64,000 bases of DNA from Bacteroidales bacterium (GTDB lineage Bacteria; Bacteroidota; Bacteroidia; Bacteroidales; UBA12077), in contig JAEINU010000005.1 of assembly GCA_016342685.1 (NCBI GenBank), positions 62,001 to 126,000 of the forward strand. Direction: 5' to 3'. How positions within the stretch are numbered: position 1 is the first letter of the stretch; every line of letters starts with the position of its first letter. Positions 1 to 64,000 of this stretch are shown piece by piece. The position numbers were made by a program, and so were the translations under genes. Under the pieces are notes generated by a model. The model worked only from the letters and a program-made list of their open reading frames with translations. It did not search any database and had not been told where the DNA came from.

Positions 1-107
1 TATACACTAAAATCAAAATAATCGTACATTACTTTATTCTGACCGAATTGCGCAAATGTGGAAAAGCCGCATAAAAGAAATACAATAATTGTAACTGCCT
101 TTTTCAT
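1..107 (-). CDS. Secreted protein, N-terminal fragment cut by window edge
   Basis: Only the first 35 codons lie in the window. They encode a clear Sec signal peptide (MKKAVTIIVFLLCGFSTFA, cleavage before QFGQNK) and then the start of a mature protein. A mature start of the form FGQNKVMYDYFDF recalls secreted Bacteroidota proteins with WD40-like/TolB-type propellers, but that is memory and not enough for a call. The ATG is at 105-107. The AT-rich 144-base gap to the divergent M48 gene must hold both promoters, and I see no clean TAnnTTTG box in it. Confidence 0.6.
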   Translation of the reverse strand, partial: MKKAVTIIVFLLCGFSTFAQFGQNKVMYDYFDFSV

Positions 108-251
108 TTTAAAGCTTTTAAGAAAATGATAGCTCTAGCGTGAGTATATAAAAAACATCATGCAATATAAATAATGTTTTTATTTTTGGATTGGTTTTTT
201 TTAAATTAAAATTTAATAAATTGCGGATCTTCACCTTTAACGAGCCGGATT

Positions 252-1064
252 ATGTATTTAAAATTAAAGATAGTTGTAGTTGTTTTTGTTTCTGTATTTG
301 TATTTTGGTCGTGCGACGAAGATGGAACTTTAAATTTATTTACTGTTCAAGATGATATTGATTTTGGAGAGCAATTTCACTTAGAAATAGAGCAGAATTC
401 GGAGCAGTTTCCAATATTAAGCCCTGCTGCTTTTCCAGAGGCTTATGATCACATTGAACGAATTAGAGATGAGCTTGTGGCTTCGGACGATTTGCGTTAT
501 GCCAATGATTTTGATTGGGATATATATATTATTGATGATGATGAAACATTAAATGCTTTTTGTGTACCAGGTGGTAAAATGTATTTTTATACCGGTATAA
601 TTAAGTTTCTTGATAACGAAGCTCAGCTAGCGGGAGTAATGGCTCACGAAATGGCTCATGCCGATCGGCGACATAGTACCAAAACAATGACAAAGGCTTA
701 TGGCTTTTCGATTTTATTATCGGCGCTACTAGGCGATGATCCTGCGCTAATGGCAGAAATTGCAGCCGATTTAGCATTAGGTTTGGGGGAGTTAAAATTT
801 AGTCGCGATCATGAATATGAGGCCGATGAATATGCAGTTCGTTATACAGCAGACGCAAATGGCGATCAGAACTATTTCCCAAAAGGAATTTCGGCATTCT
901 TTGAGAAAATATCGGGGCATTCTACTACAATAGAATTTTTAAGTACTCATCCAGATCCTGGAAATCGATTAGAAAATATTGATGAGTTTTGGAATAGCAT
1001 TGGATCACCCGAAGGTGAAGAATACTCTTCGAGATATGAAGACTTTAAAAATAGTTTACCATAA
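252..1064 (+). CDS. M48 family metalloprotease, lipoprotein
   Basis: A 270-residue zinc metallopeptidase of the M48 (Ste24/HtpX/BepA-like) family, probably acting on envelope proteins. A hydrophobic N-terminus ends in a lipobox (VFWSC, Cys21), so the mature protein should be membrane-anchored on the periplasmic side. The zinc motif HEMAH occupies residues 132-136, and the third ligand is probably Glu190 in EYEADEYA. The conserved ending STHPDPGNRLENI is also present. There are no transmembrane segments after the lipobox, unlike HtpX, so this is the soluble lipoprotein type. It is monocistronic, with a hairpin terminator directly after the stop. The exact substrate cannot be told from sequence. 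Confidence 0.92.
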   Translation: MYLKLKIVVVVFVSVFVFWSCDEDGTLNLFTVQDDIDFGEQFHLEIEQNSEQFPILSPAAFPEAYDHIERIRDELVASDDLRYANDFDWDIYIIDDDETLNAFCVPGGKMYFYTGIIKFLDNEAQLAGVMAHEMAHADRRHSTKTMTKAYGFSILLSALLGDDPALMAEIAADLALGLGELKFSRDHEYEADEYAVRYTADANGDQNYFPKGISAFFEKISGHSTTIEFLSTHPDPGNRLENIDEFWNSIGSPEGEEYSSRYEDFKNSLP

Positions 1065-1068
1065 ATAG

Positions 1069-1094
1069 AAAAGGAGATTTGTTCTCCTTTTTTT
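1069..1094. terminator. Bidirectional rho-independent terminator
   Basis: AAAAGGAGA pairs perfectly with TCTCCTTTT around a five-base loop and is followed by a T run. It sits between the convergent M48 protease and histidine kinase genes and can serve both. Confidence 0.85.
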
Positions 1095-3012
1095 ATTTCG
1101 GAATGCTAAATGAGAATGTACTTCCTTCGCCTAAATTACTTTCGATCCATAATCGTCCATTCCATTTGTTAATAAACTCTTTGCAAATTAATAGGCCTAA
1201 ACCTGAACCCTTTTCGTTGGTTGTTCCTCTTTCAGAAAAATTATGATTCTGTAAAAATAATCTGGCTTTGTTTTCATCGGAAATACCTGAGCCGGTATCA
1301 ATAATTTTTACAATAAATTGATTCTTTTCTTCGATTAGCTCAATAACAATATCGCTGTGCTTGTACGAGAACTTTATGGAATTGGCAATTAAATTACGAA
1401 GCACGGTCTTAAGCATGTTATCATCGGTATAAATAAAAATATTATCGATGTATTTAAATCTGATCTTGACACTTTTTGCTTCGGCCGAATATTTTAAACT
1501 TTGAATAGTTCTTGAAATAGTTTTGCCAATATTTATTTTTTCTGGTGAAAATACAATCCTGTTCGATTCAGTTTTCGACCAGTCTATTAGGTTTTTAAGG
1601 AGACTGAAACTATTGTTAGATGAGTTGTTAATGGCTTGAATGTATTTTTTAAGATCCTCTTTAGAGATATTCTCAAAATCGCTTAAAATTAAATCCGAAT
1701 ACCCAATTAGTATATTGAAAGGGTCTCTTAAGTCGTGCGCAATTACAGATAAGAATTTATCTTTTGTTTTTACTAAATCTTCTAAAACTTCTTTTCCTTC
1801 TTTAAGTTCTTCTTGAGCTTTTCTTTTGTCGGTTATATCGCGTGCGATTCCCAATGCTCCAGTTACTTCATTTGACTCATTAAATAAAGGAGTAACAGAA
1901 CACTCAAGATATACTAGCCTACCTTTAGGTGTTTTAAAACCATGTTCAAAAATAGGAGGTTTTTTACCATTGTAAATATCTGAATGAAGTTTAAGTGCAG
2001 ACTCTTTATCTTGAGGAAGCATTAGGTGCGTATAGTTATTCTGTTCAATTTCTTCTGTTGTAGATTCAAATATTCGCTCTATTGCCTTGTTGTAAAATGT
2101 AACCTTAGAATCGAGGGAAATGGTGTAAATAATATCGGTAGCTTTTTCAGTTAAATAACGATATTTCTTCTCGCTTTCTAAAAGAGCTTTTTCGGTTTTC
2201 TTTTTTGACGTAATATCCTCAATAAAGCCAAAAATGAGTTCGAGTTCATTATCTGAATTCCATTTAAAGTTGGTGTGCAACTTTGCACAAATCGTAGAAC
2301 CATCTTTTCGTATATATCTCTTTTCTATTGTGTATTTTTTCCCCTTTTCTCTTACAGTTTTGTTAAAAAGCTCATTTTCTTTAATAAAATCGTCAGGATG
2401 GGTAATTTTTTTTATCGATAGTTTTAAAATTTCTTCGTTTGTATAACCTGTTAGTTCAAGGAATTTCGGATTTACTTTTATAATTTCTCCGGTAGGTTTG
2501 GTAAAAGCTATTCCAATGGCATCATTATTAAAAATAGTGCTTAAATATTCTTCGTTACGAAGTTCTTTTTTTTCTTTTTCTTTTTCGAGAGAAAGATCTT
2601 TTATTATTATTCCAGTTCCTGTTTTTTGTTTTGTTTTAAATTTTAAGATTAACGCCTTTAACGATTTGGTTTTTCCAGAGCTATCTTTAATTGTGAATCG
2701 AACCATCTTATTGGCTGATTTACTTTGGTTTGTGGTGTAAATATCTATCTTGCGTTTAACTCTAATCTTAAGTTCGTCGGAATTTTTAAGTTTTGGAATT
2801 AGCTCAGATAAAATATCTATGATAGGATTATTTAAAGCTTGTTGTTTTTTTATTCCAGTAATATTTTCGATAGCATGATTCCAATCAGAAATCGTGGAAT
2901 TGTTATTTAGAATAATAATACTCTCTTTTGAATTATCAAGAAATTCTTGAAAAAGTACTGGGTCGTCTATTAATAAATTGAAGAGTTTTTGTTGTTTTAA
3001 TAACTCAGTCAT
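1093..3012 (-). CDS. Multi-PAS sensor histidine kinase
   Basis: A 639-residue sensor kinase with no signal peptide or membrane segment, so probably cytoplasmic. It has three PAS domains in series (about residues 15-140, 150-270 and 280-395), the last two followed by PAC-type segments (ELIFGFIEDIT, GALGIARDIT). A short helix leads into a HisKA domain with the H-box VIAHDLRDP (phospho-acceptor His426). The HATPase_c domain carries the N-box NLIANSIKFS, the G1 box DTGSGI and the G2 box GSGLGL, so catalysis should be intact. No receiver domain is fused and no response regulator is adjacent, so this is an orphan kinase. The signal is unknown; no heme, flavin or metal ligand pattern is obvious in the PAS domains. 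Confidence 0.93.
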   Translation of the reverse strand: MTELLKQQKLFNLLIDDPVLFQEFLDNSKESIIILNNNSTISDWNHAIENITGIKKQQALNNPIIDILSELIPKLKNSDELKIRVKRKIDIYTTNQSKSANKMVRFTIKDSSGKTKSLKALILKFKTKQKTGTGIIIKDLSLEKEKEKKELRNEEYLSTIFNNDAIGIAFTKPTGEIIKVNPKFLELTGYTNEEILKLSIKKITHPDDFIKENELFNKTVREKGKKYTIEKRYIRKDGSTICAKLHTNFKWNSDNELELIFGFIEDITSKKKTEKALLESEKKYRYLTEKATDIIYTISLDSKVTFYNKAIERIFESTTEEIEQNNYTHLMLPQDKESALKLHSDIYNGKKPPIFEHGFKTPKGRLVYLECSVTPLFNESNEVTGALGIARDITDKRKAQEELKEGKEVLEDLVKTKDKFLSVIAHDLRDPFNILIGYSDLILSDFENISKEDLKKYIQAINNSSNNSFSLLKNLIDWSKTESNRIVFSPEKINIGKTISRTIQSLKYSAEAKSVKIRFKYIDNIFIYTDDNMLKTVLRNLIANSIKFSYKHSDIVIELIEEKNQFIVKIIDTGSGISDENKARLFLQNHNFSERGTTNEKGSGLGLLICKEFINKWNGRLWIESNLGEGSTFSFSIPK

Positions 3013-3072
3013 TATCTTTATAAGATTAAAAGGACAACTAAGTTACTAAAAATAAACGAACTATGTTAGTGT

Positions 3073-3534
3073 TTAAGTTGTTTCTTCGTAGTTTTTATCA
3101 ATTTTTAGCTTAGGCATATGAGATGCTTCAACGGCAAGTCTATCGCACCTTTCGTTTTCTGGAATATTGGCATGACCTTTCACCCAATGAAATGATACTT
3201 GATGCTTTCTGTAAATTTTTAAAAATCGTATCCAGAGATCTGGATTTTTCTTTTTCTTAAACTGTACTTTTTCCCAGCCAAACACCCACTTTTTTTCAAC
3301 TGCATCGGCAACATATTTTGAATCTGTATATACAACGACTGAGGTGTTTTCAAATTTCAGAGTTTCTAAGGCAACAATAACAGCAAGTAATTCCATTCGG
3401 TTATTGGTTGTTTTTCTAAAACCATCTGATAGTTCTTTTCGGTGTTCTCCTGAAATTAGTACAGCCCCATATCCACCCGGACCAGGGTTTCCACGAGCAG
3501 CACCATCTGTATATATTATTACTTTTGCCGACAT
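3073..3534 (-). CDS. rnhA: Ribonuclease HI
   Basis: A 153-residue ribonuclease H type 1 that cleaves the RNA strand of RNA-DNA hybrids (R-loops, primer removal). The start matches the family (YTDGAARGNPGPGGYG). The catalytic acidic residues are present: Asp10, Glu48 in NRMELL, Asp71 in YTDSKYV and Asp131 in ERCDRLA; the substrate-handling segment WVKGHAN is also intact. A basic handle (KKWVFGWEKVQFKKKKNPDLW) is present as in the E. coli enzyme. The gene lies 60 bases upstream of the histidine kinase start on the same strand, and no terminator is visible between them, so they may be cotranscribed. The window also holds rnhB, so both RNase H types are encoded. Confidence 0.96.
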   Translation of the reverse strand: MSAKVIIYTDGAARGNPGPGGYGAVLISGEHRKELSDGFRKTTNNRMELLAVIVALETLKFENTSVVVYTDSKYVADAVEKKWVFGWEKVQFKKKKNPDLWIRFLKIYRKHQVSFHWVKGHANIPENERCDRLAVEASHMPKLKIDKNYEETT

Positions 3535-3603
3535 ATTCTTTATTTATTTTATAAAGATATAAAAATGCTTTTTACTCCAAGGATTAATTACCGTGATTAA
3601 CAA

Positions 3604-3638
3604 AAAAAGGAAGGCTTATTATATAAACCTTCCTTTCA
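3604..3638 (-). terminator. Terminator of the S46 peptidase gene
   Basis: A perfect nine-base stem (AAAGGAAGG/CCTTCCTTT) with a 13-base loop lies just after the stop of the leftward S46 peptidase. On the minus strand the stem is followed by a T run. Confidence 0.85.
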
Positions 3639-3655
3639 AACCAAATAAAATTAAA

Positions 3656-5806
3656 CTATTTGACTATTGTCATTTCGTCAATAAGTCTTTTTGCTCCAGC
3701 AAATTTTTCAATAATGAATAATGTATATCTAACATCAACATTTATACATCTTTGTAATTCTTTTTCAAAAACTATATCGCCACTCATAGCTTCCCAGTTG
3801 CCATCAAAAGCAGTTCCAATAAGTTCTCCTTTACCATTAATTACAGGGCTTCCTGAGTTTCCACCAGTAATGTCGTTGGTTGAAAGGAATGCAACAGGCA
3901 TTTCTCCATTCGCAAGTGCATATTGACCATAGTCTTTTGTTTTGTATAATTCCTTTAGTTTTGCAGGAACTACAAATTCCCAGTTGTCTGCATCTTCTTT
4001 TTCCATTACCCCTTTAAGTGTTGTAATGTAATCGTAATGTACAGCGTCCATTGGATAGTAATCTAAAACAGAACCATAACTTAATCGCATAGTAAAGTTA
4101 GCATCTGGATACATAGCTTTACCTTCATTTTTTTCTAGAATACCTGCAATATATAATCTGTGTCCTTTATCTAAATCAGCATACATTGGTTTTAATTCAC
4201 CTCCAATAGCTTTATATTTTGAATAGATGGAGTTTGCAGCAATATAAGCAGGATCTTTAGCTAATTTCTTTGTTGAAGGATTTTCTAAGAAAGCCCAAAG
4301 TTTAACTGAATCAGTAAACATAGATTTTTCATAAACATTATCGATAAATTTCGAGTAATTGTTTTTGTATTTAGTTTCAATTGTAGTAAATACAGCTGGT
4401 TGATATTTTTTATCTACATTTTGAGCAAAAATCTTAAACATCGCTTTTGCTACCTTTTGATCCGTTGGTGCATTGTAGTTTTTATAGAATTTACGAGCTT
4501 TTGCTTTAATTCCTTTTACTGTTTCCTTAATTTTTTCTTCATCATCTGAATTAAAAACTTTTTCGTATTTCGACATTCCCGATGCAAAATACATTAGCTC
4601 TGTTCCGCGTAATAATGACTCAGATATATATTGTCTTGAGTGAACTAAATCGCCACTAACATCATTGTATTTTTTAATTAATGGAAGAGCTTCTCCATAT
4701 TTTGCTTTTCTATCACTAGAAGCATTTACCCAATCTGTAAATAAGGTTTCTTCTTTTTTCTTTTTATCTACAATTTTAAGTCTTTTTAATGCTTTGTTCA
4801 TACCTATTGAGTTTTTCCAATAGTTTGCAGAACCTGAATATTTAGAAGCATACTTAATGCGAATGACATCATCTTCAAGCATATCTTCTAAAAGAAGTTC
4901 TTGACGAATACCACGAATATAAATTCTGTTTGTATTCGTAATGTTAATACTTTCTTCAATTTCCATCGAGGTCATATACCTGTCTGTTCCTCCTGGATAT
5001 CCTAGAGTCATTGCAAAGTCATTTTTCTCAATTCCTTTGATAGAAACTGGTAAATGATGTTTTGGTTTGTAAGGAACATTATCTGGAGAGTAATCTGCAG
5101 CATTATTATCTTTATCGGCATAAATTCTGAATAAAGAGAAATCGCCAGTATGTCTTGGCCACATCCAGTTGTCGGTATCGGCACCAAATTTACCAATTGA
5201 CGATGGTGGAGCTCCAACCATACGAATATCGGTAAATGTTTCGTACACTAATAGGTAATATTTATTACCACCAAAAAAGTTTTGAACTCTTCCTTTGTAA
5301 TTAGTTCCTTCGGTAGCTTCACTTGAAATTCTTTTTCCCATTATAGAAGCAGAATCTTGTCTTGCAGTCTCTGTCATATCATCGGTAAAAACAGCATTAA
5401 CTTTTTCAGTTACATCTTCAATTTTAACTAAAAAAGTTACCGAAAGTCCGGGAGTTGCAATTTCTTCATTCATCGACATTGCCCAAAAACCATCTTTTAA
5501 GTAATCGTTTGTTGGAGTGCTATGTTGCTGAATTGCACCATAACCGCAATGGTGGTTTGTTAAAACAAGACCTTTGTCGGAAATAACTTCGCCAGTGCAA
5601 CCACGACCGAAAATTACTATGGCATCCTTTAAACTTGTGTTGTTTACACTGTAAATTTCTTCAGCAGATAATTCGCAACCCATTTGTTGCATTTTCTCAA
5701 TATTTAATTGCTGAATAAGTGGTAATAACCACATTCCTTCATCAGCTTTTACTGATGAATTAAAAATAAACATCATGCTAATAATAGCAATAAAGATTTT
5801 TTTCAT
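3656..5806 (-). CDS. S46 family dipeptidyl-peptidase (DPP7/DPP11 type)
   Basis: A 716-residue serine exopeptidase of family S46, which releases dipeptides from oligopeptides in the periplasm of Bacteroidota. The signal peptide ends near residue 21 (SSVKA-DEGMW). The catalytic His is in TNHHCGYG (residues 85-86), the Asp is probably in RHTGDFSLFR, and the Ser is in GGNSGSP (about residue 651). The length is normal for the family. The position that is Arg in the Asp/Glu-specific DPP11 enzymes appears to be Gly here (FDGNWEAMSGD), which favours DPP7-like specificity for hydrophobic P1 residues; I could not align it properly. It is monocistronic, with its own terminator. Confidence 0.93.
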   Translation of the reverse strand: MKKIFIAIISMMFIFNSSVKADEGMWLLPLIQQLNIEKMQQMGCELSAEEIYSVNNTSLKDAIVIFGRGCTGEVISDKGLVLTNHHCGYGAIQQHSTPTNDYLKDGFWAMSMNEEIATPGLSVTFLVKIEDVTEKVNAVFTDDMTETARQDSASIMGKRISSEATEGTNYKGRVQNFFGGNKYYLLVYETFTDIRMVGAPPSSIGKFGADTDNWMWPRHTGDFSLFRIYADKDNNAADYSPDNVPYKPKHHLPVSIKGIEKNDFAMTLGYPGGTDRYMTSMEIEESINITNTNRIYIRGIRQELLLEDMLEDDVIRIKYASKYSGSANYWKNSIGMNKALKRLKIVDKKKKEETLFTDWVNASSDRKAKYGEALPLIKKYNDVSGDLVHSRQYISESLLRGTELMYFASGMSKYEKVFNSDDEEKIKETVKGIKAKARKFYKNYNAPTDQKVAKAMFKIFAQNVDKKYQPAVFTTIETKYKNNYSKFIDNVYEKSMFTDSVKLWAFLENPSTKKLAKDPAYIAANSIYSKYKAIGGELKPMYADLDKGHRLYIAGILEKNEGKAMYPDANFTMRLSYGSVLDYYPMDAVHYDYITTLKGVMEKEDADNWEFVVPAKLKELYKTKDYGQYALANGEMPVAFLSTNDITGGNSGSPVINGKGELIGTAFDGNWEAMSGDIVFEKELQRCINVDVRYTLFIIEKFAGAKRLIDEMTIVK

Positions 5807-5914
5807 AATTGTACGATTTGAATTTATAAGTTCCCCATTAATATTTCAGAGATATTAGATTGTATTTTTTCTTTTAAGTTTAATCAGTTTTTTAATTTAG
5901 TTTGATTTTTAGTA

Positions 5915-5922
5915 TACCTTTG
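5915..5922 (+). promoter_or_regulatory. TAnnTTTG promoter box of rlmN
   Basis: TACCTTTG matches the Bacteroidota -7 box. The expected transcription start, about seven bases later, lies almost on the upstream TTG at 5933. This supports the ATG at 5957 as the real rlmN start. No well-spaced -33 TTTG is seen. Confidence 0.55.
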
Positions 5923-5956
5923 TCGTGAATAATTGTTCAAAATACTGATAAGAATT

Positions 5957-7000
5957 ATGTTAGATAATAGACAAGATATATTGACATTGTCTTTAGACGA
6001 AATAAAAGTCTTCTTAACAAAGACAGGCGAAAAGGCTTTTCGAGCCAAACAAATTTATGAGTGGTTGTGGAAAAAACCAGTGAATAGTTTTGAAAAAATG
6101 ACAAATCTTTCAAAAGATTTAAGAAGTCTTTTAAATGAAAATTTCATTATTCAGGCTGTGGAAGTTGATGATCAGCAGATTAGTAAGGATAAAACTATAA
6201 AGTTGGCATTTAGATTACAAGATGGTGCTTTAGTTGAGGGAGTTTTAATTCCTTCCGAAGATAGATCTACAGCATGTATCTCTTCGCAGGTAGGTTGTAA
6301 TTTGGGTTGTGAATTTTGTGCTACAGGCAAGCTAGGTTTAATGAGAAATCTTAGTATTGGTGAAATCTTTTTTCAGGTTGTTGAGATTATGAATCTTGCA
6401 CGCGAAAAATATGATTTACCGCTTACAAATATTGTATTAATGGGAATGGGTGAGCCATTGTTAAATTACGACAATGTTTTAAAAGCGATGGCAATGGTCA
6501 GTTCCGAGAGTGGTTTGGGAATGTCGCCGCAAAGAATCACATTATCAACAGTTGGTTTGCCACGAATGATTAAAAAATTGGCCGATGATAAAGTTCGATT
6601 TAATTTGGCAATTTCGCTACATTCTGCTAACGATAAAAAACGAAGTTCTTTTATGCCGGTTAATAACCGAAATAATCTTGGAGAGCTAAGTGAGGCGATT
6701 AAATATTTTAATGAGAAAACAGGGCAGAGAGTTACATTCGAGTATTTATTAATGGAAGGACTTAATGATTCGTTAAACGATGCCAAAGAATTGGCTGAAT
6801 ATTGCAAACAATTTCCAATTAAAATCAATATTATTGAATACAATTCGACAGGAGATAAAAGATTTAAAAAATCTTCAAACGAGGCTTTCGATCAATTTGT
6901 AACATTCCTTAAGGGACGTAATATGATTGTGAATGTTCGTCGTAGTCGGGGAATGGATATTGCAGCGGCTTGTGGGCAATTGGCTGGAAAGAAAAAGTAA
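5957..7000 (+). CDS. rlmN: Dual-specificity RNA methyltransferase RlmN
   Basis: A 347-residue radical-SAM methyltransferase that methylates C2 of A2503 in 23S rRNA and, in many bacteria, A37 of some tRNAs. The radical-SAM cysteines are in the CxxxCxxC cluster GCNLGCEFCATGK. The glycine-rich SAM segment is MGMGEPLLNYDNV, and the C-terminal catalytic Cys is in DIAAACGQLAG. The reading frame extends eight codons upstream to a TTG, but the promoter box makes the ATG at 5957 (MLDNRQDILTLSL) the likelier start. The gene is monocistronic and convergent with rnhB. A repeat-derived hairpin separates the two. Confidence 0.96.
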   Translation: MLDNRQDILTLSLDEIKVFLTKTGEKAFRAKQIYEWLWKKPVNSFEKMTNLSKDLRSLLNENFIIQAVEVDDQQISKDKTIKLAFRLQDGALVEGVLIPSEDRSTACISSQVGCNLGCEFCATGKLGLMRNLSIGEIFFQVVEIMNLAREKYDLPLTNIVLMGMGEPLLNYDNVLKAMAMVSSESGLGMSPQRITLSTVGLPRMIKKLADDKVRFNLAISLHSANDKKRSSFMPVNNRNNLGELSEAIKYFNEKTGQRVTFEYLLMEGLNDSLNDAKELAEYCKQFPIKINIIEYNSTGDKRFKKSSNEAFDQFVTFLKGRNMIVNVRRSRGMDIAAACGQLAGKKK

Positions 7001-7054
7001 TTTACAAATACATCCCGGTATTTATTGGGAAAGTGTAACAATAATATATTTAAA

Positions 7055-7094
7055 AGTGTCATGCTGAGCTTGTCGAAGCATGGCGCTTTTTTTA
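7055..7094. terminator. Hairpin built on a dispersed repeat, between rlmN and rnhB
   Basis: AGTGTCATGC and GCATGGCGCT form a ten-base stem with GU pairs around a TGAGCTTGTCGAA core, followed by a run of T. The core recurs twice near 49.1-49.2 kb. It probably terminates rlmN and, from the other side, rnhB. Confidence 0.65.
7065..7078 (+). repeat. Dispersed intergenic repeat core, copy 1
   Basis: TGAGCTTGTCGAAG sits in the loop and arm of a hairpin. Related copies are at 49133-49145 (reverse orientation, one mismatch) and 49180-49193. All lie in gaps between convergent genes, as expected for a REP-like element that doubles as a terminator. Confidence 0.7.
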
Positions 7095-7095
7095 A

Positions 7096-7710
7096 TTAAA
7101 ACTCTAAACTCAATTGTTCGTTTAATAATCGGAATGTCATTCTGTGAAATGGAGTTGTTCCGTATTCCTTAATTGCCTGTCGATGTTTCTTTGTAGGATA
7201 TCCTTTGTTTTGCTTCCATCCATATTCTGGATGTTGTTGATCTAATTCGTGCATAATATCATCGCGATATGTTTTAGCAAGAATTGATGCAGCAGCAATT
7301 GAGTAATATTTTGAATCGCCTTTTACAATGGTTTGGTGTGGTATTTCTTGATATTTTATGAATTTATTCCCATCAATAATAATATGTTCAGGTCTTAACT
7401 TTAGTTGATCTAAAGATTTGTGCATTGCCATTATGGATGCTTTTAAGATATTAATTTTATCAATCTCATTATTATCAATAATACCAACTGCAAATGCCAA
7501 AGCCGATTCCTCTATTTCTGTTCGAAGTTCGTATCTCTTTTTCTCGCTTATTTGTTTGGAATCGTTTAAAACCTGATGCTTAAAATCTGGAGGTAAAATT
7601 ACTGCAGCAGCAACCACAGGTCCTGCTAAACATCCTCGTCCTGCTTCATCGCAACCTGCTTCGATCGTGTTTTCCTTGTAAAAACTTAGTAGTTTATTTT
7701 TTTGAATCAT
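7096..7710 (-). CDS. rnhB: Ribonuclease HII
   Basis: A 204-residue type 2 RNase H that removes single ribonucleotides from DNA and degrades hybrids. The family start is [19 protein letters not shown], containing the paired catalytic Asp-Glu. Further conserved acidic sites are in HIIIDGNKF and SILAKTYRD. The frame stays open upstream to 7794, but the added 28 residues do not resemble the family and lie inside the glycosyltransferase gene. I therefore place the start at [11 protein letters not shown] (7708-7710). This leaves a 17-base overlap with the glycosyltransferase stop, so the two genes are probably translationally coupled. Confidence 0.95.
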
Positions 7711-8830
7711 ATAGAACTTCTTCAATGGTATTCCAGAATTTTTCTGATGTTTTATCCCAACTAAATTTCTGTTTCTGGATATTTCCTTTTTCAATAAGTT
7801 GATTTCTTAATTCTGGATTATTATTAATCTCAATCAATGCATCAGAGATAGATTCAATAGAGAATGGATCGACAAAAATAGCTGCATCTCCTGCTACTTC
7901 AGGCATAGATGTTATATTCGAAGTAATTACTGCTGTTTCGCAATTCATTGCTTCAATAATTGGAATCCCAAAACCCTCAAAATATGGAACGAAGGTTAAT
8001 GCTGTTGATGCGCCATAAAGATTTTTAAGTTCTTCTGGTGATAATCTACCCGTGAACACTACATCTTGTTTGAATTGTAAATTGTTATAAATTCTGTTTA
8101 GTTCCTGTGTCTTAAACATTTTTTCTCCAACAATAACAAGCTTTGCATCCCTCTTAGTTTTTTTCTTAAAATCATTAAAAGCGAGTAATAGATTCGAAAC
8201 ATTTTTACGTGGACTTAATGCTCCTACAAATAAAAAATAGTCTTTGTTGTCGGTGTATTTCTTTTTGGTTTCTTCTTTTTCTTTTGCACTTATTGGTTCA
8301 TATAATTTGTTCGAACCATTATATACAACATCAATATTTTTTTCATTTATTCCGAATTGATTAACAATATCTTTTTTTGAGTATTCCGAAACTGTTGCAA
8401 TCCGAGTGGCCTTTTGAGCGAATTTTGGAAAGAAATATTTGTAGTATAATCGAAATTTGAGAGGAAAATCTTCTGGGTAATGCATAAAATTAATATCATG
8501 AATTACAGCAACCGATTTTGTTTTCGATTGTAGAGATAAATAACCATCGGGAGAAATAAAAATATCAGCTTTAACTTTTTTTAAAATAGTAGGAATAGAT
8601 TTTTCGAACCAATAATAAAATAAAAAGGGATGGCGTGCTTGTGGTTTAGCAATTATTGGATGAACGTTGCTAGAGAATACAAACTCCTTACTATATGGGC
8701 GATCAAAAATAAAATAGAAATTATGCTCAGGATGATTTTTGGAAATTCGTTTTAATGTTTCATAACTAAACCAGCCAATTCCTTCTAGTTTATCTTTAAT
8801 CAACAATCGGGTATTTACAGCAATGTTCAA
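7694..8830 (-). CDS. Family 4 (GT-B) glycosyltransferase
   Basis: A 378-residue GT-B glycosyltransferase resembling mannosyl/glycosyltransferases of family GT4, which use nucleotide sugars to extend surface polysaccharides. The C-terminal donor-binding half shows [13 protein letters not shown], then the EX7E element in [13 protein letters not shown], and [11 protein letters not shown]. The N-terminal acceptor half has the family pattern INTRLL...[10 protein letters not shown] with Asn for Ile. The start codon is TTG, since no in-frame ATG precedes the conserved [10 protein letters not shown]. It overlaps rnhB by 17 bases and diverges from the FkbM methyltransferase. The sugar and acceptor are unknown. 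Confidence 0.88.
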
Positions 8831-8854
8831 AGGATTATTATTAATGAATTATTC

Positions 8855-8862
8855 TATCTTTG
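8855..8862 (+). promoter_or_regulatory. TAnnTTTG promoter box of the FkbM gene
   Basis: TATCTTTG lies 18 bases ahead of the TTG used as start of the methyltransferase. No convincing -33 element is seen. Confidence 0.5.
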
Positions 8863-8880
8863 TAGCAAAGATGCTAAAAC

Positions 8881-9630
8881 TTGAAGAATTTAACTAAATA
8901 CATACTTCAAAAAATACTCGGATTAAGAAATTATCTCTATTTGTTTTCTCGCTTTATGATAATTAAACTTCCTTGGGATAGAAATGAAAAGGATTTTATT
9001 CGATTTTTGAGGCTGATTAATGTCGAAAAGAGCGGCGATGTTCTCGATATTGGTGCCAATATTGGTGTAATGACTTATCATTTTGCTAAAAAGTTTAAAA
9101 ATTCTACGGTTCATTCTTTCGAGCCAATGCCAATAAATTATCGAAACCTCAAACGCATTGTAAAAAGATTTAAGCTTGTTAATGTAAAAAATTATTCTTA
9201 CGCTTTGGGTAATGAAGAAGGTAGTATTCAGATGATTATGCCAGAAAATAAGAAGGTTTATTTTCATGGACTTAGTCATGTGGTAAATAAGAACAACGAA
9301 AAGGGCTTGCTTGTAAATGCCGATATAAAAAGATTAGACGATATTGAAGAGTTGAGTGATTTTAAAATTAAGGCTATAAAAATTGATGTTGAGGATTTTG
9401 AATACTTAGTTTTAAAAGGCGGTGAGAAGCTTATTAATAAGAATCGTCCGTTGATTTATGCGGAATTGTGGGATAGCAAAAATAAAGTTCAAAGCTTTAA
9501 TTTGCTTACAGGACTGGATTATAAGTGTTATATCAATAATAAAAATCATTTAGAAGAATATACAACACAGCAAGGTTTTCAGAATTATTTCTTTATTCCG
9601 GCTGAAAGTTGCGATGACTTAAAACTTTAG
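8881..9630 (+). CDS. FkbM family SAM-dependent methyltransferase
   Basis: A 249-residue class I methyltransferase of the FkbM family, usually an O-methyltransferase acting on sugars or secondary metabolites. Motif I is GDVLDIGANIGVMTYHFAKK, followed by the FkbM hallmarks VHSFEPMPINYRNLKR, KAIKIDVEDFEYLVLKGG and RPLIYAELWD. Translation probably starts at the TTG at 8881; the next in-frame ATG (8956) would remove 25 residues ahead of the core. The gene is 27 bases upstream of the flippase on the same strand. With the divergent glycosyltransferase this suggests a role in modifying an envelope glycan, which is inference. Confidence 0.88.
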   Translation: MKNLTKYILQKILGLRNYLYLFSRFMIIKLPWDRNEKDFIRFLRLINVEKSGDVLDIGANIGVMTYHFAKKFKNSTVHSFEPMPINYRNLKRIVKRFKLVNVKNYSYALGNEEGSIQMIMPENKKVYFHGLSHVVNKNNEKGLLVNADIKRLDDIEELSDFKIKAIKIDVEDFEYLVLKGGEKLINKNRPLIYAELWDSKNKVQSFNLLTGLDYKCYINNKNHLEEYTTQQGFQNYFFIPAESCDDLKL

Positions 9631-9657
9631 TATTTTTACAATTCTAATTTATTTGTT

Positions 9658-11106
9658 TTGAGACGTAAATTTTTTACTAACCTATCTTTATTAATATTTC
9701 TTAATATACTCATAAAACCATTTTGGATTTTTGGTATTGATAGAACTGTTCAAAATCTTGTTGGGGCAGAAGAATATGGTTTGTACTTTTCTTTGTTTAA
9801 CTTTTCCTTGTTGTTAAATATTCTTCTCGATTTAGGAATAACTAATTACAATAACCGGAATATTGCCCAGAATAATCAATTATTAAGTAAATCATTATCG
9901 AATATAGTTGGGCTAAGATTTATTTTGGCCATTCTTTATGCAGTTGCTACAATTATTGCAGCTTTGTTTGTAGGATATGAATCTAGGCAGTTTCAAATCT
10001 TATTATTCTTAATTCTAAATCAGTTTATAGCATCGTTTATTTTATATCTCAGATCAAATTTAAGTGGATTACATTATTTTAAAACAGATAGCATTGTTTC
10101 GGTTCTCGATCGTTTATTAATGATTATAATTTGCAGTGTACTTCTTTGGAGTAATTTTGTGCAATCGAGCTTTAGAATAGAATGGTTTGTGTATGCTCAA
10201 ACAGGCTCTTACCTTATTACTTTACTAATTACTTCTTTAATAGTTTATAGTAAAACAGATTTTTTAAAACTAAATTTCGACACAACTTATTTTATTGTAA
10301 CTCTTAAAAAAAGCTATCCTTTTGCTGTTCTTGCTTTATTAATGATGTTTTATTACAGGATTGATTCGGTAATGTTGGAGCGAATGTTACCCGACGGTAA
10401 AGAGCAAGCAGGGATTTATGCGCAGGGTTTTCGAATATTAGATGCTGTAAGCATGTTCGCTTTTTTGTTTGCAAGTTTGCTTCTTCCGATGTTTTCGAAA
10501 ATGATAAAACAAAAGGAATCTATTCATAATTTAACCTTGTTTTCTTTTTTGCTTTTAATTGTGCCTACAATCGGAATATCATTTTCTGCATATTTTTATA
10601 GAATTGAAATTGTTGAGTTGTTGTATCATCAGCATGTTCATTCTTCATCATCTATTTTAGGAGTTTTGATGTTAGGTTTTATTGGTGTGTCTGTTACCTA
10701 TATTTTTGGAACCCTGTTAACGGCAAGTGGAAACCTGCGACATTTAAATATTGTAGCTATTTGTGGGGTGGTTTTAAATATTGGTTTAAACCTAATTCTT
10801 ATTCCAAAATATTATGCTCTGGGTTCTGCAATAGCAAGTTTAATTACTCAATGGTTAACGGCTTTAGCTCAGTTAATAATTGCAAAACACCTATTCAATT
10901 TTAAAATTAACTTAAAAAGGATTCTATTATTGATTTCCTTTGTTGTAGCTGTTTATTTTATTGCTCGCTTTTCGACCAGTTTGGATTTCAATTGGATTTA
11001 TAAATTCTTTGGGGTGCTGGTATCTACATTAATTTTAGCATTTATTTTCAGGTTGATTAATCTGAAAATACTCTTCGATTTATTAATTAATGGAGATGAG
11101 AAATAA
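9658..11106 (+). CDS. Wzx-like oligosaccharide flippase
   Basis: A 482-residue, strongly hydrophobic polytopic membrane protein of the MATE/MOP polysaccharide-exporter class, predicted to move lipid-linked oligosaccharide across the inner membrane. About 12-14 transmembrane helices can be drawn. The N-terminal segment FWIFGIDRTVQNLVGAEEYG is typical of Bacteroidota flippases. No ATG occurs early, so the start is the TTG at 9658. It follows the FkbM gene closely and ends in a hairpin terminator. No polymerase or ligase is linked, so the glycan system is dispersed. Confidence 0.88.
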   Translation: MRRKFFTNLSLLIFLNILIKPFWIFGIDRTVQNLVGAEEYGLYFSLFNFSLLLNILLDLGITNYNNRNIAQNNQLLSKSLSNIVGLRFILAILYAVATIIAALFVGYESRQFQILLFLILNQFIASFILYLRSNLSGLHYFKTDSIVSVLDRLLMIIICSVLLWSNFVQSSFRIEWFVYAQTGSYLITLLITSLIVYSKTDFLKLNFDTTYFIVTLKKSYPFAVLALLMMFYYRIDSVMLERMLPDGKEQAGIYAQGFRILDAVSMFAFLFASLLLPMFSKMIKQKESIHNLTLFSFLLLIVPTIGISFSAYFYRIEIVELLYHQHVHSSSSILGVLMLGFIGVSVTYIFGTLLTASGNLRHLNIVAICGVVLNIGLNLILIPKYYALGSAIASLITQWLTALAQLIIAKHLFNFKINLKRILLLISFVVAVYFIARFSTSLDFNWIYKFFGVLVSTLILAFIFRLINLKILFDLLINGDEK

Positions 11107-11136
11107 AAAAACCGAAGAAATTCTCCGGTTTTAATT
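11106..11136. terminator. Terminator between flippase and phosphohexomutase genes
   Basis: AAAACCGAAGA pairs with TCTCCGGTTTT with one mismatch and a short loop, flanked by A and T runs. It lies between convergent genes and may serve both. Confidence 0.7.
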
Positions 11137-12474
11137 TTATTTAAATTGATTTATGATTGATTTAATCTTTTCTACTTTTTCTTTTAAAAGATCTTCGTTT
11201 TCTGCCTCTGCTAAAAGTCTTAAGTAAGGCTCCGTATTCGATGGACGAACATTAAACCACCAATCTTTAAACTCTAATCGATAACCATCAAAATCCATAA
11301 TTTCGGTTGGTTCTTCTTCTGCAACAAAATGATCTTTTATAGCCTCCATAGCCTCAAGTTTCTGCTCAATCTTAAAATTGATTTCGCCTGAATTTGCATA
11401 CTTACGAATCCCCGAGATTAATTCCGATAATGTTTTTCCCTCTTTCTTAAATTTCGAAACAAGATTTAACACAATTAATGCAGCCATTATTCCTGAATCT
11501 GAGTAAAAGAAATCTCTAAAGTAATAGTGACCTGCTAATTCGCCTCCATAAATTCCTTTAATCTCGCGAAGTTTCGGTGCAGCAAAAGCTCTTCCTACTT
11601 TCCAGGTTCGCATTTCTCCACCTAATTTTGTAATGTATTCTTTTACAGCTTTTGATGTGCGAATATCTTCTAAAACAATTCCTTTTTCTTTTTCAAGAAA
11701 GTAATGCCCCATTAATCCAATAATTAAATCTGGAGAAATAAATTGACCTTTTTCATCAACAAACATAACACGGTCGGCATCGCCATCGAAAATAACTCCA
11801 ATATCACAACTATTATCTAAAACAGTTTTCTTAAGATCGGCAACGTTTTCTTCAATTAATGGATTTGGTTCATGATTTGGAAATGTACCGTCTAATTCTT
11901 CATATAAATAAATCGGCTTTTTAGCCAAAAGTTTTTTAATTAGAAATCCAGCCATTCCATTCGAGCAATCAACAGCCATTTTTAAGTTTGAATAATCTTG
12001 AACATATGTTTTCAAGAACTCAACATATTCACCCTTAACTTTATAATCTACGATTTTACCTTTTTTTTCTGCAATAACTATTTCTCGAGTTTGAATCATT
12101 TCTAAAAGTTTATCTAAACCTGTATCAAAACCTACTGGTAATGCATTTGATTTAGAAACTTTCATTCCATTATATTCTCGAGGATTATGCGATGCTGTAA
12201 TTTGAACCGATGCAGCAAATTTATGTTTCGCAGTAATGTAATAAACCATTGGAGTTGTCGAGATTCCAATATTATATACGTTTGCTCCACTATCAATAAT
12301 TCCTTGCGCTAAATATTCAAATATTTCATTGGATGAAATACGTACATCTCTACCAACTAGAACATTGTCGGCTTGCAATAATTCAGGTAAAAAGTAACCT
12401 ATTTTATAGGCGTCATCTTTGTTAAAATCCTCGTTGTAAATTCCTCTAATGTCGTACGCTTTGAAAGCTTTCAT
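11137..12474 (-). CDS. manB: Phosphomannomutase/phosphoglucomutase
   Basis: A 445-residue alpha-D-phosphohexomutase interconverting hexose 1- and 6-phosphates, feeding nucleotide-sugar synthesis. The start (MKAFKAYDIRGIYNEDFN) is typical of the PMM/PGM branch. The phosphoserine loop is ITASHNPREYNGMK, the metal loop is DGDADRVMFVDE, the sugar-specificity loop is GELAGHYYF and the C-terminal phosphate loop is RPSNTEPYLR. All are intact. Whether mannose or glucose is preferred cannot be read from the loops. It sits next to the flippase and upstream-neighbouring glycosyltransferase genes, which suggests supply of sugar precursors for surface glycans. Confidence 0.92.
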   Translation of the reverse strand: MKAFKAYDIRGIYNEDFNKDDAYKIGYFLPELLQADNVLVGRDVRISSNEIFEYLAQGIIDSGANVYNIGISTTPMVYYITAKHKFAASVQITASHNPREYNGMKVSKSNALPVGFDTGLDKLLEMIQTREIVIAEKKGKIVDYKVKGEYVEFLKTYVQDYSNLKMAVDCSNGMAGFLIKKLLAKKPIYLYEELDGTFPNHEPNPLIEENVADLKKTVLDNSCDIGVIFDGDADRVMFVDEKGQFISPDLIIGLMGHYFLEKEKGIVLEDIRTSKAVKEYITKLGGEMRTWKVGRAFAAPKLREIKGIYGGELAGHYYFRDFFYSDSGIMAALIVLNLVSKFKKEGKTLSELISGIRKYANSGEINFKIEQKLEAMEAIKDHFVAEEEPTEIMDFDGYRLEFKDWWFNVRPSNTEPYLRLLAEAENEDLLKEKVEKIKSIINQFK

Positions 12475-12514
12475 ATTTGTGTAAATTACTAATACATTAA
12501 TTTATAGATAGAAA

Positions 12515-12538
12515 GAAGCCAGTTTTTATACCGACTTC
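12515..12538 (-). terminator. Hairpin downstream of the PGK-like gene
   Basis: GAAGCCAGT and ACCGACTTC form a stem with two GU pairs in the gap between the PGK-like gene and manB, both leftward. On the minus strand it is followed by a pyrimidine-rich stretch rather than a clean T run, so its efficiency is doubtful. Confidence 0.4.
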
Positions 12539-12576
12539 CTTTATGATTTTTGTATCTGCAAAAATGCGTTTTTTTT

Positions 12577-13863
12577 TTATTTTGTTAAAGCTTTTACTGG
12601 TTCAATTCCTAAAGTTGTTCCTTCTTGGATTGCTTTTAATACAGCTCCACCTCCTGTAAATATGTAATACTTAGGACTATCTAAGGCAACAATATAAAGT
12701 CCAGGAAGCAATCTTTTTAATTCTTGCATGGTGTCGCCGCCTCCATATAATTTTACTGCTTCAACATTTTCGTCTATTAACTCGTCGAGAGCAATTGTAC
12801 CCTCGTTAAAATGTGGAGTAAACCCCATAACAGCATTTACGAAAATTGTTCGTGCTGTCGAAAATACCTTATGGATTTCATTTTCGTAAAAAGATTCCTT
12901 TGCTACGTCTAAAACATAATTAAGTTTAGTACCGGGTTTTAGTTCATGAATATTATGAACTCTATTTTTACCTTCAAATTTTCCATCGAGCGTATCAGAT
13001 TCAATAATAAATGGCAGCTCAACTAATTTGTCAGGATATTTTTCGCTAAACTCAACAAAGCGTTTTGCGTGCGCTAAATCATCTGGCGAGATTCCTTTTA
13101 TTTCAATGCCATACTTGGCACATAAATATGCATTGTAGATTACGCCTCCTAAAACTAGGTAATCGGCTTTCTTAATTAAAGCATAAAGGGAATCAATTTT
13201 AGTGTCGAATTTTGATCCTGCAACAACTGCAATAAATGGCGATTGTGGACTGTAAATTCGCTCCAGATTTTCTATTTCTTTTTGCATTAGGAATCCTGCG
13301 TATGCCGGAAGGTACTTATTAACTCCAACCGTCGAAGCATGTGCTTGCCACGATCCAAAAGCATCGTTAACATAAATATCTGCGAGACCTGCTAATTGAT
13401 TTGCGAATCGATCCATTTCAGGACCTTCGGACTCTTCGCCCTGAAACCAACGTGTATTTGGCAAATAGATTCCATCAATTTTACCTTCTTTTAATTCTCG
13501 AATAGAATGATTTATTGATGTTTCAATTCCAATATATCCTTTATTTTCGTGAGGATAGAAATCTGGAATCTTCATGTTTATATGAAGTTTGTTGCGTAAA
13601 TATTCAACGATTGGCTCAACAGAAGTATCCTTACTAATTTTAATATCACCAGTTTTTTTATCTTTCGGTCTGCCAACATGCGACATTAAAATAATTTTAC
13701 CGCCCTTTGCATTAATATGATAAAGGGTTCCAATAGTTGCATCTATTCTGTATGGGTCATGAATAATGCCTTTTTTAACAACATTATGATCAACACGAAC
13801 TAATACAACTTTGCCATTTAAATCGGCATCTTGTATAGATGGGATATTATATTTATCGAGCAT
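12577..13863 (-). CDS. Divergent phosphoglycerate kinase paralog
   Basis: A 428-residue PGK-like protein. Family landmarks are present: VRVDHNVVKKG (Asp and Asn of the substrate site), MSHVGRP (His, Arg), PNTRWFQGEES (Arg), AGSKFDTK (Lys), YGGGDT (nucleotide hinge) and FTGGGAVLKAIQEG. In the stretch that normally reads AHRAHAS this protein has SWQAHAS and is one residue shorter, so an Arg that contacts 3-phosphoglycerate in canonical PGK is replaced by Gln. Residues 60-120 also carry insertions. The start is at MLDKYNIPSIQD, preceded by AGGAGGTAAA, a strong Shine-Dalgarno rare in this phylum; the frame extends 11 codons upstream without homology. It may retain altered kinase activity or be regulatory. 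It lies directly downstream of the double-PGK gene. Confidence 0.85.
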   Translation of the reverse strand: MLDKYNIPSIQDADLNGKVVLVRVDHNVVKKGIIHDPYRIDATIGTLYHINAKGGKIILMSHVGRPKDKKTGDIKISKDTSVEPIVEYLRNKLHINMKIPDFYPHENKGYIGIETSINHSIRELKEGKIDGIYLPNTRWFQGEESEGPEMDRFANQLAGLADIYVNDAFGSWQAHASTVGVNKYLPAYAGFLMQKEIENLERIYSPQSPFIAVVAGSKFDTKIDSLYALIKKADYLVLGGVIYNAYLCAKYGIEIKGISPDDLAHAKRFVEFSEKYPDKLVELPFIIESDTLDGKFEGKNRVHNIHELKPGTKLNYVLDVAKESFYENEIHKVFSTARTIFVNAVMGFTPHFNEGTIALDELIDENVEAVKLYGGGDTMQELKRLLPGLYIVALDSPKYYIFTGGGAVLKAIQEGTTLGIEPVKALTK

Positions 13864-13873
13864 TTTACCTCCT
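13864..13873 (-). promoter_or_regulatory. Unusually strong ribosome binding site of the PGK-like gene
   Basis: On the minus strand AGGAGGTAAA abuts the ATG at 13861-13863, with the GGAGG core about five bases ahead. Neighbouring genes lack such a site. It fixes the start of the PGK-like gene 33 bases inside the longest reading frame. Confidence 0.75.
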
Positions 13874-13947
13874 GTTTTAAAAATGAAAGGGTACACAATT
13901 TAACCTAAAATTGTGTTTAAATCAATAAAGTGAAATTCTATTTTGAA

Positions 13948-15141
13948 TTATATATCTTCCTTAATAGCTTTAAGTGCCGGTAATTCTTTGCCTTCTATAT
14001 ATTCTAGTAAAGCGCCACCTGCCGTTGAAATGTAACTTATTTTATAAGCTAAACTATATTTGTTAACTGCAGCAATAGAATCTCCACCGCCAATTAATGA
14101 AAATGCTCCTTTGTCGGTAGCACGGGCAACTGCCATTGCTATTTTCAAGGTTCCCATAGAGAAGTTAGACATTTCGAAAACTCCAATTGGTCCATTCCAA
14201 AGAATGGTTGATGAATTTTCAATAACTTCAGTAAATTCGTTAGCTGATTTTATGCCGATATCTAATCCCATCCATCCATCTTTAATTTTCTGAATGTTAC
14301 AATGTTCAATGTTAGCATCATCTTTAAATTCATCAGCAATTATACAATCAGAAGGTAAGTAAAGGTTGACACCGTTTTCTTTGGCTTTATTAATAATGTT
14401 TCTGGCAACATCAATAAAATCATCTTCAACCAATGAGTTCCCTATTTTACCACCCATAGCTTTCGAGAATGTAAATGCAATTCCTCCAGCAATTATTAAA
14501 TTGTCTACTTTTTCGATTAAAGCTTCAATTATTTGGATTTTTGTAGATACTTTCGAACCACCTAAAATTGCTGTAAAAGGTCTTTTTGCTTGTTTTACAA
14601 CTTTGTCAATATTGTTAACTTCGTTTTCAACTAAATAGCCAAACATTTTATTGTCTGGGAAAAACTTTGCTAAAGTATAAGTTGATGCATGCGCTCTATG
14701 TGCTGTTCCAAAGGCATTGAAAACAAAAGTATCTCCTAATTCGGCTAATTGTTTTGCAAAATTTTCATCGGCATCTGTTTCTTCTTTATGGAAACGAAGA
14801 TTTTCAAGCAATAAACATTCTCCTGCCTTTAAAACCGTTGAGGCAATTAGAGCTTCTTCACCAATACAATCGCTAACATATTTTACTTTATTATCGAGTG
14901 CCTTGTTTAAATATGGGAGTATGTGTTTAACAGAATACTTTTCATCAACTTTTCCTTTAGGTCGGCCCAAGTGCGTTAAAAAAATTACAGAGCCACCTTC
15001 AGCTAATATTTTACGAACAGTTGGAAGAGCCGTAACAATTCTTGTGTCATCCGAAATTTGATAATTTTCATCTAACGGTACATTAAAATCAACGCGCATT
15101 AAAACTTTTTTTCCTTCGAAATTATATCTATCGATTGTAAG
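13948..15141 (-). repeat. Tandem duplication within pgk, C-terminal copy
   Basis: This copy encodes the second PGK unit (residues 398-794) and is a direct repeat of 15142-16332. It is diverged enough at DNA level to be an old duplication. Confidence 0.85.
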
Positions 15142-16332
15142 GTTTTGTTTTATGGCTTTTATACTTGGTAATTCTTTGCCTTCCAAATATTCCAACAATG
15201 CTCCACCAGCTGTTGAGATGTAGCTTATTTTATGTGCCAAACTATATTTGTTAACAGCAGCAATTGAATCGCCTCCACCAATTAAGGAGAATGCTCCTTT
15301 ATCAGTAGATCTTGCAACAGACATTGCAGTCTTTAAGGTTCCCATTGCAAAACTTGGCATTTCAAAAACACCAATTGGTCCATTCCAAAGAATTTTTTTA
15401 GAATTTTCAATAACTTCTGCAAACTTATTAGCTGATTTGATACCGATATCTAAACCCATCCATCCATCAGGAATATCCATAATGCTGCAATGATCTATGT
15501 TAGCATCATTTTTAAATTCATCGGCAATTATACAATCTGTAGGTAAATATAATTTTACTTTGTTTTTTTGTGCTTTATCGATAATATGTCTGGCAAAATC
15601 TAGAAAATCATTTTCAACAAGAGAGTTCCCAATATTGCCACCCATTGCTTTAGCAAAGGTGAATCCAATTCCTCCAGCGATTATTAAATTATCTACTTTT
15701 TCGATTAAAGATTCAATAATTTGAATCTTAGTTGAAACTTTGGAACCTCCAAGAATAGCAGTAAATGGGTGAATTGGTTGATGTAGTATTTTATCAATAT
15801 TATTTATCTCGTTTTCTACGAGGTAACCAAACATACAATTTTTTGGAAAATATTTGGCAATTGTATATGTCGAAGCATGGGCTCTATGAGCAGTTCCAAA
15901 AGCATTATTTACAAAAGCATCTCCTAAATTTGCTAGCTGTTTTGCAAAATTTTCATCGGCATCGATTTCTTCTTTATGAAATCTAAGATTTTCAAGTAAT
16001 AAAATTTCTCCGGGCATTAAATCATCTGCTAATTTTTGAGTTTTATCTCCAATACAATCTGTTGCAAATTTCACTTCGCGATCCAGTAGTTTACTCAAAT
16101 GTGGTTGAATAATTTCCAAAGACATGTTTTTATTATACTTGCCTTTTGGTCGACCTAAGTGTGTTAGTATTATTATTGAGCCACCTTCCGATAAAATTTT
16201 TTGAATTGTAGGTATCGCTGTTATTATTCTTGTATCGTCTGTTATTTCGAGCTTATCATTTAATGGAACATTAAAATCAACTCGCATTAATACCTTTTTA
16301 TTGGAGAAATTATAATTATCAATGGAATACAT
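13948..16332 (-). CDS. pgk: Tandem-fused double phosphoglycerate kinase
   Basis: A 794-residue protein made of two complete PGKs joined end to end (about residues 1-397 and 398-794). PGK transfers phosphate between 1,3-bisphosphoglycerate and ADP in glycolysis. Each half has the full catalytic set: RVDFNVPL, THLGRPKGK, LLENLRFHKEE, NNAFGTAHRAHAS or FNAFGTAHRAHAS, GGSKVSTK, WNGPIGVFEM, GGGDSIAA and STAGGALLEY. The halves are about 70% identical by eye, with the C-terminal lobes the most alike. The joint reads AIKQNLTIDRYNF, where a stop and a new Met would be expected. CAA stands where TAA might have been and CTT where ATG might have been, so a single sequencing error cannot explain it. A normal PGK is about 390-400 residues. 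It heads a leftward pair with the divergent PGK. Confidence 0.93.
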   Translation of the reverse strand: MYSIDNYNFSNKKVLMRVDFNVPLNDKLEITDDTRIITAIPTIQKILSEGGSIIILTHLGRPKGKYNKNMSLEIIQPHLSKLLDREVKFATDCIGDKTQKLADDLMPGEILLLENLRFHKEEIDADENFAKQLANLGDAFVNNAFGTAHRAHASTYTIAKYFPKNCMFGYLVENEINNIDKILHQPIHPFTAILGGSKVSTKIQIIESLIEKVDNLIIAGGIGFTFAKAMGGNIGNSLVENDFLDFARHIIDKAQKNKVKLYLPTDCIIADEFKNDANIDHCSIMDIPDGWMGLDIGIKSANKFAEVIENSKKILWNGPIGVFEMPSFAMGTLKTAMSVARSTDKGAFSLIGGGDSIAAVNKYSLAHKISYISTAGGALLEYLEGKELPSIKAIKQNLTIDRYNFEGKKVLMRVDFNVPLDENYQISDDTRIVTALPTVRKILAEGGSVIFLTHLGRPKGKVDEKYSVKHILPYLNKALDNKVKYVSDCIGEEALIASTVLKAGECLLLENLRFHKEETDADENFAKQLAELGDTFVFNAFGTAHRAHASTYTLAKFFPDNKMFGYLVENEVNNIDKVVKQAKRPFTAILGGSKVSTKIQIIEALIEKVDNLIIAGGIAFTFSKAMGGKIGNSLVEDDFIDVARNIINKAKENGVNLYLPSDCIIADEFKDDANIEHCNIQKIKDGWMGLDIGIKSANEFTEVIENSSTILWNGPIGVFEMSNFSMGTLKIAMAVARATDKGAFSLIGGGDSIAAVNKYSLAYKISYISTAGGALLEYIEGKELPALKAIKEDI
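15142..16332 (-). repeat. Tandem duplication within pgk, N-terminal copy
   Basis: This copy encodes the first PGK unit (residues 1-397), paired in direct orientation with 13948-15141. The copies are most alike in the nucleotide-binding lobe, which may mean stronger constraint or gene conversion there. Confidence 0.85.
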
Positions 16333-16549
16333 ATTGTTACTTTTAAAATGAAGTGTTAAAGATAAAAATATATTTCCACTTAGGCCTTATCATAGATTTG
16401 TTAATGCCTGAGTTTTGTTTCTATTTTTTAGGATCGAAAATGCAAGTAGCAAATATCAAATAATTTACAAATAGTTTGTTTAAAATTGATTCTGTTATTT
16501 TTGACTGTGTGATTTGAGTTTTTATTGTGTTTTGTATTTTGATTATTGT

Positions 16550-16557
16550 TATTTTTG
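16550..16557 (+). promoter_or_regulatory. TAnnTTTG promoter box of holB
   Basis: TATTTTTG followed by C matches the extended -7 box and lies 49 bases ahead of the holB ATG. The region upstream has several TTTG tracts but none at the ideal 19-21 base spacing. Confidence 0.5.
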
Positions 16558-16605
16558 CTACTTGTATAAAATGAGTTAAAAAATAATTGAAGGCAGATAA
16601 AATTT

Positions 16606-17733
16606 ATGCAATTTAAAGAAGTCGTTGGTCATCAAGAAATAAAAGAAAAATTAATTTTCACAATTAAGGAAAACCGTGTAAGCCATGCACAGTTATTTTT
16701 AGGGCCGGAAGGTTCTGGGAATTTGGCTTTGGCTATAGCTTATGCACAATATATATCTTGCGAGAATAAATTGGAGAATGATTCGTGTGGTGTGTGCCCA
16801 TCATGTTTGAAATTTAAAAAACTGGTTCATCCAGATTTGCATTTTGTTTTTCCGGTTGCTACATCTAAAACCATTAAAAAAGACCCTGTTAGTGATGATT
16901 ATATTGCTCAATGGAGAGAATCAATACTCGAAAATCCATATTTTAATCAAAATAAATGGTATGAAACGATCGATGTAGAAAATAAACAAGGAATTATAAG
17001 TAAAAATGAAAGTTACGAGATTCTTAAAAAACTAAACCTGAAAACCTTTGAGTCAGAATATAAAATAATGATTATCTGGTTACCGGAAAAAATGAATGCT
17101 TTTGCAGCTAATAAATTACTTAAATTAATTGAAGAGCCACCCGCAAAAACTTTGTTTTTATTGGTTTCAGAAAATTCTGAACAAATGTTGCCTACTATTT
17201 TATCCCGAACACAATTGTTTAAAATACCAAAGGTTGATAAGGTAAGTATGCATACGAATCTGTGCGATAATTTTGGATTGTCTCCCGAAGAAGCTGAGGA
17301 CATAACACATTTAGCAAATGGAAATTATTTTGAGGCGCAGAATTTGATTAATTCAGTAGACGAAGAAAACTTTAATTTTGAACAATTTACCAGTTTAATG
17401 AGATTCTCATATCAACGAAAGGTCTTGGAACTTATTGAGTGGGTTGATGAGATTTCAAGGGTAGGGCGAGAAAAGCAAAAGAACTTTTTAATTTATGCTA
17501 TTCGCTTGGTTCGAGAGAATTTCATGTTAAATCTAAATGAAAAGAAAATAGTTTACCTAACTCAAAAGGAATTTGGTTTCTCGGAAAAATTTTCGCAATT
17601 TATTAATAATGAAAATGTTGTTCAGATTTATGAAGTTTTAAATAAGGCACACGCTGATATTTCTATGAATGCATATAATAAAATAGTATTTTTAGATTTA
17701 GCTTTAAAGATTATTAAATTGATAAAAAAGTAA
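16606..17733 (+). CDS. holB: DNA polymerase III subunit delta'
   Basis: A 375-residue clamp-loader subunit delta' that helps load the sliding clamp at the replication fork. The P-loop region reads GPEGSGNLALA, where the catalytic Lys of Walker A is Asn, as expected for the non-ATPase delta' subunit. A zinc-module cysteine group (CENKLENDSCGVCPSC) follows. The sensor-1 region is LKLIEEPPAKTLFLLVSE, and the SRC-like element is SRTQLFKIP. A C-terminal collar domain completes the length. It is followed at 75 bases by ricT, which has its own promoter box; the two are neighbours in many bacteria, as yaaT and holB are in Bacillus. Confidence 0.92.
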   Translation: MQFKEVVGHQEIKEKLIFTIKENRVSHAQLFLGPEGSGNLALAIAYAQYISCENKLENDSCGVCPSCLKFKKLVHPDLHFVFPVATSKTIKKDPVSDDYIAQWRESILENPYFNQNKWYETIDVENKQGIISKNESYEILKKLNLKTFESEYKIMIIWLPEKMNAFAANKLLKLIEEPPAKTLFLLVSENSEQMLPTILSRTQLFKIPKVDKVSMHTNLCDNFGLSPEEAEDITHLANGNYFEAQNLINSVDEENFNFEQFTSLMRFSYQRKVLELIEWVDEISRVGREKQKNFLIYAIRLVRENFMLNLNEKKIVYLTQKEFGFSEKFSQFINNENVVQIYEVLNKAHADISMNAYNKIVFLDLALKIIKLIKK

Positions 17734-17740
17734 TTTTCAT

Positions 17741-17748
17741 TACTTTTG
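17741..17748 (+). promoter_or_regulatory. TAnnTTTG promoter box of ricT
   Basis: TACTTTTG followed by C lies directly after the holB stop and 61 bases before the favoured ricT ATG. Confidence 0.5.
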
Positions 17749-17808
17749 CTTTTTGAAACTCTTCTGTCATAAATTGAAAATGACGTGAAAGAGTATAATA
17801 TATATATT

Positions 17809-18990
17809 ATGGATAATACAGATAAAGATATAATTGATCAACAACAAAATACAAATCCCTCTTCATGCAAATGTAATAATACTGAATGCTGTAGTAAGCT
17901 TCAAACTTTTGATTGGTTAGGAGATTTACCTGCCTCAATGCAAAAGGCTGACATTGTTGAAGTAAGATTTAAGAATACACGAAAAGAATTCTTCATAAAC
18001 GCAAATGGCTTGCGATTAAATAAAGGAGATTTGGTTGCTGTTGAAGCTTCTCCAGGACACGATATTGGAATTGTTTCCTTAACCGGTGAAATTGTAAAAT
18101 TTCAGTTGCGTAAACATCATGTTTCACCTGATAAACAGGAGTTTAAGAAGGTTTATCGAAAAGCAAAAGCAGCCGATCTTGAAAAGTGGTACGAGGCTAC
18201 CTCGCTTGAAGATAATACTATGCTTGAAACTCGGAAAATAGCTTCAGAGTTAAAATTAGAAATGAAAATTGGTGATGTTGAGTATCAGGGTGATAGAACA
18301 AAAGCTATATTTTATTATATTGCCGATGAACGGGTTGATTTTCGAGAGTTAATTAAGATACTTGCCGAAAAATTCAAGATTCGTATTGAAATGCGTCAAA
18401 TTGGAGCTCGTCAGGAAGCGGGACGAATAGGAGGAATTGGTTCGTGCGGACGAGAGTTGTGTTGTTCTACCTGGATAACAAATTTTGTATCCGTAACAAC
18501 AAATTCGGCTCGTTATCAGGAAATATCCTTGAACCCACAGAAACTTGCCGGTCAGTGCGGGAAGTTGAAATGTTGTTTAAACTACGAACTAGACTGTTAC
18601 GTTGATGCGCAAAAAGACTTCCCTTCAAAAGATACCGTGTTGGAAACAGCTATGGGGCAGGCTCATCATGCTAAAACAGACATTTTTAGAGGAATTTTAT
18701 GGTATACATTCGATCCAATAAATATGGTGAATTTTATTCCTGTACATGTCGAGCGTGTTAATGAAATAATTGCTTTAAATAAAAAAGGTAAAAAAGCTGA
18801 CGAACTAGTTGATTTAGAGGTTTTAAAAGAGGATGTGCCATTGGATTTCCAAAATGTGGTTGGAGAGGACTCATTGACTCGTTTCGATGATCAAAAGAAG
18901 AAAAAGAAGAAGAAACCAAACAGGAATTATAAAAAACGCAATAAGAATCGAAATGAAAATCGAAATGAAAATCGACCAGATAAGAAATAG
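17809..18990 (+). CDS. ricT: PSP1/RicT (YaaT) family protein
   Basis: A 393-residue PSP1 C-terminal-domain protein. In Bacillus, RicT (YaaT) partners with RicA and RicF in an Fe-S complex that governs RNA maturation by RNase Y; the role in Bacteroidota is not settled. The conserved cysteine-rich core is visible: GSCGRELCCSTW, then QCGKLKCCLNYELDCY. The N-terminus adds another cysteine pair region (SCKCNNTECCSKL), and the C-terminus is a very basic Lys/Arg/Asn tail. The frame can begin eight codons earlier at a GTG (17785), but the ATG at 17809 is preferred. Its tail overlaps the start of gldH by 26 bases, implying coupled translation. Confidence 0.9.
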   Translation: MDNTDKDIIDQQQNTNPSSCKCNNTECCSKLQTFDWLGDLPASMQKADIVEVRFKNTRKEFFINANGLRLNKGDLVAVEASPGHDIGIVSLTGEIVKFQLRKHHVSPDKQEFKKVYRKAKAADLEKWYEATSLEDNTMLETRKIASELKLEMKIGDVEYQGDRTKAIFYYIADERVDFRELIKILAEKFKIRIEMRQIGARQEAGRIGGIGSCGRELCCSTWITNFVSVTTNSARYQEISLNPQKLAGQCGKLKCCLNYELDCYVDAQKDFPSKDTVLETAMGQAHHAKTDIFRGILWYTFDPINMVNFIPVHVERVNEIIALNKKGKKADELVDLEVLKEDVPLDFQNVVGEDSLTRFDDQKKKKKKKPNRNYKKRNKNRNENRNENRPDKK

Positions 18991-19447
18991 TTTAGTTTTT
19001 TTATTTCTTCTTTTATTAGTTTGGTCATGCGATCCAAATCAAATCTTTGAAAAAAATTATCAATTGCCTAATAATTCATGGGACAAGGATTCTTCAGTAA
19101 CTATAAACGTTGATATTAAAGATACAATAAGTCCCCATAACATCTATATAAACGTAAGGAATACATCAAGATACGAAATGCAAAACTTGTTTCTTTTTGT
19201 AAATGCAACTTCACCAAACGGGATGGTATTAAAAGATACATTTGAGTGTCATTTAGCCGATTCACGGGGAAAATGGACAGGTAATGGGTGGGGTGATATT
19301 TATGACAATCAGTTTATTTACAAACAGAATGTAAGATTTCCTATTTCAGGAACATATAAATTCGAATATATTCAGGCTATGCGAACCGACAAGTTAAAGT
19401 TCATATCAGATATTGGACTACGTATAGAAAAAGTAGAATTTCGTTAA
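18965..19447 (+). CDS. gldH: Gliding motility lipoprotein GldH
   Basis: A 160-residue lipoprotein recognised as GldH, one of the Gld lipoproteins needed for gliding and chitin use in Flavobacterium and conserved more widely in Bacteroidota. The signal ends in LLVWSC, with the lipidated Cys at residue 21, followed by CDPNQIFEKNYQLPNNSWDK. The rest is beta-rich, with family patterns YINVRNTSRYEMQNLFLF and GWGDIYDNQF. The frame extends 26 codons upstream within ricT, but the basic extension is out-of-frame ricT tail. The ATG at 18965 gives a proper signal peptide. The biochemical role of GldH is unknown. Order ricT-gldH-trmB looks like an operon. Confidence 0.87.
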   Translation: MKIDQIRNSLVFLFLLLLVWSCDPNQIFEKNYQLPNNSWDKDSSVTINVDIKDTISPHNIYINVRNTSRYEMQNLFLFVNATSPNGMVLKDTFECHLADSRGKWTGNGWGDIYDNQFIYKQNVRFPISGTYKFEYIQAMRTDKLKFISDIGLRIEKVEFR

Positions 19448-19463
19448 GTAAAAATCAATAAGA

Positions 19464-20162
19464 GTGACAAAAAAGAAATTGGCAAGGTTTGCCGAGATGG
19501 AAACCTTCGATCATGTAGTTCAAGCTTCTTTTGATGAAGTTTTTCAGAAAGATTTTAAGTTAAAAGGTAAGTGGGCAAAAGAATTTTTTAGAAACGATAA
19601 CCCAATAATTCTTGAATTAGGATGTGGGAAAGGCGAGTATTCTGTTGGCTTAGCAAAGCAAAATCCAAATATTAATTATTTAGGAATTGATATTAAAGGT
19701 TCTAGGATGTGGCGCGGAGCAAAAACGGCCTCCGAAGAAGGAATAAAGAATGTTGGATTTATTCGAACACGAATTGGTCTGATAAATTCTTTTTTTGCTC
19801 CTGAAGAAATAGCGGAGGTTTGGGTAACCTTTCCTGATCCACAACTAAAAAAATATTATAAAAGACTTACATCAACTCGGTTTTTGGGGTACTATCAGAA
19901 GTTGCTAAAAAATTATGGAATTATAAATCTAAAAACGGATAGTGCCGAACTTTATGAGTATACAAATAAAGTTGTTGAATTAAATAATCTCGAAGTACTT
20001 GTAAATACAAACGATTTATATAATTCAGGAATTGTTGATAATATATTATCTATTAAAACTTTTTACGAACAGCAGTTTTTAAAGCAAGGAAAGCCTATTA
20101 CATACATTAGATTTAAACTGAATAATTCACTTCAACTTGAAGAACCTAAAGAAGAAGAATAA
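19464..20162 (+). CDS. trmB: tRNA (guanine-N7-)-methyltransferase
   Basis: A 232-residue SAM-dependent enzyme that makes m7G46 in the tRNA variable loop. SAM motif I is ILELGCGKGEYSVGLA, followed by YLGIDIKGSRMW, the TrmB signature VWVTFPDPQLKKYYKRLTS, and an NLKTDSAELYEYT segment. The start is GTG at 19464, with GAG a few bases upstream and a 16-base gap from gldH. The last 26 bases overlap the alkyltransferase-like gene. Confidence 0.95.
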   Translation: MTKKKLARFAEMETFDHVVQASFDEVFQKDFKLKGKWAKEFFRNDNPIILELGCGKGEYSVGLAKQNPNINYLGIDIKGSRMWRGAKTASEEGIKNVGFIRTRIGLINSFFAPEEIAEVWVTFPDPQLKKYYKRLTSTRFLGYYQKLLKNYGIINLKTDSAELYEYTNKVVELNNLEVLVNTNDLYNSGIVDNILSIKTFYEQQFLKQGKPITYIRFKLNNSLQLEEPKEEE

Positions 20163-20487
20163 TGATGGCTTTTTTCATCAGGTTTATGATGTTGCACGAC
20201 TAGTTCCATATGGTCGAGTAACCAGCTATGGCGCAATAGCAAAGTATTTAGGGTCGGCACAATCGGCTCGAATTGTTGGTTGGGCCATGAACGATGCTCA
20301 TTCTCAGAAAGAATTTGTTCCTGCACACCGAGTTGTGAATCGTTTAGGTGTCTTAACAGGAAAACATCACTTTGGAAATTCAAATACAATGAAACAACTA
20401 CTTGAAAACGAAGGAGTAGAAGTAGAGAATGATCAAATCCTTAATTTTCAGAAACACTTTTGGGATCCCATGATCGAATTAATGTAG
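20137..20487 (+). CDS. Alkyltransferase-like (ATL) DNA-binding protein
   Basis: A 116-residue protein with the MGMT DNA-binding fold but without its active Cys. The PCHR motif of O6-alkylguanine transferases is PAHR here (FVPAHRVVNRLG). ATL proteins bind O6-alkylated guanine and flag it for nucleotide-excision repair without repairing it. The helix region VPYGRVTSYGAIAKYLG, containing the Arg finger and Tyr-turn pattern, is typical. The start is TTG at 20137, inside trmB, because no ATG precedes the conserved FFHQVYDVARLVP. The overlap suggests cotranscription with trmB. Confidence 0.88.
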   Translation: MKNLKKKNNDGFFHQVYDVARLVPYGRVTSYGAIAKYLGSAQSARIVGWAMNDAHSQKEFVPAHRVVNRLGVLTGKHHFGNSNTMKQLLENEGVEVENDQILNFQKHFWDPMIELM

Positions 20488-20545
20488 ATTAACTCGCAAA
20501 CAAGATTGTTCCTAATTAATTTATACCCTTAAACATATCGTAAAA

Positions 20546-20579
20546 TTTGTAATGATTTTGTAAATAATAATTATCTTTG
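20546..20579 (+). promoter_or_regulatory. Promoter of mrp-nifU
   Basis: TATCTTTG (20572-20579) forms a good -7 box, with TTTG at 20546-20549, 22 bases upstream, as a -33 element. It is one of the two best-formed promoters in the window. Transcription should start about 40 bases before the mrp ATG. Confidence 0.65.
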
Positions 20580-20624
20580 TTGCGTTAATTTAATTTAAAT
20601 TAAATAAAAATAAGGTAAAATTAC

Positions 20625-21740
20625 ATGTCATATTCAAATCAGCAAATTCTAGATGCCCTAAGAACAGTAAAGCATCCAGAAACAGGTCAAGATATCGTTT
20701 CGATGGGTATGGTCGATGATATTTGGATCAAAGAAAATAAAGCAGGCTTTACATTAAGTTTTAAAAAAAATAACGACCCTTTTAGTGGTTCAATGCCAAA
20801 AGTTTGTTTGCAGGTTTTAGAAACGCAATTTGGGAAAGATTTAGACTTTAACGGGAATATAAAAACAAAGGTGCCAGAAAGAAAAGCTCCACCTCAGAAA
20901 ATACCAACAGAATCAATGAAAGAGGTAAAAAATATAATAGCAGTAGCATCTGGAAAAGGTGGTGTTGGTAAATCTACAGTGGCAACAAATTTAGCAATAG
21001 CATTAGCAAAAACAGGCGCTAAGGTTGGATTAATAGATGCCGATATTTTTGGACCATCTTTACCTAAAATGTTTAATGTTGAAGGACAGAGACCTCATGT
21101 TGAGAAAATTAATGATGTTGATGTGATTACTCCTATTGAAAAATTTGGAGTAAAAATGTTATCAATAGGTTTCTTTATTAATCCTGAAGATGCTTTAGTT
21201 TGGAGAGGTGCAATGGCAACAAGTGCAATTAAGCAACTAATTCAACAAGGTAAGTGGGGCGAGTTAGACTATTTATTATTTGATTTGCCTCCTGGAACAA
21301 GTGATATTCACTTGACTTTAGTTCAGGAAGTTTCGGTAACAGGAGCTGTTATTGTTAGTACCCCTCAGGATGTAGCATTAGCAGATGCCATAAAAGGGAT
21401 TAAGATGTTTACAGGTAAACACATTAACGTTCCAATTTTAGGATTGGTTGAAAATATGTCGTGGTTTACTCCAGAAGAATTGCCAGATAATAAGTATTAT
21501 ATTTTTGGAAAAGATGGATGTAAAAATCTTGCAGAAAAAGAAAATATTCCTTTACTTGGTCAAATTCCAATTGTTCAGAGTATTCGTGAGGGTGGAGATG
21601 AAGGAAAACCAGCTGCAAACGACGAAAAATCAGTTATTGGGAAAGCATTTGCTGAATTGTCAGCTGCTGTTATTAAGGCAACTGAAGATAGAAATGTGAA
21701 TTTAGAGCCAACAAAAAAAGTAGAAATGACAACTAGATAA
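20625..21740 (+). CDS. apbC: Mrp/ApbC family Fe-S carrier ATPase
   Basis: A 371-residue P-loop protein of the Mrp/NBP35 family, which carries or assembles Fe-S clusters. Residues 1-80 form a DUF59/MIP18 domain. The deviant Walker A is ASGKGGVGKST (Lys111, Lys116), followed by LIDADIFGPSLPKMF and LLFDLPPGTSDIH. In place of the usual paired CxxC after ENMS, this protein reads WFTPEELPDNKYYIFG and contains no CxxC anywhere, so it cannot hold a cluster in the standard way. That replacement seems familiar from other Bacteroidota. The gene is 18 bases upstream of nifU, which does have CxxC, suggesting the two work together. Confidence 0.92.
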   Translation: MSYSNQQILDALRTVKHPETGQDIVSMGMVDDIWIKENKAGFTLSFKKNNDPFSGSMPKVCLQVLETQFGKDLDFNGNIKTKVPERKAPPQKIPTESMKEVKNIIAVASGKGGVGKSTVATNLAIALAKTGAKVGLIDADIFGPSLPKMFNVEGQRPHVEKINDVDVITPIEKFGVKMLSIGFFINPEDALVWRGAMATSAIKQLIQQGKWGELDYLLFDLPPGTSDIHLTLVQEVSVTGAVIVSTPQDVALADAIKGIKMFTGKHINVPILGLVENMSWFTPEELPDNKYYIFGKDGCKNLAEKENIPLLGQIPIVQSIREGGDEGKPAANDEKSVIGKAFAELSAAVIKATEDRNVNLEPTKKVEMTTR

Positions 21741-21758
21741 TTAATAAAGCAAATAGAA

Positions 21759-22004
21759 ATGGAAGCAGCAGTAAAACAAGATTTTGTAAAAAGGATTAAT
21801 GAAACAATTGATATGGTTAGACCATATTTAGTTGCAGATGGTGGTGATATTCAATTTGTTGAATTAACTGACGATATGGTAGTAAAAGTACAGCTTTTAG
21901 GAGCTTGTGGTTCTTGTCCATATAGCTTACAAACTCTAAAAAACGGAGTTGAACAAGCAGTTAAAAAGCAAATTCCAGAAGTAAAAGAAGTTGTTTCTGC
22001 GTAA
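21759..22004 (+). CDS. NifU C-terminal domain Fe-S scaffold
   Basis: An 81-residue Nfu-type protein that carries a 4Fe-4S cluster between two subunits and passes it to targets. The cluster motif is LGACGSCPYSLQTLKNG. The N-terminal part (INETIDMVRPYLVADGGDIQFVEL) is typical. It is the second gene after mrp under the same promoter and ends in a strong terminator. Confidence 0.93.
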   Translation: MEAAVKQDFVKRINETIDMVRPYLVADGGDIQFVELTDDMVVKVQLLGACGSCPYSLQTLKNGVEQAVKKQIPEVKEVVSA

Positions 22005-22031
22005 GGTAGAGTTTTACTTCTAAAATTTTAT

Positions 22032-22070
22032 AAAAAAGGTTATTGGAGATTTTCTTCGATAACCTTTTTT
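22032..22070 (+). terminator. Terminator of mrp-nifU
   Basis: A 12-base perfect stem (AAAAAAGGTTAT/ATAACCTTTTTT), with further pairing inside and a T run, lies 28 bases after the nifU stop. Confidence 0.85.
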
Positions 22071-22291
22071 ATATTTAATTTCAATTATGAGTATTATTCT
22101 TAAATTAATGAGCATGTGTTTTTAAGAAATGTAATTAATGATTTAAAATATTTGATTTAAAAGCTTCTTAAAAAAGTATTATTTACTAGTTTTATAGTTT
22201 TCTTTCAAATAATATAATTTGTCTGTTAAATAATATTTTGAAGAAATAATTGTTTCAATAACAAAGAGATATTTACTTAAATAAGTAATTT

Positions 22292-24988
22292 GTGAGTAGA
22301 ATTTTAAAATATAGTTTTTTATTCTTATTTGTGATTTTAATAAGTGCAGCTTGTTCAACAAAAAAGAATACTGCAATTTCAAGGTTTCATCATAGTTTAA
22401 CAACTAGGTTTAATATACTATTTAATGGTACCGAAAGTTTTAAAGCTGGAGTAAAGCGATACGACGATGCGTATATCGACGATTATTCTCAGGTTTTACC
22501 AGTTTTTACTTATGGAGATGAAGCATTGGCATCAAGTATAAAAGGAGAAATGGATCGTACTATTGAAAAATCTACAAAATCGATTCGCTTACATTCAATT
22601 ACTAAAAAACCAGACCAAAGTAATTCATCCTTATCTGAAAAGGATAAAGCATTTTATACTAAAAACGAATACAATATCTATATTGATGAAGCTTACTTAG
22701 TTATGGGTAAAGCCTTCTTCTATCAGGCCGACTATGCAAGCGCAATACGGATTTTTAATCATATAATAAAACAATATGATGAGGACACAAAGTATTTAGC
22801 ATATAATTGGATGATTCGTGCAAATGTTGCGATTAAGGATTTTAGAGAGGCAGGAAAATTGTTAGAATTTTTAGAAACGGAATTTGAATATCCCGAAGAT
22901 CTTAAATATGAATTAAATTTGACTTTTGCAGATTTTTATTTAAAACAACAGAAATATCAAGAAGCTGAACCTTATGTTTTTGAGGCCTTAAATCAGGTTA
23001 AAAATAAAAAGGAAAAGATTCGATTATCATATATACTAGCGCAATTAAAGGAGGAAAGTAATAACATTCAGGAGGCATCGGAGCTTTATAGGCAGGTAAT
23101 TAAACTGAATCCTCCTTATGAAATGACATTTAATGCAACTCTTAAACGAGCTGCGTTATTTGCTGGTGGTAAATCCAAAACCTCTATTAAAGACGATTTG
23201 CTTGATATGCTAAAAGATGATAAAAACATTGAGTATCAGGATCAAATTTACTTTGCACTGGGCGAGTTTGAAAATAGAAATGGTGATCTGAATCAAGCAA
23301 TTGAGTATTATTTACAATCGGCAGGAAGCAGTACTTCAAATATGAATCAAAAAGGAGTTACTTATTTAACTCTTGCAAATATCTTTTTTGATCAAACAAA
23401 ATATTTGGAGTCGCAAGCTTATTTTGACAGTGCAGTTGTCTCTCTTGATAAAGATTTCCCTGGTTACGCAGAACTTTCCAGGAAAAATCAATACTTATCA
23501 AAATTGGTGACAAATCTAAGAACTATTGATCATCAGGATAGTTTACAAGTTGTGGCAAAAATGTCTGAAGCTGAACGAAAGGCATTTATTCAACAAATAA
23601 TACAGAATGTACGACAACAAGAAGTTGAGGAGAGGGAGCTAGAGAATGCAAGGCAGTTGGAAAATATGGGTGGAAATATGCAGACCACAAGGCCAGGGAC
23701 GATGGATCAGAGTGGGAAGTGGTATTTTTATAATACGGCAGCAAAGAGTTTTGGTCAGCCTGAGTTTAAAAGAAGATGGGGTTCAAGAAAACTTGAAGAT
23801 AATTGGCGAAGAAAAAACAAACAAGTGGTTGGTTTTGAGCAGTTTTCTGAGTCGGAATTTTCCGATGAAATTCTTGATCCAAAAGAAGGATTGGACAATA
23901 AAAAACCCGAATATTATGAGGTTGAGCTTCCATTAACTGATTCAGCAATGAATGCATCTCATAAAAAAATACAGAATGCCTTATATAACGTTGGAGAGGT
24001 TTATAGAAACGAACTTAATGATTATTCAATGGCTTTAGATGCTTACAATGATCTTATTAAACGTTATCCGAATAGTGAAAATAAAGTAGCAGCTTATTAT
24101 AGCATATATAAAGTTTACTTAGGGCAGAATAATCTCAGTAAATCCGATGTATATAAGAATATGATAATAAGGAATTATCCTGAGAGCATTTATGCAAAAG
24201 TGTTGCTTGATCCAAATTATTTTAAAGAATTCGAAAAGGCTGAGAATGAAAAGAAGAATTACTATTTGCAAACCCTAGAGCAGTATCGAAATGGTAATTT
24301 TTCGCAGGTAATAAATCGATGCGAAAGTGCATTGCAAAAATATAAGGGTACTGAATATATGCCAAAATATGCATATTTACGAGCTATCTCGATTGGTGAA
24401 TTGTATGGAGTTACCCTATTACAACCTGAGTTAAAAGAAATTGTTAAGAAATATTCGAATGATCCTGTGGCAGCAAGTGCTGATGAGTTGCTGCTAGCTA
24501 TCAAAGAGAATGAGTTAAATAACTTAAAAGATATTAAAATAAACAATGAGCCCGATTCAATAAAAGAAGAAAGTGCTATTGAGAAAATTGTAACACAAAA
24601 AACACTTCAGGAAATTGAAAAGATATATAAACTTAACCTTATTGAGAATCATGTTTTTGCAATAGTCATAACAAATGAGAATGATATAGATCAGCTAAAG
24701 TTTAATGTAATCAATTTTAATCTTGATTTTTACATTCAAAGTAATTATCAGGTAGAAAGTAATGAATTTAACGAGTTTTCTAGTATTGTAACTGTAAAAC
24801 AGTTTAAAAATGCTAAAGCTGGAATGGAGTACTATACAAAATTTCGTTCCGAGATAGAAAGAATATTTAAAGATATTGAGAATCCGGAATACCAATTTTT
24901 TGTAATCTCGAAAACAAATCTTGTTAATTTAACTCAAGAAAAAATGGTTAGAGATTATCTATTATTTTATTCAAAAAATTACAAATAA
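22292..24988 (+). CDS. sprE: T9SS periplasmic TPR lipoprotein PorW/SprE
   Basis: An 898-residue lipoprotein with many TPR-like helical repeats, recognised as the PorW/SprE component of type IX secretion and gliding. PorW is thought to connect the inner-membrane motor with the outer-membrane translocon. The signal ends in LISAAC (Cys21) and is followed by the family start STKKNTAISRFHHSLTTRFN. Repeats run from about residue 110 to 400 and again from 560 to 730 (for example YNVGEVYRNELNDYSMALDAY). A low-complexity hinge lies near 430-500. The start is GTG at 22292; no ATG fits. A separate short C-terminal domain (residues 770-898) resembles part of the same family. The next gene is porX. Confidence 0.87.
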   Translation: MSRILKYSFLFLFVILISAACSTKKNTAISRFHHSLTTRFNILFNGTESFKAGVKRYDDAYIDDYSQVLPVFTYGDEALASSIKGEMDRTIEKSTKSIRLHSITKKPDQSNSSLSEKDKAFYTKNEYNIYIDEAYLVMGKAFFYQADYASAIRIFNHIIKQYDEDTKYLAYNWMIRANVAIKDFREAGKLLEFLETEFEYPEDLKYELNLTFADFYLKQQKYQEAEPYVFEALNQVKNKKEKIRLSYILAQLKEESNNIQEASELYRQVIKLNPPYEMTFNATLKRAALFAGGKSKTSIKDDLLDMLKDDKNIEYQDQIYFALGEFENRNGDLNQAIEYYLQSAGSSTSNMNQKGVTYLTLANIFFDQTKYLESQAYFDSAVVSLDKDFPGYAELSRKNQYLSKLVTNLRTIDHQDSLQVVAKMSEAERKAFIQQIIQNVRQQEVEERELENARQLENMGGNMQTTRPGTMDQSGKWYFYNTAAKSFGQPEFKRRWGSRKLEDNWRRKNKQVVGFEQFSESEFSDEILDPKEGLDNKKPEYYEVELPLTDSAMNASHKKIQNALYNVGEVYRNELNDYSMALDAYNDLIKRYPNSENKVAAYYSIYKVYLGQNNLSKSDVYKNMIIRNYPESIYAKVLLDPNYFKEFEKAENEKKNYYLQTLEQYRNGNFSQVINRCESALQKYKGTEYMPKYAYLRAISIGELYGVTLLQPELKEIVKKYSNDPVAASADELLLAIKENELNNLKDIKINNEPDSIKEESAIEKIVTQKTLQEIEKIYKLNLIENHVFAIVITNENDIDQLKFNVINFNLDFYIQSNYQVESNEFNEFSSIVTVKQFKNAKAGMEYYTKFRSEIERIFKDIENPEYQFFVISKTNLVNLTQEKMVRDYLLFYSKNYK

Positions 24989-25101
24989 ATAATAATCTTA
25001 AATCGTATTGGAACAGTGTTTGGTGCTCTGAACCATACTGTATTTTATGGTATAAGAATCATACTACTTTATTTATACAATAACAATAAAAATTATTGCA
25101 A

Positions 25102-26655
25102 GTGAAAAAGCTAAGGATATTATGGACAGACGACGAGATTGACTTGCTAAGACCTCATATATTGTTTCTTGAAGAAAAAGGATTTGAAGTTTTAACAGCC
25201 AGTAACGGCGATGATGCAATAGAAATTGTAATTGCAGAGGATTTAGACTTAATCTTTTTAGATGAGAATATGCCAGGATTAAGTGGTTTACAAACCTTAT
25301 CGATTATTAAGGAAAAAAAGCCAAACATTCCTGTTGTAATGATTACTAAAAGCGAAGAAGAAGATATAATGGACCAGGCAATTGGTTCTAAAATCGCGGA
25401 CTATTTAATAAAACCAGTAAATCCAAAACAAATACTTCTTAGCATAAAAAAGAATGTTGATAACAAAAGACTAATATCAGAAAAAACCGTTTCGGGTTAT
25501 CAATCAAATTTTGGTAAAATTGGTATGCAAATATCAGATGCAAATACTTTTGATGATTGGGCTGAATTGTATAAAAGGCTTGTATATTGGGAACTAGAGT
25601 TGGAGCAGAATCCAGATTCTGGAATGCAAGAAGTATTCCATATGCAAAAATCTGATGCGAATAATGGATTTGCAAAATTTATTAAGAAGAATTACGAGTC
25701 GTGGTTTTCTGGAGAAAAAGAGATGCCATTAATGTCTCCACATCTTTTTAAGGAGAAAATTTTTCCAGAGCTTGATAAAGGACAGAAGGTTTTTGTAATT
25801 GTAATAGATAATTTTAGGTATGATCAATGGAAACTAATCCAACCGCTTATTAGTGATTATTTTACAGTTGAGTCGGAGCAGCTTTATAGTAGTATTTTGC
25901 CAACGGCAACACAATATGCGAGGAATGCAATTTTTGCGGGTTTAATGCCTTATGAAATTGATAAAATGTATCCTCAATATTGGCTGAACGACGAAGAAGA
26001 AGGCGGGAAAAATATGAAGGAAGCTGAATTGTTTGAAACTCAGCTTAAAAGACTTAGTAAGAATTACAAATTTGGCTACGAGAAAATAACTCAGTTAAAG
26101 GCAGGAGAAAAAGTTGTTGAGAATATCAACGATCTGCTAAATAATCAGCTTAATTTATTGGTATACAATTATATTGATATGCTTTCGCATGCACGAACAG
26201 ATATTGAAATGATTCGTGAACTTGCAAACGACGAACCTGCATACAGGTCCTTAACTATATCTTGGTTTAAACATTCGCCTCTTTTTGCCTTAATAAAAGA
26301 ACTCAAAGATCGGGATGTTAAGCTTTTTATTACAACCGATCATGGAACTGTAAGAGTTCAAAATCCTGTAAAAGTTGTTGGAGATAAAAACACATCCACA
26401 AATTTGAGATATAAGAATGGTAGAAACCTGAATTACAATCCAAAAGAAGTGTTCGAAATAAGAGATCCTCATAAGGTACATTTACCAAAATCTAATATAA
26501 GTACGAGCTATATTTTTGCTACAAATGATGATTTTTTGGCTTATCCCAATAATTATAATTATTATGTAAATTATTATAGAAACACATTCCAACACGGAGG
26601 TGTTTCAATGGAAGAAATGATAATACCTTTCATCAAATTAAAACCAAATAAATAA
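25102..26655 (+). CDS. porX: T9SS response regulator PorX (receiver-PglZ)
   Basis: A response regulator of about 517 residues in which a CheY-like receiver is joined to a PglZ/alkaline-phosphatase-fold effector. PorX works with the kinase PorY and a sigma factor to control T9SS gene expression. The receiver (1-120) keeps Asp10-Asp11, the phospho-site Asp54 (IFLDENMPG), Thr82 and Lys104 (LIKPVNP). The PglZ domain shows FVIVIDNFRYDQW, PTATQYARNAIFAGLMP, NYIDMLSHARTD, LFITTDHGTVRV and FQHGGVSMEEMIIP, a complete set of metal-site segments. The start could be TTG at 25096 or GTG at 25102; I favour the GTG, giving MKKLRILWTDDE. No PorY is adjacent. tsaE follows after 22 bases. Confidence 0.93.
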   Translation: MKKLRILWTDDEIDLLRPHILFLEEKGFEVLTASNGDDAIEIVIAEDLDLIFLDENMPGLSGLQTLSIIKEKKPNIPVVMITKSEEEDIMDQAIGSKIADYLIKPVNPKQILLSIKKNVDNKRLISEKTVSGYQSNFGKIGMQISDANTFDDWAELYKRLVYWELELEQNPDSGMQEVFHMQKSDANNGFAKFIKKNYESWFSGEKEMPLMSPHLFKEKIFPELDKGQKVFVIVIDNFRYDQWKLIQPLISDYFTVESEQLYSSILPTATQYARNAIFAGLMPYEIDKMYPQYWLNDEEEGGKNMKEAELFETQLKRLSKNYKFGYEKITQLKAGEKVVENINDLLNNQLNLLVYNYIDMLSHARTDIEMIRELANDEPAYRSLTISWFKHSPLFALIKELKDRDVKLFITTDHGTVRVQNPVKVVGDKNTSTNLRYKNGRNLNYNPKEVFEIRDPHKVHLPKSNISTSYIFATNDDFLAYPNNYNYYVNYYRNTFQHGGVSMEEMIIPFIKLKPNK

Positions 26656-26677
26656 AAAAAATCGTTATATTGCGTAT

Positions 26678-27094
26678 ATGGATTCGATTGTATTAAAATC
26701 ACTGTCAGATTTAAATATTGTAGCCGATAAATTTCTGCATCTCATGAAAGGCAAAAAAGTATTTGCCTTTTTTGGACCAATGGGAGTTGGTAAAACAACT
26801 TTTATTAAGGCTTTGTGCAACGAACTAGGAGTTATTGAAATTGTAACAAGTCCTACATTTGCTCTAATTAATGAATACCAAACCGGATCGAATGAAATAA
26901 TTTATCATTTTGATTTTTATAGAATAGAAAAGATTGAAGAAGTATTTGATTTTGGATATGAAGATTATTTTTATTCTGGGAATTACTGTTTTATAGAATG
27001 GCCGGAAAAAGTGGCTGAATTGCTTCCTGAAGAAGTTGTTTACGTTAATATCGTCGAAAATTCTGATGGAAGTAGAACAATTAATATACATTGA
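26678..27094 (+). CDS. tsaE: tRNA t6A synthesis ATPase TsaE
   Basis: A 138-residue ATPase that acts with TsaB, TsaC and TsaD to make N6-threonylcarbamoyladenosine at tRNA position 37. The Walker A is GPMGVGKTTFIKALC. The family segments TSPTFALINEYQ, HFDFYRI and CFIEWPEKVAELLP follow. The length is normal. It lies 22 bases after porX and is probably cotranscribed; there is no obvious functional link. Confidence 0.95.
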   Translation: MDSIVLKSLSDLNIVADKFLHLMKGKKVFAFFGPMGVGKTTFIKALCNELGVIEIVTSPTFALINEYQTGSNEIIYHFDFYRIEKIEEVFDFGYEDYFYSGNYCFIEWPEKVAELLPEEVVYVNIVENSDGSRTINIH

Positions 27095-27192
27095 TATTTC
27101 AGGAATATCAATCCTAAATACTTGAAATAATGAAGTATTTATCTTATTTTGTCGAACTACGGTAGTTTAATTTTATTCCTTACAAAATTATT

Positions 27193-28413
27193 ATGACTGA
27201 CAAGAAAGAAAAGACCGGTTATGCTTTTGGAAACACTGGGTTTTTGCCACAGGAAGAGATGTTGGAAATTGGTAAAAAGAAAAAGAAGTTAATAATCGGG
27301 ATTCCCAAAGAAAACATAAAGAAAGAAAGTCGGGTTGGTCTAACTCCTGAAGCTGTGGAGATTTTGGTTAATGCAGGTCACGAAATAATAATTGAAAAAG
27401 GAGCTGGATTAGCTGCAAATTATACCGATAATGATTATAGTGAATGTGGTGGCCAGATTGTTGATACCAAACCCGAAGTATTTAAAAGTGATATAATTTT
27501 AAAAATTGCTCCTCCTACAATAGAAGAAATAGAATTATTCAAACAAAACCAGATTCTTTTTTCATCGCTACATTTTCCTTCTCAAACAGAAGAGTTCGTT
27601 CGGAAATTAATGAAAAAGAAGATAACAGCTATTTCATTTGAAGGATTAAAAGATGAAGATGGTTGTTATCCGGTTATTCGTTCTATGAGTGAAATTTCCG
27701 GAACTTCATCGATATTAATTGCAGCAGAATATCTTAGTAATGTAAATAGCGGGAAAGGAGTTTTACTTGGAGGAATTACAGGAATAACCCCTACCGAAGT
27801 AGTTATTTTGGGTGCAGGAACAGCCGCTGAATATGCAGCACGTGCTGCAATTGGATTGGGAGCATTTATAAAAGTATTTGATTTTTCGATCTCCAAATTG
27901 AAAAGATTACAGTCGAATTTATCAAGTCGATTATTTACTTCTGTATTTCATCCTCGGGTATTGGAAAAGCACTTAAAGTCGGCCGATGTTGTAATCGGAG
28001 CTGTTTATTTAGACGATAAAGGACCTCAATTTTTAATTACCGAAGAAATGGTAAAGGGAATGAAAAAGGGTGCTGTTATTGTCGATTTAAGTATCGATCA
28101 AGGAGGATGTATTGAAACTTCGGTATGCAGAAGCCATGCAAGTCCTGTTTATACAAAGTACGATGTGATTCATTATAGTGTACCTAATATAGCTTCTAGA
28201 GTTGCCAGAACGGCATCAATTGCTATTAGTAATGTATTTAATCCTTTACTTCTTAGTATTGCAGATTCTGGTGGAGTGCAAAAACAACTTAAAGACGATG
28301 CAGGCTTACGACACGGAGTATATATTTATAATGGGATTCTTACAAGCGATCGAATAGGTAATTATTTTGGAATTCCATCGAAAGATATTGAGTTGTTAAT
28401 GGCAGTCTTTTAA
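27193..28413 (+). CDS. ald: Alanine dehydrogenase
   Basis: A 406-residue NAD-dependent alanine dehydrogenase (alanine to pyruvate and ammonia) of the AlaDH/PNT family. The N-terminal domain has IGIPKENIKKESRVGLTPEAV with the conserved Arg and Lys. The Rossmann segment is VVILGAGTAAEYAARAA. Later segments include IVDLSIDQGGCIE and YSVPNIASRVARTAS. An N-terminal extension of about 35 residues (TGYAFGNTGFLPQEEML), common in Bacteroidota homologues as I recall them, precedes the core. The gene is 98 bases downstream of tsaE and convergent with the large outer-membrane protein, with no spacer between stops. Confidence 0.92.
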   Translation: MTDKKEKTGYAFGNTGFLPQEEMLEIGKKKKKLIIGIPKENIKKESRVGLTPEAVEILVNAGHEIIIEKGAGLAANYTDNDYSECGGQIVDTKPEVFKSDIILKIAPPTIEEIELFKQNQILFSSLHFPSQTEEFVRKLMKKKITAISFEGLKDEDGCYPVIRSMSEISGTSSILIAAEYLSNVNSGKGVLLGGITGITPTEVVILGAGTAAEYAARAAIGLGAFIKVFDFSISKLKRLQSNLSSRLFTSVFHPRVLEKHLKSADVVIGAVYLDDKGPQFLITEEMVKGMKKGAVIVDLSIDQGGCIETSVCRSHASPVYTKYDVIHYSVPNIASRVARTASIAISNVFNPLLLSIADSGGVQKQLKDDAGLRHGVYIYNGILTSDRIGNYFGIPSKDIELLMAVF

Positions 28414-31400
28414 TTAGAAGAAAGCCCTTAACTGCATATTTCCGGTATGTATAACAGAAGTTTTTTCCGAAACACGACCATTGTATACGATATTTAATTC
28501 TAGGTTTTTCGCTAATTTTCGTTGAAATCTTAAACTCCAAGTTCCATTATTTCCGGGCTTTAAACCTTCTAGCATTTCATACGCGATAGAAGAGTTTTGA
28601 TCCGAATTGTAATCGATAATTAAGAAGTTTCCTTGCAAAATAATACTTCCTTTTTTAGTAGCCGAATAATTAATCTCAGCGCCAAAATCATGTATTAAAG
28701 ACCTTTCTGTTGATAAGGCATTTTCTTTATCTTTGCTTTTATAATCAAGTTTAATTCTTGTTTGAAAACCAGGTTGGTATAAGATTGCTATTTCGTTAAA
28801 CACATTATTGATGCTATAATTTTTTGTGCTAAAAAATTCCGATTCATAATTCTTTTCTCCAATTTCTACACTGTATTTTAATGTAAAATCAGAATGAAAT
28901 TTCCATCTGCTTATTAATATGTTTGATACAACACTTCTGTAATCTATGCCATTTGATAATAGTAATTTGCTAATGTTGTTTTCATATATGTAATCGACTC
29001 CAATTTTAGAGTTTGTTTTATTAAACGAAAAGGTGTTTCTAATATTCTGGTTTAAATTTATTATTGAGCTATCGGCTGCTTTATAAAAGGGATTAAAGCT
29101 ATTAAGATCGTCGTTCGTTGTTTTCTGATTAATTGCATAAGCCAAATTGTTAGAAAATCGAGACGTAAACTTCCTAATTCCGCTCTTTGATTTCCATATA
29201 GAGTATGGATTAACATTCAATGCTTGGCTAAATTCACTTTTGTTTATTTTGATATATTCGTTTCCAGGAGTATAAATTCTTATGTAATTAGCTTGATCCT
29301 GAAATTGGGCATTCTCAAATTCGTCTAATTCTGCAATTCCATTATTGTTGTAATCAGACCACGAATATACACCTTGCCCGCTAGTGACTTTTAAGTATGA
29401 AAATTCACGTTTTGGTTCAAGTCCCGATCCAGCCTCATAAAAACTCGAAGAAGTAATTGTACCTTTAAATAATTTGAAAGTATAATTTAATCTGCCGGTA
29501 AGAGAGTTTTCTTCGTTTTCTTGAATAATAGTTGTGTCTTTAATATTTAATTTTCTATAGTTTACAACTGCTTTTAAAATACTCGATGGATTTTTTTGTA
29601 AACCAAACCCTATGTTAAAATCCTCTGCTTGTGAGGTCTTATTAAGTTTGTTTTTCGAAACTAAATAATCGTCCCTTAAGGTGTAGCTTGCTGAAAAAGT
29701 GTTGACTGTTGAGTCGGAATTTTCGATATAGGCACGATAAGAGTTGAACTTAAAAGAGTTTAACTGAAGACTGTCGCTCGTGTTATTTATTAATTGATTT
29801 TTTTCCAATTCATTCTCAAATCCTAATCTAAATGTTTTAAAGGATTTGTTAAGATTTATTAAATATCTTATAAATTGAGTGTTATCAATATTTGATTCGG
29901 TACTTAATAAACTTGTGTTAATTATTAGCTCATATCCTTGTTTTTTAAATGAGTTATTAAAGATGTTTTTATAACCAGTATAATCGGAGCTGCTTTTTAA
30001 AAAATCAAAACCATATTGGGATCTAATAGTTCTCTTATATCTATAATTTAATTCTATTTGGCCGAAGTGTTCGTCTGATATAAAGGGAGATTGTATATTC
30101 CAATCTCGTTCAAATTCAATAGACCTGAACCGTTCTATTGCCTCGAAATCTTTGTTAATTAATTGATAAGCTAGTTTTGTTTTTAAAGAATTTTTTAGAG
30201 TATCCGATTTTAATATAGCATTATTTAATTCAACTTTAAGAGCATAGCCGGTATTATCTGAGGCATCTTTATCCGAGAAAGTATTTATATCATAATTACT
30301 TAGAGCTATTTCAAAATATGTTTTTGTAGATTCATTTACATTGATCTCTCCCCCTAGGCTGACCATTTGCTGTTTTTTAGGCGAAATAAGTAATCGAACA
30401 GGCTCGTAATTTCCTTGAGGGATATTATTTATTGGGGCAATCCACTCATAAACTTTTCCATTCGCCGAATTCTGAATTTGAATATAATTACCCTTGTTAT
30501 CTCCAGTTAAACTAAACCCTATTTGATAATAAGCCTTTTCGGGATTTGTTGAATATTTGTATATAGTGTAAGTGCCAGAACTTATAGTTGTGTCTGTCTT
30601 CTCATATAAAACATAATCCGTCTGGAATTCAACACTGTCTACATTCGGAGTTAAAGCATTGTTTATATTGTCTCCTAATTCAGAAAGAAGTTGTTTTTGA
30701 TCTTCAGATAAATCCTGATTTACAGGTTGATTTTTGCTGTCTTGCTCAGAGTAAATATTTAACCAAATGCGACCTTTTTTTGTCTTAATTTCATTTGTGT
30801 TGTAAATAAAAAAACGAGAGTAACTTTTCTCAGAGTATTCAAATTCAATTGATATACGCGAGTCTTTCGTAATAGGTTTATTTGCAGTAAAAGTTACCTC
30901 ACCAGTATTGTAATTAATTGTGTAATCATTCTCTTTTCCTCTAATTAATGATTTTCCGTTAATGTAAATTTTTTCGGAGCCCGAAAGAATAATAATAAAT
31001 TGTTCGTTTTCACATCCTGTTAATTTATAAGGACCTTGATTTCCCTCTTGTCCCTGAAAAGTTTTACGGCAATATTTCCCTTTTGAGATTGCTCCACTAA
31101 TTGTTGTTTCAAGCTTTGTGCTTTTTTTACTTGAGATATGTGTATTAAGATTTAGTAAGGCTCCTTGCCCTTTCTTATTTACATTCATATAATAACCTAC
31201 AGGTTTGTAAATTTCAAAATCACCAGCTATTAATTTGGTGTTTTCATTGTATAGTTGAATAAATACCTTGTCAAAATCCTGAATTTGTTGGGAATTTCCT
31301 TCTGGTTGAATAGGAATATTTTCGTCAGATATTGCTGCAAGAATACTTACGTTATTGTTAAGTTTTCCAGAAATTTGCAAATTGAGATTAGAGCTAATAG

Positions 31401-31860
31401 TTGCATCTTGATTGTTTCCAATTGTTATTCCTCTTGATATGCTTCCACTTTTATCCAATAAATTATCGTTAAGAAAGTTATTGGCAGAATTTATTTTTGT
31501 TCTGTTTGGATAAGCTAAAATAGGTCCAGAAATAATTGTTTCTTCTGTTTTTCGATTGTACAATCTTTGCGAAAAGTTAATAGGAAAAACCCGATAACTA
31601 ATTTTTAGATTGTTGGTTAGCTTTAATAATGAGTCTGTTATTGTAATTTCAGATGTTGAATAGTTTATTTTGTAAAAGGAATTAGATATCAAATTGTTAT
31701 TGCTAAATACGAACTCTGAACCAGGAATAATTGAAAGTGAATCTATCTGGAAATTTCTAGATAAAGGGGTAATAGTCTTACTTCGAAGATTGCTTAAGTT
31801 CTGCGACCTTCCAGAGAGAGCAATAATTAAAAACAATATGAGCAGTAATCTTTTTCGCAA
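28414..31860 (-). CDS. Large outer-membrane beta-barrel protein, SprA-like
   Basis: An 1148-residue secreted protein whose function I do not recognise. The signal peptide ends near residue 19 (LSGRSQ-NLSNL). The remainder is rich in alternating beta patterns and ends in LRAFF, as outer-membrane barrels do. Two features resemble SprA elsewhere in this window: an early block (SISRGITIGNNQDATISSNL) and a beta unit of the form DYTINYNTGEVTF, matched in SprA by YTVDYNLGRVKI. Near residue 850 a DYNNNGIAELDEFE loop looks like a calcium-binding EF loop. The pair Cys264/Cys280 could form a disulfide. The start codon is TTG. It may be a smaller SprA-family translocon or surface protein. It has no linked partner. 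Confidence 0.7.
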   Translation of the reverse strand: MRKRLLLILFLIIALSGRSQNLSNLRSKTITPLSRNFQIDSLSIIPGSEFVFSNNNLISNSFYKINYSTSEITITDSLLKLTNNLKISYRVFPINFSQRLYNRKTEETIISGPILAYPNRTKINSANNFLNDNLLDKSGSISRGITIGNNQDATISSNLNLQISGKLNNNVSILAAISDENIPIQPEGNSQQIQDFDKVFIQLYNENTKLIAGDFEIYKPVGYYMNVNKKGQGALLNLNTHISSKKSTKLETTISGAISKGKYCRKTFQGQEGNQGPYKLTGCENEQFIIILSGSEKIYINGKSLIRGKENDYTINYNTGEVTFTANKPITKDSRISIEFEYSEKSYSRFFIYNTNEIKTKKGRIWLNIYSEQDSKNQPVNQDLSEDQKQLLSELGDNINNALTPNVDSVEFQTDYVLYEKTDTTISSGTYTIYKYSTNPEKAYYQIGFSLTGDNKGNYIQIQNSANGKVYEWIAPINNIPQGNYEPVRLLISPKKQQMVSLGGEINVNESTKTYFEIALSNYDINTFSDKDASDNTGYALKVELNNAILKSDTLKNSLKTKLAYQLINKDFEAIERFRSIEFERDWNIQSPFISDEHFGQIELNYRYKRTIRSQYGFDFLKSSSDYTGYKNIFNNSFKKQGYELIINTSLLSTESNIDNTQFIRYLINLNKSFKTFRLGFENELEKNQLINNTSDSLQLNSFKFNSYRAYIENSDSTVNTFSASYTLRDDYLVSKNKLNKTSQAEDFNIGFGLQKNPSSILKAVVNYRKLNIKDTTIIQENEENSLTGRLNYTFKLFKGTITSSSFYEAGSGLEPKREFSYLKVTSGQGVYSWSDYNNNGIAELDEFENAQFQDQANYIRIYTPGNEYIKINKSEFSQALNVNPYSIWKSKSGIRKFTSRFSNNLAYAINQKTTNDDLNSFNPFYKAADSSIINLNQNIRNTFSFNKTNSKIGVDYIYENNISKLLLSNGIDYRSVVSNILISRWKFHSDFTLKYSVEIGEKNYESEFFSTKNYSINNVFNEIAILYQPGFQTRIKLDYKSKDKENALSTERSLIHDFGAEINYSATKKGSIILQGNFLIIDYNSDQNSSIAYEMLEGLKPGNNGTWSLRFQRKLAKNLELNIVYNGRVSEKTSVIHTGNMQLRAFF

Positions 31861-32241
31861 ACTAACAGGTTATAAAATCAATTAAAGAACGGAAATAAAA
31901 TTTAAATGTTGAAAAACTATTGTAGATTTTTATAAAAACAAGAAAGGCCTTCAAATACGAAGACCTTTGGGTTTAAATTTTAGGGTTAGGGTATCAAGAA
32001 ATTTTCATTAATTGACGCCTAAAAATATAAAAAATCTTTAATAAACAAGATTTATGAACAGAAAACTTGAAATGAAAAGGCTGCTTTGTAAGCAAATTGT
32101 TATACATCGATCTTTTTGTATTGGTTGTAAGTGTCACTATTACAGAGAATAATAGTTTTTGTAAAATATTTATATGTAATTCTTATAAATATTAAATTTA
32201 AGTCTGTTATTTTTGCTAGATAGTTCCAATATTCAACAATT
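31861..32241. other. Divergent intergenic region upstream of the OMP and waaA
   Basis: The region holds a near-perfect hairpin (31943-31968, AAAGGCCTTC/GAAGACCTTT, one mismatch). On the minus strand it is followed by CTTGTTTTTAT and could terminate a leftward transcript or act in the leader. It also holds the waaA promoter box. A 33-codon rightward frame at 32054-32155 has no support. No RNA gene is recognised. Confidence 0.45.
32208..32215 (+). promoter_or_regulatory. TAnnTTTG promoter box of waaA
   Basis: TATTTTTG followed by C lies 27 bases ahead of the waaA ATG, a typical short leader for this phylum. Confidence 0.55.
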
Positions 32242-33483
32242 ATGAAGGTTTTTTACATTTTAGGAATTAAATGTTTTTATTTATTAATGCTTATTGCTTC
32301 CTTATTTAATGCAAAAGCAAAATTATGGATCTCAGGTCGAAAAAATCTTCTAAAGGAATTAGGGAAAGAAATTTCTTCATCGGATAAAATTGCTTGGTTT
32401 CATTGTGCATCTTTGGGAGAATTTGAGCAGGGTAGACCAGTTATTGAAGCTTTTAGAGAACAATACAAAGACTATAAAATCTTACTAACTTTTTTTTCTC
32501 CTTCAGGTTATGAGATAAGAAAAAATTATGATAAAGCCGATTATGTTTATTATCTACCAATAGATACAACTAAAAATGCAAAGCAATTCATGGACATTGT
32601 TAATCCTGTAGTTGTGTTTTTTGTCAAGTATGAATTTTGGCAGTGTTTTATAGGGGAAATAGGAAAACGGAAAATTCCTCTTTATTTGGTTTCTGGAATC
32701 TTTAGAAAGGATCATCGTTTTTTTAAGTGGTATGGTGGTAGAGCCCGAAAAATACTTAAAAACTTCACACATTTTTTTGTTCAAAACTCAGAATCTAAAA
32801 GCCTGTTAAGCTCAATTAATTTAGAAAATGTTGTTGTTGCTGGGGACACTCGATTCGATCGGGTAAAGACTATATCTGAGGCGGCAAAGAATTTGCCACT
32901 AATTGAAAGGTTTAAGAATGGGAAAACTACATTGGTGGCTGGTAGTACATGGAAACCAGACGAGGAAATCATTGTTAAATATTTAAACAGCACGAATTAC
33001 GATTTCAAATTGATAATTGCGCCGCATGAGATTCATAAAGAAAATATAGATCGAATAGAAAGACTATTTAATCAGATTTCCGTTTTGAAATATTCGGAAG
33101 CTAACGAATCTAATATTCAGGAGCAAAATATATTGTTAATTGATAACATTGGGCTTTTATCATCTTTATACAGATTTGCTGATGTTGCGTATATTGGAGG
33201 TGGTTTTGGAAAGGGAATTCACAATACCCTAGAAGCTGCAACCTTTGGTTTGCCTGTGATATTTGGTCCTAATTATGAGAAATTTCAGGAAGCTGTAGAC
33301 TTAAAAAAATTAGGAGGTGCTTTTTCAATCTCTAATCAAAACGATCTAAATATAGTATTAGACAATTTGCTCGAAAATGAGCAAAGCATTTCTAACGCAG
33401 GAATTGTATCTGCTAAATACGTTAACGATAAAAAAGGTGCTACTTCAGAAATAATAAAACTCATCAATACACGATTGTTCTAA
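32242..33483 (+). CDS. waaA: 3-deoxy-D-manno-octulosonic acid (Kdo) transferase
   Basis: A 413-residue inner-membrane-associated glycosyltransferase (GT30) that adds Kdo to lipid A. The N-terminal membrane anchor is residues 4-24. The acceptor-side motifs are WFHCASLGEFEQGRPVIE and LTFFSPSGYE. The donor side has VAGSTWKPDEE, IIAPHEIHKENI, DVAYIGGGFGKGIHNTLEAA and GLPVIFGPNYEKFQEA. The length is near normal. It implies a Kdo-containing lipopolysaccharide and a Gram-negative envelope. It is monocistronic with its own promoter box. Confidence 0.95.
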   Translation: MKVFYILGIKCFYLLMLIASLFNAKAKLWISGRKNLLKELGKEISSSDKIAWFHCASLGEFEQGRPVIEAFREQYKDYKILLTFFSPSGYEIRKNYDKADYVYYLPIDTTKNAKQFMDIVNPVVVFFVKYEFWQCFIGEIGKRKIPLYLVSGIFRKDHRFFKWYGGRARKILKNFTHFFVQNSESKSLLSSINLENVVVAGDTRFDRVKTISEAAKNLPLIERFKNGKTTLVAGSTWKPDEEIIVKYLNSTNYDFKLIIAPHEIHKENIDRIERLFNQISVLKYSEANESNIQEQNILLIDNIGLLSSLYRFADVAYIGGGFGKGIHNTLEAATFGLPVIFGPNYEKFQEAVDLKKLGGAFSISNQNDLNIVLDNLLENEQSISNAGIVSAKYVNDKKGATSEIIKLINTRLF

Positions 33484-34058
33484 AAGCTTGTTTTCTATCG
33501 GTTCGTCGAGTTTCTTTTTGATAATTCCTCTTAGGAATATGAATGTGGAGTAGGTGATTCTTTTGTTATTGCTTTCAATGGAAATGAAAAAATGGATGTT
33601 TTAGTTGCAAAAAGAATACTGAGAAAAATAAATACCGACAATATTAATCTTACTTTAAGCAGATCAAATTGACTTCAATTTTTTATTAAAAAATTCTATA
33701 TTCTTATAATTAGAAAGAGGGAAAAAGAGTGTGAAATTGAAACCTCAATGTATTTCGCATAAAATTATAGCAACTTCATTTATCATTATAAATGTCAATA
33801 TTGACCTTAATTGTCGCTCAAGGTTACGTTTTTTTATTTCAAGTTATTAACAATTGTTAAAAAGTGTTAAATTGGGCTTTTGTAATATATGAGTATTTAA
33901 CAAATAGAGGGTTTTTGAATATAAGGAGATATGTTAATATGTTTATAATGTAAGCTTAACCATAAATTAATATTTTCAATATATTTGGTATTCTAAGAAC
34001 ATTTAAATTTGAGTTATTTTAAATAAACTAAATATTACCCAAACCTTAAAACAAATCT
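33484..34058. other. Long leader and intergenic region before the TonB receptor
   Basis: These 575 bases hold a TATATTTG box at 33980-33987 and a possible gene remnant at 33535-33672. The remnant is open from a TAG to a TGA and encodes about 45 residues beginning EYECGVGDSFVIAFNGNE, with its first in-frame ATG at 33592. It has no recognisable family. The rest is AT-rich and I see no riboswitch fold. Confidence 0.35.
33980..33987 (+). promoter_or_regulatory. TAnnTTTG promoter box of the TonB receptor operon
   Basis: TATATTTG lies 71 bases ahead of the receptor ATG. No matching -33 TTTG is seen at the normal spacing, which would fit activator-dependent expression. Confidence 0.5.
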
Positions 34059-36605
34059 ATGATGAAAATCTTAAAAAGTAAAATTTTAATTTTGGCATTG
34101 ATGCTAGTATCATTTGCATCATTTAGTCAAACAAATGTAAAGGGAATCCTCGTTGATTCTCAAAATGGGGAGGTGCTAATTGGAGCAACAGTTGTTGTTG
34201 AAGGAACATCTATTGGAACTGCGACTGCTTTAGACGGTAGTTTTAGCATTACAGTTCCATCAGGTAAGCAAAAACTTATTCTTAGTTATATAGGATATGT
34301 GGAGTTCACTAAAGAAATAACCTCAATTCAGGGAGAGGAAATGGACCTTGGAAAAATAGTGCTCGAACCTAGTTCAATAGGATTAGAGGAAGTGAGAGTG
34401 GTTTCTTCTTTTGCAAGGGATAGAGAAACTCCTGTAGCTGTATCTACAATCAAGCCTCATACTATTCAGGAAAAATTGGGAACTCAAGAATATCCTGAGA
34501 TATTGAAGTCTACACCAAGTGTTTATGTAACAAAGCAAGGTGGTGGTTATGGCGATAGTAGAATAAATCTTCGTGGATTTGATTCTAATAATATTGGTGT
34601 TCTTATTAATGGAGTTCCAGTTAATGGTCAAGAAAATGGAAAAGTTTATTGGTCTAATTGGGCTGGTCTATCTGACGTAACCCAAACCATGCAGGTTCAG
34701 CGTGGATTAGGAGCTTCTAAGCTTGCTATTTCTTCAGTTGGTGGAACAATTAATATCTTAACAAAAACCACAGATGTAAAAAAAGGTGGAAATGTTTTTT
34801 ATGGTATCGGGAATGATGGTTACCAAAAGCAATCATTTATGTTATCTACTGGATTGCTCGATAATGGTTGGGCAATAACAATGTCGGGAGCTCATACTTA
34901 TGGTGATGGATATGCTACAGCAACCAATTTCGACGGATGGTCTTATTTCTTAAATGTATCAAAAAGAATTAACGATAATCAGAGCATTTCATTTACTGCA
35001 TTTGGTGCACCGCAATGGCATAATCAAAGAAGTAGTTGGCATTATATTGAAGACTACAGAAATAGTGAAGATGGTATAAAATTTAACTCTGATTATGGTA
35101 TTAGAAATGGTGAAATTTTTAATACTGCTTATGCATATAACTATTATCACAAACCTCAAATATCTCTAAATCATTTTTGGAATATTAATGAGAAAACAAG
35201 TCTTTCTACAGCTGCTTATGCTTCGCTTGCAAAAGGAGGAGGTAGAAGAACTCATGGTAATTCAGGTTTAGTAACAATGGAGTATGGAACAGGAAGACCT
35301 GGTGACGAAACTCTTTTAACTGCTGAAGGATTAATTGATTGGGACGCCGCAGAAGAATTAAATGCAGCAGCTCTTAACGGATCTGAAGTAGTTATCGCAA
35401 ATGGTATCAATGAGCACGACTGGTATGGTATTCTTTCTACTTTAAATACTGAGTTGTTCGGTGTTGAGATAACAGGTGGACTTGACGGAAGATGGTATAG
35501 AGGTTATCACGCTTATGAAATAGATGATTTGCTTGGAGGAGCATATTACTTAAATTCTAGTGATAAAAACAGAGACCCTAATGAGCTTTTAAGTAAAGGA
35601 GATTATATAAATTATCATTATTATAGCGACTTGGCATGGTTAGGTCTTTTCCTTCAGGGAGAATATAAAACAGACAAATATTCAGCATTTGTTTCAGGAT
35701 CATTATCTGATCAAATGTATAGAAGAACTGATTTGTTCCTATTGCCTGAAGATCAGCAAACAGATTGGGAGAGTTTTATTGATTGGGCTGCAAAAGGTGG
35801 TGCAAACTATAATATTAATGAAAATCACAATGTATTTGTAAACGGAGGTTATTTTACAAGAGCTCCTTATTTTGAGTTTGTTTTTCCAGATAGAAAAAAT
35901 GATTTTAACGAGGATGTAAAACATGAAAGAGTATTATCTACTGAATTAGGTTATGGTTATAGGACATCATGGATTAAAGCTGATTTAACCTTATACCGAA
36001 CAGTATGGTTAGATAAAGCTTTAACAAGATCGCTTGGTGGTGGTGATATTGCTAATCTTTCAGGAATGGATGCAACTCACATGGGTATTGAATTTACTGC
36101 TACAATTAAACCAATCGAGAAACTGGATATTAGAATAATGGGATCTATGGGTGACTGGCGATGGAATAGTTCAGTGAATACATCTGTAATTAATGATTTG
36201 GGTGAAGTAAACCAAATTACTATTAATCTAGAGGATGTACACGTTGGGAATTCCGCTCAAACAACTGCAGCTTTGGGAATAGATTATGAAGTATTACCGA
36301 AATTCAAAATAGGTTTTGATTATAATTATTTTGACAATCTATTCGCTAATTTTGATATTGAGGCAAAAGAAGAAAGCGCTGATTCATGGAAAATGCCATC
36401 ATATCAGTTAATTGATTTTAGTGCACGTTATAATTTCAAAATTGGTACTTTAAATACAACTCTAATTGGTAATATCAATAATATATTAGATACTGAATAT
36501 ATTGCTGATGCTAAAGACGATGGTACTTTTCATAATGCTGAAAATGCTTTAGTATATTATGGTTTCGGACGTACAATGTCTTTAAGCTTAAAGGTTAATT
36601 TTTAG
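34059..36605 (+). CDS. TonB-dependent receptor with CarboxypepD_reg-like domain
   Basis: An 848-residue outer-membrane active transporter. The signal peptide ends at FASFSQ (about residue 24). A carboxypeptidase-regulatory-like beta domain follows (NVKGILVDSQNGEVLIGATV to about residue 105), then a plug domain (REVRVVSS-type entry, GGYGDSRINLRGFDSNNIGVLINGVPVNG) and a 22-strand-type barrel ending in SLSLKVNF. The size (848) is smaller than SusC proteins (about 1000), and its partner is not SusD, so the substrate is unlikely to be a standard glycan; it is unknown. The ATG at 34059 is followed by a second ATG; either may be used. The lipoprotein gene begins 21 bases later. Confidence 0.92.
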   Translation: MMKILKSKILILALMLVSFASFSQTNVKGILVDSQNGEVLIGATVVVEGTSIGTATALDGSFSITVPSGKQKLILSYIGYVEFTKEITSIQGEEMDLGKIVLEPSSIGLEEVRVVSSFARDRETPVAVSTIKPHTIQEKLGTQEYPEILKSTPSVYVTKQGGGYGDSRINLRGFDSNNIGVLINGVPVNGQENGKVYWSNWAGLSDVTQTMQVQRGLGASKLAISSVGGTINILTKTTDVKKGGNVFYGIGNDGYQKQSFMLSTGLLDNGWAITMSGAHTYGDGYATATNFDGWSYFLNVSKRINDNQSISFTAFGAPQWHNQRSSWHYIEDYRNSEDGIKFNSDYGIRNGEIFNTAYAYNYYHKPQISLNHFWNINEKTSLSTAAYASLAKGGGRRTHGNSGLVTMEYGTGRPGDETLLTAEGLIDWDAAEELNAAALNGSEVVIANGINEHDWYGILSTLNTELFGVEITGGLDGRWYRGYHAYEIDDLLGGAYYLNSSDKNRDPNELLSKGDYINYHYYSDLAWLGLFLQGEYKTDKYSAFVSGSLSDQMYRRTDLFLLPEDQQTDWESFIDWAAKGGANYNINENHNVFVNGGYFTRAPYFEFVFPDRKNDFNEDVKHERVLSTELGYGYRTSWIKADLTLYRTVWLDKALTRSLGGGDIANLSGMDATHMGIEFTATIKPIEKLDIRIMGSMGDWRWNSSVNTSVINDLGEVNQITINLEDVHVGNSAQTTAALGIDYEVLPKFKIGFDYNYFDNLFANFDIEAKEESADSWKMPSYQLIDFSARYNFKIGTLNTTLIGNINNILDTEYIADAKDDGTFHNAENALVYYGFGRTMSLSLKVNF

Positions 36606-36626
36606 CAACTTATAAATAATAATATT

Positions 36627-38483
36627 ATGAAAAAATTAGTATATATTTTATTAATGTTTATCATAACTTTCTCAGCGTGTGATCCAAACGAGGAAATTTA
36701 TGATGAGTTAGATGGATTAAAAGAGCCCTATGAAGCTCCTCTTGTTAACGTTGCTTTTACAGCAGATGATTATGCTACAGCATCGAAGTATGCTAAAATG
36801 GATGCAGTAAGTGTTGGTGATGCTGATTCTTCTATTGCTAAGCTAATTGGCAGTATGGAAGCGTTTAATTTAACTTACACTGCAGAAGACTATGTCGGAA
36901 AAGTTGTTGGTGATATGTTTCCTGAATATGGTAAAAATTCAAAAGCAATGGTTACTTATAAATATGTTGATGCTATTCCTGAGGATTTAGCTATTTATGC
37001 CGATGCTGAATCTTACGTTCTTGGTGCAGCAGATTATGAAAGTGTCAGTTTTGAAGTTGGTGTAGCGAATTATTTTCATCCAGAATTTCCTGCGGATTAT
37101 TATTTGCCAGAGATTTTGGAGAATTCAGTAACTGGTGCTTCTGAAGATGATATTTATAAAATTTCATATAAGTACAGCGAAGAAAATCCTGTGATAGCTA
37201 CATCGACCATCTTTACAGAAAGTTTTGATGACGGTTTAGGTCAATTTGATACAACGAATGTACTTGGGGAAAAAGGCTGGTATACTAGTTCATATGGAGA
37301 TTCGTATTATATGAGCATGTCAGGATTCCAACAAAATACTGAAGATTGGCTAATTTCTAATCCAATAGAGTTAGATAATTCTGGTAGCATTTCTTTTAAT
37401 TTTACACATGAAATTAAATACTTAAATCATCAATGGAATCAATTATCTGTTGCAATTTCTTCAGATTATGATGGTTCAGATATTTCTGGAGCAACATGGG
37501 ATGTTATTGATTGGGGTGATGTTGCGGATACTGCAAGCTTAGGTTCTGGATATGATCCATTTAATTCTGGAGATATCGATATATCAGGTTATGCAAATGA
37601 AACTATTTATATAGCGTTCAAATATACTTCAACAACGGATAATGCTCCAACATGGCACATATTAGATGTTACTGTAGATCCTATAAAGGAAATGAATACG
37701 GTAGCTTATGGTAAAACACCGTATGCTAAAAATGATTTATATGAATTTGATGGATCAAAATGGACAAAGTTAGACGATGTATATTGTTTAAATAGTAACG
37801 ACTATGATGCTATGGGTGTTGGTGGTGATGATATGTTCTCTGCAGATAATTCACCACAAGATTATTTACCAAATTTCCTAACAGCTAAATACCCTGGTGC
37901 AGGACAAGGAGTGACAAAAACAATTATATATCAATATGATTCTGATGTTGAAGGAGAGGTAACGTTGGCAACTAAATATAGTTATACAGATCAAGCTTGG
38001 GAGTCTGCTTATGATTACATTCAGGAAGCGACTAACCAATTTATCAATAATGGAACAGAATGGTTATTTGATCCTACTGTTACAGTTACAATGGGAACTT
38101 CTAATTACCAATTTATTGTTGATTATGTGGAAGGAAAATATGGCACGGAACTTATAAATTCATATGGTACAGCTGATTTTGTTTATGGAGTTGATGCATA
38201 TTATAAGGAGTTTGATCTTAATGATTTCGATCCAAGTCATGAAGAATTTAGTGATATTGAAGATCCAACCTGGGAAGATGGTGCAGAAAAAGCTATTGGT
38301 ACACTTTTATTGCCTGACTTGTTCCCAGATGCAACTACGCTTGTTAATGGTGTAGATATGTATTATCGGGTTATATTCTTAACATATGATTACGGAAAAG
38401 AGGTATATTATTCAATGACGTTTTCTGTTTCAAAAGAAGGTCCTGATCCTGAATTTGAATTAGTAGAAACAACTGAATTATAA
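36627..38483 (+). CDS. Surface lipoprotein with choice-of-anchor/DUF5017-like domain
   Basis: A 618-residue lipoprotein encoded directly after the TonB receptor, so probably its surface substrate-binding partner. The signal ends in ITFSAC (Cys18), followed by an acidic DPNEEIYDELDG stretch typical of lipoproteins exported to the cell surface in Bacteroidota. Residues 35-190 and 440-600 contain repeated beta units with matching ATxxxYxYxD patterns. Residues about 195-345 form a jelly-roll-like choice-of-anchor J/DUF5017 domain (TESFDDGLGQF..., TEDWLISNPIELDN, HILDVTVDPI). The protein is very acidic and rich in Tyr and Asp. The ligand is unknown. A strong terminator follows. Confidence 0.75.
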   Translation: MKKLVYILLMFIITFSACDPNEEIYDELDGLKEPYEAPLVNVAFTADDYATASKYAKMDAVSVGDADSSIAKLIGSMEAFNLTYTAEDYVGKVVGDMFPEYGKNSKAMVTYKYVDAIPEDLAIYADAESYVLGAADYESVSFEVGVANYFHPEFPADYYLPEILENSVTGASEDDIYKISYKYSEENPVIATSTIFTESFDDGLGQFDTTNVLGEKGWYTSSYGDSYYMSMSGFQQNTEDWLISNPIELDNSGSISFNFTHEIKYLNHQWNQLSVAISSDYDGSDISGATWDVIDWGDVADTASLGSGYDPFNSGDIDISGYANETIYIAFKYTSTTDNAPTWHILDVTVDPIKEMNTVAYGKTPYAKNDLYEFDGSKWTKLDDVYCLNSNDYDAMGVGGDDMFSADNSPQDYLPNFLTAKYPGAGQGVTKTIIYQYDSDVEGEVTLATKYSYTDQAWESAYDYIQEATNQFINNGTEWLFDPTVTVTMGTSNYQFIVDYVEGKYGTELINSYGTADFVYGVDAYYKEFDLNDFDPSHEEFSDIEDPTWEDGAEKAIGTLLLPDLFPDATTLVNGVDMYYRVIFLTYDYGKEVYYSMTFSVSKEGPDPEFELVETTEL

Positions 38484-38503
38484 TAAAGATGTTAGTACAT
38501 TGA

Positions 38504-38529
38504 AAGGGGCGTTTACGCCCCTTTTTTTA
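38504..38529 (+). terminator. Terminator of the TonB receptor-lipoprotein operon
   Basis: A seven-base stem AGGGGCG/CGCCCCT with a TTTA loop and seven following T bases: a textbook intrinsic terminator 21 bases after the lipoprotein stop. Confidence 0.93.
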
Positions 38530-38544
38530 GTTTTATACTTTGGG

Positions 38545-38552
38545 TATATTTG
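38545..38552 (+). promoter_or_regulatory. TAnnTTTG promoter box of the ENPP gene
   Basis: TATATTTG lies 17 bases before the ATG at 38570. It sits inside the longest reading frame, which argues that translation starts at 38570 or 38579 and not at 38540. Confidence 0.5.
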
Positions 38553-38569
38553 TTTATAATCTATTTAAA

Positions 38570-39808
38570 ATGGTTGCCATGAAATTAAAAGTATTTGTTT
38601 TATTAATAGCTATAGTCTCATTTTTTTCATGCAAAAGTTATAAGGATGTAGATTCAGAATTTGAACAACCCTATGTAGTAATGCTTTCCATGGATGGATT
38701 TCGGTGGGATTATCCCGAGAAAGTTAAAACTCCTAATCTTGATTATGTTGAAGAAATTGGTGTGAGGGCGGAGGCAAGTATACCGTGTTTTCCGTCAAAA
38801 ACTTTCCCAAATCATTATTCAATGGCAACGGGCTTGTATCCCGATAATCATGGAATAGTACAGAATAGTTTTTATGCAACGGATATAGGGAAACACTACT
38901 CCGTTTCAAATAGAGAATCTATTATAGATCCGGATTTCTATTTTGGTGAACCAATTTGGATTACTGCAGAGAAACAAGGAGTTAAAAGTGCATCCTATTT
39001 TTGGGTTGGGTCAGAAGCACCTCATGATGGATTATTTCCATCTTATCATTTAGATTATAATGGAGCAGTTCCGTTCGAGAAAAGAATTGATGGTGTAATT
39101 GAATGGTTGAATTTACCTGAGAAAGAAAGACCACATTTAATTATGTGGTATATACAGGAGCCAGATGGCATTGGTCATGAATTAGGCCCAGATCATTTCA
39201 AGACAGGAGAGATGATTGTTTATCTGGATAGCTTGGTTGGGGTGTTTAATAAAAAAATATCAGAGCTGTCGATTTCTGATCAAATAAATGTAATTATTAC
39301 ATCGGATCATGGAATGGGGCAGATTAAAAAGGAGAAGACAGTTTTTTTATATGATTTACTTCAAAAGGATTGGTGTGTAAATGTTGATGGAGGAAATCCA
39401 GTATTTTCTATTGATGTTAAAGAAGAGTTTTACGATACGGCATATGCTATTTTAAGTACAACTAATAATATTACAAGCTGGAAAAAGGAAGAGATTCCTG
39501 AGCGGTTGCATTTTGGTAAAAGTCCGCGTGTAAAAGATTTTGTAGTGGTAGCAGATAGTTCCTGGAATCTTAGAAAATCCTCGAAAAGGAAAGCTTATTC
39601 TGGAGGTACACATGGTTACGATAATCGTAATAAAGATATGCATGCGATTTTTTATGCGTACGGACCATCATTCAAGAAAAATTACCAACATCATTCAATA
39701 AATAATATTGATCTTTATCCATTGATTTGTGAAATTCTAAATCTAAAACCTCAAAAAGTTGATGGGAAATTAGAAAATGTTATAGAGATGATAGAAAGAA
39801 AAAGGTAA
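38570..39808 (+). CDS. ENPP-type phosphodiesterase/nucleotide pyrophosphatase, lipoprotein
   Basis: A 412-residue alkaline-phosphatase-superfamily enzyme of the ectonucleotide pyrophosphatase/phosphodiesterase group, which hydrolyses phosphodiester or pyrophosphate bonds using two zinc ions. A lipobox (VSFFSC) anchors it. The first metal Asp is in VVMLSMDGFRWDY, the nucleophile Thr in FPSKTFPNHYSMATGLYP, and later ligands in QEPDGIGHELGPDH, TSDHGMGQ and GGTHGYDNRNKDMHAIF. All expected ligands are visible. ATG at 38570 (MVAMKLK) or 38579 (MKLK). It has its own promoter after the receptor operon's terminator, but a functional link to the transporter (for example processing a nucleotide or phospholipid-derived substrate) is possible. 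Confidence 0.9.
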   Translation: MVAMKLKVFVLLIAIVSFFSCKSYKDVDSEFEQPYVVMLSMDGFRWDYPEKVKTPNLDYVEEIGVRAEASIPCFPSKTFPNHYSMATGLYPDNHGIVQNSFYATDIGKHYSVSNRESIIDPDFYFGEPIWITAEKQGVKSASYFWVGSEAPHDGLFPSYHLDYNGAVPFEKRIDGVIEWLNLPEKERPHLIMWYIQEPDGIGHELGPDHFKTGEMIVYLDSLVGVFNKKISELSISDQINVIITSDHGMGQIKKEKTVFLYDLLQKDWCVNVDGGNPVFSIDVKEEFYDTAYAILSTTNNITSWKKEEIPERLHFGKSPRVKDFVVVADSSWNLRKSSKRKAYSGGTHGYDNRNKDMHAIFYAYGPSFKKNYQHHSINNIDLYPLICEILNLKPQKVDGKLENVIEMIERKR

Positions 39809-40218
39809 TATATATTTTTCAAATATCTATTTTTTTACAATGTGCTGTTCTCTAGTTTTATATCCTAAAACTGTTATTTGGTTAATATCTTTGTTAATAT
39901 TTTTAATTCGTCTTTTATCCTCCGAAATGACAAGTGATTTTTAGGTTATCAACATTCGCTGTGAACATAAAAAATGAACAATATTTTTAATTGTAATTTT
40001 TTTTAGTTATGGTGTCGAAATTCCTTAATATCAAGCGGTTCAATTGATTAACAAGCTTCGTTAATAACTCTTAATAAATGTTGAAAAATACGAATATTAG
40101 CTCTTGTTCTGAGAAGGAAGTATGAGTAATTTAGCAATACCTTTTCTCAAAAATGTTATAGAACACATTCAAGAATCGAAAATATTTAATATAAAACCTG
40201 CTTATGTACGTAAAAGGA
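39809..40218. other. Leader region of the ribonucleotide reductase gene
   Basis: This 410-base AT-rich gap has no cobalamin riboswitch that I can recognise (no B12-box-like GCCACTG and no matching stem array) and no NrdR box. A 54-codon open frame (40122-40286) preceded by GAAGGAAG runs into the reductase gene in another frame and could be an upstream ORF, but support is thin. No TAnnTTTG box stands out. Confidence 0.4.
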
Positions 40219-42792
40219 ATGGCAACAGATGGAAAATTAAGCGAAATTTCGCACGAGAAATCAAAACAGAAGACTTACACTTTTGATGAAGCTTTTAAAA
40301 GCTCAAAAGAGTATTTTAAAGGAGATGATCTTGCTGCAAGAGTATGGGCAAATAAATATGCATTAAAAGATTCGTTTGGAAACTTATTTGAAAGAAATCC
40401 CGACGAAATGCATAAAAGACTTGCAATTGAAATAGCAAGAATAGAAAGTCGCTATCCGAATTCTTTGGGAGAAGAACAAGTTTATGAATTGTTAAAAGAT
40501 TTTAAATATATAATACCACAAGGTGGTCCTATGTCAGGAATTGGTAATAAGTATCAGATTGCTTCATTATCAAATTGCTTTGTAATCGGACATAAAAACC
40601 CAGCCGATTCATATGGTGGAATAATGAAAATTGATCAAGAGCAGGTTCAATTGATGAAACGCCGAGGTGGAGTTGGACATGATCTATCGCATGTAAGACC
40701 TCAGGGAAGCCCTGTATTAAATAGCGCACTTACTTCAACGGGAGTAGTTCCTTTTATGGAACGATATTCTAATTCGACACGAGAGGTTGCACAAGATGGT
40801 CGAAGAGGGGCACTTATGTTAAGTATTTCTAGTAAACACCCTGATGCCGAAAAATTTATTGATGCAAAGTTAGAAGCAGGAAAAGTAACTGGAGCAAATG
40901 TGTCTGTTCGTATCGATGATGAATTTATGCAGTCGGTAGTTAGTAAGAAACCATATAAACAACAATATCCGGTTGAATCGAATAATCCAGTATTTAAACA
41001 AACCGTTGATGCAGGAAATATCTGGAAAAAAATTGTACATAACGCATGGAAATCTGCAGAACCAGGAATTCTATTTTGGGATACGATTATAAATGAGTCG
41101 GTTGCCGATAGTTATGCCGATTTAGGATATAAAACAGTTTCAACGAATCCTTGTGGTGAAATACCGTTATGTCCATATGATAGTTGCAGGTTATTAGCTG
41201 TTAATTTATATAGCTATGTAGAAAATCCATTTACAACAGAAGCTAAATTTAATTTTGAATTATTTAAGGAGCACGTTGGTTATGCTCAACGAATAATGGA
41301 TGATATAATTGATCTTGAGTTAGAAAAGATCGATGCAATCCTAGAAAAGATTGGTGCTGATCCAGAGGATTACGAAGTAAAAATGGTAGAAGATAAGCTG
41401 TGGAGAAATATTAGAAAGAAAGCAGCAGAAGGAAGAAGAACGGGAGTTGGAATTACAGCAGAGGGAGATATGCTTGCTGCTTTAGGATTACGTTATGGTA
41501 GCGAGATTGCTGTTGATTTTTCTGAAGAAGTCCACAAAACAGTTGCATTGTCTGCTTACAGATCTTCAATAACAATGGCAAAAGAACGTGGAGCTTTTGA
41601 AATTTTCGATGCACAAAAAGAAAAGAACAATCCTTTTATTTTAAGACTTAAAGAACAAGACGAACAGTTGTATGCTGATATGGTTCAGTATGGACGTCGA
41701 AACATTGCTCTTTTAACAATTGCACCAACTGGAACAACGAGTTTAATGACACAGACTACTTCAGGAATTGAACCAGTATTTATGCCTGTTTATAAGCGAA
41801 GAAGAAAAGTTAATCCAAACGATCCAGAATCAACAATATCGTTTGTGGATGAGATTGGTGATTCCTGGGAAGAATATAAAGTTTTTCATCATAAATTTAG
41901 CGATTGGTTAGATTTAAATGGATTTAACTCCGATGAGGTAAAAACAATGACCGACGATGAAGTTGACTCAATAATAGAGAAATCACCTTATTATAAAGCA
42001 ACATCAAATGATGTTGATTGGGTAAGTAAGGTTAAAATGCAGGGGCGTATCCAAAAATGGGTTGATCACTCAATTAGTGTAACCATTAACCTGCCAGAAG
42101 ATGCAACAGAGGAACTTGTAGGGCAACTATATGTTACGGCATGGGAAAGTGGTTGTAAGGGTGTTACAGTTTATCGCGATGGATCACGATCTGGGGTTTT
42201 AATTTCTAATAAGAAGGATAAAACAACAGATATAGATGATCCTGCATTATATAAAAGACCAAAATCCTTAAAAGCCGAAATTATTCGCTTTAATAATAAT
42301 GACGAAAAATGGATAGCATTTGTAGGAATAAAGGATGATAGGCCATACGAAATTTTTACAGGTATAGCTGACGAAGAGATGTATCCAATCCCCAAATCAA
42401 TTTCAACGGGAAAGATTTTAAAAGTAAAAGATAAGGACGGAAACAGTCGTTATGATTTCCAGTATACCGATAAGTATGGTTATGAAAACACTTTAGGTGG
42501 ATTGTCTCACATGTTCGATAAAGAATTTTGGAATTATGCAAAATTAATTTCAGGTGTGTTGCGTCACAGAATGCCAATTCCGGGAGTAGTTAATTTGGTA
42601 CAATCATTACGATTAGATAACGAAACGATTAACACGTGGAAAAACGGAGTTGAACGGGCTTTAAAGAAGTATATACCAGACGGGACCAAACCTAAAACGG
42701 GAACAAAATGTACAGAATGTAGCTCGGAGAGTGTTGTTTATCAGGAAGGTTGTTTAATTTGCCAAGATTGTGGGTACTCAAAATGCGGATAA
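40219..42792 (+). CDS. nrdJ: Adenosylcobalamin-dependent (class II) ribonucleotide reductase
   Basis: An 857-residue class II reductase that makes deoxyribonucleotides using B12 and needs no oxygen. The reductase core has LSNCFVIG (first redox Cys), RRGALMLSISSKHPD, the thiyl-radical site STNPCGEIPLCPYDSC, and TIAPTGTTSLM. Segment ESGCKGVTVYRDGSRSGVL lies before the C-terminal third. A TSCPD-like domain follows (NNDEKWIAFVGIKDDRPYEIFTG, LGGLSHMFDKEFWNYAKLISG). The C-terminus is a zinc-ribbon-like tail (CTECSSESVVYQ, CLICQDCGYSKCG) whose end cysteines may re-reduce the active site. The start at 40219 has AAAGGA upstream; an ATG five codons earlier is the alternative. It is monocistronic with a strong terminator. 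Confidence 0.94.
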   Translation: MATDGKLSEISHEKSKQKTYTFDEAFKSSKEYFKGDDLAARVWANKYALKDSFGNLFERNPDEMHKRLAIEIARIESRYPNSLGEEQVYELLKDFKYIIPQGGPMSGIGNKYQIASLSNCFVIGHKNPADSYGGIMKIDQEQVQLMKRRGGVGHDLSHVRPQGSPVLNSALTSTGVVPFMERYSNSTREVAQDGRRGALMLSISSKHPDAEKFIDAKLEAGKVTGANVSVRIDDEFMQSVVSKKPYKQQYPVESNNPVFKQTVDAGNIWKKIVHNAWKSAEPGILFWDTIINESVADSYADLGYKTVSTNPCGEIPLCPYDSCRLLAVNLYSYVENPFTTEAKFNFELFKEHVGYAQRIMDDIIDLELEKIDAILEKIGADPEDYEVKMVEDKLWRNIRKKAAEGRRTGVGITAEGDMLAALGLRYGSEIAVDFSEEVHKTVALSAYRSSITMAKERGAFEIFDAQKEKNNPFILRLKEQDEQLYADMVQYGRRNIALLTIAPTGTTSLMTQTTSGIEPVFMPVYKRRRKVNPNDPESTISFVDEIGDSWEEYKVFHHKFSDWLDLNGFNSDEVKTMTDDEVDSIIEKSPYYKATSNDVDWVSKVKMQGRIQKWVDHSISVTINLPEDATEELVGQLYVTAWESGCKGVTVYRDGSRSGVLISNKKDKTTDIDDPALYKRPKSLKAEIIRFNNNDEKWIAFVGIKDDRPYEIFTGIADEEMYPIPKSISTGKILKVKDKDGNSRYDFQYTDKYGYENTLGGLSHMFDKEFWNYAKLISGVLRHRMPIPGVVNLVQSLRLDNETINTWKNGVERALKKYIPDGTKPKTGTKCTECSSESVVYQEGCLICQDCGYSKCG

Positions 42793-42851
42793 GTAAGAAT
42801 GCTTGTATATCAAATATTTAGATAAGTGTCTAATGAATTATTAGATGCGTG

Positions 42852-42877
42852 AAACCCGGAGAAATCCGGGTTTTTTT
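42852..42877 (+). terminator. Terminator of nrdJ
   Basis: AACCCGGA/TCCGGGTT is a perfect eight-base stem with a GAAA tetraloop followed by seven T bases. Confidence 0.93.
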
Positions 42878-42950
42878 GTTACAAAGCCTTGATTTATTAA
42901 AAATTGTAATAAAAGATATTTTGGAATTTCATAAAGATGCTTTTATACCT

Positions 42951-42958
42951 TATTTTTG
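42951..42958 (+). promoter_or_regulatory. TAnnTTTG promoter box of the tdh operon
   Basis: TATTTTTG lies 39 bases ahead of the tdh ATG. The nearest upstream TTTG is 27 bases away, longer than the usual spacing. Confidence 0.5.
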
Positions 42959-42997
42959 TCTTGTTAATTAAACTATAAATATTAAAACAATAATATT

Positions 42998-44032
42998 ATG
43001 GCAAACAAAATGAAAGCCCTAGTTAAGTCAAAACCAGAAAAAGGTTTATGGATGGAAGAAGTGGATATTCCAAAAGTAGGGGTAAATGATATATTAATAA
43101 AAGTTACAAAATCTGCTATTTGTGGAACAGATCTTCATATTTATAGATGGGACGAATGGTCTCAAAATACTATAAAAACACCAATGACAATTGGTCACGA
43201 ATACGTTGGAAGGGTATCTGAAATGGGCGAAGGTGTTACGGGCTTTGAAATCGGTGAACGAGTTACTGGAGAAGGACATATTGCATGTGGTCATTGCAGA
43301 AACTGTCGTCGTGGGCGCCAACATGTTTGTGAAAATACAGTCGGTATTGGAGTTAACAGAAATGGTTCATTTGCAGAATATGTTGTTGTTCCTTCATCAA
43401 ATGTAATGAAGATGAATTCCGCAATTCCAGATGACATGTTAGCAATTATGGATCCATTTGGAAATGCGGCTCATACAGCTCTTTCTTGGTCATTAATTGG
43501 TGAAGACGTTTTGGTAACAGGTTCGGGATTGATTGGTAGTATGTGTGTTGCAATTGCTAAGTTTGCTGGAGCACGATATGTTGTCGCCACAGAAACAAAC
43601 GAATATAGAATTGAGCTTGCAAAGAAAATGGGAGCTACAAGAGTTATAAATCCTTTGAAGGAAAATTTGGATGATGTAATTAAAGAGTTAGGAATGATTG
43701 GCTTTGATATTGGATTAGAATGTTCTGGTTCGCCTCATGCATTCAACGATATGTTAGATCACATGTATAATTCAGGAAAAATATCTTTGTTAGGAATACT
43801 TCCTCCAAAAACAGGAATTAATTGGGATAAAGTTATTTTCAAAGGAATTACAATGAAAGGTATTTACGGTAGAGAAATGTTTGAAACCTGGTACCAAATG
43901 GAGCAAATGTTGCATTCAGGATTGGATTTAAGTCCTATTATTACTCATCAATTTCCAATAGATGAATTCGAAAAAGGATTCCAAATTATGGATGAAGGAA
44001 ATTGTGGAAAAGTGATTTTGAACTGGGAATAA
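42998..44032 (+). CDS. tdh: L-threonine 3-dehydrogenase
   Basis: A 344-residue zinc-dependent medium-chain dehydrogenase that oxidises threonine to 2-amino-3-ketobutyrate, feeding glycine or acetyl-CoA production. The catalytic zinc site is in [17 protein letters not shown] and TIGHEYVG. The structural zinc cluster is [18 protein letters not shown]. The Rossmann motif is [18 protein letters not shown]. The DLHIYxWDEW segment distinguishes TDH from sorbitol and alcohol dehydrogenases. The usual partner kbl (ketobutyrate CoA ligase) is not in this window. gltX starts five bases after its stop. Confidence 0.95.
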
Positions 44033-44037
44033 AAAAA

Positions 44038-45579
44038 ATGAATATGGATAACAGGAAAGTAAGAGTTCGTTTTGCACCAAGTCCAACTGGACCTTTACAT
44101 ATGGGTGGAGTTAGAACAGCATTGTTTAATTATCTTTTTGCAAAAAGGAATAATGGTAAATTTATTCTTAGAATTGAAGATACCGATCAAACAAGATATG
44201 TACAAGGTGCAGAAGATTATATAATTGAATCTTTAAAATGGTGTGGAATACAAATCGATGAAGGTATTGAGGAAGGTGGTCCATATGGTCCATATCGACA
44301 ATCTGACAGAAAAGAAATTTATAAAGAGTTTGCAGAAAGATTGATAGAGTCTGGAAATGCTTATTATGCATTTGACACTGCAGATGAACTTGAAGCAATG
44401 CGTGAACGATTAAAAGAGGAAAAAAGCAGTATACAACAATACAATGCAATTACTCGATCTAGCATGAAGAATTCTCTTACTTTAACTGAACAAGAGACCA
44501 ATAGGCTTATTGACTCAGAGGAAAAGTATGTTATTCGCTTTAAGATGCCTAATGATGAAGAAATTGTTGTTGAAGATATTATTCGTGGTACAGTAAAAGT
44601 TAATACCAATCAGCTTGACGATAAGGTTTTGTTTAAATCAGACGGAATGCCTACTTATCATTTGGCTAATGTTGTTGATGATCATTTAATGAAAATATCA
44701 CACGTAATTCGTGGCGAGGAGTGGTTGCCATCAATGCCTTTGCATATAATGTTGTATAAGGCATTTGGCTGGGATGAAACAAAACCAGAATTTGCGCATT
44801 TACCATTATTACTCAAGCCAAACGGCAAAGGGAAATTAAGTAAACGTGATGGAGATGCTTTAGGTTTTCCTGTATTTCCTATGGAGTGGACTGATCCTAA
44901 AACTGGAGATGTTTCTCGTGGATACCGAGAGGATGGTTATTTTCCAGAAGCATTTAATAATATGTTGGCATTTTTAGGTTGGAATCCAGGAACCGAAGAA
45001 GAGATTTTATCTATGCGTGATTTAATTTCAGAATTCGACCTAAATAAGGTGCATAAAGCAGGTGCTAAATTCGACCACGAGAAAGCAAAGTGGTTTAATC
45101 ATAAATATTTGGTTGGAAAGTCAAATGAGAAATTAGCAAATCTTTATAAAGATATCATTAAAGAAAAGGGGGTTAAGGTTGATGATTCTTTTGTTTTGAA
45201 AGTGGTTTCTTTAATTAAAGAACGAGCTAATTTTGTTTCTGATTTTTGGGATCAATCGTATTTCTTTTTTCAGGCGCCAATTGAATATGATAATAAGGTT
45301 GTAAAGAAACGATGGAAGGAAGGGACTCCTGGAATCCTTTCGGATCTTAAAAAGCAATTAGAAAATCTTAATGAATTTACACATGACTCTATTGAAAAGG
45401 CAATTCATGACTTTCTTGAGGGTAAAGAATTTGGAATGGGACAGGTAATGAATCCATTCCGATTAACTTTAGTTGGTGCTGGTATTGGTCCTGGAGTTTT
45501 AGAGATCGCTGAACTATTAGGTAAAGATGAAACTCTAAGTAGATTGCAGGCTGGAATAGATAATATAAAGAGAGAATAA
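44038..45579 (+). CDS. gltX: Glutamyl-tRNA synthetase
   Basis: A class I synthetase of about 513 residues charging tRNA-Glu. The nucleotide-binding HIGH equivalent is in FAPSPTGPLHMGGVRTALFNYL, and the KMSKS equivalent is KGKLSKRDGDALGFPV. The C-terminal anticodon-binding domain contains the family ending MNPFRLTLVGAGIGPG. The frame opens earlier within tdh, but the ATG at 44038 (MNMDNRKVRVRFAPS) or 44044 is the correct start, since the preceding residues belong to a shifted tdh tail. A separate glnS is present in the window, so this is probably a discriminating enzyme. TatD-like and tcdA genes follow closely. Confidence 0.96.
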   Translation: MNMDNRKVRVRFAPSPTGPLHMGGVRTALFNYLFAKRNNGKFILRIEDTDQTRYVQGAEDYIIESLKWCGIQIDEGIEEGGPYGPYRQSDRKEIYKEFAERLIESGNAYYAFDTADELEAMRERLKEEKSSIQQYNAITRSSMKNSLTLTEQETNRLIDSEEKYVIRFKMPNDEEIVVEDIIRGTVKVNTNQLDDKVLFKSDGMPTYHLANVVDDHLMKISHVIRGEEWLPSMPLHIMLYKAFGWDETKPEFAHLPLLLKPNGKGKLSKRDGDALGFPVFPMEWTDPKTGDVSRGYREDGYFPEAFNNMLAFLGWNPGTEEEILSMRDLISEFDLNKVHKAGAKFDHEKAKWFNHKYLVGKSNEKLANLYKDIIKEKGVKVDDSFVLKVVSLIKERANFVSDFWDQSYFFFQAPIEYDNKVVKKRWKEGTPGILSDLKKQLENLNEFTHDSIEKAIHDFLEGKEFGMGQVMNPFRLTLVGAGIGPGVLEIAELLGKDETLSRLQAGIDNIKRE

Positions 45580-45593
45580 TATCAGTTGATACG

Positions 45594-46271
45594 ATGAATT
45601 TCTCTGAAGATTTATATTTAAATTTTCACGCTCATCAGCAAAAACCTGGTGAAAAGGAGATTGTAATACAAAGCATATTTTTACAAGAAAATCTTGTTAC
45701 TCCAAAGAGTGATAAGATTTTTTTTACGTCAGGCTTACATCCATGGCATGCAAATTTGCTCAACAAACATGAAATAGATTTAAGGCTTAACAGCTTAATT
45801 AAATCAAATTCTATTGTTGCCATAGGAGAAACAGGTATCGATAAATTAAAGGGGCCAGATGTTAATACGCAAACAAAAGTGTTTATTCAGCACGTCGAAA
45901 TTGCTGAAAAATACAATATGCCCATTATAGTGCATTCTGTAAAGGCACATAATGAACTGTTAAAACTTAAAAAGGAGCTAAAATCGAAAGTGCCATGGGT
46001 TATCCATCATTTTAATGGGAGTAAACAAATGGCATTTGACTTAATTGATCATGGATTTTATTTATCTCTAAGTTATCATATTAAAAATAATTCTAGCAGA
46101 TTAAGTGATTATTTAAGAGAGTTGCCTATTAATAAAATATTCTTAGAAACGGATGATTTTGATATTAAAATTAAGGATTTGTATAAAACAGCCGCACAGA
46201 AATTTGAAATAAGTATCGAGGAGTTAATAAATCAATTAATGAATAATTTAAAGAGTTTATTAAATGAGTAG
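45594..46271 (+). CDS. TatD family metal-dependent hydrolase
   Basis: A 225-residue amidohydrolase-fold protein of the TatD family, which includes 3'-5' DNases. The first metal pair is HAH in YLNFHAHQQKP, where classical TatD has DxHxH, so the start of the site is altered. The Glu ligand is in AIGETGID, His residues in MPIIVHSVKAHNE and WVIHHFNGSK, and the last Asp in IFLETDDFD. At 225 residues it is slightly short (about 255-265 is usual). It lies 14 bases after gltX and overlaps tcdA by eight bases. DNase activity is unproven for such short forms. Confidence 0.85.
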   Translation: MNFSEDLYLNFHAHQQKPGEKEIVIQSIFLQENLVTPKSDKIFFTSGLHPWHANLLNKHEIDLRLNSLIKSNSIVAIGETGIDKLKGPDVNTQTKVFIQHVEIAEKYNMPIIVHSVKAHNELLKLKKELKSKVPWVIHHFNGSKQMAFDLIDHGFYLSLSYHIKNNSSRLSDYLRELPINKIFLETDDFDIKIKDLYKTAAQKFEISIEELINQLMNNLKSLLNE

Positions 46272-46989
46272 TGAGAATTGGCAAGAACGAACTGAACTGT
46301 TAATTGGGCGTGAAAAGCTTGATAAATTAAAAGGATCCCATGTGTTAGTTGTTGGCTTGGGTGGTGTTGGCGCGTATGCTGCAGAAAGTTTATGTCGGGC
46401 TGGAGTGGGCGAATTAACAATCGTTGATGGAGATGTGTTGAATGTATCAAATAAAAACAGACAACTTCCTGCACTTGAAAGTACAATTGGAAAACCTAAA
46501 ACGGAGATTTTGGGTAATCGTTTGCTTGATATTAATCCAGAATTAAAACTTCATGTTATTCAAGAGTATTTGAGAACTAACCGGATGGGTGAGATTCTCC
46601 AAACTAAATTTGATTATGTAGTGGATGCTATTGATACATTAACGCCAAAATCGTACTTAATATATTATAGTATCCAGAATGGACTTCGAATAGTTAGTTC
46701 ATTAGGTTCAGGAGCAAGAATAGATCCTACAAAGATTACAATTAAGGATATCTCGAAGTCGTATAATTGTCGATTAGGGTTTCAGTTGCGGAAGAGGCTA
46801 CGGAAGCTTGGAATATATAAGGGGTTTAAAGTAGTTTTTTCTGAAGATAAAGCAGATAGTAATGCTGTAATTGTGGACGAACCAGAAGAGAATAAGAAGT
46901 CAACAGTGGGTACAATATCTTATATACCACCAATTTATGGTTGCTTTTGCGCTTCAGTTGTAATAAGAGATTTAATGGATCAGGATTAG
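46264..46989 (+). CDS. tcdA: tRNA threonylcarbamoyladenosine dehydratase
   Basis: A 241-residue E1-like (ThiF/MoeB fold) enzyme, TcdA/CsdL, that cyclises t6A37 of tRNA to ct6A using ATP. It has the nucleotide-binding loop VLVVGLGGVGAYAAESLCRAG, the Asp in LTIVDGDVLNVSNKNRQLPA, and IDTLTPKSYLIYYSIQNGL. It complements tsaE elsewhere in the window; both act on the same tRNA position. It overlaps the TatD-like gene by eight bases, so expression is probably coupled through gltX-tatD-tcdA. Confidence 0.93.
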   Translation: MSSENWQERTELLIGREKLDKLKGSHVLVVGLGGVGAYAAESLCRAGVGELTIVDGDVLNVSNKNRQLPALESTIGKPKTEILGNRLLDINPELKLHVIQEYLRTNRMGEILQTKFDYVVDAIDTLTPKSYLIYYSIQNGLRIVSSLGSGARIDPTKITIKDISKSYNCRLGFQLRKRLRKLGIYKGFKVVFSEDKADSNAVIVDEPEENKKSTVGTISYIPPIYGCFCASVVIRDLMDQD

Positions 46990-47143
46990 TTTTATGAACT
47001 TTTTCTTAATAGTTTTGTCTTATTGATTAAAGAAAATCGAATGAAAAGAGTAAATGTTAATATGAATTGTTGTTGTAAGAAATACTTGCAGGAGGGTTTG
47101 TATATATATTTATGAATAAAATATTAGAATTTATTATTTATAG

Positions 47144-47172
47144 AGCCCTTCCAATTTGGAGGGGCTTTTTTA
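47144..47172 (+). terminator. Terminator ahead of cysE
   Basis: AGCCCTTCC pairs with GGAGGGGCT (one GU pair) around an AATTT loop, followed by T bases. It lies 20 bases before the cysE ATG, so it either ends the tdh-tcdA transcript or acts as an attenuator for cysE. No promoter box stands out between it and cysE. Confidence 0.8.
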
Positions 47173-47190
47173 TTTAAACTAATTGAAGTT

Positions 47191-48024
47191 ATGGAAATGT
47201 TTTTTAAGAAGTTACAAGGTAACAATCAACATATGTCCAGCAATTTTCCTAAGAAAATAATGGTGTATAATTTTCTGAATGAACTTACTAATTTTCTTTT
47301 TCCCGTTTGCAAAGATGTAGGTTTAAGTAACGAGAAAATAAAAATAGAGTGGGATCATCTAAATTTATTATTAAAAGAATTGCTTATCCCTGTTAAGGAA
47401 TATATTAAGCAGGATTCTGAGGAAGTTTCTCGAAGATATTTTGATCAAATTCCATCGATTTTTGACCAATTATTAAAAGATGCAAAAGTTATAAATGATT
47501 TTGATCCAGCTGCTTTTTCAAAGGAAGAAGTTGTTATTGCCTATCCAGGATTTCAAGCAATTTTAACATATCGTTTGGCTCATCCTTTATATGTATTAGG
47601 AGTTCCTGTTCTTCCAAGATTAATGTCTGAATATACGCATTCAAAAACAGGAATAGATATTCATCCGGGCGCAAAAATAGGTAAATCATTCTTTATCGAT
47701 CATGGAACTGGAATCGTAATTGGTGAAACAACAGAAATAGGAAACAATGTTAAAATCTATCAAGGAGTAACATTGGGAGCTTTAAATGTTAAAAAGGAAG
47801 AGGCTAAAATAAAACGACATCCTACAATTGAGGATAATGTAATTATATATTCAGGAACAACGGTTTTAGGAGGTAAAACTATAATCGGACATGATAGTAT
47901 TGTTGGTGGAAACGTATGGATTACAAAAAGCATAGAGCCATATTCTGTGGTTCATAATCTAAGCGAAATAAAGGTTCGGAATGGAAATGAAAGATTTAAA
48001 GAACCAATCAATTTTATTATTTAA
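47191..48024 (+). CDS. cysE: Serine O-acetyltransferase
   Basis: A 277-residue acetyltransferase making O-acetylserine for cysteine synthesis. The C-terminal left-handed hexapeptide beta-helix is clear: HSKTGIDIHPGAKIGKSFFIDHGTGIVIGETTEIGNNVKIYQGVTLGAL, read across several turns, with the catalytic DH pair in IDHGTG. The N-terminal helical domain is longer than in E. coli and fits the EpsC-type family. It is followed by a cysteine synthase, giving a two-step pathway. The leader begins just after a hairpin, so transcription attenuation is possible. Confidence 0.94.
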   Translation: MEMFFKKLQGNNQHMSSNFPKKIMVYNFLNELTNFLFPVCKDVGLSNEKIKIEWDHLNLLLKELLIPVKEYIKQDSEEVSRRYFDQIPSIFDQLLKDAKVINDFDPAAFSKEEVVIAYPGFQAILTYRLAHPLYVLGVPVLPRLMSEYTHSKTGIDIHPGAKIGKSFFIDHGTGIVIGETTEIGNNVKIYQGVTLGALNVKKEEAKIKRHPTIEDNVIIYSGTTVLGGKTIIGHDSIVGGNVWITKSIEPYSVVHNLSEIKVRNGNERFKEPINFII

Positions 48025-48051
48025 AACTTATCTGATTAAAATATTGATAAA

Positions 48052-48150
48052 ATGAAAAATAAACTTCGAAAACAAAATCAAACAAACATTGCAGGAGTAA
48101 TATCAGAAAAAGTAGAGATAAATAATGATCAAGAAGCTTATAAAAACTAG
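48052..48150 (+). CDS. Possible 32-residue small protein between cysE and cysteine synthase
   Basis: A short frame with a normal ATG encodes a lysine-, asparagine- and glutamate-rich peptide (MKNKLRKQNQTNIAGVISE...). It begins 27 bases after cysE and ends 25 bases before the next gene. It has no recognised homology and may be spurious. Reported because position and spacing fit an operon member. Confidence 0.2.
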   Translation: MKNKLRKQNQTNIAGVISEKVEINNDQEAYKN

Positions 48151-48175
48151 TAAATAATAAAATATAAAAGTAATC

Positions 48176-49084
48176 ATGAAAGTAAATAATATTCTTGAAA
48201 CTATAGGAAATACAGAGCACTTAAGATTAAATAATTTGTTTCCTAACCATGAGGTTTGGATTAAGTTAGAGAAAAATAATCCTGGTGCAAGTATTAAAGA
48301 TCGCATAGCTCTTGCAATGATAGAAGATGCTCAACAGAAAGGCCTACTGAGAAAAGGAAGTGTGATTATTGAGCCAACTTCAGGTAATACAGGTATCGGT
48401 TTGGCCGTTGTGTCAGCAGTAAAAGGATATAGATTAATTCTGGTAATGCCAGAATCTATGTCCAAAGAACGACGACAAATAATGGCGGCTTATGGGGCTG
48501 AATTTGTTCTTACACCAAAAGAGAAAGGTATGAATGGGTCAATCCTTAAAGCGAAGGAATTGTTAGCAGAGATTCCTAATTCGTGGATTCCAATGCAGTT
48601 CGAAAATGAATCGAACCCCGAAATTCACCGTAAAACAACAGCATTAGAAATTACAAAAGATTTTCCAGAAGGGTTTGATTATTTGATTACAGGGGTGGGA
48701 TCAGGAGGACATATAACAGGAGTTGGAGAGGTTCTAAAATCTAAGTATAAGAATCTAAAAATATTTACTGTCGAACCAGAGGGCTCTCCAGTAATTAGTG
48801 GTGGAGAACCCGGACCTCATAAAATTCAGGGAATAGGAGCTGGGTTTATTCCTAAAAATCTGAACGTAGATATTATCGATAAATCTGTAAAAGTATCGCA
48901 CGAGGATGCTTATTTATTTGCTCAAAAAGCAGCTAAGCAAGAAGGTTTATTTGTTGGAATATCAACAGGAGCATCTTTAGCCGCTATTTCGAAAGAAATA
49001 AATAAAATCCCGAAAGGGAGCCGAATTTTAAGCTTTGCTTATGATACAGGTGAACGGTATTTGTCGGTTGAAGGATTGTATTAG
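48176..49084 (+). CDS. cysM: Cysteine synthase (O-acetylserine sulfhydrylase)
   Basis: A 302-residue PLP enzyme condensing O-acetylserine with sulfide. The PLP Lys is in [12 protein letters not shown], the substrate loop is [12 protein letters not shown], and the phosphate-binding glycine loop is [13 protein letters not shown]. The ending [12 protein letters not shown] is typical. The choice between CysK and CysM is uncertain; the length fits either. It follows cysE and probably shares its transcript. An inverted pair of repeats lies downstream. Confidence 0.93.
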
Positions 49085-49124
49085 AGATCTATAGATAAAA
49101 AGAAATTATATTATAGGTTTGAAA

Positions 49125-49202
49125 AAACATCTTTCGACAAGCTCAAGATGACAATGTAATGTTTTCTAGACTGTCACACTGAGCTTGTCGAAGTGTTTTA
49201 CA
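49125..49202. repeat. Inverted pair of the dispersed TGAGCTTGTCGAAG repeat
   Basis: Two copies face each other: the reverse copy has its core at 49133-49145, and the forward copy at 49180-49193. Together their arms (AAAACA...TGACA and TGTCA...TGTTTT) can form a stem of about 28 bases with a few mismatches and a loop of roughly 20 bases. The element lies between the convergent cysteine synthase and glnS genes and probably terminates both. A third copy is at 7065-7078. Confidence 0.75.
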
Positions 49203-49223
49203 AATAGACTATTTCTGAATTGC

Positions 49224-50930
49224 TTATTTATTCTTTTTACTCCAAGAATCTTTTAAAGGAACAGTTCTGTTAAAAACAAGATTTCCGGCTTTAGAATCTT
49301 TCCTATCAACACAGAAATAACCTAAACGCTGGAACTGGAATTTTGATTCTGGTTCAACATCTTTTAAGCTAGGTTCAACTTTGCAATTTTTAAGAACCTT
49401 TAAGGAATCTGGATTTATAAAATCTTTGTAGTCTTTATCTTTATGTCCATCAGGAGCCTCATCGGTAAATAACCGATCGTAAACACGAACTTCGGCATCA
49501 ATTGCATATTTTGCCGAAACCCAATGCAATGTTCCTTTAACTTTGCGTTTACTAGCCTCTGTTCCACTTCCACTCTTAGTGTCGGGATCGTAAGTACAAC
49601 GAAGTTCTGTAATATTTCCTTCCGAATCTTTAATAACTTCTTCGCATTTAATAATGTAAGCTGCTTTTAAACGAACTTCTTTATCTGGTGCGAGTCGGAA
49701 GAATTTCTTTGGAGCATCTTCCATAAAATCATCGCGTTCAATATAAATTTCACGGGAAAATGGCATTTCACGTGTACCCATTGTTTCATCTTCGGGGTTG
49801 TTTTCAATTGAAAGAAATTCCTCTTTATCTTCGGGGTAATTTGTAATAACAAGTTTTAATGGATTTAATACCGCCATTACACGAGCTGCTGTTTTATTTA
49901 AATCGTCTCGTAAGCTATGCTCAAGCACTGCAACATCAATTACATTATCGCGTTTAGCAACACCAATTGTTTCAGCAAATTTGCGAATCGATGCAGCAGT
50001 AAATCCCCTTCTTCGTAATCCCGAAATTGTAGGCATGCGTGGGTCATCCCATCCTGTTACCAATTCATCCTGAACAAGTTCAAGGAGTTTTCGCTTACTC
50101 ATAATTGTGTAGCTAAGATTTAATCGAGCAAATTCAATCTGTGTAGGGCGAATGGTACCTTCGGTATACAGATGATTTAAAATCCAATCATATAATGGGC
50201 GATGTACTTCAAACTCCAAAGTACAAACAGAATGGGTAATGCTTTCAATATAATCGGACTGGCCATGAGCAAAGTCGTACATTGGATAAATACACCATTT
50301 ATTACCTGTTCGGTGATGTTCTTTATGTAAGATTCTATAAATAATAGGATCGCGCATATGCATGTTTGGCGATGCCATATCAATTTTAGCTCTCAGAATT
50401 CGCTCTCCATTTTTGAATTCGCCATTTTTCATACGAGTAAAAAGATCAAGGTTTTCTTCTACCGATCTATTTCTATGTGGACTTTCAATTCCTGGTTGAG
50501 TAGGAGTTCCTTTTTGTTTGCTAATTTCTTCAGGAGATTGATCATCAACATAAGCAAAGCCTGTGTTGATTAATTTTACTGCCCATTCGTACAGTTGATC
50601 GAAATAATCTGAGGTAAATTTTGGCTCGTCTTTCCACTGAAAACCTAACCAATTAACATCTTCTTTAATAGAATCTACATATTCAACTTCCTCTTTTTCA
50701 GGGTTTGTATCGTCGAAACGCAAATTCGTTTTACCATTGTAACTTTGAGCAAGACCGAAATTTAAACAGATTGATTTAGCATGGCCGATATGTAAATATC
50801 CGTTTGGTTCCGGCGGGAAACGGGTATATACTTCACCATTATTCTTTTTATTTTTAATATCTTCTTCAATTATACTTTCGATAAAGTTCAAAGATTTTTT
50901 TTCTTCTGTTTCTTTGTTTTCAGTGCTCAT
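49224..50930 (-). CDS. glnS: Glutaminyl-tRNA synthetase
   Basis: A 568-residue class I synthetase charging tRNA-Gln directly. The HIGH region is [20 protein letters not shown] and the KMSKS region is [13 protein letters not shown]. The two-domain beta-barrel anticodon-binding C-terminus is complete. Its presence means glutamine is charged directly and need not go through the amidotransferase route. It diverges from folB; a TACTTTTG box on the minus strand at 50976-50983 is a plausible promoter. Confidence 0.97.
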
Positions 50931-50975
50931 TAAAAATCAAATTTTATATTTTCAGTCTTTATTTATAGAATCTTA

Positions 50976-50983
50976 CAAAAGTA
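50976..50983 (-). promoter_or_regulatory. TAnnTTTG promoter box of glnS
   Basis: TACTTTTG on the minus strand lies 45 bases ahead of the glnS ATG. No clear -33 TTTG. Confidence 0.45.
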
Positions 50984-51045
50984 ACGGATTTTATCCAATG
51001 CTGTATAAAATGTATTGAAAAATATGCAAAAGGAATTTTATATTT

Positions 51046-51053
51046 TAACTTTG
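51046..51053 (+). promoter_or_regulatory. TAnnTTTG promoter box of folB
   Basis: TAACTTTG lies 25 bases ahead of the folB ATG in the divergent glnS-folB gap. Confidence 0.45.
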
Positions 51054-51078
51054 AAGCGTGATACTTAATTATTAAAAT

Positions 51079-51429
51079 ATGGGATTGATAAAAATTGAAA
51101 ATATGGAATTTTATGCCTTTCATGGGCATTTTAAAGAAGAACAAATTGTTGGGAATAGGTTTCTTGTTGATCTTACTATTGAAACGGACATGCAGGTTCC
51201 TGCAAAATCTGATGATTTAGACGATGCCTTAAATTACCAGATAGCATACAATATTGTAAAAGAGGAAATGCAAATAAAATCTCATTTATTGGAACATATT
51301 GCTGGGCGTATATTAGATAATTTGTACAATAGTTTTAATACAATTAAAAAAGCTGAGGTAAAAGTTTCTAAAATGAACCCTCCAATGGGTGGTAAAATGG
51401 AGCGTGTTAGTGTTACTTTAAGTCGATGA
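51079..51429 (+). CDS. folB: Dihydroneopterin aldolase
   Basis: A 116-residue enzyme of folate synthesis that splits dihydroneopterin to hydroxymethyldihydropterin and glycolaldehyde. It has the family start IKIENMEFYAFHGHFKEEQIVGNRFLVDL with Glu in the HFKEE site, the central LNYQIAYNIVKEEM, and a C-terminal KMNPPMGGKMERVSVTL containing the catalytic-region Lys. The length is normal. It is monocistronic and followed by the tRNA-Cys gene. Confidence 0.94.
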   Translation: MGLIKIENMEFYAFHGHFKEEQIVGNRFLVDLTIETDMQVPAKSDDLDDALNYQIAYNIVKEEMQIKSHLLEHIAGRILDNLYNSFNTIKKAEVKVSKMNPPMGGKMERVSVTLSR

Positions 51430-51471
51430 GGTTTTTCTTTTTAAAGTTTCTTTTTAAAAACTAAGTAAAGA

Positions 51472-51503
51472 TTTGAGTATTCTAGAAAAAAATCCTATTT
51501 TTG
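51472..51503 (+). promoter_or_regulatory. Promoter of tRNA-Cys
   Basis: TTTG at 51472-51475 and TATTTTTG at 51496-51503, exactly 20 bases apart, reproduce both halves of the Bacteroidota sigma-70-type consensus. It is the best promoter in the window, as expected for a stable RNA gene. Confidence 0.8.
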
Positions 51504-51519
51504 CTGTCCGAATAAAATC

Positions 51520-51590
51520 GGTCGCGTGGCCGAGTGGCTAGGCAGCGGTCTGCAAAACCGTCTACGGCGGTTCGAATCCGCCCGTGACCT
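51520..51590 (+). tRNA. tRNA-Cys (GCA)
   Basis: A 71-base cloverleaf. The acceptor arms GGTCGCG and CGTGACC pair over seven bases with one GU. The anticodon stem is GCGGT/ACCGT with loop CTGCAAA, so the anticodon GCA is at 51552-51554. The T arm GGCGG-TTCGAAT-CCGCC is perfect. Discriminator base 73 is T (U73), the cysteine identity element. CCA is not encoded. Confidence 0.97.
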
Positions 51591-51595
51591 CAAAG

Positions 51596-51632
51596 AAAAG
51601 ACCTGTAAAACATTGTTTAGCAGGTCTTTTTC
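51596..51632. terminator. Terminator between tRNA-Cys and the coiled-coil lipoprotein
   Basis: AAAAGACCTG pairs with CAGGTCTTTT around a 15-base loop that itself can pair (TAAA/TTTA), followed by T bases. It lies six bases after the tRNA and also faces the convergent gene. Confidence 0.85.
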
Positions 51633-51651
51633 TTTATAGTATTTTGTAATT

Positions 51652-52632
51652 CTAAGTAAGGTTGTTTTTTGTTTTCTTCTTGCGTCTTTCTTGATATCGA
51701 CCCCACATAAAACCTAAGAATGGTAGTATTAGTGTTCCAAAGGCCCATTTAGGGTTATTTACAATTAACATTTTTGTATTATGGAAAAATTCTTTTGGTC
51801 TAACTTTAATTTTAACCTTAAATGTTTTATCGTCTTTATAACTCGGGATCCCATTGTTATCATAAATTCGTATTCTGAATACTAGTATAAGTTCAGGCCC
51901 ATCCGATATAGGTTTAACTTTCCAATGCCAGCCCTCCATTTTTTCGCTATAAGTTTGTTTGGTTGAATCGTGTAATTGAACTATTTCAAAACCTTGGCTT
52001 GCTTCACGAATTATATCAACTTCAACATCCTTAAAGAAAGTAATATCATTAAAAATTAGATTTTCACCTTCAATTAAATCTACAGATGCATCTCCTTCGT
52101 GGTGTTCAATTTTTTCACGTATTTTAGATCTTATTATTTCCTGTGAAATTGCTTCTGAAATTATTCCATAAATATCAGTTGCCTCTTCAAAAATCATTTC
52201 ACGAGGGCAAAAAATAGTCACATTTCCTTGCCGTGATTCCGGATAATAAACTTCATGAACCGTATCTGTTTTCGTTTTGATAATTACATTATTTGCTTGA
52301 GAACGTTCCATTAACAATAGTTTTTCCTCAATGTTTGCACTCGTATTTTTGTATTGTACAATTGCCTCTGTTAGGTTTTCTTCGTGTTGTTTTTGTTGTT
52401 CAATTGTATTAAGCAATTCTAATTCCTTCGCATTGCTATAGGCAAGAAGCTCTTTTTGCTTAATTAGTTCTTCTTCAAATTCTTTCAAGTTGGTATCGTA
52501 ATTCTTATTTATAGAAACGACACTATCTTTAAGAGTCTCATTTTGTGTAATAGATTCCTGAAAGTTTTTTGTGGAAACGCAAGCTTGTAATAAAACCATG
52601 GTAGAAACTACAATTATTCTTAATTTTCGCAT
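51652..52632 (-). CDS. Unrecognised coiled-coil lipoprotein with C-terminal membrane segment
   Basis: A 326-residue protein of unknown function. A lipobox ends in LLQAC (Cys18). Residues about 25-110 form a coiled coil (LKEFEEELIKQKELLAYS, LLNTIEQQKQHEENL). A globular domain at about 135-280 begins VTIFCPREMIFEEAT and contains EGWHWKVKPISDGPELILV. That W-W-V-P-G-L pattern recalls a beta domain I associate with Bacteroidota TIR- or caspase-linked proteins, from memory only. Near residue 296 a single hydrophobic segment (WAFGTLILPFLGFMWG) precedes a basic tail (RYQERRKKKTK). Both a lipid anchor and a transmembrane helix with cytoplasmic basic tail would be unusual. Alternatively the lipobox is part of a membrane anchor. 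It is monocistronic. Confidence 0.6.
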   Translation of the reverse strand: MRKLRIIVVSTMVLLQACVSTKNFQESITQNETLKDSVVSINKNYDTNLKEFEEELIKQKELLAYSNAKELELLNTIEQQKQHEENLTEAIVQYKNTSANIEEKLLLMERSQANNVIIKTKTDTVHEVYYPESRQGNVTIFCPREMIFEEATDIYGIISEAISQEIIRSKIREKIEHHEGDASVDLIEGENLIFNDITFFKDVEVDIIREASQGFEIVQLHDSTKQTYSEKMEGWHWKVKPISDGPELILVFRIRIYDNNGIPSYKDDKTFKVKIKVRPKEFFHNTKMLIVNNPKWAFGTLILPFLGFMWGRYQERRKKKTKNNLT

Positions 52633-52830
52633 AATGGAATTGATTTAAGTAATACATCTAACTATTTATTCCAAATTTACTAAAAAGGTGACCCCCTTTA
52701 AGATGTTTTTTTACAGTGGATTACAGTTTTGTTTTGTAAATTGATTAAAATAGATCGTTCGATTCTTGGGGAGTAAGATCTCAAAACTTTATACAGAAGG
52801 ACTGAAAGATTCTTATAATGTATATAATAA

Positions 52831-52858
52831 AAAAAGCCACCTTTTGGGTGGCTTTTAA
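52831..52858 (-). terminator. Terminator of gcvH
   Basis: AAAGCCACC/GGTGGCTTT is a perfect nine-base stem. On the minus strand it is followed by a T run. It lies just after the leftward gcvH stop. Confidence 0.9.
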
Positions 52859-52876
52859 AATTTCTTATAATTAATT

Positions 52877-53257
52877 CTATGCTTCTAAAAGACTTTTATA
52901 TGCTACTGCATCTAATAAGTCTTCTAATTCTGCATTGTCAGATAATTTGATTTTAACTAACCAACCGTCTCCATATGGATCTTTGTTTACAACTTCTGGA
53001 GAATCTTCAAGTTTTTCATTAACTTTTAATACTTCTCCAGCAATTGGCATAAACATATCAGAAACTGTTTTTACAGCTTCAATAGTTCCAAATACTTCTT
53101 CTTTGGCTAGTGTTTCACCTTCGGTTTCGATTTCGATGAAAACGATATCACCAAGTTCTCCTTGTGCGTAATCTGTAATACCAACATAAGCTTCATCACC
53201 TTCCACACGAACCCATTCGTGATCCTTAGTGTACTTCAAGTTTTCTGGAATGTTCAT
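52877..53257 (-). CDS. gcvH: Glycine cleavage system H protein
   Basis: A 126-residue lipoyl carrier protein that shuttles the aminomethyl group in glycine cleavage. The lipoylation Lys is in [14 protein letters not shown]. The start at [18 protein letters not shown] matches the family; the 21 further codons upstream are intergenic. No gcvT, gcvP or lipoate ligase is adjacent. Threonine dehydrogenase elsewhere in the window can supply glycine. It has its own promoter box, and the order ruvA-sprA-gcvH is one I recall as common in Bacteroidota. Confidence 0.96.
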
Positions 53258-53307
53258 AATATTTTTATTTTTATTGTATAATAGTTTATTTTTAAATAAA
53301 TTCAAGG

Positions 53308-53315
53308 CAAAATTA
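53308..53315 (-). promoter_or_regulatory. TAnnTTTG promoter box of gcvH
   Basis: TAATTTTG followed by C on the minus strand lies in the 79-base gap after sprA, 50 bases ahead of the gcvH start, so gcvH need not depend on sprA transcription. Confidence 0.5.
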
Positions 53316-53336
53316 ATCAATTTTTATTAAAATAAG

Positions 53337-56300
53337 CTATTCTGATAAAGTAAATCTTAAGCTAAAGCCAACATCGGTATTTGATATACGATAAGGACTT
53401 GTACCTACCAAAGGATCGGTAATATTCTGATCATAAAATAATCTAAGAGTTAAACGATTGCTTAATAAATAATCCATTGAAACACCAATTATTGTTGCTC
53501 GTTGATCAGCCGAAGGAATTTCTACATTTTCTTCAATTCTTCTTAAGATTGTTTTAGTATCACGAATCTTTACATTGGCACGTATATTCAGATCGCTTTT
53601 AAAATCTGTTTCTCCATCTCCAAAATTAAAGAGGTATTCAAAGTCATCAAATCGATAGCCTATACTAAAGCCAAGTTCATCGCTGTATATTTCAGTAATT
53701 TGGTTGTTTGAATAGCTTAATGTGATACTTCTGCTTTTCTTCATTTCAAATCGAGTGGTTAGGTTATTAACCCAAGTCATATCGACATTAATTAAAGGGC
53801 TAAAACGCTCATCAATTGTAATGCTATTTGCTTCGTTGTAAGGTATGAAATTTCCCAAATCGTCAACAGCATAGCTAAAACCACCAGAGCTAATTTCATA
53901 ATCAGAATTATTAATAAACGAGCCAATATTATAAGTTGACCTGTAAGAGTGACTAATGTTAAATGATTTAAAAAATCGTTTAATTAATGGAATTTCTTTC
54001 AAACGATCAAATCGAATACTCCAGTTAGGTAAAGGTATTTTCTGAAACAAGTCTAGTGGAACAGAGTTTTGATCGTAAATACCATACGCCGCCAAAAATG
54101 ATGGTGTCATAACTTGTTGTGAGGTTTCACCATAGCCGTCAGTATACCCATTTTTAACATCGTTAGAATATCCGTGAGCGCCACCTTCGTATCTTTTGTC
54201 GCCAAGTCTTTGAGATATATCTGAACGATATTGTTTAAAATTTTCGTAAGCTTCAGAATAATAGTTATTATCTTGAGAAAGACCTTCAAATGCAGATCCA
54301 ATCGTAATATACGACATAGAGAAATTACCCGATCTATATTCACTATAGGCCTCATTTCCGTATATAACAGGAAGGTAATATGTATTTACATTTTCAGAAT
54401 ATGTTCTGTTTGCAGTTAAATCAATTTTTAAACCTTTAATTGGTTCTAAAGTAACCCTTAAGTTTAAGTTTTGGTTACTTGTCATAATATATGGAGTGTT
54501 TAACGAAGAGTCGTTTGTTATCCAATTATAATCGATTGCATTTGTTGCAAAATCTTCATCTTGCCAACCTAAAACAAATGGCCAGCCTGGAGCATTCCGA
54601 CTAGGCATGTTATTCCCCCCATATGATTCCATACCGAGAATATTTGTTTTTGGTTTATATCCTGCAAGACTTGAACCTTCGGTTAAGGTGTAAGAAGCTG
54701 ATACGTTTTTAACGGACATTAATAACAATGCAGTATTTTCACCTATAAACACCAATGGATTTTCTCGTCTTTCGATTTCTCCTGTAACAGTAATTTGCGC
54801 ATCATCAGAGGTCGTTTCGGGTTTAAATTTTAGTTTCTTTTTGGTAACAACTTCCCATTCTCCTTTAATATCTTTTCCCTTACTGTCAACTACTTTTACC
54901 GAAGTGATATTTTCTGTATTTAGGTTATGAAAAATTGATTTTGATCTATTTTCCCTAAGTTTTATCTGTGCTTGTTGAAAAGTAACCGTTTCTTTTTTCT
55001 TTCTACTCTTTGCAGGTTTAGAATATTTTCGATCTATCTTCTTAAGAAATCCAACCTTATTGTATAGGTTTTTCATATTGGCTTGCGCATTTGCCTGAAC
55101 TGTTGTTGAGTTTCTTACGGTGTTTCCAAGTAATGAATTTCCGTACTCATCAAGAGGGCCTGCTTGCCAGTTATAGGTAGTATTATATGTAGTATTTAAG
55201 CTTGTCCAATCTAATAATGGTAATTTATTGATGGGCACTCTATAAGTAACTTTAATGTTGTGGTTGTATTGAGTATTTCTTCCAAAACTTCGAATGTTTG
55301 TCCAAACAGAATCTTTCCATCTTTCATAGGAATCTTTGTGTCTGTCAACTTCTCCAAATGGTTCATCTATCCTCGCAATATTTGTAGCCGAGAAATCGAC
55401 TTTTAGTGAACGAGCCAGATCCCATTTTACATCGTAGTATCTATTCCAGTTGAATTCTTTATTATAGCTTGGTTCAATAATATTTTCAGGACTGTAAATG
55501 TTTCGAATTTTATTTGCTTGGTATTTACGATAAACGTCCGTTCTAAACGAAACGCTTGAAGGCATATAATAAAAGTTAAAATCTTTAATTAAAGAAAATG
55601 CCTTTTTGCGCATTATTCCTTGTGCCTTTTTAAATGGAGTAACAACTTTAGGTTTGGTGTTATAGATATAATTAAAAGCCCCACGGTAATTCTTTAAAAC
55701 ATCGTATTCTGTATTTACATTTCGTGCAAATAATTCATTGTAAGAATAGCTTACCGAGAAGTTTGAAATATCATAAACTCTAGGTTTTTTACTTATCTTA
55801 TTCACTTTTACATTTGTAAAGTTGATGCTTTTTCTTCGGGTGTAATCTTGAGCAATTTCTTTTATAGAATCTCTTTCTGCTTTCGAATTGGCTTCGTCTA
55901 GGGCAACTTCCAATGGGATATCAGGGTCTAAAGGATTGTATTCAGGGTTTATGAAAGACTCAGAATATCCAACATACATTGGAATGCTTACTTTGGATTT
56001 CTCAGAGAAAAATTTACCAAGCTCAAGATTTGCAGATACATCGTATTCAATAACTTCTTCTTTACTTCTTTCATTTACTTTTTTCTCAATACTCCCAAAT
56101 CCAGGTGTACTTATACTACCTGAAAGATTAACTGTACCAAAGTCGGCAAGTCTGGTCGACATTCTACCACGAGCAGCCCAACCTCCGTCTTCTTTAAAAT
56201 CGGATAAACGTAATTCGTTAACCCAAATTTCTCCGTATTTATTCATTCCATCATCGTTGGATGAGGAACTGTTTTGTTTACTTGGATTACGAACACCAAT

Positions 56301-59300
56301 CATAATGGTAACAACGTTGCTTAAATTTGGGTTACCACGAACAGATATTCGTTCGTTATTTTCTTTATAAACAGAGTAAATAGAATTGTATGTTATCACA
56401 GAATTTGGAACCTGAAGTTCTTTATTTCGTGCTAGCTTAACGTCTAATAAATCTTTTAATATAATTTCAACATTATTTTCAGTAGGCCAAACAACATCGT
56501 CAATAATAGACCCGAGTTGACTCACTTTAAGAGGGATTTCATATTCGTAATAATTATCTTTATAATCTGTTCCCAAACGAATAAATACTCTTAAGTCATC
56601 ATCTCGTAAGATTTTGTCTTCTAATTCATTCGCATGAACATACATTTTAAGCTTTTTGTACTGCCTTAAATCTAAATTAATTGTTTTATATGCTGCACGA
56701 GCATCGCCATCTTCAAGATCTTTTACTTTAAGAACCATAGATTGCTCATTTAACTGTCGTAGTTGTGGGTTGGTTGGGTCAATTACTCGATCAACACCTG
56801 GAGGGAGAACATAATTGTCATTCTCTTCAATATTAACTGATGATATATCTAATGTTCCATTTGAATATTCAGGAGTAGCTAAATTTTCCTGACCTTCTAT
56901 AAGTGAAAGTTCATATTTACGCCATTCTCCTCTTACCAATTCCAACTTAGCAAACCTTAACAACATGGAATCTTCAAAATCTTTAAGAAACATTCTCATG
57001 AATCGGATAGATTTAAAATCTTGAATAGCTCCTATAACCTCATCTGGTTCTCTTATTGGAATTCTGAACTGATACCATTTTATATCGACATTATTTTGTC
57101 CATTTGGAAGATCAACATTATTACCTTTTACCATATCAACAATATAGTTCTGGCCAACTTCCATTTTTTCTGGAGCAAGTTCTACTTTATATTGAAAATA
57201 GCTTTCTGTTTCGTTTAAAGTTTTATCGCCATTAATATCTTCAGTGTCAGGTGATCTTGTATAAGCTTTTTCACCTGAGTTACCTTGTGTTCCATTGTAT
57301 CTCTTATAACGATCTAATATGCTCAATTGTTGGCTGTCATAATCTCCTCCGGTAAAATAATGGTAATTATCGTTGGATGGATCTAGCTTAATTTCTTCAA
57401 GTACATCTATTGAAACCGCATCTTCTAAATCATTAATATAGTTGCTAAAATAGGTCTCCTCATCTTTATCATTCAAACCATCAAGACCAACATCTTGCAA
57501 CGGGATGTTATTAAATGATTCTACGGTATAGTTGTTACTAGGTACTCGTCCCCACTGTGTTGTATCTACGTTCTCAATAACTTCTGTGTTTGGTAATCCA
57601 TCCTCGAATGCAATACGAGAGTCTTGTAAGATATCTTCGGAAATACTACCAAGGTTAAAATATAGGTTACCTTTACTTGCTTCCGCAGGATTTTCAGCGT
57701 ATACATATGGATCCATCAACCAAAATTCGATGTAATTTACGTTGGCGGCTTCAAAATCAGGATTTGGTGTTTCTCTCATAATACCAGCCCATCTTGATCC
57801 CGGATCTGCTAAAGTACCATCAGAATTTAATCCTTTGGATATTCCGGGCTCTTCCTTTGTATCATAGTTATATGCTCCTCTTTCTTTTGGATAATAAGCA
57901 ACATTTAAAACTTGCAGTGCTGTTGGAACGTTTGTTTCAGATTCTTTATTTGGAAATATCTCTTTTTCGTAAATTTCTCTAACAAAGTGATTCGATTGCT
58001 CTTCATCGTTGTTTTTAATATGACCCGGAGTTAAAGAGTTGTTTCTTAAAAACAATGGATCGATTTTATACCAAGCAATCTTTGCTCTATTATAACCGGC
58101 TCTAATATCACCCGCAAGCATTGCTTCTGGAAATATTTCACTCTGACCATAAGGGGTACTGGCAAGTATCCATGAGAAATTACTTTTTAAATCCATGGAT
58201 GTTTCACTACCTTCAAAATCATCGATATATGCATTCCCTTCTTCTTCAATTGCACTTGAGTGTCCTGGGATTAAATGTGCAAATTCAGCATCGATTAAGA
58301 TAGAGGATTTCTCTTTTGTTTCAATTAAAGGTATCTTGTCAACAAGTGAAGTAATGAATTGAGATTCGGTTTGATATGATGTGTTTAATCCCCAAATAGT
58401 GTTCGAAATAGGTTCTTCGCCAATGGAAACTTTCTGGGTTAATGGTCTTTCAGTAAGGTTCATTATTGTACCACCAACATTAAAATTTTCGGAGAATTGG
58501 TAATTTAAATGAGTTCCTAATAAGGTTTTTGTCTGAATGCTATAGAGTGCATTACTTTCGAGTGAAATCTGCAAAGGGGTTCCTGATTCTAATAATCCAT
58601 TGTCTATAATCTTTACTCTACCAAGGTTGTAATCGACTGTATATTCAACATTTTCTGTTAATTGTCGACCTCCAGCCATAACTTTTACCGATCCTTGCGG
58701 AATATTTATTGCATTCAGTGGTATTTCTGAACTAATATCAGATCGATATTCACCTTTCAATTTAAATTTATTCTTTTCGGCAACTAATCTTGCATAAGTT
58801 AATGTTGTGTCGTATAATTCCTCAAAAACATAATCATCAGCAAGGTTGTCATCACCAAACTGTTCTCTTAAATAACTTCCGAATGGTTCAAGAACGGGGA
58901 ATATGATTCTTCCATTAGAAGCATTCACTGTAACTCCATCAATAAAGTCGAAACGACCATCAGCACCAGCGTCAAGTTGGGAGTTTAGATTGTCAAGGTT
59001 AAGAACCTTTAGTAATATCTTTTTATTAATTGAGCCTTCGGGAATATAATTTAAGGCATTTCCTGTTTTGTCGTCTTGATATAAAACGTTTAATATAAAA
59101 TCCTGATTGTTAACTTGGTATGCTCCAATTGCATAAACGTTTTTCATCATTAAATCCCAAGTAGGAATGCTTGGTGTTAGGTTTGTTCCTTTTAAAAGTT
59201 TAGCAATCAATAATTCTTCTGAAGCAATTCCGTCTGTTGAAAAATCACCCACTTTAAAAGTCTGACCACCAATATTATATTCAAATGCAACAGCAAGAAT

Positions 59301-60668
59301 CTCATCGGCATTCAATGCAAAATTCAGAGAAATGTATCCTAAGCGTTCATTCAATGTATATTCGTTTGATCTTAGTTTTCGAGCACTACCAATTTTTTCG
59401 TAATCTTGTCCAGCTTCAAAATTGGTTCCTCCCCAACTATTAATATTAGTATTAATCCCGTTAAAATCACGTCCTAAACCAACTATGCTATTGTATAGTG
59501 TGTTCATTTTGTTATCGGGATATTCTGTCAAGTTCGTTGATCCAATTAATAAGGAGGATGCAAAATGATCTTTTTCTGCTAAATCTAACAATGCAAGGAT
59601 ATTTCTGTTTTCAGTATTGTCATTGTTTTTATTTGTAACCCAAACTTCAATTTTTGTAATAGTTACAGCGGATTTTATTAATGGTAGATCAATTAAGGCA
59701 TCATCATAAATTTCTCTAAAATATTGAGATAAAAAAAAGTGTCTGTTGGCATCGTATTCATCAGCACTTAATTCAAATCTCTGAGTTTGAGCTCCTCCAT
59801 TTACTTCAATTACTTTGGTTTCGCCTTTTTGCTGCGAGAAAACACTGGTTACTGTTAATTTTCCAAATTGCAATTCTGTTTTTATACCAAATAAACTTTG
59901 ACTACCTGTAATTAAAGACCCTGGTAATGGCAGTGTTACATTACCAGCTTCAATGTGTTTAATAATCTCATCTTCTTTACCAACATATTCTAATTTTGTT
60001 TCGTTTTCAAAATCGAATGTTGCTTCTGTATCATATCGTACACCAAGTTTAATTTTATCGCCTATATTACCAGAAACATTCATGGTGATTTTTTCTTCAA
60101 AATCGAATGTAGTTGTTTTTCGAAGATTTTCAGAAATTGTTGGGTTTTCAGTATTGTTCACATTGATTTTGAAAATCAATTCAGCTGAACCCATTGGTAT
60201 AATGTTTATTGCATTGCTTCCAAAAATTTTATCGAATGCTTGTCCTCCTAATTTAAGGTTTGGAAATAAACCGGATTGAGCTAAAGCGTCTCCACCTCTA
60301 GCCTTTTGTCGCCAATAATTTCTTAGAGATTGCTCAAATTGGTATTCTTTGTATTCTTCAAGACTCATTCGTTGTGAAGGCCTGTAGTCTATATCACCTA
60401 TTTTCTTTGAAATAATATATTCATTTGTATTGGGATCATATTCAGTTGTATCTTTTACATTAGATGGATTACCTAGATGTAATGGAGATTCTTTCTTATT
60501 TGGATCGACAACATTTTCTTGGTCCTTAAATGGAAACCTTAAAGAGTCTGAAGGGTTTGTTTGTTGAAATATATAATAATTTGTTGCTTGAGCACTAAAA
60601 GCCCAAGACACCATTAAAAATATAAAAAGCGCCGTATATTTAGTAAAACTTTTCAATTGCAAGGTCAA
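53337..60668 (-). CDS. sprA: T9SS outer-membrane translocon SprA (Sov)
   Basis: A 2443-residue SprA/Sov protein, the very large single-chain outer-membrane barrel through which T9SS substrates cross the outer membrane. A signal peptide (AFSAQA-TNYYIF, about residue 29) precedes the mature start. Characteristic segments include GSNAINIIPMGSAELIFKINVN, SGNIGDKIKLGVRYDTEATFDFEN, EAGNVTLPLPGSLITGSQSLFG, and AYIDDFEGSETSMDLKSNFSW. EF-like loops (LNDKDEET, INGDKTLNETE) suggest calcium binding. The start is a TTG (60668, or 60662), seven bases after ruvA, so expression is probably coupled. The C-terminus VGFSLRFTLSE is barrel-like. The length is normal for the family (about 2400). Confidence 0.96.
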   Translation of the reverse strand: MTLQLKSFTKYTALFIFLMVSWAFSAQATNYYIFQQTNPSDSLRFPFKDQENVVDPNKKESPLHLGNPSNVKDTTEYDPNTNEYIISKKIGDIDYRPSQRMSLEEYKEYQFEQSLRNYWRQKARGGDALAQSGLFPNLKLGGQAFDKIFGSNAINIIPMGSAELIFKINVNNTENPTISENLRKTTTFDFEEKITMNVSGNIGDKIKLGVRYDTEATFDFENETKLEYVGKEDEIIKHIEAGNVTLPLPGSLITGSQSLFGIKTELQFGKLTVTSVFSQQKGETKVIEVNGGAQTQRFELSADEYDANRHFFLSQYFREIYDDALIDLPLIKSAVTITKIEVWVTNKNNDNTENRNILALLDLAEKDHFASSLLIGSTNLTEYPDNKMNTLYNSIVGLGRDFNGINTNINSWGGTNFEAGQDYEKIGSARKLRSNEYTLNERLGYISLNFALNADEILAVAFEYNIGGQTFKVGDFSTDGIASEELLIAKLLKGTNLTPSIPTWDLMMKNVYAIGAYQVNNQDFILNVLYQDDKTGNALNYIPEGSINKKILLKVLNLDNLNSQLDAGADGRFDFIDGVTVNASNGRIIFPVLEPFGSYLREQFGDDNLADDYVFEELYDTTLTYARLVAEKNKFKLKGEYRSDISSEIPLNAINIPQGSVKVMAGGRQLTENVEYTVDYNLGRVKIIDNGLLESGTPLQISLESNALYSIQTKTLLGTHLNYQFSENFNVGGTIMNLTERPLTQKVSIGEEPISNTIWGLNTSYQTESQFITSLVDKIPLIETKEKSSILIDAEFAHLIPGHSSAIEEEGNAYIDDFEGSETSMDLKSNFSWILASTPYGQSEIFPEAMLAGDIRAGYNRAKIAWYKIDPLFLRNNSLTPGHIKNNDEEQSNHFVREIYEKEIFPNKESETNVPTALQVLNVAYYPKERGAYNYDTKEEPGISKGLNSDGTLADPGSRWAGIMRETPNPDFEAANVNYIEFWLMDPYVYAENPAEASKGNLYFNLGSISEDILQDSRIAFEDGLPNTEVIENVDTTQWGRVPSNNYTVESFNNIPLQDVGLDGLNDKDEETYFSNYINDLEDAVSIDVLEEIKLDPSNDNYHYFTGGDYDSQQLSILDRYKRYNGTQGNSGEKAYTRSPDTEDINGDKTLNETESYFQYKVELAPEKMEVGQNYIVDMVKGNNVDLPNGQNNVDIKWYQFRIPIREPDEVIGAIQDFKSIRFMRMFLKDFEDSMLLRFAKLELVRGEWRKYELSLIEGQENLATPEYSNGTLDISSVNIEENDNYVLPPGVDRVIDPTNPQLRQLNEQSMVLKVKDLEDGDARAAYKTINLDLRQYKKLKMYVHANELEDKILRDDDLRVFIRLGTDYKDNYYEYEIPLKVSQLGSIIDDVVWPTENNVEIILKDLLDVKLARNKELQVPNSVITYNSIYSVYKENNERISVRGNPNLSNVVTIMIGVRNPSKQNSSSSNDDGMNKYGEIWVNELRLSDFKEDGGWAARGRMSTRLADFGTVNLSGSISTPGFGSIEKKVNERSKEEVIEYDVSANLELGKFFSEKSKVSIPMYVGYSESFINPEYNPLDPDIPLEVALDEANSKAERDSIKEIAQDYTRRKSINFTNVKVNKISKKPRVYDISNFSVSYSYNELFARNVNTEYDVLKNYRGAFNYIYNTKPKVVTPFKKAQGIMRKKAFSLIKDFNFYYMPSSVSFRTDVYRKYQANKIRNIYSPENIIEPSYNKEFNWNRYYDVKWDLARSLKVDFSATNIARIDEPFGEVDRHKDSYERWKDSVWTNIRSFGRNTQYNHNIKVTYRVPINKLPLLDWTSLNTTYNTTYNWQAGPLDEYGNSLLGNTVRNSTTVQANAQANMKNLYNKVGFLKKIDRKYSKPAKSRKKKETVTFQQAQIKLRENRSKSIFHNLNTENITSVKVVDSKGKDIKGEWEVVTKKKLKFKPETTSDDAQITVTGEIERRENPLVFIGENTALLLMSVKNVSASYTLTEGSSLAGYKPKTNILGMESYGGNNMPSRNAPGWPFVLGWQDEDFATNAIDYNWITNDSSLNTPYIMTSNQNLNLRVTLEPIKGLKIDLTANRTYSENVNTYYLPVIYGNEAYSEYRSGNFSMSYITIGSAFEGLSQDNNYYSEAYENFKQYRSDISQRLGDKRYEGGAHGYSNDVKNGYTDGYGETSQQVMTPSFLAAYGIYDQNSVPLDLFQKIPLPNWSIRFDRLKEIPLIKRFFKSFNISHSYRSTYNIGSFINNSDYEISSGGFSYAVDDLGNFIPYNEANSITIDERFSPLINVDMTWVNNLTTRFEMKKSRSITLSYSNNQITEIYSDELGFSIGYRFDDFEYLFNFGDGETDFKSDLNIRANVKIRDTKTILRRIEENVEIPSADQRATIIGVSMDYLLSNRLTLRLFYDQNITDPLVGTSPYRISNTDVGFSLRFTLSE

Positions 60669-60675
60669 TAATTAA

Positions 60676-61257
60676 TTATAATCTTTTAAGAGCTTCTTTA
60701 ATGAGACTTTCTACTTTAAGCTCATTATTCTCTTTAAGGATTATGGTTATAACTTTATCTACTTTATTCTTGGGAAAACCTAACATTACTAATGCTGATA
60801 ACGCTTCATCTTTAATAGTATTGTCCAACTGAAAATTAATTTTATCCGATCCTTCAACTTTCCCAACTTTATCTCTTAAATCAATAATTATTCTTTCTGC
60901 TGTTTTTGCACCAATTCCTTTAATGCTTTTCAATAAATTTATATCACCATTTAAAATAGCATTTTTTATTTCGTTCGATGATAAAGACGATAGCATTACA
61001 CGAGCGGTATTGGCCCCAACTCCAGAAACAGAAATCAACAATGTAAATATTTCTCTTTCAGTTTTATCAAAAAAACCAAAAAGTTGATGAGCGTCCTCTC
61101 TTATTACTTCATGAATATATAATAAAGAAACTTCTTTATTAGATAACTGTGAATAGGTATTCAAAGATATATTAATAAAAAATCCAATTCCATTATTTTC
61201 AAGTACTACAAATGTTGGCGATAATTCTCGAATCTCACCTTTCAGGAATTCATACAT
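60676..61257 (-). CDS. ruvA: Holliday junction helicase subunit RuvA
   Basis: A 193-residue junction-binding subunit that guides RuvB branch migration. The N-terminal OB-fold begins MYEFLKGEIRELSPTFVVLENNG. Two helix-hairpin-helix motifs are visible (LISVSGVGANTARVMLS and SIKGIGAKTAERIIIDL), and a C-terminal helical domain follows that contacts RuvB. ruvB and ruvC are not in the window. A TATTTTTG box on the minus strand at 61295-61302 probably drives ruvA and sprA. Confidence 0.96.
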   Translation of the reverse strand: MYEFLKGEIRELSPTFVVLENNGIGFFINISLNTYSQLSNKEVSLLYIHEVIREDAHQLFGFFDKTEREIFTLLISVSGVGANTARVMLSSLSSNEIKNAILNGDINLLKSIKGIGAKTAERIIIDLRDKVGKVEGSDKINFQLDNTIKDEALSALVMLGFPKNKVDKVITIILKENNELKVESLIKEALKRL

Positions 61258-61294
61258 ATAAAACTATTATTATATATAAAATGTTAAAAATACA

Positions 61295-61302
61295 CAAAAA
61301 TA
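61295..61302 (-). promoter_or_regulatory. TAnnTTTG promoter box of ruvA-sprA
   Basis: TATTTTTG on the minus strand lies 37 bases ahead of the ruvA ATG, in a gap shared with the divergent protease gene. Confidence 0.55.
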
Positions 61303-61362
61303 AGGTTTTGAGAAATTTAAGAAAATTTTATTTTAACAAAATTTAACAAATCAAAAAAATTG

Positions 61363-61370
61363 TATATTTG
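61363..61370 (+). promoter_or_regulatory. TAnnTTTG promoter box of the secreted protease
   Basis: TATATTTG lies 26 bases ahead of the protease ATG. A TTTA at 17 bases upstream is a poor -33 match. Confidence 0.5.
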
Positions 61371-61396
61371 ATAATCGAACCTGTTGAGCATTGTTC

Positions 61397-64000
61397 ATGA
61401 AAACAAAACAATATCTATATATACTTATTCTGATTGTTGCTTCCTGCAAAGTTTCATATGCACAGGTGTTTGTAGAAGGGAATCCTCGTTTTATTGATAA
61501 TATAAAAACAGAAATACCTCTTATTATTTTACCGCAAATTAGTGTTGATAATTCAAGAATAGAAGAAGAAAAAATATCCAGATCTAAATTATTGAAATAT
61601 GCAGAAAATATTATTCTTGATATTAATGTAAAAGATAGAGGTGTTTGTTTAAACAAACCAAATGGGGACAAAATATGGTATTTAAAAATTCGATCTCAGA
61701 ATGCATATTCCTTAGGCTTGTTATTCGATTATTATAGAGTTCCAATTGGAGCAGAGTTATTTGTTTATAGTACAGATCAACTGCATATCAGAGGTGCATA
61801 TACTTATTTAAATAATAAATCAAATTATATTCTACCTGTTTCTGCAGTAAAAGGAGAGGAATTAATTATTGAATACTATGAACCAAATAATGTTGATTTT
61901 GAAGGAGTTTTGCATATAAGTTCGATAGCTCATGATTACATGGATATTTTCAAACTTTTAAAAGAGAAATCAGCACTTTTTGGAAATTCAGGAGAATGTA
62001 ACGTGAATGTAAATTGTGAGGACGATATTTTGTGGCAAACCCTTAAACATTCAATTTGCAAGATTACTTATAATGGAAGATTATGCTCAGGAACCTTAAT
62101 TAATAATACAAATAACGACGGGCATCCTTATTTACTAACTGCTAATCATTGTATAAATAATGAGTTTGATGCAAATTCAGCAATATTCTATTTTAATTAT
62201 GAAAGTCCAAATTGTATTAATGAAGATGGGTCCGAAGATCAGTCCATTGCGGGGTCAACAATTATTGCAACTCCGCCTTTTAAAACGATTGATTTTTCTT
62301 TACTCGAATTAAGCCTAAAACCAACTCCGGATTATAAACCATACTACGCTGGATGGAATAGAGATATAATTAATCCGCAATCAGTAACATCCATTCATCA
62401 TCCAGTTGGAGATATTAAGAAAATTTCGAAAGCTTATCAGGGAGCTGTTCAAAGTGATTATGGAGAAGGATATAACGATTTTACACATTGGTGGATAGAT
62501 ACATGGAATGAAGGTACCACTGAGGATGGCTCCTCAGGATCACCACTTTTTGATCAAAATGGATTAATAATTGGCGATTTATCAGGTGGCGATGCAAGTT
62601 GTTCTTTTAATTTTAACGATTATTATCAGCAATTTAGTTATTCTTGGGATTTTTATTCAAGTCCTAATCAGCAATTAAAAAATTGGTTAGATTCTAAGAA
62701 TAAAGGAGATCTAATTCTTGATGGATATAAACCTTACGATACTATTCCAAGTAATTTGAAGGCTTCGGTTAGTGATACAATCATAAATTTGAAATGGAAT
62801 GTTCCTTTTGATACATTGTCTGTTGAGAAATACTATATATATAGAAATTCTTTCAAATACGATTCTGTTAATATAAATGAATATTCAGACGTTAATGCTT
62901 ATAAGGATACTTTTTATTCTTACTGGGTAACATCAAAGCATTTTGTGCCTAGCGTGTTTGAATCAGACTCATCTAATGTTGTTTATGTAAGGGCAATGGA
63001 TCCTATTGTGACTCCATTCGGGGAAGATTTTGAGAGTGGAAACACAATTCCTTATAATTGGTATCAAGAAAAATCTATTGAATCAGAAGAATGGGTTTTT
63101 AAAGAGGGTGGTTCTAATGGTATTTTGGATACTGCATTCGAAGGTTCTGTGAATGCCTATTTTTATGGATTGAGTGGAAAATATTGCAGGTTAATACTCC
63201 CAAGGTTCGATATGTCTTTGAATACAAATGTTGCAATGTCTTTTTATATTCATATGAAAGGAATTTTAGACCATATTCATAGCTTAAATGTCTTATATAA
63301 AGAGAAGGATTCGTTAAATTGGGAGGTAATACACAGTTTCAACCAAGAGATTTCAACATGGGAAAAACAAACAGTTATTCTTCCAAAATTGAGCAATAAT
63401 TATCAAATTGCATTTGAGGGAATTGGTAAATCTGGTTTTGGAATTGCAATTGATAGTATCAAAATTGAAGAGGATTTAGGTTTTTTTGAACCAGATATTT
63501 TAACATCAAAAGATACTATTTGTATAATTGAAGATGTTGAATTTTCTACCAGTGTTGATAATTCCCATTCTATATTTTGGGATTTTGGAGATCATGTACT
63601 TCCAAATTCTGCAATTGGTGCAGGGCCTCATGCGGTACGATATTTAACTCCTGGCCTGAAGTCTGTAGAGATAACTGTTGACGACGTTTATAGAAAGAAA
63701 ATTAATGATATTGTTGCTGTTTATAACGTGCCAAAACCGAGCTTTACAAATCAAAGGAATGTATTAACATCAAGTCTTAATTATGGTAATCAGTGGTATT
63801 TAGATGGCGAAAAAATAGATGGGGCAGTAAACAGAACTTATACAATTGAGGCAGATGGGAATTATTTTGTTAAGGTAACAAATTCGTTAAATTGCTCATC
63901 TACTTCCGATAATGAGTATATTATTGTAAACGGGGTGGAAGTTATTGTAAAAGATGAATTATTTGATAAAGTAAGAGTGTATCCTAACCCCAATGATGGT
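61397..64000 (+). CDS. Secreted trypsin-like protease with T9SS sorting domain, cut by window edge
   Basis: The first 868 residues of a secreted protein; the 3' end is beyond the window. The signal peptide ends near residue 22 (SCKVSYA-QVFVEG). Residues about 200-440 form a chymotrypsin-fold protease resembling lysyl endopeptidase: His in YLLTANHCINNE, Asp in KTIDFSLLELSL, Ser in TEDGSSGSPLFDQNG, with several cysteines that could form disulfides. A fibronectin-like segment follows (about 450-540), then a choice-of-anchor/MAM-like jelly roll (about 545-700) and a PKD-type domain (SIFWDFGDH). The final residues KVRVYPNPNDG match the start of a type A T9SS C-terminal sorting domain. It is therefore a likely cargo of SprA, encoded divergently. 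Confidence 0.9.
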   Translation, partial: MKTKQYLYILILIVASCKVSYAQVFVEGNPRFIDNIKTEIPLIILPQISVDNSRIEEEKISRSKLLKYAENIILDINVKDRGVCLNKPNGDKIWYLKIRSQNAYSLGLLFDYYRVPIGAELFVYSTDQLHIRGAYTYLNNKSNYILPVSAVKGEELIIEYYEPNNVDFEGVLHISSIAHDYMDIFKLLKEKSALFGNSGECNVNVNCEDDILWQTLKHSICKITYNGRLCSGTLINNTNNDGHPYLLTANHCINNEFDANSAIFYFNYESPNCINEDGSEDQSIAGSTIIATPPFKTIDFSLLELSLKPTPDYKPYYAGWNRDIINPQSVTSIHHPVGDIKKISKAYQGAVQSDYGEGYNDFTHWWIDTWNEGTTEDGSSGSPLFDQNGLIIGDLSGGDASCSFNFNDYYQQFSYSWDFYSSPNQQLKNWLDSKNKGDLILDGYKPYDTIPSNLKASVSDTIINLKWNVPFDTLSVEKYYIYRNSFKYDSVNINEYSDVNAYKDTFYSYWVTSKHFVPSVFESDSSNVVYVRAMDPIVTPFGEDFESGNTIPYNWYQEKSIESEEWVFKEGGSNGILDTAFEGSVNAYFYGLSGKYCRLILPRFDMSLNTNVAMSFYIHMKGILDHIHSLNVLYKEKDSLNWEVIHSFNQEISTWEKQTVILPKLSNNYQIAFEGIGKSGFGIAIDSIKIEEDLGFFEPDILTSKDTICIIEDVEFSTSVDNSHSIFWDFGDHVLPNSAIGAGPHAVRYLTPGLKSVEITVDDVYRKKINDIVAVYNVPKPSFTNQRNVLTSSLNYGNQWYLDGEKIDGAVNRTYTIEADGNYFVKVTNSLNCSSTSDNEYIIVNGVEVIVKDELFDKVRVYPNPNDG

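Follow-up and report, generated by a model that had tools for sequence, protein, structure and literature searches.

A two-unit phosphoglycerate kinase shared by several families of Bacteroidales

Gene and protein architecture

A double phosphoglycerate kinase (PGK) is a genuine enzyme architecture that is common to several Bacteroidales families; PGK is a textbook single-unit enzyme. In the window, by which we mean the whole 64,000-nucleotide stretch of Bacteroidales DNA that was analysed, the double is a protein of 794 aa, encoded by a minus-strand open reading frame (13948..16332) that starts with ATG and ends with TAA. The Pfam PGK model (PF00162) scores 994.9 bits on the protein against a cut-off of 27 and matches it in two stretches, the best of which spans the whole profile. 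The N-terminal half comprises residues 1-396 (15145..16332, minus strand; Pfam match at residues 4-386) and the C-terminal half, a second full PGK match, residues 397-794 (13951..15144, minus strand), and in the genome search each covers profile positions 1-379 of 379. Full-length profile matches and the substrate and nucleotide residues in both halves place the protein in PF00162, but with two units it is not a PGK of one ~400-residue unit. The original prediction of two complete PGKs in one 794-residue frame is therefore upheld by the reading frame, the Pfam match and the full-profile coverage of both halves.

The halves meet at SIKAIKQ-NLTIDRYNF (joint AIKQ-NLTID, 15130..15159, minus strand), where a stop codon and a Met are both absent, as had been claimed, and where there is no spacer either; the same register and spacer-free joint occur in all 30 doubles found. 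The two halves align without internal gaps and share 298 of 396 residues (75.3%), so that the high identity estimated by eye stands, while the figure given for it, about 70%, was too low. At the DNA level the identity of the halves is 74.9%, with 55% at third codon positions. The genome of the window (4.77 Mb, completeness 100) has PGK matches to the two halves and to a divergent neighbour, PGK3, and no canonical PGK besides the double was found in it by the Pfam profile search.

An AlphaFold2 model built with 13 doubles and ten singles predicts two PGK-like halves (mean pLDDT 87.0, pTM 0.54), and its best Foldseek match is the PGK 1php, with a TM-score by target of 0.92. In the model, the helix that ends the first half (389-398) runs across the joint, and the placement of the halves relative to each other is not reliable at this pTM. 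An earlier model based on 13 close sequences was of poor quality (pLDDT 62.5) and was set aside.

Taxonomic distribution

The two-PGK frame was identified in at least 30 distinct genomes, 19 of them in the genus of the window and at least 11 in at least five other Bacteroidales families. The search of relatives for long PGKs, proposed originally as a check, found frames of 790-841 aa throughout the genus, in 19 of its 20 genomes including that of the window (25-genome family search). The exception, G012 (78% complete), shows the divergent PGK alone, as do four of the five genomes of the sister genus, the fifth of which (57% complete) has no match. The double, first seen in one genome, is thus real but not peculiar to it, and its recurrence in relatives supports the earlier view that it is not a sequencing slip.

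The order was searched in two ways. With the Pfam model, 198 genomes were covered; those outside the family that had at least two matches, 24 in number, were all re-searched, as was G206, and this gave doubles in G033, G057, G077, G106, G170, G180, G184 and G209, besides G000 and G006. With the protein as query, 393 genomes were covered, and the matches listed, best first, include at least 16 genomes with a double, five in the genus and at least 11 outside it. Among these listed matches, doubles were assigned to families f10 (G033, G247), f34 (G057, G170), f48 (G180), f54 (G077, G184, G406) and f83 (G106, G209, G297); those of G023, G033, G180 and G247 run off the contig end. A fragment of the double clade at a contig end in G346 (f54) is compatible with either a single or a double PGK.

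No further double appeared among the matches listed in a phylum sample of 296 genomes, where the best match after the genome of the window scores 526 bits and the frames are of single length; complete doubles score at least 1201 bits in the 393-genome search, and very divergent doubles could lie below the matches listed. A pattern scan returned twelve named records with the double (L063-L074), all metagenome assemblies labelled Bacteroidales, Bacteroidetes or, once, Marinilabiliales; several match numbered genomes exactly, and they were not added to the count of 30. Coverage of other phyla consisted of this one scan of contigs with patterns derived from the double (28 loci) and the 14 control genomes of the family searches.

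Evolutionary origin of the double

In a 104-row tree of 35 halves and 69 singles, every half falls on one side of one branch with support of 100, and none of the 69 single rows lies within. This tree represents the genus by 7 of its 19 genomes, omits the 132-residue C half of G033 and holds at least one single gene twice owing to overlapping loci. A careful tree with eight singles likewise recovers the 35 halves as one clade (100/100), so that the tree of the two halves, suggested with the original prediction, has been built and contains no single inside the clade.

It is probable that the double arose from one old tandem duplication and fusion, with both sites active and partial homogenisation by gene conversion. 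In an ancestor of several Bacteroidales families, a canonical pgk gene would have been duplicated in tandem and joined in one frame without a spacer, and both halves would have stayed complete PGKs, two linked beads per chain, each converting 1,3-bisphosphoglycerate and ADP to 3-phosphoglycerate and ATP and back. The units are in register at a spacing of ~1188 bp, which would allow gene conversion or recombination to re-equalise them occasionally. We infer a single fusion event, and conversion appears to be the general homogeniser of the halves.

The possibility that the families each doubled their own PGK, which would explain why halves tend to group by family, deserves the most serious consideration among the alternatives, though we regard it as unlikely. 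The N and C halves of f34 are mutual nearest neighbours, and likewise those of f48. When N/C labels were swapped by family (12 columns trimmed at each end), the true labels ranked 10/32, 1/32, 7/32 and 5/128, first in only one of the four representative sets. Repeated fusions would, however, have to account for a joint and a unit length (about 396 aa) that are identical across families, and none of the 69 single rows is an unfused member of the clade, the contig-end fragment of G346 being ambiguous. The N and C halves of f1 and f83 each form their own groups, with the backbone of the clade left open. Within f54, three genera have C halves that form one group (95/80), which the N half of G077 adjoins (95/91), and a further group (88/93) unites the N halves of G406 and G184; these groupings argue against separate fusions and ask for a shared fusion plus conversion in this family. 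An N/C signal is common to f34, f83 and f54: the shared sites of f34b and f54b are orthologous in 17 cases, homogenised in 13 and crossed in 3, those of f83b and f54c in 16, 11 and 4, respectively, and f34 and f54c share 14 orthologous vs 4 crossed sites. The signal in several f54 pairs stands above the crossed sites, which are of the chance type, and supports a shared fusion with incomplete homogenisation. An AU test with all N halves held as one clade gave p 0.0755, which does not reject that topology, so the halves may instead be old and unconverted.

In the genome of the window the N and C halves are 75% identical, and each half is 63-71% identical to its counterpart in other families, a range that leaves aside a 132-residue fragment at 59.8%. 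Within-protein similarity exceeds the same-half similarity across families in the genus of the window; it is not the higher of the two in G184, G406, G297 and G247. An excess of this kind indicates that the halves were homogenised since the fusion or that there were several fusions, and their divergence consequently does not date the fusion. The claim of an old duplication holds in that the fusion predates the genus, but the divergence of the halves, on which it had been based, gives no date. Shared sites within the genus are orthologous (21) rather than homogenised (4) or crossed (0), and those between the double of the window and f83 number 2, 17 and 3, respectively; cross-family sites mostly have N equal to C in each protein, except in several f54 pairs, where orthologous sites are as numerous or more so, and within-genus sites have N equal to N and C equal to C.

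The clearest trace of exchange is in G077, where the halves share an exact run of 50 nt that was equalled in 0 of 200 codon shuffles (28 genomes tested). The best stretch there has 113 of 120 bases identical, and third positions agree at 36 of 44 codons in the tract vs 190 of 353 elsewhere, which is consistent with a conversion-like tract. The longest exact runs were matched by 2/200 shuffles in G106, 4/200 in G209, 2/200 in G247 and 7/200 in G010, and by at least 11/200 in the other 23 genomes; the genome of the window, whose 26-nt run was matched by 52/200, has no significant conversion tract. In G016, G057, G106, G209 and G297 the best 120-nt stretch was likewise seldom matched (0 or 1 of 200 shuffles), but in these five genomes it covers conserved active-site motifs, and selection may explain it. 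The shuffle results are uncorrected for multiplicity, and their null ignores the clustering of conserved sites.

For comparison with the organismal history, rpoB was searched in 30 genomes and gave 27 usable rows (G150, G180 and G071 were dropped). Of the seven genomes that carry a single PGK and PGK3, six sit in a distinct clade of ten rows (100/100), and the double-bearing families form a loose group with a weak backbone, not one clean clade, among which lies the single-PGK genome G038 (f15). Holding the 11 doubles together with G001, G276 and G346 as one clade gave p-AU 0.0254. Judged from these trees, the history of the double must include loss, replacement or transfer.

PGK3 and genomic context

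Directly downstream of the double gene, on the same strand, lies a divergent third PGK (PGK3, 12577..13896, minus strand; Pfam 280.1 bits) with altered active-site motifs, which is 439 aa long from a GTG start or 428 aa from an ATG at residue 12. The original prediction was silent on this neighbour and on the clade-specific substitutions described below. Among the 19 genomes of the genus that carry the double, 11 have a PGK3 match that starts downstream, at most 500 bp beyond the second half; the match is 2.2-4.8 kb off in three, on another contig in three and not found in two. Outside the family, PGK3 is present in six of the eight doubles searched with the Pfam model and not seen in G180 and G184, a tally that leaves out G247, G297 and G406. 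In three aligned sequences PGK3 retains most catalytic residues, but W and Q replace the H-R of GTAHRAH, and no residue aligns with the Glu of NGPMGVFE. PGK3 is the sole PGK found in four of the five sister-genus genomes and, by best E-value, in 8 of 198 genomes of the order; as the sister genus shows no other PGK, PGK3 is probably an active enzyme.

Upstream of the double, the gene at 16606-17733 is divergent from it (plus strand) and encodes a DNA polymerase III delta-subunit domain (Pfam). A scan with a Bacteroidetes-type promoter pattern found no match just before the double gene on the minus strand (9 matches in the window vs 5.97 expected). Gliding and type IX secretion genes are scattered across the window: a 2443-aa protein with an SprA_N domain (53337-60668, minus strand), a response regulator with a PglZ domain (25096-26655, plus strand), which we take to be PorX-like, and a GldH lipoprotein (18887-19447, plus strand). 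The gldH frame is overlapped by about 100 bases by a PSP1-domain frame (17785-18990, plus strand), and its true start is probably later than the listed 18887. A 1148-aa frame (28414-31860, minus strand) has no convincing Pfam match (best E 0.0056, under the cut-off).

Functional residues and selection

The residues that bind substrate and nucleotide in PGK (human numbering D24, N26, R39, H63, R66, R123, R171, K216, K220, N337, E344, D375, T/S376) correspond to D19, N21, R35, H58, R61, R117, R150, K198, K202, N317, E324, D355 and S356 in the N half and to D415, N417, R431, H454, R457, R513, R546, K594, K598, N713, E720, D751 and S752 in the C half, all invariant in 13 doubles. When 30 N halves and 30 C halves were aligned with 69 single rows, the catalytic columns proved to be conserved in both halves, apart from isolated exceptions: a single Ser replaces the H63 equivalent among the N halves, and the D295 column has an E and a G. 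In the protein of the window the catalytic residues are present in both halves, as originally claimed. Both halves are under purifying selection, as had been proposed: dN/dS between genomes is 0.02-0.09 for both in the pairs computed, where dS is mostly high, and 0.127 between the N and C halves of the protein in the window. By these residues, both halves are presumably enzymatically active. The simplest guess at the advantage of doubling is dosage or the stability of a covalent pair.

Three positions set the halves apart from the singles, whose 69 rows are sampled loci, mostly best-scoring, and a subset of the singles in the 393 genomes. At position 222 all 59 halves have Ile or Leu and all 69 singles Met; at position 375, in the STGGGA loop, 58 of 59 halves have Ala and all 69 singles Gly; and Asp143, invariant in the singles, is mostly Asn in the halves (46 of 58). 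Position 222 aligns with Leu221 of 1php, two residues from Tyr223, which makes a water-mediated adenine contact (PMC7729029); as 1php has Leu there, a residue other than Met is not unique to the double clade. A speculative reading, to which we give little weight, is that the pair, Ile222/Ala375 and the frequent company of PGK3 mark a functionally distinct two-site PGK with a division of labour in lower glycolysis. If that were true, the division would concern nucleotide use, direction or regulation, and conversion would maintain the likeness of the two units, both sites being required.

Other PGK arrangements were met in the order. In f82 (G105, G208 and G296; also L075, a water-buffalo rumen assembly), an intact PGK is preceded in one protein by a degenerate piece that corresponds to the C-terminal part of a PGK; the protein is 638 aa long in L110 (1459-3375, minus strand), and L109, L134 and L075 have the arrangement too. 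The first, degenerate unit has VDGDDT in place of the GGGDS of PGK, and its placement is untrusted as its branch is very long (6.5). The intact unit groups with the doubles (98, quick tree) and, in L110, has Ile and Ala at the diagnostic sites (GGGI, STAGGA) but retains VND; the protein may descend from a double whose first unit was reduced by half. Separate genes also occur in tandem: G163 (f27) has two adjacent canonical PGK genes, one with an insertion (L099:6-2745, plus strand), and G351 (f64) has a canonical PGK and a PGK3 gene separated by 3 bp (L136:1456-3960, minus strand), likely a two-PGK operon. The G351 locus was rejected as a double with an internal stop, and the 659-aa frame of G206 (L096) was rejected as a fusion, having a single PGK at its end.

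The f82 protein implies that one unit can turn non-catalytic, which would suit a split of roles, with catalysis in one half and, in the other, regulation or an adaptation to the reverse (gluconeogenic) reaction. Such a split is quite improbable for the doubles, as the catalytic residues are in both halves and a comparison of the 30 N with the 30 C halves gave no column fixed for different residues (at least 80% on each side). An error of assembly or sequencing, or the loss of a stop codon in a single strain, finds no support other than that many of the genomes are draft assemblies, and is refuted to near certainty by the same frame in at least 30 genomes of at least six families.

Relation to known PGKs and implications

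Each half of the double resembles a canonical single PGK (PF00162; 1php of Bacillus stearothermophilus, 1vpe of Thermotoga maritima) in being a full PGK with catalytic residues, but the chain has two units, with Ile/Leu222 and Ala375 where singles have Met and Gly. According to passages of a 2020 review (PMC7729029), known forms include monomers, archaeal dimers and tetramers, PGK-TIM and kinetoplastid multidomain proteins, and a double PGK is absent from those passages. As described there, the Thermotoga PGK-TIM (NF010569/PRK13962) likewise has a PGK inside a longer covalent chain, whereas the second unit of the double is another PGK. Archaeal homodimers also pair two PGK units, but as separate chains. 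Kinetoplastid PGKs are duplicated too, in tandem gene arrays, and have multidomain forms such as PAS-PGK, but these are separate genes or fusions to other domains. Gene conversion between T. brucei PGK genes is the subject of a title cited in PMC1855330. A search of the openly readable literature, with subscription papers and database annotations outside its scope, found no PGK-PGK protein, in line with the earlier statement that a tandem PGK of this kind was not known to have been described in bacteria.

The double scores 1003.3 bits against NF010569 (cut-off 883) in two stretches, the best of which covers profile positions 5-394 of 645, the PGK part. It was rejected as a PGK-TIM, as Pfam finds no TIM match and the best NF010569 stretch lies within the PGK part. 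Since the cut-off is passed without a TIM domain, an automatic name may be wrong, and doubles could be hidden under the name PGK-TIM.

A lineage in which a covalent pair is the sole canonical PGK offers a natural test of how a hinge-bending enzyme is affected when two near-identical active sites are linked. The double PGK is also a candidate for concerted evolution within a single bacterial protein.
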